Source of the DNA: an uncultured Bacteroidales bacterium
GTDB lineage: Bacteria; Bacteroidota; Bacteroidia; Bacteroidales; Coprobacteraceae
Direction of reading: 5' to 3'
Assembly (NCBI GenBank): GCA_949297285.1
Contig: CASFRL010000062.1
Span: 1 to 35,802 of the forward strand
Length of the DNA stretch: 35,802 nucleotides
Under the pieces are notes generated by a model, which saw only the letters and a list, made by a program, of their open reading frames with translations, was not told where the DNA came from and did no database searches. Below, one piece after another: positions 1 through 35,802 of the stretch. The stretch's first letter is position 1, and each line of letters opens with the position of its first letter. Position numbers and translations under genes: made by a program.

Positions 1-44
1 CGCCGATGGTACTGCGCAAAGTGGGAGAGTAGGTCGCCGCCACT
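1..44 (+). rRNA. rrf: 5S ribosomal RNA, 3' end (partial)
   Basis: The first ~44 bases match the conserved 3' part of bacterial 5S rRNA, including the GCCGATGGTACTGC segment and the closing GGGAGAGTAGGTCGCCGCC segment. The 5' two thirds lie outside the window. The exact 3' end is uncertain by a few bases. A rho-independent terminator follows within about 10 bp, as expected at the end of an rRNA operon, so an rrn operon presumably enters from the left on the plus strand. Confidence 0.9.
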
Positions 45-54
45 TTATATAGAG

Positions 55-106
55 ATCGAGGACAGTATAGGGTATAACACCCGGAAGGATTGTCCTCGAT
101 TTTTTT
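55..106 (+). terminator. Terminator of the rRNA operon
   Basis: The arms ATCGAGGACA (55-64) and TGTCCTCGAT (91-100) form a perfect 10-bp stem, followed at once by a run of six T. The 26-nt loop is long, but the stem plus T-run immediately after 5S rRNA makes a rho-independent terminator the clear reading. Confidence 0.85.
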
Positions 107-757
107 ATGTCCATTTTTACCCCTTTTTCCTTCCTCCATTCCTCTCTCTCACGCTCACAGGTCGGCCGCCAAATGCCGACACGCCACCGACAAACACACG
201 TTACCAACACAACACACGAAGAGAGAAACGGACACGGGGAACAACCCCTTTCCGCCTCATGCTTCGAAATGGCCCGTCCTACGCCCTCCTCGTCCTCAAA
301 AAAAAGATTTCTCTCCGACCATGATACACTCTTTTGCCCGTCGATATGAACTGAAATACTTATAGATAGAGCTATTATTGTGTTATCGTTTTTCTCCATG
401 TTTCATCTTTTAAATATATCAATTTGTTATTTCATCTGTTTTGAAATGGGTTTATCTTACAGTTTTTATCCCCTCCCTTATAAAAATGTCCTATAAGTCG
501 CAACAAAATGTCTAATTTGAATTTTTATAAAAAATTAGAATTAAATAATTTGCATTGCGATTTTTTATTGTGTTACTTTGAATGCTCATTCAGAGAACCC
601 CTCTTTTTGAAGTGTCCTATGTGTATGAATATGCAATGGAACGAGGTTCTATCGGGTATATTTACAGTATCTCAAACAAATTGTTTAAGATAGGTATTAT
701 GCCCCTTTTGTTGTTAGAGTATATAGTGAGAGGATAGAATAATAACTGATTAGGTAT
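107..757. other. Gene-free stretch between rRNA operon and nuoA
   Basis: I see no convincing gene here. Short open frames exist (for example 508-693, 61 codons) but have no recognisable domain and no supporting context. The first part, about 110-330, is unusually rich in C and A on the plus strand. The second part, about 360-757, is AT-rich like other intergenic DNA in the window and must hold the promoter of the nuo cluster. I could not find a clean TAnnTTTG box with a properly spaced -33 element, so the promoter is not placed. Confidence 0.5.
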
Positions 758-1108
758 ATGAATTTAGCATTATTTGTCGTTGTTTTTATTACCGGAATAG
801 CACTGGTTGTTGCAGCTATGACTATTGCCGGTTTGATTTCTCCGCGATCATTTAATCCTCAAAAAGGTGAAGCTTATGAGTGCGGTATCCCTACTCGGGG
901 AACTTCTTGGATGCAGTTTAAAGCAGGGTATTATCTTTTTGCAATTCTCTTTTTAATGTTCGATGTAGAAACCGTATTTCTGTTTCCGTGGGCAGTTATT
1001 GTTAGAGACTTGGGAGTTGCAGGATTGATGAGTATTTTATTTTTCTTGATAATACTTGCATTAGGCTTGGCTTATGCTTGGCGGAAAGGAGCTTTGGAAT
1101 GGAAGTGA
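758..1108 (+). CDS. nuoA: NADH-quinone oxidoreductase subunit A (NuoA)
   Basis: Small membrane subunit of respiratory complex I, 116 aa, the normal family length. Three transmembrane helices are visible at about residues 3-25, 60-80 and 88-108. The family loop between helices 1 and 2 is recognisable, with a YECG motif followed by the stretch leading to the [18 protein letters not shown] segment that is characteristic of NuoA/ND3. NuoA lies near the quinone cavity and couples the hydrophilic arm to the proton-pumping membrane arm. It is the first gene of the cluster, and its 3' end overlaps the preferred nuoB start by 10 nt. Confidence 0.97.
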
Positions 1109-1686
1109 AAATAAAATCGATGAAGTATGAAGACTTCAAAGACAATGAGTATATTGAACAATTGGTTAAAAAATTGCATGAAGGCGGTGTCAACGTGGTT
1201 GTCGGGAGCCTTGATGAAGCAATTAATTGGGGGCGATCCAATTCATTATGGCCCCTTACGTTTGCAACCAGCTGTTGTGGGATCGAATTTATGTCGTTGG
1301 GGGCAGCCCGTTACGACATGGCCCGTTTCGGCTTTGAGGTAGCTCGTGCCAGTCCTCGTCAAGCCGACTTTATCATGGTTGCCGGAACGATTGTTCATAA
1401 GATGGCTCCGGTTTTGAAGCGTCTGTATGATCAGATGGCAGAGCCGAAATATGTAATCGCTGTGGGTGGTTGTGCCGTTTCCGGAGGTCCGTTTAAGAAT
1501 TCATACCATGTTTTGAAAGGAGTCGAGGAAATTTTGCCGGTCGATGTTTACATACCCGGATGTCCTCCCAGACCTGAAGCCATGTTGTACGGTATGATGC
1601 AGTTACAGCGTAAAATAAAAGTCGAAAAATTCTTTGGTGGAGTAAACCGTCAGGAAAAGAAACCTAAAGATTTTGATGAAGAATAA
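1099..1686 (+). CDS. nuoB: NADH-quinone oxidoreductase subunit B (NuoB)
   Basis: Complex I subunit that binds the terminal iron-sulfur cluster N2, which passes electrons to quinone. The four expected 4Fe-4S ligands are seen with the start used here: the adjacent pair Cys59-Cys60 in TSCCGIEF, Cys125 in GGCAVSGG and Cys155 in PGCPPRPE. I chose ATG at 1099 (195 aa) rather than the upstream in-frame ATG at 1078, because a purine-rich GGAAAGGAG (1083-1091) lies at Shine-Dalgarno distance before 1099 and the upstream option would overlap nuoA by 31 nt. The length is slightly above the ~180-aa norm. Confidence 0.96.
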
Positions 1687-1705
1687 TGATAATTGAATTC
1701 GATTC

Positions 1706-3334
1706 ATGGGAAATATACAAGAAAAAATAAGTGCTTTTTTACCTGAGGCGGTTTTTGAAGAAGGTCAACACCTCACTGCTTTGGTCCCAGCCAATAAACT
1801 GAATGCACTATGTCGCTTTTTGCATGATGATAAAGATCTGCAATTTGATAATTTAGTCTCTCTGATCGGGATGGATTGGGGCGAAACTCTCGGTGTAGTG
1901 TATTACTTGAATTCAACCCAATATAACCATTGGGTGATTTTGAGAGTAGAGACTTCTGACAAAGAGAATCCTCTTCTGTATACGGTATCCGATATTTGGA
2001 AGAATGCCGAGTTGAATGAACGGGAAGTTTATGACTTTTTCGGTATTCGCTTTATCAATCATCCGGATATGCGGCATTTGTTTTTGCGTGAAGACTGGGT
2101 TGGATTCCCTTTCCGTAAAGATTATGATGCTGATCCGAAAATCAATCCTATTCCGACGGACAATGAATCTTCGAATATCGAAACTGTCTCTTTGCGAGAA
2201 GATGCAGAAGGTCGGGTTGTAGAAGAAAAACGGATGATCTTCAAAGAAGATGATTATATTGTAAATATCGGACCGCAGCATCCGGCAACGCATGGTGTTT
2301 TACGTTTTCAGACAGCATTGGACGGAGAGACAATAAAGAAAATCGATGTTCATTGTGGATATATCCATCGGGGAATTGAAAAAATGTGGGAAAGCATGAC
2401 CTATCCACAGACTCTCCATTTGACAGACCGTTTAGATTATCTTTCGGCCCATAACAATCGTCATGCGCTTTGTATGTGTATCGAAGAAGCGATGCAACTC
2501 GAAGTCCCTCAGCGGGCGGTATATATTCGTACGATGATGGATGAGCTGATGCGTGTGTCGTCTCATTTGCTGTTTTTTGCTACCATGTGTATGGACTTGG
2601 GGGCATTGACAGCATTTTTCTACGGATTTAGAGAACGTGAAAAAATCCTGGATATTTTTGAAGATACATGTGGAGCCCGTATGACTATGAATTATAATGT
2701 CATTGGTGGGGTTATCGCAGATATTCATCCCGATTTCCAACGTAAAGTAAAAGAGTTTATAAAAGAGATGCCGGGACGGCTTAAAGAATATCATGAAGTC
2801 TTTTCCGGAAATGTGATAGCACAAAACCGGCTGAAAGGCGTAGGTTTCTTGAGCCGTGAAGATGCAATCAATTATAGCGTGACGGGGCCTTCCGGTCGTG
2901 GATCGGGATGGGCATGTGACGTGCGGAAAAGATCTCCGTATGCGGCTTATGATAAGGTGCAGTTTGATGAAGTATTGTCTGACGAAGGCGATTCGTATGC
3001 CCGTTATATGGTGAGAATGAAAGAGATAGAACAGTCATTGCATATATTGGAGCAATTGGTAGATAACATTCCTGAAGGAGACTATCTGGCTAAGACAAAA
3101 CCGATAATTAAAGTTCCGGAAGGCCGTTACTTTAAAGAAGTTGAAGCAGCCCGTGGTGCTTTTGGCATTTATCTCGAAAGTCGAGGCGACAAATATCCGT
3201 ATCGGCTTAAAGTAAATTCTCCGGGATTCAATTTGGTTGGAGCTGTCGATCACATGACTCGCGGTTCTAAAATTGCCGATTTGATTGCTATCGGAGGATC
3301 GTTGGACTATGTCGTGCCCGATATTGACAGATAA
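1706..3334 (+). CDS. nuoCD: NADH-quinone oxidoreductase subunits C and D, fused (NuoCD)
   Basis: Peripheral-arm subunit of complex I, 542 aa, joining NuoC (about residues 1-145) and NuoD (about 180-542). The NuoC signature is clear around residues 104-140 (NEREVYDFFGI, NHPDMRHL, then FPFRKDY). NuoD begins with IGPQHPATHGVLR (188-200), the loop holding the conserved quinone-site His, followed by TDRLDYLS with the expected quinone-site Tyr. The domains are joined by a charged ~35-residue linker. C-D fusion is common in Bacteroidota and some Proteobacteria. In a standard operon nuoE, nuoF and nuoG would come next; here nuoH follows directly. Confidence 0.97.
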   Translation: MGNIQEKISAFLPEAVFEEGQHLTALVPANKLNALCRFLHDDKDLQFDNLVSLIGMDWGETLGVVYYLNSTQYNHWVILRVETSDKENPLLYTVSDIWKNAELNEREVYDFFGIRFINHPDMRHLFLREDWVGFPFRKDYDADPKINPIPTDNESSNIETVSLREDAEGRVVEEKRMIFKEDDYIVNIGPQHPATHGVLRFQTALDGETIKKIDVHCGYIHRGIEKMWESMTYPQTLHLTDRLDYLSAHNNRHALCMCIEEAMQLEVPQRAVYIRTMMDELMRVSSHLLFFATMCMDLGALTAFFYGFREREKILDIFEDTCGARMTMNYNVIGGVIADIHPDFQRKVKEFIKEMPGRLKEYHEVFSGNVIAQNRLKGVGFLSREDAINYSVTGPSGRGSGWACDVRKRSPYAAYDKVQFDEVLSDEGDSYARYMVRMKEIEQSLHILEQLVDNIPEGDYLAKTKPIIKVPEGRYFKEVEAARGAFGIYLESRGDKYPYRLKVNSPGFNLVGAVDHMTRGSKIADLIAIGGSLDYVVPDIDR

Positions 3335-3369
3335 ACCGAATTTATAAACTTATATAATTGAAATATATC

Positions 3370-4446
3370 ATGTTCGATTTTTCAGTAGTTACCCATTGGA
3401 TAGATACACTGCTACGGCAATGGCTGCCGGAGTGGGGAGCTCTCTTGATTGAATTTGTATTGGTAGGAGTGGTCTTACTTTTGCTTTATGCGGTTATTGC
3501 TTTGGTATTGATTTATGCCGAACGTAAAGTGTGCGCATTTTTTCAATGCCGTTTAGGACCTAACCGGGTAGGCCCTTACGGAATTTTCCAGAGTGTGGCC
3601 GATATGCTCAAAATACTTATTAAAGAGTTAATAGAAATTAAGCATATCGATCGGTTCCTATTCAATCTTGCTCCGTTTTTAGTGATTGTCTCATCGATGT
3701 TGGCTTTTGGTTGTATGCCTTTTGGAAAAGGATTGATTGCAATCGATTTTAATATCGGGGTGTTCTTTATCATGGCTGTTTCTTCGATCGGAGTATTGGG
3801 AATTTTACTGGCCGGATGGTCAAGTAATAATAAATTTACCTTGATCGGTGCTATGCGTAGTGGTGCGCAGATGATCAGTTATGAATTGTCCATAGGACTT
3901 TCGATGTTGACCGTAGTTGTATTTGCAGGAACGATGCAAACCTCCGGTATTATCGAAGCTCAGAACCGAGGCTGGTTTTTATTTACGGGACATATTCCCA
4001 TGCTGATAGCCTTTATTATTTATTTGATTGCCGGGACAGCAGAGACCAACCGTGGCCCGTTTGACTTGCCTGAAGCCGAATCGGAATTGACGGCCGGTTA
4101 CCATACCGAATATTCGGGAATTCATTTCGGCTTCTATTACTTGGCCGAATATCTGAATTTGTTTATTGTTTCCGGTATTGCCAGTTTACTGTTTTTAGGA
4201 GGTTGGATGCCTTTCCATATCGGTGGATGGGATGCTTTCAATCAGGTTATGGACTATATTCCTTCTGTAATCTGGTTTTTTGGAAAAACTGCGGTCGTAA
4301 TGTTCATTATCATGTGGTTTAAGTGGACATTCCCCCGGTTGCGTATCGACCAGTTGCTTCACCTTGAGTGGAAATACTTGGTACCAATAGGTTTGGTTAA
4401 TTTGATACTTATGACTTTGGTCGTTATGTTCGGCTGGCATTTCTAA
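3370..4446 (+). CDS. nuoH: NADH-quinone oxidoreductase subunit H (NuoH)
   Basis: Integral membrane subunit of complex I at the junction of the two arms, forming part of the quinone channel. About eight transmembrane helices are visible. Family motifs are the [20 protein letters not shown] segment and the [19 protein letters not shown] segment; the latter usually reads [16 protein letters not shown], so one Ala is Gly here. An open frame extends to a TTG at 3358, but ATG at 3370 (358 aa, [10 protein letters not shown]) is preferred. It is the last nuo gene before the cluster is interrupted by the ATP synthase genes, 45 bp downstream. Confidence 0.95.
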
Positions 4447-4462
4447 ATTAAGTAACGCTGCC

Positions 4463-4474
4463 GTTTATATAAAC
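4463..4474. repeat. 12-bp palindrome at the nuoH-atpD junction
   Basis: GTTTATATAAAC is a perfect palindrome in the 45-bp gap between nuoH and atpD. It has no T-run or GC-rich stem, so it does not look like a terminator. It could be an operator, part of an internal promoter, or chance in AT-rich DNA. Confidence 0.3.
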
Positions 4475-4488
4475 CGTTTAAAAGATGA

Positions 4489-6003
<1,515 letters not shown>

Positions 6004-6012
6004 GGATTAACT

Positions 6013-6246
6013 ATGAATCTTGAAATTATATCTTCAGAAGGAATCGTATTTCAGGGAGAAGTGAGTAAAGTAACTTTTCCGGGAACACTCGGTTCGTTCA
6101 CCGTATTGGAAGATCACGCATCTTTGCTTTCGACCTTGGTGGCGGGTGTAATAGAATATGAAACCGGCGGAGAGCTTAAAACCGTTACTATCGACGGAGG
6201 ATTTGTAGATGTAAACCATAACCGGATCGCTGTTTGCCTTCGTTAA
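6013..6246 (+). CDS. atpC: F1Fo ATP synthase subunit epsilon, short form (AtpC)
   Basis: Rotor-stalk subunit epsilon, only 77 aa. The whole chain matches the N-terminal beta-sandwich domain (SEGIVFQGEVSKVTFPGTLG, then DHASLLSTL, ending after the GGFVDV strand). The C-terminal two-helix domain of typical epsilon (about 130-140 aa), which can inhibit ATP hydrolysis in many bacteria, is absent. The stop at 6244-6246 is followed by a 47-bp gap to atpB, with no sign of a lost downstream domain in another frame. Short epsilon subunits are known in Bacteroidota and green sulfur bacteria. Confidence 0.93.
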   Translation: MNLEIISSEGIVFQGEVSKVTFPGTLGSFTVLEDHASLLSTLVAGVIEYETGGELKTVTIDGGFVDVNHNRIAVCLR

Positions 6247-6293
6247 GAGGTGCACGTGTTCGGGACAAGTTTATTGCAAAAAGAGAAAATAAA

Positions 6294-7364
6294 ATGAAGC
6301 ATACTTTAATATATTGGATGGGTTTATTCCTTTTTCTGATGATTCCTTTTACGGTATCTGCATCGGAAGAAGAAGAGCCGTTCAATGCTAAAGAGGCGAT
6401 TTTTGAGCACTTGCTCGATAATTACGGGTGGGAAATACCTTTCTCTCACAATCGTATGGCATTACCGGTGATTGTCCGTGATTATAAGGGTGATTGGTCG
6501 GTTTTCAGTTCGAAACGTCTGGAAAACAAAAATTCCTATAATGGATATTTTATCGCTCAAGATGGAGATTATAAGGGAAAAATCGTAGGTCTTGATGCTG
6601 CAGGAAAAGAATATCGTCCGATCGATATATCGATTACAAAAAATGTAATGGCGCTTTTCATAACAGCGTTAGTGATGTTTTTGTTATTTTTCCCATTGTC
6701 CCGATGGTATAAAAAACATCCTTATAAGGCTCCGCGCCGTTGGTTAGGGGCAATAGAGGTTGTCGTAGATATGATTTATAAAGATATGATCAAGCCTATT
6801 TTGGGGAAAGATGCTCGTTTTTTTGCCCCTTATTTGCTGACACTCTTTTTCTTTATACTTTGTATCAATGTCTTGGGAATGATTGTCATATTCCCGGGAG
6901 GTGCTAATTTGTCTGGAAATATTTCGATTACTATGGTGTTGGCCATTTGTACGTTTTTGGCCGTTAATCTTTTTGGAACAAAGCATTATTGGAAAGATTT
7001 GTTCTGGCCTGAAGTACCGATGTGGATGAAATGTCCGATACCCTTGATGCCTGTTATCGAAATATTCGGAGTATTTACAAAACCGGTTGCGTTGATGATT
7101 CGTTTGTTTGCCAATATGTTGGGGGGTCATCTTATCGTGTTGGTTTTGATTTCGCTCATTTTTATATTTGGAACCATGGGGGCTGCAGTCTTAGCGGGGA
7201 CAACAGTTTTATCTGTCGCTTTTTCCCTGTTTATGAACATATTGCATCTCCTTATCTGTTTTATTCAAGCTTATGTCTTCACCATGTTGTCTACCATATT
7301 TATCAGTTTGGCACGCGTAAGCGGTGAAGAAAAAAATAATAACGAAAAAGAAATAAATGTATAA
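6294..7364 (+). CDS. atpB: F1Fo ATP synthase subunit a (AtpB)
   Basis: Membrane stator subunit a, which forms the ion half-channels. ATG at 6294 (356 aa) is preferred over 6234, because it begins a credible signal peptide or first helix (MKHTLIYWMGLFLFLMIPFTVSA) and does not run back into atpC. The essential stator Arg is Arg270 in KPVALMIRLFANMLGGH. An extracytoplasmic region of about 100 residues (22-115) precedes the family core; such long N-terminal regions are usual in Bacteroidota-type AtpB. No atpI-like gene lies between atpC and atpB. Confidence 0.95.
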   Translation: MKHTLIYWMGLFLFLMIPFTVSASEEEEPFNAKEAIFEHLLDNYGWEIPFSHNRMALPVIVRDYKGDWSVFSSKRLENKNSYNGYFIAQDGDYKGKIVGLDAAGKEYRPIDISITKNVMALFITALVMFLLFFPLSRWYKKHPYKAPRRWLGAIEVVVDMIYKDMIKPILGKDARFFAPYLLTLFFFILCINVLGMIVIFPGGANLSGNISITMVLAICTFLAVNLFGTKHYWKDLFWPEVPMWMKCPIPLMPVIEIFGVFTKPVALMIRLFANMLGGHLIVLVLISLIFIFGTMGAAVLAGTTVLSVAFSLFMNILHLLICFIQAYVFTMLSTIFISLARVSGEEKNNNEKEINV

Positions 7365-7376
7365 CTTAAAAATTAG

Positions 7377-7637
<261 letters not shown>

Positions 7638-7643
7638 TAAGTT

Positions 7644-8141
7644 ATGGAACTGTTTAAGCCTGAATTTGGGCTGGTGTTCTGGATGTTTTTTGTAATGGTG
7701 GTAATTTTTGCCATACTTGCAAAATACGCTTGGCCTTATATCATTCGCAGTATCGACAATCGTGCCGATCTCATCGATAAAGGCGTAGAATATGCGCAAG
7801 ATGCAAAAACCCAGTTAGATGAAGCAGCCAAGAATGCACAAGCCCTATTGGCAGAGGCGCAACGTCAACAGATGGATATTCTTCGGGAAGCCGCCCAAAT
7901 GAAGTCTCAGATTATAGAAGAGGCAAAAAAGGCTGCTTCTGTAGAGGCCAAGAAGGTGATGGACGCTGCTGCTCTTTCGATCGAGCAAGCTCGAAAAGAG
8001 TCAGAACAACAGTTCCGTACCGAAGTCAGTGCATTTGCTTTACAAATTGCTGAGAAATTGATGCGGAAAGAGTTGTCGAATGATAAGACTCAGATTGAGA
8101 TGATCGACAAACTGCTGAATGATATTGAGAACAAAAACTAA
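7644..8141 (+). CDS. atpF: F1Fo ATP synthase subunit b (AtpF)
   Basis: Peripheral stalk subunit b, 165 aa. One N-terminal transmembrane helix (about residues 8-30) is followed by a long charged helix rich in Ala, Glu, Lys and Gln (about 35-160). This is the usual architecture that dimerises and connects subunit a to delta and F1. There is a 6-bp gap on each side, to atpE and atpH, typical of the atp block. Confidence 0.95.
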   Translation: MELFKPEFGLVFWMFFVMVVIFAILAKYAWPYIIRSIDNRADLIDKGVEYAQDAKTQLDEAAKNAQALLAEAQRQQMDILREAAQMKSQIIEEAKKAASVEAKKVMDAAALSIEQARKESEQQFRTEVSAFALQIAEKLMRKELSNDKTQIEMIDKLLNDIENKN

Positions 8142-8147
8142 AAGGAC

Positions 8148-8699
8148 ATGGACGAAGGGCTGATTTCACGTAGATATGCTAAGGCCTTGCTCAAGTTTGC
8201 ACAGGAACGAGGTACTACAGACCATATATATGAGGTGGTAAAAAAGTTTGAAGAAAACTTTGTTTCTCATCCTGAATTGCAGAAGGCGATGTTGAATCCG
8301 GTACTTTCTGCAAAGGATAAAGAGAATCTCCTTATTGCCGCCGTCGGGACGGATGCGGGAGTAGATTACCTTCGTTTTGTTCGTTTAGTAATCCATAATC
8401 GGCGTGAATCATATATTCGCCAGATTTGCCTGATGTATCAGGAACTTTATCGAGAGTTGAAACAAATCGCTCAGGTACGTATTATTACGGCTATGGAGTT
8501 GAATAAAGAGACAATCGATAAAATAAAGTCTCTTATTTTGCAGAAAGCAAACCATGAGATCGAGTTTGTCTATGAGATCGATCCTTCTATTATCGGAGGG
8601 TTTATCGTGCGGGTTGACTCGATGCAGTTGGATGCTTCTGTAAGTAGGGAACTTAAATTATTGCGTTTAAAATTACTAAGCAGCAAAAAGCAATTATGA
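8148..8699 (+). CDS. atpH: F1Fo ATP synthase subunit delta (AtpH)
   Basis: Stator subunit delta (OSCP type), 183 aa, which joins the peripheral stalk to the top of F1. The N-terminal helical domain starts with [16 protein letters not shown], the family's opening pattern. The C-terminal part carries the conserved [18 protein letters not shown] segment (about residues 148-165). Its stop overlaps the atpA start (ATGA, 8696-8699), which suggests coupled translation. Confidence 0.95.
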
Positions 8700-10273
8700 T
8701 AAAACCAAACGAGATATCCGATATTTTGAAACAACAACTTGAAGAGGTCGATACTAAAATCGACTTTGAAGAAGTTGGTACTGTCCTTGAAGTGGGCGAT
8801 GGTGTTGCCCATGTATTCGGGTTAGATAATGTTCGCTCAAGCGAGTTGATCGAGTTTGAAAACGGCGTGCGTGGTGTAGCGATGAACCTTGAAGAAAGTA
8901 ACGTGGGAGTAATCCTTATGGGGGCTACAAACAAGGTGAAGGAGAACATGACGGTGCGTCGTACGGGAGAGATCGCATCTATTCCTGTGGGTGAAGGTTT
9001 GTTGGGGCGTGTCATTAATACATTGGGAGAACCGATTGATGGAGCCGGGCCAATTGAAGGAGAGACCGTCTTGTTGCCCCTTGATCGTAAAGCTCCGGGT
9101 GTAATTTTCCGCCAACCCGTGACTCAACCTTTGCAAACGGGAATTAAAGCTATCGACTCTATGGTCCCTATCGGACGCGGTCAACGGGAGCTGATTATCG
9201 GTGACCGGCAGACCGGAAAAACTTCGATTGCCGTCGATACGATTTTGAACCAACGCGATAATTATTTAGCCGGTGATCCTGTATATTGCATTTATGTAGC
9301 CATCGGCCAAAAAGCATCCTCTGTTGCTTCTTTGGTCAATACATTGCGTGAACATGGTGCATTGGAATATACAATCGTACTCGCCGCGAATGCATCCGAC
9401 TCTGCCTCGATGAGATATTATGCTCCTTTTGCCGGTGCTACTATTGGAGAATTTTTCAGAGATAGCGGACGTCATGCATTGGTTGTTTATGATGATTTGT
9501 CTAAGCAAGCCGTTGCTTATCGTGAAATATCTTTGATTTTGCGTCGTCCTTCAGGACGTGAAGCTTATCCGGGTGATATATTCTATTTGCACTCTCGTTT
9601 ATTGGAACGTGCTGCAAAAATTATTGCAAACGATAAAGTGGCCGAAACCATGAACGATTTGCCTGCGGTTCTCAAACCAATGGTAAAAGGTGGAGGATCG
9701 TTGACGGCTTTGCCTATTATTGAAACTCAGGCCGGAGACGTTTCTGCTTATATCCCTACAAATGTAATTTCGATTACCGATGGTCAAATCTTCCTCGAAA
9801 CAGGGTTGTTTAATCAAGGAATGCGTCCTGCCATCAATGTCGGGATATCCGTATCTCGTGTGGGAGGAAATGCTCAAGTGAAAGCAATGAAAAAAGTTGC
9901 GGGAACCTTGAAAATCGACCAAGCTCAGTACCGGGAATTAGAGTCGTTCTCTAAGTTCGGAGGCGATCTTGACCCTGTTACCGAAATGGTGATCGACAAA
10001 GGACGTAAGAACAGTATGATCCTTGTTCAGCCACAATATTCTCCAATGCGGGTAGAAGAGGAAATCGCTATAATTTATTGTGGTACGAAAGGTCTGTTGA
10101 GAAATGTCCCATTGGATAAAGTTGCAGAATTTGAGAAAGTATTTTTACAAATACTGAGAACAAAATATAAGACAGAAGTTTTAGATGAACTTCGTGCCGG
10201 CAAATTGACCGAAGATATTGAAAAATGTCTTCAGCGTGTTGCCGCTGATGTCACAAACCGATTTAAGGCTTAG
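8696..10273 (+). CDS. atpA: F1Fo ATP synthase subunit alpha (AtpA)
   Basis: Non-catalytic nucleotide-binding alpha subunit of F1, 525 aa. The Walker A loop GDRQTGKT is at residues 169-176. The strongly conserved [12 protein letters not shown] segment supplies the arginine finger to the beta active site. The N-terminal barrel and the C-terminal helical domain are both complete. The gene overlaps atpH by 4 nt and is followed after 5 bp by atpG. Confidence 0.98.
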
Positions 10274-10278
10274 GTATT

Positions 10279-11163
10279 ATGTCAACAATGCGCGAATTGA
10301 AGGGAAGAATCGGATCTGTCCAGTCTTCCCAAAAAATTACCAGTGCTATGAAGATGATCTCTTCGGCAAAATTGCGAAAAGCAGAGTCTGCTTTGAAACG
10401 CATTGTGCCGTTTCGGGATCAGATACAAAGTACGATTAATAATTTGCTGGGAGCCGATAGTGACTATCAATCGCCGTTGACCGAACAACGTCCCGTTCAA
10501 CGGGTTGCCTTTGTCATTTTCGGTTCTGATGAGGGTCTTTGTGGAGCATTCAATATCCAACTTTACAAGGCTTTTACCGATTCTATCGATGCTCTGCGTG
10601 AGTCGTCGACTTCCCCGATAGAGATAACGGTGTATCCGGTCGGGGGGAAAATTAAATCTTTAGTTGCAAAAACTCCGGGTATAAAAGTTCGTCCGGTAGA
10701 GTATGTCTCTTCGAAAAGTTCTCCTGAAACATTGAAGCAATTTTCCGATGAGTTGACAACGGCTTTTCTTTCCCAAGAGTTCGACCGTATAGAGATTGTA
10801 TATGCATACTATAAAAGTGTAGCTTCGCAATTGGCGAAAACACGACAACTTCTTCCGATAAGTACCGATGAGTTCTTGTCCGATGCAAAAACATATCGGA
10901 ATACTCCTTATATTTATGAACCAGACCGTTCTACGATATTTGAGTTGGTACTTCCGCTCTTTGTGCGTTCAACATTGCAAGAGTCTTGTTATCAGAGTCG
11001 GACCTCGGAACAAGCTGCCCGTATTATGGCAATGCAAATGGCAAGCGATAACGCCAAGAATTTATTGGAAGACTTACAGCTTGAATACAATAAGTTGCGG
11101 CAGCAAGGTATTACGACCGAACTACTGGATATTTTGGGTGGAACAGTTAAGGATAATGAGTAG
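10279..11163 (+). CDS. atpG: F1Fo ATP synthase subunit gamma (AtpG)
   Basis: Central rotor shaft of F1, 294 aa. The N-terminal helix carries the family pattern RELKGRIGSVQSSQKITSAM and the C-terminal helix carries ASDNAKNLLEDLQLEYNKLR; these form the coiled coil inside the alpha-beta ring. The central Rossmann-like part includes GSDEGLCGAFN. It is the last gene of the embedded atp block. The 53-bp gap to nuoI shows no hairpin with a T-run. Confidence 0.96.
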   Translation: MSTMRELKGRIGSVQSSQKITSAMKMISSAKLRKAESALKRIVPFRDQIQSTINNLLGADSDYQSPLTEQRPVQRVAFVIFGSDEGLCGAFNIQLYKAFTDSIDALRESSTSPIEITVYPVGGKIKSLVAKTPGIKVRPVEYVSSKSSPETLKQFSDELTTAFLSQEFDRIEIVYAYYKSVASQLAKTRQLLPISTDEFLSDAKTYRNTPYIYEPDRSTIFELVLPLFVRSTLQESCYQSRTSEQAARIMAMQMASDNAKNLLEDLQLEYNKLRQQGITTELLDILGGTVKDNE

Positions 11164-11216
11164 TCGAATAAAAGAAAAAGTAAGATTCAAAAAAATATAG
11201 TTGCGAAAACATAGAA

Positions 11217-11687
11217 ATGGAAAGTTTTAAAAATTACATCACTTCTTTCTGGAAAGGCTTGTGGAGCCTATTGGTCGGGATGAAAGTAACGGGGAAAGAA
11301 TTTATAACCCCTAAAGTAACCGAGCAATATCCGGAAAACAGAAAGACTTTAAAAATTGCCGATCGTTTTAGGGGAACATTGACCCTGATAGAAGATGAGA
11401 ACGGAAATAACAGGTGTGTCGCTTGCGGCATCTGCCAGTTGAATTGTCCGAATGGGACGATCAAGGTTCTTTCCTCTAAAGTAACGACCGAAGATGGCAA
11501 AACCAAACGAGTGTTAGATAAATATATGTATGATTTGGGAAGTTGTACGTTCTGTCAGTTATGCGTGATAACCTGCCCTCACGATGCATTGAAGTTTGTT
11601 CCCGATTTCGAACATGCTGTCTTTACCCGTGGGAAATTGGTAAAACAACTTAATCATACTACGGAAGCAACTGTAGAAAACAAATAG
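11217..11687 (+). CDS. nuoI: NADH-quinone oxidoreductase subunit I (NuoI)
   Basis: Ferredoxin-like complex I subunit, 156 aa, binding two 4Fe-4S clusters (N6a and N6b) that lead electrons to NuoB. Both cysteine sets are complete: Cys67, 70, 73 and 77 in CVACGICQLNCP, and Cys110, 113, 116 and 120 in CTFCQLCVITCP. With NuoE, NuoF and NuoG missing, NuoI is a plausible entry point for electrons from a soluble donor such as reduced ferredoxin; that donor is an inference. The gene resumes the nuo order after the atp block. Confidence 0.96.
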   Translation: MESFKNYITSFWKGLWSLLVGMKVTGKEFITPKVTEQYPENRKTLKIADRFRGTLTLIEDENGNNRCVACGICQLNCPNGTIKVLSSKVTTEDGKTKRVLDKYMYDLGSCTFCQLCVITCPHDALKFVPDFEHAVFTRGKLVKQLNHTTEATVENK

Positions 11688-11693
11688 TTTATT

Positions 11694-12206
11694 ATGGAAC
11701 AAATAGCGAATCAAATTATCTTTTATTTGTTGGCGGCGGTTATTGTCATATTCTCTGTCCTTACTGTGACAACGCGTCGTATTCTGCGGGCAGCGACATA
11801 CCTCCTTTTTGTGTTGTTTGCTACTGCCGGCCTTTATTTTCAACTCGATTATCATTTCCTCGGTGCAGTGCAAATAGCTATTTATGCCGGTGGTATTGTC
11901 GTGTTGTTTGTTTTCTCTATTTTATTGACCAGCGGTTTAGGAGAGAAAGCTGAAAAATTGACCAGTAAGAAAAAGTTTTGGGGAATCTTGGCCTCTGTTA
12001 TAGGTGCCGTAGTTTGCGGATATGCATTGGTGACACACGTTTTCACTCCGTCCAATTTCCAAAATTTTTCAGAATTGGATATGAAAACGGTAGGCCATGC
12101 CTTGATGGGAATGGAAAAATACCAATATATATTGCCTTTTGAGGTAATCAGTGTGTTATTATTAGCTTGTATAATCGGAGGCATTATGATTGCCCGAAAA
12201 AGATAA
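11694..12206 (+). CDS. nuoJ: NADH-quinone oxidoreductase subunit J (NuoJ)
   Basis: Membrane subunit of complex I, 170 aa, with five predicted transmembrane helices. The conserved helix-3 region that forms the pi-bulge in the family is seen as GAVQIAIYAGGIVVLFVF (about residues 57-74). The start is ATG at 11694, 6 bp after nuoI, and nuoK follows after 5 bp. Length is within the family range. Confidence 0.95.
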   Translation: MEQIANQIIFYLLAAVIVIFSVLTVTTRRILRAATYLLFVLFATAGLYFQLDYHFLGAVQIAIYAGGIVVLFVFSILLTSGLGEKAEKLTSKKKFWGILASVIGAVVCGYALVTHVFTPSNFQNFSELDMKTVGHALMGMEKYQYILPFEVISVLLLACIIGGIMIARKR

Positions 12207-12211
12207 AATGT

Positions 12212-12523
12212 ATGGAGATCCCTATGATTGCTTATCTGATGGTGAGTACCATCATGTTTTTTGCCGGAGTTTACGGCTTTATTACCCGTAGGAATATGCT
12301 GGCAATACTTATTTCGCTGGAGCTGATGCTCAACTCGGTGGATATAAATTTTGTGGTGTTTAACCGCTATCTTTTCCCACAACAACTGGAAGGTTTCTTC
12401 TTTACCCTTTTTGCCGTGGGAATTGCTGCGGCTGAGACTGCAATAGCCATTGCGATTATTATAAATATCTACCGGAATATTCGGAATATTCAGGTGGGAA
12501 ATCTGGATAAGATGAAATATTGA
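12212..12523 (+). CDS. nuoK: NADH-quinone oxidoreductase subunit K (NuoK)
   Basis: Small MrpC-like membrane subunit of complex I, 103 aa with the start used here, the usual length being about 100. Three transmembrane helices are present. The two membrane glutamates of the proton path are seen in SLELMLNSVDINF (helix 2) and AAAETAIAIAI (helix 3). An open frame extends upstream to 12167 inside nuoJ, but ATG at 12212 gives MEIPMIAYLMVS, matching the family's short N-terminus. ATG at 12224 is a second possibility. Confidence 0.94.
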   Translation: MEIPMIAYLMVSTIMFFAGVYGFITRRNMLAILISLELMLNSVDINFVVFNRYLFPQQLEGFFFTLFAVGIAAAETAIAIAIIINIYRNIRNIQVGNLDKMKY

Positions 12524-12545
12524 TCATAGCTTTAAACAACGAATT

Positions 12546-14441
12546 ATGGAATATTCATTGATTATACTTTTGTTACCGCTCTTTATGTTCCTTCTATTAG
12601 GGCTTTGCGGTCATAAGATGTCGCACCGTATAGCCGGTTTGCTGGGAACTACCGGATTATTCATTGTGACTGTATTGGCTTATACCGTCACATTTCAGTA
12701 TTTTTCTTTACCACGTGTCGATGGTGTGTATCAAACATTAATTCCTTTCAATGTAGAATGGTTGCATTTCACGGAACATCTGCATATCAGTTTGGGAATA
12801 TTGCTCGACCCTATCTCTGTCATGATGCTGGTTGTCATCACCACAGTCTCTCTTATGGTGCACATATACAGTATCGGGTATATGCATGGTGAAGTAGGAT
12901 TTCAACGCTATTTTGCGTTTTTGTCGTTATTTACTTTCTCGATGCTGGGTTTGGTCGTTGCAACCAATATTTTCCAAATGTATATTTTCTGGGAGTTGGT
13001 GGGAGTTTCCTCCTATTTGCTGATTGGCTTCTATTACACCAAGGCTGCAGCGGTTTCAGCTTCTAAGAAAGCATTTATCGTAACGCGTTTTGCCGATCTC
13101 GGTTTCTTGATCGGAATACTGATACTTTCGTTCTATACCGAGACCTTCGATTTTAAAACCCTGACCGATGGTAGTGTATCGATTCTCTCTTCTACGGGAG
13201 GGAAAACATTCCTCGGATTCTCTATCGCATCTTGGGCAATGGCTCTCATCTTTATGGGAGGTGCCGGAAAATCGGCCATGTTCCCATTGCATATATGGTT
13301 ACCGGATGCCATGGAAGGTCCGACACCTGTCTCTGCATTGATACATGCTGCGACAATGGTTGTTGCCGGTGTTTATTTGGTAGCGCGTTTGTTCCCGGTC
13401 TATTGCATGACTCCCGAAGTGCTCGACCTGATAACCTATGTCGGTGCGTTTACCGCTTTATATGCCGCTGTGGTAGCGTGTGTACAAACCGATATAAAAC
13501 GGGTCTTAGCCTTTTCGACTATATCCCAGATAGCCTTTATGATGGTTTCCCTTGGAGTCGCAAGCGAAACTATGGGATTGGGTTATATGGCCTCCATGTT
13601 CCATTTGTTTACGCATGCCATGTTCAAGGCTTTGCTTTTCTTGGGAGCCGGAGCTATTATTCATGCCGTTCACTCGAACGAGATGTCGCAGATGGGAGGC
13701 CTTCGCAAATATATGCCGGTGACACACATCACATTCTTGATTGCTTGTTTGGCTATTGCCGGTATCCCTCCGTTCTCAGGATTTTTCAGTAAAGATGAAA
13801 TTCTGGCAGCCGTATTCGAAAAGAGCCTTTTCTGGGGAATCTGGATGGCTGTCGTAGCCGGACTGACAGCATTCTATATGTTCCGGTTGTTCTATAACAT
13901 TTTCTGGGGAAAAGAAGCCGAGCATGAACACACTCCGCATGAAGCGCCCAAAGTCATGTATATACCGTTGGTATTTTTAGCTTTGGTAACATGTGTCGCC
14001 GGATTTATTCCTTTCGGAGAATTCGTAACGAGCGATGGACTTCCGTACCATATTCATATAGATATGTCGGTTGCTATAACCAGTGTTCTCATTGCCCTTG
14101 TCGGTATTGCATTGGCAACATGGTTGTATAAAACACCGAATGATAAGCCCGCCCGTATGGCAACTTCGATGAGCAGCCTCCACAAATGGGCATATCACCG
14201 TTTTTATATCGACGAGATTTATCAATTTATTACCCATAAGATTATTTTCAATCATATATGTTCTCCGATTGCGTGGTTCGATCGTCATGTTATCGACGGA
14301 AGCATGAATATGTTGGCTTGGATAACCCAAACGACATCTTATCATATCCGCGGATTACAGTCGGGACGTTTGCAATCTTATGCAGTGGTATTTATTTTAG
14401 GTGCGATGATCATTGCCATTATAGCAGTAATATGCTTGTAG
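12546..14441 (+). CDS. nuoL: NADH-quinone oxidoreductase subunit L (NuoL)
   Basis: Distal antiporter-like proton-pumping subunit of complex I, 631 aa with about 16 membrane helices. Key segments are FWELVGVSSYLLIGFYYT (conserved Glu in the FWE pattern), AGKSAMFPLHIWLPDAMEGP (conserved Lys and the broken-helix region) and HAATMVVAGVYLV. The C-terminal part (about 480-631) includes the stretch expected for the long lateral helix and the terminal anchor helix. It is followed by nuoM after 35 bp, in the standard L-M-N order. Confidence 0.96.
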   Translation: MEYSLIILLLPLFMFLLLGLCGHKMSHRIAGLLGTTGLFIVTVLAYTVTFQYFSLPRVDGVYQTLIPFNVEWLHFTEHLHISLGILLDPISVMMLVVITTVSLMVHIYSIGYMHGEVGFQRYFAFLSLFTFSMLGLVVATNIFQMYIFWELVGVSSYLLIGFYYTKAAAVSASKKAFIVTRFADLGFLIGILILSFYTETFDFKTLTDGSVSILSSTGGKTFLGFSIASWAMALIFMGGAGKSAMFPLHIWLPDAMEGPTPVSALIHAATMVVAGVYLVARLFPVYCMTPEVLDLITYVGAFTALYAAVVACVQTDIKRVLAFSTISQIAFMMVSLGVASETMGLGYMASMFHLFTHAMFKALLFLGAGAIIHAVHSNEMSQMGGLRKYMPVTHITFLIACLAIAGIPPFSGFFSKDEILAAVFEKSLFWGIWMAVVAGLTAFYMFRLFYNIFWGKEAEHEHTPHEAPKVMYIPLVFLALVTCVAGFIPFGEFVTSDGLPYHIHIDMSVAITSVLIALVGIALATWLYKTPNDKPARMATSMSSLHKWAYHRFYIDEIYQFITHKIIFNHICSPIAWFDRHVIDGSMNMLAWITQTTSYHIRGLQSGRLQSYAVVFILGAMIIAIIAVICL

Positions 14442-14476
14442 AGAATGGTTGAAGGATATTTATAAAAAGAATTACT

Positions 14477-15976
14477 ATGAATTTTTTATCTTTATTTGTA
14501 CTTATTCCTCTTTTGATGATGCTCGGATTGGCCTTGTCGAAAGATATGAAACAAATACGGTTGGTTGCCGTAACCGGTTCAACCATTCAATTATTATTGG
14601 CAATCGGTTTGGTGGCGCTCTACCTATTTGAGCGTTCTGCCGGGAATACCGCTGAAATGTTGTTTATTGCCGATACCGTTTGGTATGCTCCTTTGAATAT
14701 TCATTATACAGTCGGTGTTGATGGCGTTTCGGTAGCGATGATCTTGCTTTCTGCGATTATCGTGTTTGCCGGAGTTTTTGCTTCTTGGAAAATAGAACCT
14801 CTTCCCAAAGAATTTTTCCTTTGGTTGATTCTGTTGTCGATCGGCGTGTTCGGGTTTTTCATTTCGATCAACTTGTTCACAATGTTTATGTATTACGAAA
14901 TCGCATTGATCCCGATGTATTTATTGATCGGTGTCTGGGGAAGTGGAAATAAAAACTATGCGGCAATGAAACTTACCTTGATGTTGATGGGTGGATCTGC
15001 TTTGTTGCTTGTCGGCATATTGGGAATTTATTTCCATTCGTCGGCAGACGGCCATTTGACGATGAACATTTTAGAGATTGCAAAAAACAATGCAATCCCG
15101 ATGAGCGCTCAATATCTCTTTTTCCCGTTGACATTTGTCGGGTTTGGCGTTTTGGGGGCGATGTTCCCGTTCCACACATGGTCTCCCGACGGTCATGCTT
15201 CTGCTCCGACGGCTGTGTCTATGCTGCATGCCGGGGTATTGATGAAATTGGGAGGATACGGATGTTTTAGAGTAGCCATGTATCTGATGCCTCAAGCTAC
15301 ACAAGAACTTTCTTGGATATTCTTGATACTGACAGGTATCAGTGTCGTTTACGGAGCATTCAGCGCATGCGTACAAAAAGATTTGAAATATATCAATGCT
15401 TACTCTTCGGTAAGCCATTGCGGTTTGGTATTGTTCGCCTTGTTGATGTGGAATACCACGGCGATGACCGGTGCCGTATTGCAAATGTTGTCTCATGGTT
15501 TAATGACAGCTCTTTTCTTTGCTTTGATCGGTATGATTTATGGACGTACCCATACCCGTGATATTCGCGAAATGGGCGGACTTATGAAGATCATGCCTTT
15601 CTTGTCGGTTTGTTACGTGATTGCCGGTTTGGCATCTCTGGGACTTCCGGGATTGAGCGGTTTCGTTGCCGAGATGACCGTATTTGTAGGTGCTTTCCAA
15701 TGGTCAGATACATTCCACAGAGTCTTTACGATCGTTGCTTGTACCTCGATTGTAATTACCGCAGTGTATATTCTTCGAGTAGTCGGGAAACTGCTTTACG
15801 GTAAAGTAGAAAATGAGCATCATTTGTCGCTCACCGATGCTACCTGGTTCGAACGGCTATCGGCAATATCATTGATCGTTTCGGTCGCAGCTTTGGGTAT
15901 CGCTCCTTCTTGGGTGTCGAATATGCTCAGCAACAGTATGGAAGTAATTAGTCAACGCATTTTACAATATATCTAA
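14477..15976 (+). CDS. nuoM: NADH-quinone oxidoreductase subunit M (NuoM)
   Basis: Central antiporter-like proton-pumping subunit of complex I, 499 aa, about 14 transmembrane helices. The conserved helix-5 Glu lies in FMYYEIALIPMYLLIGVWG. The broken-helix region is seen in FPFHTWSPDGHASAPTAVSM, and the family run HAGVLMKLGGYG follows directly. The length is normal. It is separated from nuoN by 10 bp. Confidence 0.96.
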   Translation: MNFLSLFVLIPLLMMLGLALSKDMKQIRLVAVTGSTIQLLLAIGLVALYLFERSAGNTAEMLFIADTVWYAPLNIHYTVGVDGVSVAMILLSAIIVFAGVFASWKIEPLPKEFFLWLILLSIGVFGFFISINLFTMFMYYEIALIPMYLLIGVWGSGNKNYAAMKLTLMLMGGSALLLVGILGIYFHSSADGHLTMNILEIAKNNAIPMSAQYLFFPLTFVGFGVLGAMFPFHTWSPDGHASAPTAVSMLHAGVLMKLGGYGCFRVAMYLMPQATQELSWIFLILTGISVVYGAFSACVQKDLKYINAYSSVSHCGLVLFALLMWNTTAMTGAVLQMLSHGLMTALFFALIGMIYGRTHTRDIREMGGLMKIMPFLSVCYVIAGLASLGLPGLSGFVAEMTVFVGAFQWSDTFHRVFTIVACTSIVITAVYILRVVGKLLYGKVENEHHLSLTDATWFERLSAISLIVSVAALGIAPSWVSNMLSNSMEVISQRILQYI

Positions 15977-15986
15977 TAGAAAGAGT

Positions 15987-17423
15987 ATGGATTATTCAAA
16001 TTTTTTAGGAATGCGGGATGAACTATCATTGTTGGTAGTCATCGTACTCCTGTTTTTATATGATACATTCGGATCGGCAAAAAGCCTGAAAAGCTTCTCG
16101 GCTACGGCTTGTATTTTATTGCTGGCTCATACGATATTTACCTTTATCCCGAGAGAAACAGTCTCTCTTTTCGGGGGTATGTACCAATCGGGTCCGGCTA
16201 CATCGGTAATAAAAACCATACTCAATATCGGAACGTTGCTCGTTTTGATACAAGCTTCGTCTTGGATTAAGAATGAGGATGTCGTTATTCGGCGGGGAGA
16301 GTATTACGTGCTTACCCTTATTACGCTTCTGGGTATGTATTTGATGACCGCATCGGGAAATTTCCTGATGTTCTTCCTCGGACTTGAAACGGCGTCTTTA
16401 CCCATTACGGCATTGATAGCTATGGAAAAGTACAAACACGACTCTCATGAGGCCGCAGCCAAATACGTATTTATTGCCGTATTCTCATCAGCCTTGATGT
16501 TGTTGGGTATATCTTATCTCTATGGTATCGGCGGAACTCTTTATTTTGATGATTTGAGCTATATGCTTACCGTATCGCCTCTGCTTATTGTAGGGCTGGT
16601 ATTCTTTATCTCCGGATTAGGTTTCAAATTGTCTTTGGTTCCGTTCCATTTATGGACCGCCGATGTTTACCAGGGAGCTCCTACTTCGATAACGGCCTAT
16701 CTGTCGGTAATCTCCAAAGGCGCTGCTGCATTTACCTTTATGATGATTCTATATAAGGTATTCGGTCCGGTCGAACAAATTTGGCAAGGCATTTTATATG
16801 CGTTGATTATTCTGACGATTACGGTCGGTAACTTGTTTGCCATCCGTCAGCAGAACTTGAAGCGATTCCTTGCATTCTCTTCTATTTCGCAAGCCGGTTA
16901 TATCATGTTGGGAGTTATATCGAATACCCCCGTAGGATTAGCCTCGTTAAGCTATTATGTTTTGGTTTATATTTTCTCTAATCTGGCTGCTTTCGGTGTG
17001 ATATCGGTTATCGAAAACCGTACGGGGAAAGTGAATATCGATGATTATAACGGACTTTATAAAACCAATCCGAAGTTGAGTATTGCAATGATGCTGGCAA
17101 TGTTCTCATTAGCCGGAATTCCTCCGTTTGCAGGCTTTTTCAGCAAGTTCTTCATATTCTATGTTGCAGCCGAACAAGGCTTCTACATTCTTGTGTTGAT
17201 CGCCCTTATTAATACCGTTATTTCGTTGTATTACTATTTGCTGGTTGTTAAAGCCATGTTTATAAAACAAGACGAGTGCTTAATTGAGAACTTCCGTTCC
17301 GACAATGCTTCGCGTCTGAGTATTTCGCTTTGCGTCTTAGGTATTGTCGTAATCGGGTTGATCAGCGGAATATATGACCAGATATTTGAATATACTTATT
17401 CTCATTTGATATTTAATATTTAA
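15987..17423 (+). CDS. nuoN: NADH-quinone oxidoreductase subunit N (NuoN)
   Basis: Third antiporter-like pumping subunit of complex I, 478 aa, about 14 transmembrane helices. The helix-5 region FLGLETASLPITALIAM carries the conserved Glu. The KLSLVPFHLWTADVYQGAPT segment carries the mid-membrane Lys region, and the later AGIPPFAGFFSKFFIF motif is typical. It is the last gene of the cluster; a strong terminator starts 24 bp downstream. Confidence 0.96.
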   Translation: MDYSNFLGMRDELSLLVVIVLLFLYDTFGSAKSLKSFSATACILLLAHTIFTFIPRETVSLFGGMYQSGPATSVIKTILNIGTLLVLIQASSWIKNEDVVIRRGEYYVLTLITLLGMYLMTASGNFLMFFLGLETASLPITALIAMEKYKHDSHEAAAKYVFIAVFSSALMLLGISYLYGIGGTLYFDDLSYMLTVSPLLIVGLVFFISGLGFKLSLVPFHLWTADVYQGAPTSITAYLSVISKGAAAFTFMMILYKVFGPVEQIWQGILYALIILTITVGNLFAIRQQNLKRFLAFSSISQAGYIMLGVISNTPVGLASLSYYVLVYIFSNLAAFGVISVIENRTGKVNIDDYNGLYKTNPKLSIAMMLAMFSLAGIPPFAGFFSKFFIFYVAAEQGFYILVLIALINTVISLYYYLLVVKAMFIKQDECLIENFRSDNASRLSISLCVLGIVVIGLISGIYDQIFEYTYSHLIFNI

Positions 17424-17447
17424 AAGAGAGCAGGTATTATAAAGACA

Positions 17448-17486
17448 AGCGCTTCCGATAATCACTTACCGGAAGCGCTCTTTTTA
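17448..17486 (+). terminator. Terminator after nuoN
   Basis: The arms AGCGCTTCCG (17448-17457) and CGGAAGCGCT (17470-17479) form a perfect GC-rich 10-bp stem with a 12-nt loop, followed by CTTTTTAT. This is a typical rho-independent terminator and closes the nuo-atp cluster. Confidence 0.92.
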
Positions 17487-18022
17487 TGCAGAAAGGATAA
17501 GAGACCCTTCATCTCGGTATCGGGGCGAAGGGCCTTTTATAATTGTACATTATTTATGGCAAAATAAGCGAGATCCGGTATCTGATGCCGGCAAAAAGCC
17601 TATAAAGATAATTTTGCCATGCCCGATCTTGCCGGATGACGCTCTTATATTAACCATAGAACATCTCAAAAGTAGTAAAATGTGCAATAAAACAACGATA
17701 AAGTTGTCTTATTGTTTCAATATTTTATTGTTCTGTGATATTTTGTTTGTTTATGTTGTTATTTTACTGCAATATGTTTTTATATTTTCCGATTTTTGTA
17801 TCATATTGTAATTTTTATAATGATAAAAAATGATAATATAGAAACAATAATAGTTGTAAGACTATATACGATATGTCATATAAGAAAGGATAAAGAATAT
17901 AGCGATAGAGGAGAATAGTCAAATTTTCTTTTTGCCAGTTCTATTTCTCTTGAGATGTCTCTTTTTAACTCTATTTATTTATAATATACTTCCCATTTAA
18001 CATTTGAATGTTCTTTTTGTCG
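17487..18022. other. Intergenic stretch between nuoN and the YugP-type peptidase gene
   Basis: No convincing gene is seen. A weak second hairpin (CCCTTC 17505-17510 with GAAGGG 17527-17532, then CCTTTTAT) may back up the nuo terminator. A perfect 10-bp inverted repeat with nested smaller repeats follows at 17556-17620. From about 17680 to 18000 the DNA is very AT-rich and featureless. A 65-codon open frame at 17614 is in low-complexity AT-rich DNA and is not accepted. Confidence 0.5.
17556..17620. repeat. Inverted repeat with nested inner repeats
   Basis: ATGGCAAAAT (17556-17565) and ATTTTGCCAT (17611-17620) are perfect 10-bp reverse complements. The 45-nt loop holds CCGG (17575-17578) pairing with CCGG (17588-17591). 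A further pair, ATCCGG at 17573-17578 and CCGGAT at 17632-17637, overlaps it. There is no T-run, so it is not an ordinary terminator. It could be a structured RNA element or a remnant of a repeat. Confidence 0.4.
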
Positions 18023-18030
18023 TATATTTG
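18003..18030 (+). promoter_or_regulatory. Bacteroidota-type promoter before the YugP-type peptidase gene
   Basis: TATATTTG at 18023-18030 is a full match to the Bacteroidota -7 box TAnnTTTG. A TTTG at 18003-18006 lies 16 bp upstream, a little closer than usual for the -33 element. It places transcription start near 18037, about 18 nt before the ATG at 18055. This also argues against the longer open frame starting at 18004. Confidence 0.6.
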
Positions 18031-18054
18031 TCTCAAACAATAAGCGTAAAATAT

Positions 18055-18735
18055 ATGATTTATGTTATTTTTATAGTCTTCGCTCTGATTAGTTTTTGGG
18101 TGCAGAAGACTTTACAAAACAAGTTTGAAAATTATTCGAAGGTACCCATTCCTAACGGATTGACAGGAAAAGATATCGCCGAGAAGATGTTGCATGACAA
18201 CGGCATCTATAATGTCTCTGTTATTTCGGTAGAGGGTAAATTGAGCGACCATTATAATCCGGAAAATCATACGGTAAATTTGAGTAGGGATGTTTATTAT
18301 GGAAATAGTGTAGCCGCAGCCGCCGTAGCTGCTCATGAATGCGGACATGCCGTGCAACATGCCACAGCCTATGCTTTTCTGAATATGCGATCGAAGTTGG
18401 TTCCGATAGTGAGTTTTGCCTCTCATTGGGTACAATGGGTATTGTTGGCCGGTATCATATTGTTACAGAGTTTTCCCGAATTGATGTTGTTCGGTATTAT
18501 CTTGTTTGCCCTTACGACCTTGTTCAGTATCGTAACTCTCCCGGTCGAAATTAATGCAAGTGCAAGAGCTTTAGCTTGGTTAAATCGGGCGGGGATAACA
18601 AATATAAATACCCACGACAAAGCAAAAGATGCGCTTAAATGGGCGGCATATACATATGTAGTGGCTGCATTGAGTTCGTTAGCGACATTAATATACTATA
18701 TACTCCTGTTTTTAGGAGCTCGTAATGACGACTGA
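18055..18735 (+). CDS. YugP-family membrane zinc metallopeptidase (Zn_peptidase_2)
   Basis: Predicted neutral zinc peptidase of the YugP type, 226 aa. The zinc site is HECGH at residues 94-98; Glu165 in LPVEINASARAL is the probable third ligand. Transmembrane segments lie at about 1-15, 125-145, 148-165 and 200-222, so the active site is near the membrane. The substrate is unknown; the family resembles HtpX-like membrane proteases in layout. ATG at 18055 is chosen over TTG at 18004, because a promoter -7 box lies at 18023-18030 and the first helix starts right at this Met. It is a single-gene unit with its own terminator. Confidence 0.88.
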   Translation: MIYVIFIVFALISFWVQKTLQNKFENYSKVPIPNGLTGKDIAEKMLHDNGIYNVSVISVEGKLSDHYNPENHTVNLSRDVYYGNSVAAAAVAAHECGHAVQHATAYAFLNMRSKLVPIVSFASHWVQWVLLAGIILLQSFPELMLFGIILFALTTLFSIVTLPVEINASARALAWLNRAGITNINTHDKAKDALKWAAYTYVVAALSSLATLIYYILLFLGARNDD

Positions 18736-18772
18736 CTTTAGCTTTTTATATATTTTCTTTGAATAAATAAAG

Positions 18773-18813
18773 AGGGTATTGCTTTTTGAAGAACGAAGCA
18801 ATACCCTTCTTTT
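18773..18813 (+). terminator. Terminator after the YugP-type peptidase gene
   Basis: AGGGTATTGCTT (18773-18784) pairs perfectly with AAGCAATACCCT (18796-18807) across an 11-nt loop, followed by TCTTTTAT. It lies 37 bp after the stop codon. This is a clear rho-independent terminator. Confidence 0.88.
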
Positions 18814-19007
18814 ATGAAAATCTGTCGCAATAATAGAAAATCCTTTATCAAGAATTACCGATTATAAAAAATCGAAGTTTTGTCGTGTCCTTTAAGAAGA
18901 CAAACTAAGAATAAAAGAGATGACCTTTTTGTAAAAAAAAGAATGCGCGATCAATCGGTAAGATTTTCCCTCCCTTTAATTGAGCCTGAGGCCTCTTGTC
19001 GCTCGAG

Positions 19008-19703
19008 TCACTCTTCGTCTGTTGAGAGAATGGCTTTTAGCTTTTCCCGGTCGAGGATCGAAATTTCCCGTGTCGAGTAGTCTATAATGCCATCGTCTTT
19101 GAGTTCATTCAACGCGTTCATGAAAACAGAGCGTTGAACGCCAAAAAACGTATATAAATCTTTTTGTTTGCAGATGACCCTTACGTCGATCGATTTACGT
19201 TGTGTAAAGCAAAGAACCCAAAAAGCCAAGCGTTCTTTTACATTTCCGGACGAGAGCGCAAGAAATGTTTCGACACTTTTTTGAGAACGTCTGGATATAA
19301 TATTCAGCAAATTGATAAGAATGATCGATTCATCCTGCATCATACGGATAAATGTCTGTTTATCAATTTGCATGATACCGGTCTCTTCAACGGCATAAAG
19401 ATCGGCCGGATAGCTCGTGTTCCTTCCGAATAAATGATTGGGTGCCAATACATTCGGAGCACATAGCGTCTCTGAAACGCGGATTTTCCCGCTTTTATTG
19501 ACCATTTCCGACCGGGCATATCCAGATATTAAAAATTTCAGATGGGTACATTCTTCCCCTTTCGAAACAATTTGTTCTCCCGGCTTGTATTTGAGAAAAT
19601 GAAATTTTGTTTTCTCGATAAGCTCTGAAATTTTTGTTCGGCTTACACCTTGGAATAAAGGTAGTTGTAGCAGAACGTCATACATGCTGTCCATCGAATC
19701 CAT
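19008..19703 (-). CDS. Crp/Fnr-family transcriptional regulator
   Basis: Regulator of 231 aa with an N-terminal cyclic-nucleotide-binding-type beta barrel (about residues 15-130, including YKPGEQIVSKGEECTHLKFL) and a C-terminal winged helix (about 160-225, including KQKDLYTFFGVQRSVFMNAL). No Fnr-type N-terminal cysteine cluster is seen, so it is not an obvious oxygen sensor. The ligand and targets are unknown. The longer open frame begins at 19769 but runs through the promoter, so an N-terminal MDSMDSMYDV is preferred (start 19703). Starts at 19694 or 19685 are possible and would leave a more usual 5' leader. It is divergent from the marC-family gene. Confidence 0.88.
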   Translation of the reverse strand: MDSMDSMYDVLLQLPLFQGVSRTKISELIEKTKFHFLKYKPGEQIVSKGEECTHLKFLISGYARSEMVNKSGKIRVSETLCAPNVLAPNHLFGRNTSYPADLYAVEETGIMQIDKQTFIRMMQDESIILINLLNIISRRSQKSVETFLALSSGNVKERLAFWVLCFTQRKSIDVRVICKQKDLYTFFGVQRSVFMNALNELKDDGIIDYSTREISILDREKLKAILSTDEE

Positions 19704-19715
19704 ATTTTGTTTATT

Positions 19716-19745
19716 CAAAAATATAAATAAAAATCTAACCTTCAA
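19716..19745 (-). promoter_or_regulatory. Promoter of the Crp/Fnr-family regulator gene
   Basis: Read on the minus strand, TATTTTTG (19716-19723) matches the Bacteroidota -7 box TAnnTTTG. A TTG (19743-19745) lies 19 bp upstream as the -33 element. Transcription would start near 19709, only about 6 nt before the most upstream accepted start codon. Confidence 0.6.
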
Positions 19746-19783
19746 TTTGTAAACATGAAATCTATTCAATTGTTTAGAAACTA

Positions 19784-19811
19784 TTGATTTCTTTTTTTTT
19801 TGTTAACTTTG
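19784..19811 (+). promoter_or_regulatory. Promoter of the MarC-family gene
   Basis: TAACTTTG (19804-19811) is a full match to the Bacteroidota -7 box, with TTG (19784-19786) 17 bp upstream. The predicted start is near 19818, 15 nt before the ATG at 19833. It lies back to back with the regulator promoter, within about 100 bp. Confidence 0.7.
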
Positions 19812-19832
19812 CGCCTACGAAAACTTAAACCT

Positions 19833-20432
19833 ATGGAAAATTTATTGCATTTTGATATTCAAGAGGTCGTCAGTGCCTTTCTCGTTTTGTTTGCCGTGAT
19901 AGATATTACAGGACTTGTGCCTATAATTATCGATTTAAAAGAAAAAGGCATAGTTATTAATGCTGCCAAAGCTGCATTTTATTCTTTATTCTCTTTTATC
20001 ATTTTCCTTTTTATGGGAAATATTTTGTTACAACTTTTCCATGTTGATATATCATCGTTTGCCATTGCCGGTTCGTTAGTAATTTTTGTAATGGCCATAG
20101 AAATGATTTTCGGCATAGAAATATTTAAGATGGATGGACCTGCCGGTTCTGCGACAATTGTACCGATTGTTTTCCCGTTGATTGCCGGAGCCGGTTCTTT
20201 CACGACATTGCTTTCTTTGCGGGCATTATACAGTTTGCTCGATATAATTATTGCATTAGTCCTGAATATATTGATTGTTTATGTCGTTATAAAGAACGTT
20301 AATATTGTCGAGAAATTATTAGGAAAAGGCGGCGTTTATGTGCTCCGTAAGTTTTTCGGAATCATTCTGTTGGCGATTTCCGTAAGAATGTTTATCGATA
20401 ATCTGACAAAATTATTGTCCTCCCTTTTATAA
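19833..20432 (+). CDS. MarC-family (UPF0056) integral membrane protein
   Basis: Membrane protein of 199 aa with six predicted transmembrane helices. The opening segment SAFLVLFAVIDITGLVPIII and the later PIVFPLIAGAGSFTTLL match the MarC family, whose usual size is about 200 aa. The physiological role is not settled; early links to multiple antibiotic resistance in E. coli were not upheld. ATG at 19833 (MENLLHFDIQ) is chosen over 19800, because a -7 promoter box overlaps the longer reading. It is divergently arranged with the Crp/Fnr-family gene, which may regulate it; that link is inference from position only. Confidence 0.88.
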   Translation: MENLLHFDIQEVVSAFLVLFAVIDITGLVPIIIDLKEKGIVINAAKAAFYSLFSFIIFLFMGNILLQLFHVDISSFAIAGSLVIFVMAIEMIFGIEIFKMDGPAGSATIVPIVFPLIAGAGSFTTLLSLRALYSLLDIIIALVLNILIVYVVIKNVNIVEKLLGKGGVYVLRKFFGIILLAISVRMFIDNLTKLLSSLL

Positions 20433-20568
20433 CAGATATTTTCCGCATATCATTCTAATTACTTATTGTCGGCCATCCTCAAGAAAAATGTGTCGATGAC
20501 CCGGCATGAAAAATTTTATTCAATGGCTTGTTTTTATTGTATCGGGGAGACTATGGAAAGCATCATTT

Positions 20569-20589
20569 TACCATGCGATTAGCATGGTA
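20569..20589. repeat. 8-bp inverted repeat upstream of the glycogen operon
   Basis: TACCATGC (20569-20576) and GCATGGTA (20582-20589) are perfect reverse complements around a 5-nt loop. No T-run follows. It could be an operator for a dimeric regulator or a weak terminator for the upstream gene. Confidence 0.4.
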
Positions 20590-20664
20590 TAGGGTTTAAA
20601 TACGATTCTTCCATTTTACGTTTTTATTTCAAAAACTCTTTTTTGATAAATAAATCGATTAATA

Positions 20665-20696
20665 TTTGGCTTTTTTGATAACAATTTTTATATTCG
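20665..20696 (+). promoter_or_regulatory. Possible promoter of the glycogen operon
   Basis: TATATTCG (20689-20696) differs by one base from the TAnnTTTG box. A TTTG (20665-20668) lies 20 bp upstream, the expected spacing. It would give a leader of about 65 nt before the ATG at 20768. Confidence 0.4.
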
Positions 20697-20767
20697 TAGG
20701 AACTAATATCAAGTATAAAAAACACATGATTTGACCGTTAACCGATTTTTTTTTAATTAACAATAAT

Positions 20768-22714
20768 ATGAGTTATCTGAAGTTTGACAAAAGTTTGATG
20801 ATTAACTTGGAGCAGTCTCTTCCTAAAGAAATGTTGCGAACAAACAAATCGGGAGCATATCATTGTACGACAATAGTTGACTGTAATACACGAAAACAAC
20901 ACGGACTATTGGTTATCCCGATTCCGGAAATGGACAATGAAGCTCACGTTCTTTTATCATCATTCGATGAAACCGTGATACAGCACGGCGCCCCTTTTAA
21001 CTTAGGTTTGCATAAATATCAAGGCGATTGTTTCAGCCCTAACGGACACAAATATATCCGTGAGTTCGATTGTGAAACAGTCCCTAAGACGGTGTATCGG
21101 GTCGGCGGTGTAATTTTAAGCAAAGAAAAGGTCTTTATTTCGCATGAGAACCGTATTTTGATTAAATACACCTTGTTGGATGCCCATTCTGAGACAACAC
21201 TGCAATTTCGTCCGTTCCTTGCATTTCGGAACGCAAATGCCCTTTGTATAGAGAATAATAAAATAAATCCGCATTATCAGTCGGCCTCGAATGGCGTGAG
21301 TTTCTGCCTTTATGAAGGTTATCCTCCCTTGTATATGCAATTCAATAAAGAAGTCAGCTTTGTGAGCGATCCACACTGGAATAAAGGGATAGAATATGTA
21401 AAAGATCAGGAGCGAGGCTATGATTACAAAGAAGACCTGTATGTCCCCGGATATTTTGAGATGCCTATCAAGAAAGGTGAAAGTATCATATTTTCTGCAG
21501 GAGTAGGAGAGATAAAACCCCGCTCTTTAGGTATGATGTACAACAAGGAAATGAAGATACGTACCTATCGCAATAGCTTCTTTAACTGTCTCAAAAATTC
21601 GGCACAACAGTTCTATTTTAAAAAACAAAAAGACAATTATCTGCTGGCCGGTTATCCTTGGTTCGGTGTTCGGGCGAGAGATCTGTTTATTGCTCTTCCC
21701 GGATGTACTTTGGCTATCGGCGATATCGAAGACTTCGAATCTATTATGCATACAGCCTTGCGGGCCTTGAAAAACTTTATGGAAAAAGGTGTTCAGGATG
21801 AGGTAATGCAAGGAGTCGAACATCCGGATATCCTTTTATGGGTTATTTGGTCGTTGCAGCAGTATGCAAAGGAGACATCGCTCGCACAATGTAAGAAGCA
21901 ATACGGAGCCTTAATTGCCGAAATTATCGATTATATCGTCAAAGGAAAACATCCGAATCTCTTTTTACACGAAAACGGATTACTATATGCCAATGGGCAT
22001 GATACTCCTATTTCGTGGATGGATGCCGTTGCATACGGAAAGCCCATTATACCGCGCAGCGGCTATTTGGTCGAATTTAATGCATTGTGGTATAATGCCT
22101 TGCGTTTTGCTGTCTCTTTGATAGATGGTGACCCTGAGCAAAAAGGAATAATCGATCGGCTGAATGCCTTGGGCGATAAGATTATACCCTCATTCAAAGA
22201 TATGTTCTTGAATGATTATGGCTATTTGTTCGACTATGTAGATGGGAATTTTGCCGATTGGAGTGTCCGTCCCAATATGTTGTTTGCACTTTCGCTCGAT
22301 TATTCTCCATTGGATAAAAAAGAGCGCAAAAAGGCGTTGGATATTATTACCCGGGAATTGTTGACACCGAAAGGTATCCGTACATTGAGCCCGAAGAGCC
22401 ACGGTTACTCTCCTACCTATTTGGGAAATGAAGCCGAACGGGAAAATGCCTATTATCAAGGGCCTACCCGTCCTTGGTTGATGGGAGCTTATGCCGAAGC
22501 ATATCTCAAGATTTTCGGATTAAGCGGCGTTTCGTTTTTGGAACGAATGCTGATCGGTTATGAAGAAGAGATGTCGAATAATTGCATCGGGACCATCTCG
22601 GAATTATTTGACGGAAATCCTCCTTATATGGGACGCGGTGCTATTAGTTTTGCCGCCAATGTAGGAGAGATCTTGAGAGTATTGAGTTTATTAAAGAAAT
22701 ACAACCACTTCTAA
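20768..22714 (+). CDS. Glycogen debranching enzyme, GH133-type amylo-alpha-1,6-glucosidase
   Basis: Predicted cytoplasmic debranching enzyme of 648 aa that removes alpha-1,6-linked glucose stubs from glycogen. The N-terminal GDE domain begins with the NKSGAYHCTTIVDCNTRKQH segment (about residues 27-46). The C-terminal (alpha/alpha)6-barrel domain shows YPWFGVRARDLFIALPG, then SWMDAVAYGKPIIPRSGYLV and EFNALWYNALRF, and PTRPWLMGAYAEA near the end; the Trp-Met-Asp-Ala and E-x-x-ALWYNAL patterns are hallmarks of the family. No signal peptide is seen. It is the first gene of a three-gene operon, 12 bp before the GT4 gene. Confidence 0.93.
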   Translation: MSYLKFDKSLMINLEQSLPKEMLRTNKSGAYHCTTIVDCNTRKQHGLLVIPIPEMDNEAHVLLSSFDETVIQHGAPFNLGLHKYQGDCFSPNGHKYIREFDCETVPKTVYRVGGVILSKEKVFISHENRILIKYTLLDAHSETTLQFRPFLAFRNANALCIENNKINPHYQSASNGVSFCLYEGYPPLYMQFNKEVSFVSDPHWNKGIEYVKDQERGYDYKEDLYVPGYFEMPIKKGESIIFSAGVGEIKPRSLGMMYNKEMKIRTYRNSFFNCLKNSAQQFYFKKQKDNYLLAGYPWFGVRARDLFIALPGCTLAIGDIEDFESIMHTALRALKNFMEKGVQDEVMQGVEHPDILLWVIWSLQQYAKETSLAQCKKQYGALIAEIIDYIVKGKHPNLFLHENGLLYANGHDTPISWMDAVAYGKPIIPRSGYLVEFNALWYNALRFAVSLIDGDPEQKGIIDRLNALGDKIIPSFKDMFLNDYGYLFDYVDGNFADWSVRPNMLFALSLDYSPLDKKERKKALDIITRELLTPKGIRTLSPKSHGYSPTYLGNEAERENAYYQGPTRPWLMGAYAEAYLKIFGLSGVSFLERMLIGYEEEMSNNCIGTISELFDGNPPYMGRGAISFAANVGEILRVLSLLKKYNHF

Positions 22715-22726
22715 AACTAACGTTGT

Positions 22727-23989
22727 ATGAAAGCACTCATGTTTGGGTGGGAATTTCCACCGCATATTCTGGGAGGTTTGGGAACAGCCAGTTACGGACT
22801 TACCAAAGGTATGTCAGAATGTGGCAATATGGATATTACCTTTGTGATTCCTAAGCCGTGGGGCGATGAAGATAAAAGTTTTGCTCATATAGTAGGAGCA
22901 TGCAACACGCCAATCGCATGGAGAGATGTTTCCTGGGAGCAGATACGCGACCGATTGGGCCGTTATATGGATCCTCAGGAATATTTCAACCTGAGAGACC
23001 ATATTTATGCAGATTTCAATTATATGCACCTTAACGATCTGGGTTGTATAGAATTTTCAGGCCGGTATCCTGATAATCTGCTGGAGGAGATCAATAACTA
23101 CTCTATCGTTGCCGGAGTAATTGCACGGACCTATCCTTGTGACGTAATCCATTCGCACGATTGGCTCACCTATCCGGCAGGTATCCATGCAAAACAGGTA
23201 ACCGGGAAACCTTTGGTTATACATGTGCATGCAACAGACTTCGATCGTAGCCGCGGTAATGTAAACCCGACGGTATTCTCTATCGAAAAAGACGGAATGG
23301 AACATGCCGACCATATTATTACGGTAAGTAATTTGACCCGTAGAACGGTGATTGAGAAATATGGTATCGATCCGGCCAAGGTAACCACGGTCCATAATGC
23401 CGTCGAACCTTTGAGCGAAGAGATCAAAGCTATCGAGATGCCTCGTAATACCAAAGAAAAAGTCGTGACGTTTTTAGGCCGTATTACGATGCAGAAAGGA
23501 CCCGAGTATTTTGTAGAAGCTGCTGCTCAAGTATTGCGGAAAAATAGCAATGTACGCTTTGTTATGGCAGGAAGCGGGGATATGATGAATAAGATGATAC
23601 GCCTTGCTGCCCAACGCAATATATCAGATCATTTCCATTTTACGGGTTTCCTTAAAGGAAAACAGGTGTATGAAATGTTGAAGGCGAGCGACGTTTATGT
23701 GATGCCTTCCGTATCCGAACCGTTCGGAATATCACCACTTGAGGCCATGCAGGTCGGAGTCCCCTCGATCATTTCAAAACAGTCGGGATGTGCTGAGATT
23801 CTGACCAATGCGATAAAAACCGACTATTGGGATATCGACGCAATGGCCGATGCGATATACTCGATAATAACTTATCCTGCCATGTACCAGCAATTAAAAA
23901 CCGAAGGAAAGAAAGAAGTGGATGAGATCAAATGGGTATATGCCGGACAAAAAGTGATTGACATTTATAATAAGGTGATTTATCGGTAA
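22727..23989 (+). CDS. GT4-family glycosyltransferase, probable glycogen/starch synthase
   Basis: GT-B fold glycosyltransferase of 420 aa. The N-terminal half opens with MFGWEFPPHILGGLGTASYG, whose GGLG loop resembles the acceptor/donor loop of glycogen synthases, and has HSHDWLTYPAG at about 142-152. The C-terminal half carries LGRITMQKGPEYF (Arg252 and Lys257, donor phosphate contacts) and the EPFGISPLE pattern with Glu331 and Glu339, the E-x7-E motif. Neighbouring debranching and GH57 genes support a role in alpha-glucan elongation, probably from an NDP-glucose. The exact donor and product cannot be read from sequence. Confidence 0.88.
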   Translation: MKALMFGWEFPPHILGGLGTASYGLTKGMSECGNMDITFVIPKPWGDEDKSFAHIVGACNTPIAWRDVSWEQIRDRLGRYMDPQEYFNLRDHIYADFNYMHLNDLGCIEFSGRYPDNLLEEINNYSIVAGVIARTYPCDVIHSHDWLTYPAGIHAKQVTGKPLVIHVHATDFDRSRGNVNPTVFSIEKDGMEHADHIITVSNLTRRTVIEKYGIDPAKVTTVHNAVEPLSEEIKAIEMPRNTKEKVVTFLGRITMQKGPEYFVEAAAQVLRKNSNVRFVMAGSGDMMNKMIRLAAQRNISDHFHFTGFLKGKQVYEMLKASDVYVMPSVSEPFGISPLEAMQVGVPSIISKQSGCAEILTNAIKTDYWDIDAMADAIYSIITYPAMYQQLKTEGKKEVDEIKWVYAGQKVIDIYNKVIYR

Positions 23990-24029
23990 CCTTATGCTTT
24001 AATTAATCAGAAATAAAAAATAATATGAT

Positions 24030-25406
24030 ATGAAAACCATCTGTTTTTATTTTCAAATTCACCAACCGTTCCGTCTGAAACGCTATCGTTTCTTTGATAT
24101 AGGTAACGATCACTATTATTATGATGATTTTAATAATGAAGAAATCATGAGTCGTATAGCCCATCGATCTTATATCCCGGCAAATTATACTTTGTTGGAA
24201 ATGATTAAGAATTCGAATGGGAAATTCAAGGTCGCATTTTCGATTTCCGGAGTTGCATTGGAACAATTTGAAATCTATGTACCTGAGTTTATCGACAGTA
24301 TGAAAGAGCTGGCAAAAACAGGATGTGTTGAGTTCCTTTCCGAAACTTATCCCCATTCTTTAGCTTCGCTCAAAGATCCCGACGAATTTATCGAGCAGGT
24401 AAAAGTACATGATGACAAGATAGAAATGCTTTTCGGACAGCGTCCCAAAGTATTCCGCAATACCGAGCTGATTTATTCTGATGAGATTGCGGGAATGGTG
24501 GCATCTATGGGCTTTAAAGGGTGCATTACAGACGGAGCTAAACATATTTTAGGATGGAAGAGTCCCAATTATTTGTATAGTTCGGCCGCTACACCCAAAC
24601 TGAAATTGTTGCTTAAAAACTCGAAATTGAGTGATGATATATCTTTCCGTTTCTCAAATTATGAATGGAATGAATATCCGTTGACTGCCGATAAATTTAT
24701 AAACTGGATTATCTCTCTTCCCGAGACGGAGCAGATCGTAAACTTATTTATGAATTATGAAACGTTAGGAGAATTGCAACCGCGGGAAACAGGAATATTC
24801 GAATTTATGAAGGCTTTACCTCGTTTTGCTGAGGAAAAAGGTATATCGTTTTCTACGCCTACCGAAATCATTACGAAGTTAAAACCCGTAGATTCCTTAT
24901 CGGTGCCTTATCCTATATCTTGGGCCGACGAAGAACGGGATACAAGTGCATGGTTAGGCAATTTGCTCCAGAATGAAGCATTCGAAAAGCTCTATTCCAT
25001 GGCAGAACGTGTCCGGTTGTGTAATGATCGCCGTTTGAAACAAGACTGGAATTATTTGCAAGCCAGTGACCATTTTTACTATATGTGTACCAAACATTTT
25101 TCTGATGGCGCCGTGCACAGTCATTATAGCCCCTATGACTCGCCTTATGAAGCATTTACCAATTATATGAATGTCTTGAGCGACTTTATCGTGCGGGTAA
25201 AGGCACAGTATCCCGATTCGATCGAGAACGAAGAGTTGAACTCTTTGATTACGACAATCCGTAATCAGGCTTCTGAAATAGAACTTTTGCAAAAGGAGTT
25301 GAAATCGGCAAAAGCCGAAAAAGCTGCTCGGGCAAAAGCTAAGAAAGCAGAAGTTGTAGAAAGCAAAAAAACAACGACGAAAAAGACAACTGCAAAGGAG
25401 AAATAA
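24030..25406 (+). CDS. GH57-family alpha-amylase-like protein with substituted catalytic Asp
   Basis: Glycoside hydrolase family 57 protein, 458 aa, no signal peptide. Conserved regions are seen in order: HQP (residues 11-13), GCVEFLSETYPHSL (98-111), FRNTELIYSDEI (142-153) with the nucleophile position Glu146 kept, and NLFMNYETLGE (238-248). In the last motif the family's catalytic Asp is replaced by Asn242 (codon AAT, 24753-24755). It may be a weak or non-catalytic 'amylase-like' member with a glucan-binding or regulatory role. The C-terminal ~55 residues form a likely coiled coil ending in a Lys/Ala/Thr-rich basic tail. It is the third gene of the glycogen operon. Confidence 0.88.
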   Translation: MKTICFYFQIHQPFRLKRYRFFDIGNDHYYYDDFNNEEIMSRIAHRSYIPANYTLLEMIKNSNGKFKVAFSISGVALEQFEIYVPEFIDSMKELAKTGCVEFLSETYPHSLASLKDPDEFIEQVKVHDDKIEMLFGQRPKVFRNTELIYSDEIAGMVASMGFKGCITDGAKHILGWKSPNYLYSSAATPKLKLLLKNSKLSDDISFRFSNYEWNEYPLTADKFINWIISLPETEQIVNLFMNYETLGELQPRETGIFEFMKALPRFAEEKGISFSTPTEIITKLKPVDSLSVPYPISWADEERDTSAWLGNLLQNEAFEKLYSMAERVRLCNDRRLKQDWNYLQASDHFYYMCTKHFSDGAVHSHYSPYDSPYEAFTNYMNVLSDFIVRVKAQYPDSIENEELNSLITTIRNQASEIELLQKELKSAKAEKAARAKAKKAEVVESKKTTTKKTTAKEK

Positions 25407-25428
25407 CCTGTTTGTCTTTTGACTGAAT

Positions 25429-25478
25429 ATTAAACTGCACCCCGATTGTCTTATAAAACAATCGGGGTGCAGTTTAAT
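25429..25478. terminator. Bidirectional terminator between convergent operons
   Basis: A 21-bp perfect inverted repeat (arms 25429-25449 and 25458-25478, 8-nt loop) with the GC-rich core GCACCCCGATTG. The AT-rich outer ends act as short T-runs on both strands. It lies between the plus-strand GH57 gene and the minus-strand C10 peptidase gene and can serve both. Confidence 0.85.
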
Positions 25479-25607
25479 GTTAGAACGAATACAAGATTTT
25501 GTTTTATCCGCATTCAGATCCAATTTAAATCTATTCAAATAGATACTCTCTCTTTGATTTTATCGTTATCACAAATCCGTGTCTAAAGAAAGAGCTTATT
25601 CAGAAAA

Positions 25608-27329
25608 TTATTTCCATATTTTTTCTGTATGTAGTCCTCGTTTTATCAAGAAAAAACCATTTCCCGGAATATCTTCTTTTTTGAAGGATGTGGCAGGAGC
25701 TTCATATACACACCGACCGTAAAAATCATATACATATATTTGGCCGTCTGTCGTCCCTCCCAAAGGCATGATTTGCTGCGGCAATGCTGTTACCGTCGGA
25801 TCTTGATCTATTCCAACATAGGTAATAATACCATTTGCCGTATAATTATCGCCGTTTTTTATCAGTACACATTCATTTATTTTATCCGTATCATAACGAG
25901 GTCTTATCCATTCTGTCTCTCCTTTCCTGCGGAATGCCGCATAAACATGGTATGTCCCATCGGGTAAGTCGTTGGGGATAGGAAGGTACATGGCAGAGGT
26001 CAGTAGAATATTTCCCCATGGAGCCAGACCTTCTTCTCCTGTATCCTTACTTGTCCATTCATGCAAGTACCCGTTTTCTCCCTCCAATAATATGGCCAAA
26101 GTACCGTATTCTGTATTCTCTGAACCGTTATACATGCGGATTGTTGTCCCGAGGTTCAAGTATGAGGAGAAAGAGACATCCAAAGCGCTTTCGTAGATAT
26201 AGAGCTCTGCATAATAAGGAATGTTCTCTTTATTTGCCGGAGCAATGCCGATAATCATGTTTTGGGCTTCGCTGTACTGATTCCCCGTAGACGGATTAAG
26301 TAGTGAAATATCATACATACCGTTATATCTTCCCGTCCAACCCCAGTTTACGTGTACCAGACCCTTTTCGTCATATCCGTCCACAATAAAAGCATGGGCG
26401 TTGTATGAGGGCGTTTGGCCTGTATATAAAATTGGCCTTCCTGCATTCAATTCGCGCATGACGAGAAACATCCAATCGTCGATGCTGTATTTGTTTCGAT
26501 AACGTATTTGGATGTTCTTGCTGTAATTGAAATTCTCTCTTAATGCCCGTATGGCATCTTCTTCGAAAGCTGAGCTTATTGAGGTCGAATATATGGTATT
26601 TACCGCCACTCCACAATGGTACATCAATTGTGATGCTTGTTCAATTTGCATTTCTGTCGGATAGTCGTAATTATCGGGCATCAAGTCCCAGTCATAGACC
26701 GTATTGCCGAAGTTTGCACTCAACGTAGTCGGTTGTCCGTCGAGAGTCGTTTCATAAGAATATGATCCGATACCTCTTTCCGGCCATTTATAGTACTGCA
26801 TAATTTGTGCCATAGCTGTGGCTACGCATCCTGTAAGGCAAGGATATGAAGATGCCGCAGATTGGGGACATTTCATATAGAATGGATAATCTTGTCCCCA
26901 TTCGGCAGTAGTCAAAGCCGATACAGATTGGGCAAATTCGTTTTCGTCAACAATTTTTTGTATATCGGCACTATTTGTCGATGTAGATTTTTCTTCCAAA
27001 GCCTTATTCATGGTATTCATCCACCATTTCAGTCCGTCAGGCATATCGGTCGATGAAAATTCAGTATAGGAGTATCCCAATATCGGAGCAAAAGAGTCAT
27101 CATTGGCAATGATGGCAAAACCTTCATTGTTCTCATATCCCATTACCGTAAGCCCGGTCATGGTTTGCAAAGGAACAATCTTTGCCGTTTTGTCTAAATT
27201 TTTCTGGATTGATGTTCTCTCCAATACTATTGCCGCCGCTTTTTGTTTCTCAGATAAACTTCGTTCTGCGGCCAACATCGTATTACAGCATAGTAAAACG
27301 AGGAGAAATAGCGTCAGCGATTTTTTCAT
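25608..27329 (-). CDS. Secreted C10-family (streptopain-like) cysteine peptidase
   Basis: Predicted exported cysteine protease, 573 aa. It has a signal peptide (about residues 1-20) and a propeptide-like region (about 22-140). The catalytic domain holds Cys168 in TGCVATAMAQIMQYY and His312 in NAHAFIVDGYD, with the family Trp-rich segment HVNWGW (326-331). About 200 further residues follow. The last ~45 (YVYDFYGRCVYE to GFFLIKRGLHTEKIWK) resemble the C-terminal sorting domains used by type IX secretion in Bacteroidota. The family includes streptopain, Porphyromonas PrtT and Prevotella interpain. The gene stands alone with a 166-bp upstream gap. The substrate is unknown. Confidence 0.92.
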   Translation of the reverse strand: MKKSLTLFLLVLLCCNTMLAAERSLSEKQKAAAIVLERTSIQKNLDKTAKIVPLQTMTGLTVMGYENNEGFAIIANDDSFAPILGYSYTEFSSTDMPDGLKWWMNTMNKALEEKSTSTNSADIQKIVDENEFAQSVSALTTAEWGQDYPFYMKCPQSAASSYPCLTGCVATAMAQIMQYYKWPERGIGSYSYETTLDGQPTTLSANFGNTVYDWDLMPDNYDYPTEMQIEQASQLMYHCGVAVNTIYSTSISSAFEEDAIRALRENFNYSKNIQIRYRNKYSIDDWMFLVMRELNAGRPILYTGQTPSYNAHAFIVDGYDEKGLVHVNWGWTGRYNGMYDISLLNPSTGNQYSEAQNMIIGIAPANKENIPYYAELYIYESALDVSFSSYLNLGTTIRMYNGSENTEYGTLAILLEGENGYLHEWTSKDTGEEGLAPWGNILLTSAMYLPIPNDLPDGTYHVYAAFRRKGETEWIRPRYDTDKINECVLIKNGDNYTANGIITYVGIDQDPTVTALPQQIMPLGGTTDGQIYVYDFYGRCVYEAPATSFKKEDIPGNGFFLIKRGLHTEKIWK

Positions 27330-27437
27330 ATTAACTTTATTTTAGGTGACATATTTGCTTTATATTCTGCTAATGCAGAGACATTTTCTTAAAAATACAA
27401 ATTGTTTTCTAAATAAACAATAAAATATAGAGTATAA

Positions 27438-27463
27438 AAAATAAAAAACCTTCACGAGGAAGA
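27438..27463 (-). terminator. Possible terminator after the GH63-type gene
   Basis: On the minus strand a short stem (CTTC with GAAG, loop CTCGT) is followed by GTTTTTTATTTTTT. The stem is only 4 bp, so it is weak, but the T-run is strong and the position 33-58 bp after the stop codon fits. Confidence 0.35.
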
Positions 27464-27495
27464 GCTGAAGAGCTAAAAGAACTTTTCAAAGTGCA

Positions 27496-29409
27496 TTAGT
27501 CAGTTATTTTTACAGGAGCGATATATCCATCTTCGATCAGAGCGATATAGCTTAATAATGCTCCCCAGTGATAAAACCGATCGCTGCGACGGTGGCCTCC
27601 TTCGCCCGATACCGCATCATAATTTTCATATACCGATCGGTCTTTAAGCCAGCCTTTTAATAACAAAGCTTTCGATTTTTCGGCGATAGCCTTCCGCACC
27701 TCAGGCAACTCATAGTTTTGTATCCCCAAATATACCAGGAAGTTGAGTGGGGCCCAGATGCGTCCACGCCAATAATCATTATCTTTAAATGCCGGATCAT
27801 TGCGTGGTGTAGCCGGAATAATCCATTCTCCCCAAAATTCTTGGGGATTAAGCAGATGTTTTTTTATCATTTGTTCGGCTTGAGCTTGGGTCGGAACATT
27901 AGCCAGCATGGGATAGAAATTGGTCGGAGATATACGGACGTTCTTCTTCCCGGTATCAGTTCTCCGATTATAATAAATACCCTGTTCCCCGTCCCATAAT
28001 TTTTGTAGCTCTGTGCTATATTGTTTTGCCCTTTTCTGTAACTCTTTAGCGATCTTTTTATATCCCAATTCTTGGGCTATAAGCGTTAATAATTTACAAT
28101 CCATAATATAAAGACTCGATAAGCCTACATCATTTTGCAGAAGCATATGCTTTTCTGTGTCAAAAGGAACATTGTCAAACATATGCGAGTTGTCCAAGCC
28201 AGATTCCAGACATCCTCCATAATGGTTGTTAACGCTGCTATACTCATGGTTGCGATAAGTTACTCGGGTATAAGGAGACGAGCCCCAGCATAGCAATCCG
28301 TCGATATTTCGGTTTTTATCCCACCATCGGTTCCATTTAAGCAAATCCGGGAAGAGTAGTTCCAACAGCCATTTATCGCCATATTTTTTATATAAACTCC
28401 ATACGGCTAATGACCCCACAGGAGGTTGGGAACGATCTCTCGACTTATAGTCATTTCCTGAATAAAAGTTGGGGACGAATCCCGATTCGGTAATCGATTT
28501 GGTTATCTCGACAGCATTCGCGTACGCAAGTTCCCGATTCCCTGCCGAAAACATCATGGCTGCGAAATAAGAATCCCAGCAGAAAAGGACAAAGCCTCCA
28601 TAGTTAGGATTAGAGCTCCAGTTTATGTTCCAATCCCGGCTGACCGGAGTAATGACCCTGCGGATGGTCGGGTCATATATATTATCCCACGCAAGAACAT
28701 TTTGCATGGCATTATATACCTCATAATCTTTTCCGTATAGTTTTTTATTACTTTCGATAAAGTGATTTGCTGCTCTTTGCAGTTTATTTTGCGCATTTAT
28801 CCGATCAATATCCGATCCGCAGCAAATCGTAATCGGCTCTTTTGTCGAGAAAGTAATCTCATTCTTCTCACTTTTTATCCATTTCCCGAATGTTTGGCCT
28901 TTTATCTCTTGTTGCAGATTCCCGGGCCGGAATAAGAATTGCTGCCCGTTTACTTGTATTTTTACGTCGCGTTGCCATACACTTTTTAGGACGACAACAA
29001 CTTTCCCTTCGGGGTTATTCCCCTCCAAAGGCGTAATTCTGATAATGTTTTCCAGAGAGTCGGCAGAGCTTTCGATCCGTAATTTCTGATCGTTCCAACC
29101 GAGGGTTATATCTGTATATTTCCCGTCATAAGTATGCGGTCCGGCATGCAACAAACCACTCCCTATGGTAAAAGAGTTTTTGCGAGTCCCGTTTCCGTCG
29201 ATCACATGCAGGTCGATAGCTGCGCCGTAAGGAAGCAATACATGAGTAAGTGCGCTGCGGGTGTCCCAAGTATTCCATCCGGTAGACAATTGGTATTGCA
29301 GTTGCTCGTAATGTTGTTGAGGTGTTAAATTGTCGGTATCGGCATACGTATATATATGCCCAAAACATACTGCTGATACCAGCAGATAGTACTTCAAGTT
29401 TTTTTTCAT
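27496..29409 (-). CDS. Exported GH63-type glycoside hydrolase (alpha-glucosidase-like)
   Basis: Protein of 637 aa with an N-terminal signal peptide (about residues 1-23, ending at TYA), so probably periplasmic. It shows the (alpha/alpha)6-barrel motifs of GH63: FCWDSYFAAMM (276-286), PPVGSLAVWSLYKKYG (329-344), ESGLDNS (402-408) and YWRGRIWAPLNFLVYLG (546-562). Catalytic residues inferred by family pattern are Asp406 as acid and Glu595 in VYENYD as base. Relatives such as E. coli YgjK act on alpha-glucosides; the exact substrate here (kojibiosyl, nigerosyl, glucosylglycerate or other) is open. The gene lies 69 bp downstream of proB and could be read from the same transcript. Confidence 0.87.
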   Translation of the reverse strand: MKKNLKYYLLVSAVCFGHIYTYADTDNLTPQQHYEQLQYQLSTGWNTWDTRSALTHVLLPYGAAIDLHVIDGNGTRKNSFTIGSGLLHAGPHTYDGKYTDITLGWNDQKLRIESSADSLENIIRITPLEGNNPEGKVVVVLKSVWQRDVKIQVNGQQFLFRPGNLQQEIKGQTFGKWIKSEKNEITFSTKEPITICCGSDIDRINAQNKLQRAANHFIESNKKLYGKDYEVYNAMQNVLAWDNIYDPTIRRVITPVSRDWNINWSSNPNYGGFVLFCWDSYFAAMMFSAGNRELAYANAVEITKSITESGFVPNFYSGNDYKSRDRSQPPVGSLAVWSLYKKYGDKWLLELLFPDLLKWNRWWDKNRNIDGLLCWGSSPYTRVTYRNHEYSSVNNHYGGCLESGLDNSHMFDNVPFDTEKHMLLQNDVGLSSLYIMDCKLLTLIAQELGYKKIAKELQKRAKQYSTELQKLWDGEQGIYYNRRTDTGKKNVRISPTNFYPMLANVPTQAQAEQMIKKHLLNPQEFWGEWIIPATPRNDPAFKDNDYWRGRIWAPLNFLVYLGIQNYELPEVRKAIAEKSKALLLKGWLKDRSVYENYDAVSGEGGHRRSDRFYHWGALLSYIALIEDGYIAPVKITD

Positions 29410-29478
29410 GGGTGTGTTATTGTGTATTGTGTGTAATATATTGTTGCTTAAGGTCGTTTCATAAATGTTTTATTGCGG

Positions 29479-30564
29479 TTAGTCTAAATATAAATAGTCA
29501 TAGTGTATAAGCGGACGTGCGCCCTGTTTCCCGATGAGGGAACGAGCCTTTTCGCTATTGTATCCGATACGGCCTACACCGATTTGGTTACCTTCGTGAT
29601 CAAAGATGCGAACGATATCGTCCTTTTCAAAATCTCCTTCGATGCGGGTTACCCCGATCGGTAACAGACTTGCAGCCTGATGCGACATCAATGTCTCTTG
29701 GGCGCAAGCATTGATGTGTATTTCTCCTTTGGCAAAACCTTCAGAGTGGGCAATCCATTTTTTTATGCTCGATGCCGGTTTCTCTGCCGGTAAGAACCGG
29801 GTACATACCGTATCGCTGTTTTCCCGTAACACATCCGGGAGGATATTATCTTTTTTACCATTGGCGATAATAACCATAATTCCTTCATCGGCAACTTTCC
29901 TTGCAATGTTGCATTTGGTCAACATACCCCCTCTTCCAAAAGAGGATTTTTTCGTTTGGATATATTCCGATAAATCTTGTTGCCGATTTCCGGCAATTTC
30001 TGTAATAACACGACTTTGGGGATTTTCGGGATCTCCGTCATAAATACCGTCGATATTGCTGAGAATAATCAACGCTTCCATATTCATCATAGAAGCGATC
30101 AATCCCGAGAGTTCATCATTATCGGTAAACATCAGTTCTGTAACAGATATTGTGTCGTTCTCATTGACAATAGGAATGACCCCGTTCTCGATCATTACTT
30201 CCATGCAATGCCTTTGGTTAAGATAATGTTGCCGCGTAGCAAAATTCTCTTTCATGGTCAACACCTGACCGCAAGCAATACCTTGTTCTCTGAAAAGTTC
30301 AAAATAGCGATTTATCAGTTTTGCCTGGCCTACGGCCGAGAACAATTGCCGTGCCGATACAGCATCCAGTTTGCGGTGCTGTTTCAGTTCGCTGCGTCCC
30401 GAAGCGACGGCCCCCGAAGAGATGAGAACAATCTCCATGCCGGCTTTATGCAACTCGGCTATTTGATCTACTAACGCCGACATTCGGGTTATATCGAGTG
30501 TCCCGTCTTTTCGGGTTAGTACGTTACTACCAATTTTAACGGCGATTCGTTTATATTGAAACAT
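29479..30564 (-). CDS. proB: Glutamate 5-kinase (ProB)
   Basis: First enzyme of proline synthesis, phosphorylating L-glutamate to gamma-glutamyl phosphate with ATP; 361 aa. The amino-acid kinase domain covers about residues 4-255, with VKIGSNVLTRKDG at the N-terminus, LISSGAVASGR, the glutamate-site motif NENDTIS, and KKSSFGRGGMLTK. A PUA domain (about 275-355) follows, as in E. coli ProB. The usual partner proA is not in the window. ATG at 30564 lies 20 bp after the DUF695 gene, so proB is probably co-transcribed with it. Confidence 0.96.
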   Translation of the reverse strand: MFQYKRIAVKIGSNVLTRKDGTLDITRMSALVDQIAELHKAGMEIVLISSGAVASGRSELKQHRKLDAVSARQLFSAVGQAKLINRYFELFREQGIACGQVLTMKENFATRQHYLNQRHCMEVMIENGVIPIVNENDTISVTELMFTDNDELSGLIASMMNMEALIILSNIDGIYDGDPENPQSRVITEIAGNRQQDLSEYIQTKKSSFGRGGMLTKCNIARKVADEGIMVIIANGKKDNILPDVLRENSDTVCTRFLPAEKPASSIKKWIAHSEGFAKGEIHINACAQETLMSHQAASLLPIGVTRIEGDFEKDDIVRIFDHEGNQIGVGRIGYNSEKARSLIGKQGARPLIHYDYLYLD

Positions 30565-30584
30565 AAAATAAGAACGATAATTGT

Positions 30585-31013
30585 TTAACGACTGATTCCG
30601 AATCTTTCAAGCATCTGTTTATAATCCGACCAATCGGGGTCAGCAGAGGCGCCTATCCGTATGGGAAGAGCCGGCAATCGGCCCAATAACTCATTTACCC
30701 TGTCCGAAAATGGTTCCAATTTTTGAGTATAATAGACATATAGGGCCTGTTTCCCTCCTACATGGATAGCTGTCAGAATTGCGATCTTCGATTTTTCGAG
30801 CGATTCTGTCAGCAGGTTCATGATTCGGTCTATTACCTCAGTTTCATCGGCAGACGGCATGCCATCTTTCTCTCCGCGGTATTCCCATTGTATTTCTACC
30901 CGTGTAAGAAATGTTTCCGAGGCATGATCATCCCGGGCAAACATTCGCCCCCGGGTAATGATCTTTCCTCTATCCGATTCCGATTCTCCGGCAAACCATT
31001 CATTGCTGAACAT
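30585..31013 (-). CDS. DUF695-domain protein
   Basis: Small soluble protein of 142 aa of unknown function. The chain matches the DUF695 pattern: an early strand with VEIQWEY, a MPSADETEVIDRIMNLL helix, a KSKIAILTAIHVGGKQALYVYY hairpin, and a terminal DWSDYKQML. An open frame extends upstream to 31100, but that would run into the acyl-CoA synthetase gene; ATG at 31013 (MFSNEWFAGE) leaves a 10-bp gap and fits the family N-terminus. It lies between the acyl-CoA synthetase gene and proB. No catalytic motif is visible. Confidence 0.82.
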   Translation of the reverse strand: MFSNEWFAGESESDRGKIITRGRMFARDDHASETFLTRVEIQWEYRGEKDGMPSADETEVIDRIMNLLTESLEKSKIAILTAIHVGGKQALYVYYTQKLEPFSDRVNELLGRLPALPIRIGASADPDWSDYKQMLERFGISR

Positions 31014-31023
31014 GAATATATAC

Positions 31024-32682
31024 TTATTTATTATGGTCTTTGTCCCGTATTTCAACCCGGCGAATTTTACCGCTGATCGTTTTCGGCAACTCTTCAACAA
31101 ACTCTACGATTCGTGGGTATTTATAAGGAGCCGTAACATGTTTTACATGATCCTGTATCTCTTTAATCAACTCTTCTCCGGCACGGTCTTTATAATCTTT
31201 TGCCAATACGATGGTTGCTTTTACCACTTGTCCTCTAATTTCATCGGGCACTCCGGTAATGGCGCATTCTACGACAGCCGGATGAGTCATCAAGGCACTT
31301 TCCACTTCAAACGGTCCGATACGGTATCCTGACGATTTGATAACGTCATCGGCACGTCCTACAAACCAATAATACCCGTCTTCATCGCGCCAAGCGACAT
31401 CTCCGGTATAGTAGATATTGTCATGATAAGCCTCTTTCGTTTTTTCAGGATCACGGTAATACTCTTTAAAAAGACCCAGCGGTTTCCCTTTTTCGGTGCG
31501 GATAACAATCTGCCCTTGTTCCCCGTCTTCGGCCCATCGACCGTCATTGGTCAACAGGTCGATGTCGTATTGTGGGTTGCGTATGCCCATAGAACCGGGT
31601 TTGGGTTCTACCCAAGGGTAAGTTGCGACGGTCAGTGTCGTTTCGGTTTGTCCGAAACCCTCCATCAGTTTGATGCCCGTAATACGATAAAACTCTTCAT
31701 AGACTTTCGGATTCAGAGCCTCTCCGGCAATCGTACAGTATTTCAAAGACGAAATGTCGAATTTGCTCAAATCTTCCCGTATCAGGAATCTGAATACGGT
31801 AGGAGGAGCACAGAATGAAGTAATGTGGTATTTTTCTATCATACCCAATACATCTGCCGGAGTAAATTTGTCAAAGTCGTAAACAAACACATTCGCTCCG
31901 GCAATCCATTGTCCATATAATTTCCCCCAAACGGCTTTTCCCCAGCCGGTATCGGCCAGTGTGAGGTGCAGACTTTCTTCATTTAAGTTGTGCCAAAAAC
32001 TCCCTGTAATGATATGTCCGAGCGGATATGTAAAGTCGTGGGCAACCATTTTGGGATTTCCGGTTGTTCCGGATGTAAAATAAAGAAGCGACGTATCGTC
32101 GTTTGTATTGACAAACGGTGGGCGGGAAAAAGGCGCTGCCGATTCAATACCTGCATGGAAATCTTCCCATCCTTTCGGGACAACAGGCCCTACCGAGACA
32201 CAGTGCTGTAAAGACGGAGAATCGGCCAATGAACGTTCTACATGTCCTGTAACAATATCCTCTCCGACGGCTACGATCATCTTTATATCGGCCGCATTGC
32301 AGCGGTATATAATATCTTTTTCGGTGAGAAGATGCGTTGCCGGAATACATACGGCTCCTAATTTATGTAGAGCGATGATCGAAAACCAAAATTCGAATCT
32401 TCGTTTTAGAATAAGCATGACCATGTCTCCGTGTCCGATCCCCAGTGATTGGAAATATGATGCCGTTTTATCGCTTTCTCTCTTTATGTCGGCAAATGTA
32501 AAATCGATATGTTCACCCTTGTCGTTTGTCCAGCAAAGAGCTTTTTTATTGGGGGCAATACGGGCCCATTCGTCAACAACATCATACCCGAAATTGAAAT
32601 TCTCGGGAATGTTCACCTTAAAATTTTTCATAAAATCCTCTTGTGACGAAAAAGAGGTCTGTTTCAGAAATCTTTCTAACAT
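31024..32682 (-). CDS. AMP-forming acyl-CoA synthetase (acetyl/medium-chain type)
   Basis: Adenylate-forming ligase of 552 aa that activates a carboxylic acid to acyl-AMP and then acyl-CoA. Motifs in order: phosphate loop YFTSGTTGNPK (201-211), GFGQTET (342-348), YYTGD (424-428), GRADDVIKSSGYRIGPFEVE (442-461) and the catalytic Lys539 in SGKIRR. The length and motif wording resemble acetyl-/medium-chain acyl-CoA synthetases rather than long-chain FadD. The substrate is not determined. It lies 24 bp downstream of the XRE-cupin regulator gene, a pairing I recognise as common in Bacteroidales, which suggests the regulator senses the acid or acyl-CoA. Confidence 0.92.
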   Translation of the reverse strand: MLERFLKQTSFSSQEDFMKNFKVNIPENFNFGYDVVDEWARIAPNKKALCWTNDKGEHIDFTFADIKRESDKTASYFQSLGIGHGDMVMLILKRRFEFWFSIIALHKLGAVCIPATHLLTEKDIIYRCNAADIKMIVAVGEDIVTGHVERSLADSPSLQHCVSVGPVVPKGWEDFHAGIESAAPFSRPPFVNTNDDTSLLYFTSGTTGNPKMVAHDFTYPLGHIITGSFWHNLNEESLHLTLADTGWGKAVWGKLYGQWIAGANVFVYDFDKFTPADVLGMIEKYHITSFCAPPTVFRFLIREDLSKFDISSLKYCTIAGEALNPKVYEEFYRITGIKLMEGFGQTETTLTVATYPWVEPKPGSMGIRNPQYDIDLLTNDGRWAEDGEQGQIVIRTEKGKPLGLFKEYYRDPEKTKEAYHDNIYYTGDVAWRDEDGYYWFVGRADDVIKSSGYRIGPFEVESALMTHPAVVECAITGVPDEIRGQVVKATIVLAKDYKDRAGEELIKEIQDHVKHVTAPYKYPRIVEFVEELPKTISGKIRRVEIRDKDHNK

Positions 32683-32706
32683 ATTCGTAACAAAATAAGA
32701 CCTTAA

Positions 32707-33261
32707 TTAGATGATTATGGCAAGAAATTGAACACGCTTTCCGTCAAGAGCCTTCATGCCGTGTGGCCGGTTTGCGTCGAAATAGATGCTGTCGCCTTCG
32801 TTGAGAAACATTTGCTTGTCTCCGATTTGCAGCATCATGTGCCCTTCGATTATGAGGTTGAACTCTTGTCCCGGATGGCTGTTTAGATGCACGGGGGCAG
32901 CTTCGTTTCCCGGTTCTACCGTAACGATAAAAGGATCGGCCTTACGATTCATGAATCCTGCGGCTAAAGATTGGTATTTGTAGGCTTTGGTTCTCTCCAC
33001 AGCTGCACCTTTTCCTTTGCGGGTTAAGAAATAGGCGTTCATACGAGGTTCGTCACCGAACATCAATGCCGATAAGTCAATGCCATAATGTAAACTGATC
33101 TGGTGTAATATACTGACCGGGATATCATGTTCTCCCGATTCTAATGTGATATATTCTTCTTCAGAAATGCCGCAAACCTGAGCAACATCTTGAGTTGTCA
33201 AGTCGAGTACGTCTCGCAGGCCTTTCAACCGGATTGCGATTTGTTTTATCTGTTCATCCAT
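32707..33261 (-). CDS. XRE-family regulator with C-terminal cupin domain
   Basis: Transcriptional regulator of 184 aa. A helix-turn-helix of the Cro/CI type covers about residues 8-65 (LTTQDVAQVCGISEEEYITLE). A cupin covers about 110-182 and keeps the pattern HLNSHPGQEFNLIIEG then GDSIYFDANRPHGMKAL, with histidines able to hold a metal or small ligand. It is the first gene of an operon with the acyl-CoA synthetase, DUF695 protein and ProB. A good -7/-33 promoter precedes it. Self-regulation and control of the synthetase are likely but inferred. Confidence 0.92.
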   Translation of the reverse strand: MDEQIKQIAIRLKGLRDVLDLTTQDVAQVCGISEEEYITLESGEHDIPVSILHQISLHYGIDLSALMFGDEPRMNAYFLTRKGKGAAVERTKAYKYQSLAAGFMNRKADPFIVTVEPGNEAAPVHLNSHPGQEFNLIIEGHMMLQIGDKQMFLNEGDSIYFDANRPHGMKALDGKRVQFLAIII

Positions 33262-33283
33262 AATTTTAGGTGTTTTACTTGTG

Positions 33284-33313
33284 CAAAGTTAAAGAAAAGG
33301 TCGGTAATAGCAA
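33284..33313 (-). promoter_or_regulatory. Promoter of the XRE-cupin operon
   Basis: On the minus strand TAACTTTG (33284-33291) matches TAnnTTTG exactly and TTG (33311-33313) lies 19 bp upstream. The predicted start is near 33277, about 16 nt before the ATG at 33261. Confidence 0.75.
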
Positions 33314-33392
33314 TAAAATGATATCGAAATAACAAGAATACTTTTATTTTGTTATATAAATCCGTGTATAGAAAGTAAATAATAACTATCTG

Positions 33393-33416
33393 CCGACAGT
33401 ATTGTCATACTATCGG
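33393..33416 (-). terminator. Hairpin after the HMA-domain gene, possible terminator
   Basis: CCGACAGTAT (33393-33402) and ATACTATCGG (33407-33416) pair with one mismatch around a 4-nt loop, 24 bp after the stop codon of the minus-strand HMA gene. The following minus-strand sequence is T-rich but not a clean T-run, so its role is uncertain. Confidence 0.45.
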
Positions 33417-33439
33417 AAAACGAGATAAAGATAAACCTT

Positions 33440-33649
33440 TCAATCGATCTTCTCGGCCTTGAATCCGGCTTCATTTACCGCTTTTATAATTGCGTTGTCC
33501 GGCAGGTCGGAGGTTACAGTCAAGGTCTTTTCAAGACTGTTCAGGTCGATATTCCATTGTTCACGCGATAAAACCTTGCAAAGAGATTCTCCTATTTTGG
33601 CAACACATCCTCCGCACTTGGCATTTGTCTTAAATCGGCTTGTTTTCAT
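33440..33649 (-). CDS. Heavy-metal-associated (HMA) domain protein, CopZ-like chaperone
   Basis: Single ferredoxin-like HMA domain of 69 aa, probably a cytosolic copper or other soft-metal carrier. The metal site is Cys12 and Cys15 in NAKCGGCVAKIG, close to the usual MxCxxC motif but with Ala-Lys in front of the first Cys in place of Met-x. The final segment AIIKAVNEAGFKAEKI is typical. No P-type ATPase or regulator for metal export is adjacent in this window. It is preceded by two promoter-bearing tandem repeats and followed by a hairpin, so it is most likely a single-gene unit. Confidence 0.88.
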   Translation of the reverse strand: MKTSRFKTNAKCGGCVAKIGESLCKVLSREQWNIDLNSLEKTLTVTSDLPDNAIIKAVNEAGFKAEKID

Positions 33650-33679
33650 TTTTTTCTTTTCTATGATTTTTTGATTCTA

Positions 33680-33710
33680 CAAATATAGTGCAAGGCGAGT
33701 GCAGAGACAA
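33680..33710 (-). promoter_or_regulatory. Promoter of the HMA-domain gene (repeat copy 1)
   Basis: TATATTTG (33680-33687, minus strand) is a full -7 box match, with TTG (33708-33710) 20 bp upstream. The predicted start is near 33673, about 24 nt before the ATG at 33649. Confidence 0.75.
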
Positions 33711-33764
33711 AACGAAAACAACGTTTTCAAGTTTAGGCACTGCCGAGCCGCATCCTATATTCTA

Positions 33765-33796
33765 CAAATATAGCAAAAGGCGAGAGCAGAGGCAAA
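33765..33796 (-). promoter_or_regulatory. Second, upstream promoter of the HMA-domain gene (repeat copy 2)
   Basis: The second repeat copy has the same -7 box TATATTTG (33765-33772, minus strand) and TTTG (33793-33796) 20 bp upstream. It would start about 109 nt before the ATG. Whether both promoters are active cannot be judged from sequence. Confidence 0.6.
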
Positions 33797-33876
33797 GCGA
33801 AAACAAATTTTTTAGAATTTGGCTTTGTCGGATCGTTTCCGTTATCTGTATGGTTTGAAGAAGTGATTGTATAGAA

Positions 33877-33907
33877 AAAGAGGAAATCCCGCAACGGAAC
33901 TTCCTCT
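33877..33907 (-). terminator. Terminator of the Sus-like operon
   Basis: On the minus strand AGAGGAA (33901-33907) pairs with TTCCTCT (33879-33885), with an inner CCG/CGG pair, followed by TTTTTCTAT. It lies just after the stop codon of the 323-aa lipoprotein gene. Confidence 0.8.
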
Positions 33908-33928
33908 CTCTCAAATTAACTAAAATGA

Positions 33929-34900
33929 TTATTGAACTCGTTTGAAGGTATAACGCAACGGATAATAATACATTGCCGGTTCGTCTTCTGTTGCATAATC
34001 TTTCATCATTTCATAGTCTTCGACAAGGAAATCTGTCGGCTCGTACGAATAGATGAACATTTCGAGAACATCCTCGCCATTTTCGCCCTCGACTACGGCA
34101 AATCCGACGCGGGAATCTTTGATTGTTGAACTGGTTGCCGAGAAATTGGCATTGATATTATCCAGAATAAATACGGCGACATTTCTTTGGATGGTATAAT
34201 TATCTGCGAAACGGAATATCTTTTCTCCTACATATTGCAGACTGCTGTTGCCGACAAAGTAGTTTTTCAAATCACTCTTCAAGTTTACTTCGATGCCTTG
34301 GTCGCTGATGGTAATTTGATCTTCGGTCGATACTTGCGGGAAGATAGTGATATCATACATCATTCCGTAATAATCTTTGTTGTCCCAAGTGCAGTTGCTC
34401 CATGTACCTTTTATTACTTCGATGGTTTCTCCGGCAATTTTGATCGTAACCGATTCGTTGTTTCCCAAGAAGAAGTGTTCGGTATCGTTTTCGGGTTTCT
34501 GAATTTTCAGTACGATGACATCTTTACCCTCTTCTTTTTGTAACAGTTTCAGTTTGAGAGTCCCTTTTGAAGAGCCTTTGGCTACGGTAAGCGCTTTCTC
34601 TCCGTCGAATTCGAAGTGCGTACCTTCTACGGCCGTAGAGGTTTCATCTACAACGATCGGGAATACAATATCTTTCGGAGTGGTGAAAGATTGGGTCGAA
34701 TTTTCTTTTTGCAACAGAGAAATTTCTACGGTTGCCGTTTCGAACATTGTTGCGTTGTCGTATGAAAACGAGTAGATGACATCTTCTGTCAATTCTGTAC
34801 TTACATCGTCGAATGTGTCTTGGTCTTTTTCATCTTCTGTACAGGCTGCCATGCCTAAAGACAACAGTAAGGCAGCCATAGCATACACCATTTTTTTCAT
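33929..34900 (-). CDS. Surface/periplasmic lipoprotein of a Sus-like locus, Calx-beta-like domain
   Basis: Lipoprotein of 323 aa. A signal peptide with the lipobox LGMAAC puts the lipid-bearing Cys at residue 20, followed by an acidic stretch (TEDEKDQDTFDD), which in Bacteroidota often goes with surface export. Residues about 50-155 look like a beta-sandwich repeat (FPIVVDETSTAVEGTHFEF, then LTVAKGSSKGTLKLKLLQ), similar to the Calx-beta-like domains of SusD-associated lipoproteins such as DUF4843. The C-terminal half is not recognised. It is the last gene of the SusD operon. A role in ligand capture is inferred from context only. Confidence 0.8.
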   Translation of the reverse strand: MKKMVYAMAALLLSLGMAACTEDEKDQDTFDDVSTELTEDVIYSFSYDNATMFETATVEISLLQKENSTQSFTTPKDIVFPIVVDETSTAVEGTHFEFDGEKALTVAKGSSKGTLKLKLLQKEEGKDVIVLKIQKPENDTEHFFLGNNESVTIKIAGETIEVIKGTWSNCTWDNKDYYGMMYDITIFPQVSTEDQITISDQGIEVNLKSDLKNYFVGNSSLQYVGEKIFRFADNYTIQRNVAVFILDNINANFSATSSTIKDSRVGFAVVEGENGEDVLEMFIYSYEPTDFLVEDYEMMKDYATEDEPAMYYYPLRYTFKRVQ

Positions 34901-34944
34901 TTTTGTCTGTTTTTAAGTTGATAATTATTAGTTGTAAAGATTGT

Positions 34945-35151
34945 TTAATAACCTACATTGTTTTTATACTCCTCTTTTATCGCTTCATATTCGGCCCTTT
35001 CAGCAGAGGTCATTTCTGTGGTCGGAAAGTAGAAGTAAGCGTTGTTGCTGTCTACGCGGGGAGCCTCGTCCTCATACTCGTTGCATCCTGAGAATATGGC
35101 CGGGATAGAAAGAACGGCCAGTATGCATATTGTTTTGTATATCGATTTCAT
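34945..35151 (-). CDS. Very short lipoprotein between susD and a larger lipoprotein gene
   Basis: Predicted lipoprotein of 68 aa. The signal peptide MKSIYKTICILAVLSIPAIF is followed by lipobox Cys at residue 23 (IFSGC) and an acidic start (NEYEDEAPRVD). The mature part is only ~46 residues, ending in a charged helix (TSAERAEYEAIKEEYKNN). It lies 12 bp after susD and 44 bp before the 323-aa lipoprotein gene, so it is likely translated. The NAYFYFP segment resembles the start of larger SusD-linked lipoproteins, so this may be a shortened relative; no continuing frame was found downstream. I do not know its function. Confidence 0.68.
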   Translation of the reverse strand: MKSIYKTICILAVLSIPAIFSGCNEYEDEAPRVDSNNAYFYFPTTEMTSAERAEYEAIKEEYKNNVGY

Positions 35152-35163
35152 AATCCTTCTTTT

Positions 35164-35802
35164 TTAATTGATGATATAATCTTCATAGCCTTCGTTTTGT
35201 TGTAATCCCGGTATGAGTTTGGTATCGTTGATCGGTATGGCAAAATTGTACATGAACTTCCGGTTTGTATATTTTTGTCCGTTTACCGGAACCCAGAATT
35301 CGGGCCTTCCGTTCCGTTTCAGTTCATACAAACGGTCATTCTCGAGAAAGAGCTCTTTGCGGCGTTCGGTCAATATCAACGCCATCAGCTTGGTCAGCGG
35401 TGCACCGGTTACATCTTGGGTTATGTAGTCGGTCCCGGCTACCGGTTCGGGCAGATTCGTTAATGTCAAAGGCTCGTAATTCAAGATGCGATTTCCTCTC
35501 AATGTGTTTATATCCGCAAGAGCGAGTTCTTCTTCCCCTTTGTGATAGTAACTTTCGGCTCTGATCAAGAGCATTTCGGCACTGCGCATCCCCGAAAAGA
35601 TAAATTTGGTGGCGATACGTTTCTTTGAGAAATTCAATTCATAACGGATATCGTTTTCTTTCTCATAGTCGTTGAAGGTATCGATAAATCGTTTGCTGAC
35701 CGGTCTGTAATTGAGCGGTTCATACGTTCCGGCTCCTTCTTGTTCGCTACTTGTCGAGGATATCACTTCCGATTTTATCAGCATATTTCCCTTCAGGGAA
35801 TA
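35164..35802 (-). CDS. SusD/RagB-family outer-membrane lipoprotein, C-terminal part (partial)
   Basis: The last 212 residues of a SusD-like nutrient-binding lipoprotein; the frame stays open to the window edge, so the start and signal peptide lie outside. Features typical of the SusD C-terminus are seen: the MRSAEMLLIRAESYYHKGEEELALADINTLRGNR segment with its TPR-like helix pair, TERRKELFLENDRLYELKRNG, and the ending YNFAIPINDTKLIPGLQQNEGY. SusD proteins sit on a SusC/TonB-dependent porin and pass glycans or peptides to it; a susC gene is expected just beyond the right edge. The cargo cannot be told from this part. Confidence 0.93.
   Translation of the reverse strand, partial: YSLKGNMLIKSEVISSTSSEQEGAGTYEPLNYRPVSKRFIDTFNDYEKENDIRYELNFSKKRIATKFIFSGMRSAEMLLIRAESYYHKGEEELALADINTLRGNRILNYEPLTLTNLPEPVAGTDYITQDVTGAPLTKLMALILTERRKELFLENDRLYELKRNGRPEFWVPVNGQKYTNRKFMYNFAIPINDTKLIPGLQQNEGYEDYIIN

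Follow-up and report, generated by a model that had tools for sequence, protein, structure and literature searches.

The integration of ATP synthase genes into a complex I locus is already known for the S24-7 family: the parts of the 2016 report by Ormerod et al. (PMC4936053) drawn on here describe it for 26 S24-7 genomes. They also give the complex I of this family (there "Ca. Homeothermaceae") as an 11-subunit form without NuoEFG, record Nqr in 27 genomes, and name Barnesiella and Coprobacter as its nearest relatives. For Bacteroides fragilis, the portion of an mBio study of 2020 used here (PMC7002350) attributes NADH oxidation to Nqr and Ndh2. The statement of an earlier note on the DNA analyzed here, that nuo and atp are normally separate operons, is thus incomplete, as it leaves out the integration published in the former report.

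The window, by which we mean the whole stretch of 35,802 nucleotides from an uncultured Bacteroidales bacterium of the Coprobacteraceae, carries a run of 18 genes at 758-17423 on the forward strand (Table 1). Open reading frames and profile matches for all 18 bear out exactly the order, strand, and junction lengths given in the earlier note: nuoA-B-CD-H (758-4446) is followed after 45 nucleotides by atpD-C-B-E-F-H-A-G (4492-11163) and this, after 53 nucleotides, by nuoI-J-K-L-M-N (11217-17423). As the gene order in both the window and its relatives attests, a whole atp operon interrupts nuo. The short AtpC protein matches only positions 2 to 76 of the 130-position profile. For atpB, the start at ATG 6294, which yields a signal-peptide-like N terminus, is more likely than TTG 6234, which overlaps atpC.

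Table 1. Genes, seams, and likely terminator of the nested nuo-atp locus
Feature	Coordinates	Strand	Evidence and remarks
nuoA	758..1108	+	PF00507, E 1e-36; NCBIfam NuoA models under cut-offs
nuoB	1078..1686	+	NF011391, 390 bits, above cut-off; TTG start from ORF tool, start uncertain
nuoCD fusion	1706..3334	+	PF00329 and PF00346
nuoH	3358..4446	+	PF00146, E 8e-119; TTG start from ORF tool
Seam 1, nuoH/atpD	4447..4491	+	45 nt, without hairpin
atpD (beta)	4492..6003	+	TIGR01039, 763 bits, above cut-off
atpC (epsilon)	6013..6246	+	77 aa; TIGR01216, 67.4 bits (cut-off 67.25)
atpB (a subunit)	6294..7364	+	PF00119, E 1e-56; sequence
atpE (c subunit)	7383..7637	+	TIGR01260, above cut-off; sole PF00137 match of the genome
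atpF (b subunit)	7644..8141	+	TIGR01144, above cut-off
atpH (delta)	8148..8699	+	TIGR01145, above cut-off
atpA (alpha)	8696..10273	+	PF00006, PF00306, PF02874
atpG (gamma)	10279..11163	+	PF00231, E 5e-81
Seam 2, atpG/nuoI	11164..11216	+	53 nt, without hairpin in the window; hairpin here in many relatives
nuoI	11217..11687	+	PF00037, PF12838; two 4Fe-4S motifs (alignment)
nuoJ	11694..12206	+	PF00499
nuoK	12212..12523	+	PF00420; ATG 12212 adopted (translation), ORF tool start 12167
nuoL	12546..14441	+	PF00361, PF00662
nuoM	14477..15976	+	PF00361; place in order
nuoN	15987..17423	+	PF00361; place in order
Likely terminator 3' of nuoN	17447..17485	+	GC-rich hairpin followed by TTTTT (sequence)

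Profile matches to NuoA, NuoB, NuoC/D, and NuoH to NuoN define a headless, 11-subunit complex I. Judged by the NuoF domain (PF10589), which was found in 7 of 14 control genomes, E. coli included, and not in the genome of the window, the NADH module is absent from this genome, an absence that is not absolute because the genome is 89% complete; NqrA is present. The earlier note had set the break in nuo at a site where nuoE-F-G often rearrange. This does not hold: the usual place of nuoEFG is between nuoCD and nuoH, and the break lies instead between nuoH and nuoI. In 62 loci (of which L008 and L013 are one) and the window, the best nuoCD match lies at most 545 nucleotides from nuoH, which therefore leaves no room for three genes. 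The ATP synthase is of the F type, with genes for the alpha, beta, gamma, delta, epsilon, a, b, and c subunits all matched by profiles. The Na+ ligand set of c subunits comprises Q in helix 1 and E-S-T..Y in helix 2, and the translation of atpE, compared by eye with this motif, shows no such set.

The nested arrangement recurs in relatives. Three congeners (G001, G002, and G004) have nuoH, atpG, and nuoI at a spacing matching that of the window, and a fourth (G003) has a consistent order split over two contigs. Across the Bacteroidales, we searched 159 genomes, of which 60 matched NuoI at E<1e-34, and read the gene order in every one of these (58 stretches, G004, and the window): 11 have the atp insert, and in 49 nuoH adjoins nuoI with a gap of at most 476 nucleotides. 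The atpG/nuoI junction was found in 75/75 readable genomes of seven families, 42 of which read unbroken from nuoH to nuoI. In the family of G142 (f26), NuoI is present in 58 of 59 genomes; atpG precedes it in 55 of these, and contig ends cut the locus in the remaining three. In the family of G112 (f109), atpG precedes nuoI in 9/9, and four further carrier families (f22, f29, f68, and f88) are represented by just one or two genomes read each. In a phylum-wide sample, NuoI matches (E<=1e-22) occur in 10 of 128 genomes, and in the nine other than that of the window nuoH adjoins nuoI. A contig scan with the NuoI alignment retrieved three loci only, two from Coprobacter and one unrelated. Each of 13 carriers tested has exactly one AtpG copy, and 4 of 17 non-carriers searched lack an AtpG match. 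Among 13 non-carrier atp loci, six (L074 and L077 to L081) keep the eight-gene order as standalone atpDCBEFHAG operons, six lack atpD and atpC next to the other six genes, and one is cut by a contig end. This gene-order comparison, which the earlier note had proposed, and the trees below support its suggestion that the arrangement marks a lineage.

Phylogenetic trees of both gene sets group the 13 carriers as a single clade, with FastTree local support of 1.0 for nuo (59 tips, with L042, L053, and L058, all non-carriers, left out for missing genes) and 0.997 for atp (26 tips). Since the carriers cohere in both trees, the likely origin is one en-bloc move of atp in the common ancestor of seven or more Bacteroidales families, with inheritance thereafter. 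Repeated insertions at the same boundary in separate families strike us as very improbable: no non-carrier falls inside the carrier cluster of either tree and the boundary is identical in all carriers, although the families of the order are not all densely sampled, and the non-carrier G109, with atp and nuo 11.4 kb apart on one contig, illustrates that the two can lie close together without insertion. Horizontal acquisition of atp is likewise not favored, as the atp tree places the carrier clade beside G109, a member of the same order with the same gene order. That an assembler misjoined two distant operons can be set aside almost entirely. Although the assembly behind the window comprises 157 contigs, the window being one of them, its order is no misjoin because the congener G001, a single contig of 3.44 Mb, has the same nested order, as does G217 (three contigs), and G226 (single contig) has the same atpG-nuoI seam.

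Several features of the window are indirect signs of a possible cotranscription of nuoA to nuoN, namely, the shared strand, the lack of a hairpin in either seam, and a hairpin after nuoN. Neither seam folds better than its shuffles (nuoH/atpD, -0.9, with 190/200 shuffles as good; atpG/nuoI, -0.4, with 137/200), and the segment at 17436-17500 reaches -21.7 kcal/mol (z of -5.4, 0/200 shuffles as good). A terminator scan of positions 1-19000 placed no site in either seam, its total being at chance (20 sites versus 17.1 +/- 4.1 expected). The earlier claim that no stop to a single transcript is visible at the seams thus stands. An Rfam search of the window gave only a partial, subthreshold 5S match at its edge. 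For promoters, we searched up to 130 nucleotides upstream of atpD, nuoI, and nuoA for perfect matches to TTG-N18-22-TAnnTTTG, the Bacteroidetes-type consensus. The window has one such match, TTG-N21-TAGGTTTG, 104 nucleotides upstream of atpD, which weighs against a single transcript. Matches occur before atpD in 1/42 loci (that of the window; 0.3 expected), before nuoI in 1/42 (L157, 16 nucleotides upstream; 0.05 expected), and before nuoA in 2/14 (0.05 expected); with a single locus each for atpD and nuoI, internal promoters as a rule were rejected.

The atpG/nuoI seam is more elaborate in many relatives. In the G112 family, a hairpin directly follows atpG in 8/9 genomes, their best 44-nucleotide windows folding at -11.9 kcal/mol or lower, and in 5/9 the stem is followed, by visual inspection, by four or more consecutive T. 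Hairpins also occupy this seam in L008, L009, L016, and L020, and the G142 family has them in 11/28 loci with energies of -9.8 or lower (7/28 with -12 or lower); the seam is plain in the window itself, in G001, in the two f29 genomes, and in many of f26. The nuoH/atpD seam has a strong hairpin in 0/13 loci (lowest, -6.3).

The G142 family, a large one, is likely the Muribaculaceae, the current name of S24-7. In 11 of its 53 scored genomes, a covarying pseudoknot is predicted at the atpG/nuoI seam, formed by base pairing between the hairpin loop (core AUACCG) and, 24 to 52 nucleotides before nuoI, an arm of CGGUAU type. Both helices covary, as read from separate pairings, MAFFT having misaligned two of the 11 (L089 and L143); 12 seams passed the score, and L110 was dropped as a simple hairpin. 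The pseudoknot looks ancestral to the family and lost in its largest branch; the window seam has neither it nor a hairpin. Rfam searches of 10 relatives gave no match at E<=1; for L139, L143, L146, L008, and L016 they returned no more than two weak matches, to animal families and far under gathering scores, one on the L008 seam hairpin and none at the pseudoknot. A pseudoknot scan of 12 loci on both strands (467,352 nucleotides) returned 154 matches scoring at least 20, of which seven have TACCG-type loop pairing, six at seams and one behind nuoN of G204; two further rows of ATGCC type are apparently unrelated. No [AT]TACCG-type pseudoknot was found in 65 further loci (L023 to L087, with L024 and L026 repeated). 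Genome-wide, the pattern ATACCG-N25-55-CGGTAT, a crude one that makes for a weak test, exceeds its reversed control in four of 13 genomes (the 11 pseudoknot carriers, G112, and that of the window) and falls below it in nine; the four are the window's own genome (24 versus 6), G185 (11 versus 2), G112 (16 versus 14), and G181 (5 versus 4).

On the basis of these observations, we propose that transcription entering the window locus ahead of nuoA would continue across its two plain seams as far as the hairpin that follows nuoN. Headless complex I, predicted to pump protons although it lacks the NADH module, may then be made together with a predicted H+-type ATP synthase. In the relatives, the level of distal nuoI-N relative to atp would not be fixed but adjusted at the atpG/nuoI seam by the hairpin or pseudoknot. 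A pump-to-synthase ratio fixed in general, as the earlier note envisaged, appears unlikely because so many relatives have a hairpin at this seam, some terminator-like, and part of f26 the pseudoknot. That the f26 seam RNA is an undescribed cis-acting element metering the distal half of complex I per ATP synthase, thereby making a tunable rather than fixed-ratio unit, is a tentative suggestion to which we give slightly less than an even chance. The locus might instead be a neutral relic of a single landing of atp in nuo, retained because removal would break nuo, with nuoA-H, atp, and nuoI-N transcribed and regulated separately. The post-atpG hairpins of the G112 family, those with T runs included, and the seam hairpins of the four other loci and the G142 family are consistent with such separation; against it stand the scarcity of promoter matches before atpD and nuoI, the plain seams of the window and many relatives, and the uniformly weak folds at nuoH/atpD, so that we hold it to be rather unlikely. 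Taken as a whole, one ancestral insertion, combined with predicted read-through in the window and putative seam adjustment in relatives, is the explanation we consider best, and quite probable.

A reported but little-pursued oddity is thereby linked to what was probably a single evolutionary event, the endpoints of which are defined exactly, and the insertion offers a clean genomic marker for a Bacteroidales clade. It also poses a testable question, namely, whether linking the genes of a proton pump and a proton-driven synthase alters their expression ratio, for the setting of which the seam RNA of the relatives is a concrete candidate.

Among described systems, the S24-7 locus (PMC4936053) is like the window in having the atp genes inside the nuo run; the parts of that report used here do not state the exact insertion point, the seams, or how far the arrangement extends beyond S24-7, which the present analysis adds together with a tree indicating one origin. 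B. fragilis (PMC7002350) shares the headless complex I without nuoEFG; unlike in the window, its nuo genes are ten consecutive locus tags (BF638R_0850-0841), with no atp genes mentioned among them in the portion of the study used. The NDH-I of Prevotella bryantii (PMC6560451), as presented in the sections used, resembles that of the window in being headless, with 11 subunits and no NuoEFG, and in accompanying a proton-driven ATP synthase, and differs in that no insertion is described there.

Open reading frame (ORF) calls and profile matches confirmed all 18 genes of the nuo-atp-nuo run in the expected order on a single strand, bearing out the gene order, strand, and 45- and 53-nt seams (nuoH-atpD and atpG-nuoI, respectively) claimed in the earlier note. 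The window is the complete contig C62 from a Coprobacter genome assembled into 157 contigs (2.89 Mb; 89% complete). The locus is also present in the congener G002 and in Coprobacter secundus strain 177 (scan of named genomes). In the window, downstream of nuoN, three neighboring genes code for a glycogen debranching enzyme, a group 1 glycosyltransferase, and a GH57 family protein, likely a glycogen cluster, and a further gene codes for a C10 family peptidase with a Spi-type inhibitor domain.

The earlier note had proposed a comparison of gene order across Bacteroidales. Of 159 genomes drawn evenly from the order, 60 had a NuoI match at an E value of <1e-34, and gene order was read in all of them: atpDCBEFHAG lies between nuoH and nuoI in 11 (carriers), from seven families (f1, f22, f26, f29, f68, f88, and f109), and nuoH adjoins nuoI in 49 (noncarriers; computed gap, ≤476 nt). 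A denser draw of f26 recovered NuoI in 58 of 59 genomes; atpG precedes nuoI in 55 of these, the other three being interrupted by contig ends, and the whole nuoH-atp-nuoI run was found in 29 further f26 loci. The atpG-nuoI seam is present in 9/9 f109 genomes, and all five Coprobacter genomes are consistent with the insert, one being split across two contigs; the sparser families f22, f29, f68, and f88 contributed two, two, one, and one seam-readable genomes. Thus, the seam occurs in 75 of the 75 genomes in which it is readable across the seven families, with an unbroken nuoH-to-nuoI reading in 42 (13 + 29). A phylum-wide draw of 128 genomes added nine others with NuoI, and nuoH adjoins nuoI in all nine.

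Thirteen carriers form one exclusive clade both in the tree built from seven Nuo proteins (59 tips, three short noncarrier loci being left out; local support, 1.0) and in that built from six Atp proteins (26 tips; local support, 0.997). AtpG is present exactly once in each of 13 carriers; among 17 noncarriers, it is present once in 12, twice in G072, and not at all in four. The same eight-gene atp operon is free-standing in 6 of 13 noncarriers with a fetched atp locus (L074 and L077 to L081); six more distant ones have atpBEFHAG without adjoining atpD and atpC, and one locus is interrupted. The simplest reading of these sequence comparisons is that the native atp operon was relocated once, en bloc. 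The noncarrier that the atp tree places closest to the carriers is G109; on one of its contigs, the atp and nuo operons face each other 11.4 kb apart, an arrangement that may give a clue to how they were brought together. In the remaining 12 noncarriers, the two operons are on separate contigs or 1.67 Mb apart (G136).

With respect to transcription, the earlier note saw no terminator before the end of nuoN. Consistent with this, a terminator scan found no terminator-like site in either window seam, and a hairpin with a T run follows nuoN (−21.7 kcal/mol; z = −5.4 versus shuffles). Both seam RNAs also fold no better than shuffles; a single 16.7-kb transcript is therefore possible in the window genome. 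A perfect Bacteroidetes-type promoter match occurs 104 nt upstream of atpD, within the last part of nuoH, in the window alone (1 of 42 loci; 0.3 expected). At the left edge of the window, an apparent 5S rRNA 3' end (a weak, truncated match) is followed by a terminator-like hairpin identified by eye. 23S and 5S rRNAs lie directly upstream of nuoA in the congener G001, and no rRNA was found in the examined stretches of L008, L009, and L010.

Among the 13 carriers, five have a strong hairpin (≤−12 kcal/mol) at atpG-nuoI, with weaker ones in L018 (−6.5 kcal/mol) and L019 (−6.1 kcal/mol), and none reaches this value at nuoH-atpD (lowest, −6.3 kcal/mol). The atpG-nuoI gap is the sole operon boundary with a repeated strong hairpin, and it is also longer, which by itself favors lower folding energies. 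Comparable hairpins at other boundaries occur in L024 alone (atpD-atpC, atpE-atpF, and, weaker, nuoM-nuoN). With energy cutoffs picked after the values were known, a hairpin of ≤−11.9 kcal/mol lies directly 3' of atpG in eight of nine f109 genomes (followed by at least four T's in 5/9), and 11 of 28 scanned f26 seams reach ≤−9.8 kcal/mol, seven of them ≤−12 kcal/mol; the remaining 25 from this family were examined as sequence only. The atpG-nuoI seam has no hairpin in the window, in G001, or in the two f29 and two f26 genomes drawn first. Some members of the clade are thus likely to terminate or attenuate transcription between atp and the distal nuo genes, an argument against a single transcript fixing the ratio; the fixed-ratio mechanism suggested in the earlier note is probably not general.

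Eleven f26 genomes share a predicted pseudoknot at this seam, in which AUACCG (AUGCCU in one) in a hairpin loop is matched by an exact complement downstream, 24 to 52 nt before the nuoI ATG. The set of scored seams comprised 62 (53 from f26 and 9 from f109, the first-draw seams being outside it), and 12 of them scored ≥18: these 11 and one simple hairpin. Tested against 200 shuffles each, the 11 gave P values from 0.005 (the floor) to 0.025. The pairing covaries: the stems diverge widely in sequence with pairing preserved, and in L143 the loop helix has changed on both sides (ATACCG/CGGTAT to ATGCCT/AGGCAT). No Rfam family matched the pseudoknot in the 11 loci at an E value of ≤1. Its carriers are scattered among the deep lineages of the f26 tree but absent from the largest subclade, as if it were ancestral in f26 and later lost there. 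A further copy of the loop/arm pairing forms a terminator-like hairpin right after nuoN in G204.

Coordinates of features in the window and in related genomes
Feature	Sequence	Position
nuoA-B-CD-H, atpD-C-B-E-F-H-A-G, nuoI-J-K-L-M-N	Window, forward strand	758-17423
5S rRNA 3' end, then hairpin	Window	1-45 and 59-108
Promoter match	Window	4364-4395
nuoH-atpD seam	Window	4447-4491
atpC	Window	6013-6246
atpG-nuoI seam	Window	11164-11216
Putative glycogen cluster	Window	20768-25406
C10 family peptidase	Window	25608-27329
23S and 5S rRNAs	G001, L007	17985-18095 and 18184-19901
Facing atp and nuo operons	G109:C8 (L074, L075, L023)	26123-54156
Hairpin after nuoN	G204, L155, reverse complement	~15870-15940
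Pseudoknot between atpG and nuoI	L088, L089, L091, L092, L099, L100, L102, L116, L139, L143, L146	

The ATP synthase is predicted to be H+ coupled because its c subunit, judged by eye from the translation, lacks the Na+ ligand set. AtpC (epsilon) has just 77 aa, and its profile match is limited to the N-terminal part; the C-terminal helical domain, which is inhibitory in other bacteria, seems to be missing.

The nested arrangement is already published for a neighboring family: Ormerod et al. (2016, PMC4936053) describe an F-type ATP synthase integrated within the complex I locus of S24-7 and name Barnesiella and Coprobacter as its closest relatives. From this statement and the 30 genera drawn, we infer that f26 is Muribaculaceae. 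Titles and abstract openings in the searched open-access literature yielded no other account of the arrangement and none of a structured RNA at nuoI; we found no prior account there of the exact endpoints, the single origin, or the seam RNA in relatives. A domain search found no NuoF match in the source genome (89% complete), and NqrA is present; so far as the NuoF search reaches, the window complex I would lack the NADH module. In this respect it matches the headless complex I of Bacteroides fragilis, which is reported to make no contribution to NADH:quinone oxidoreductase activity (PMC7002350).
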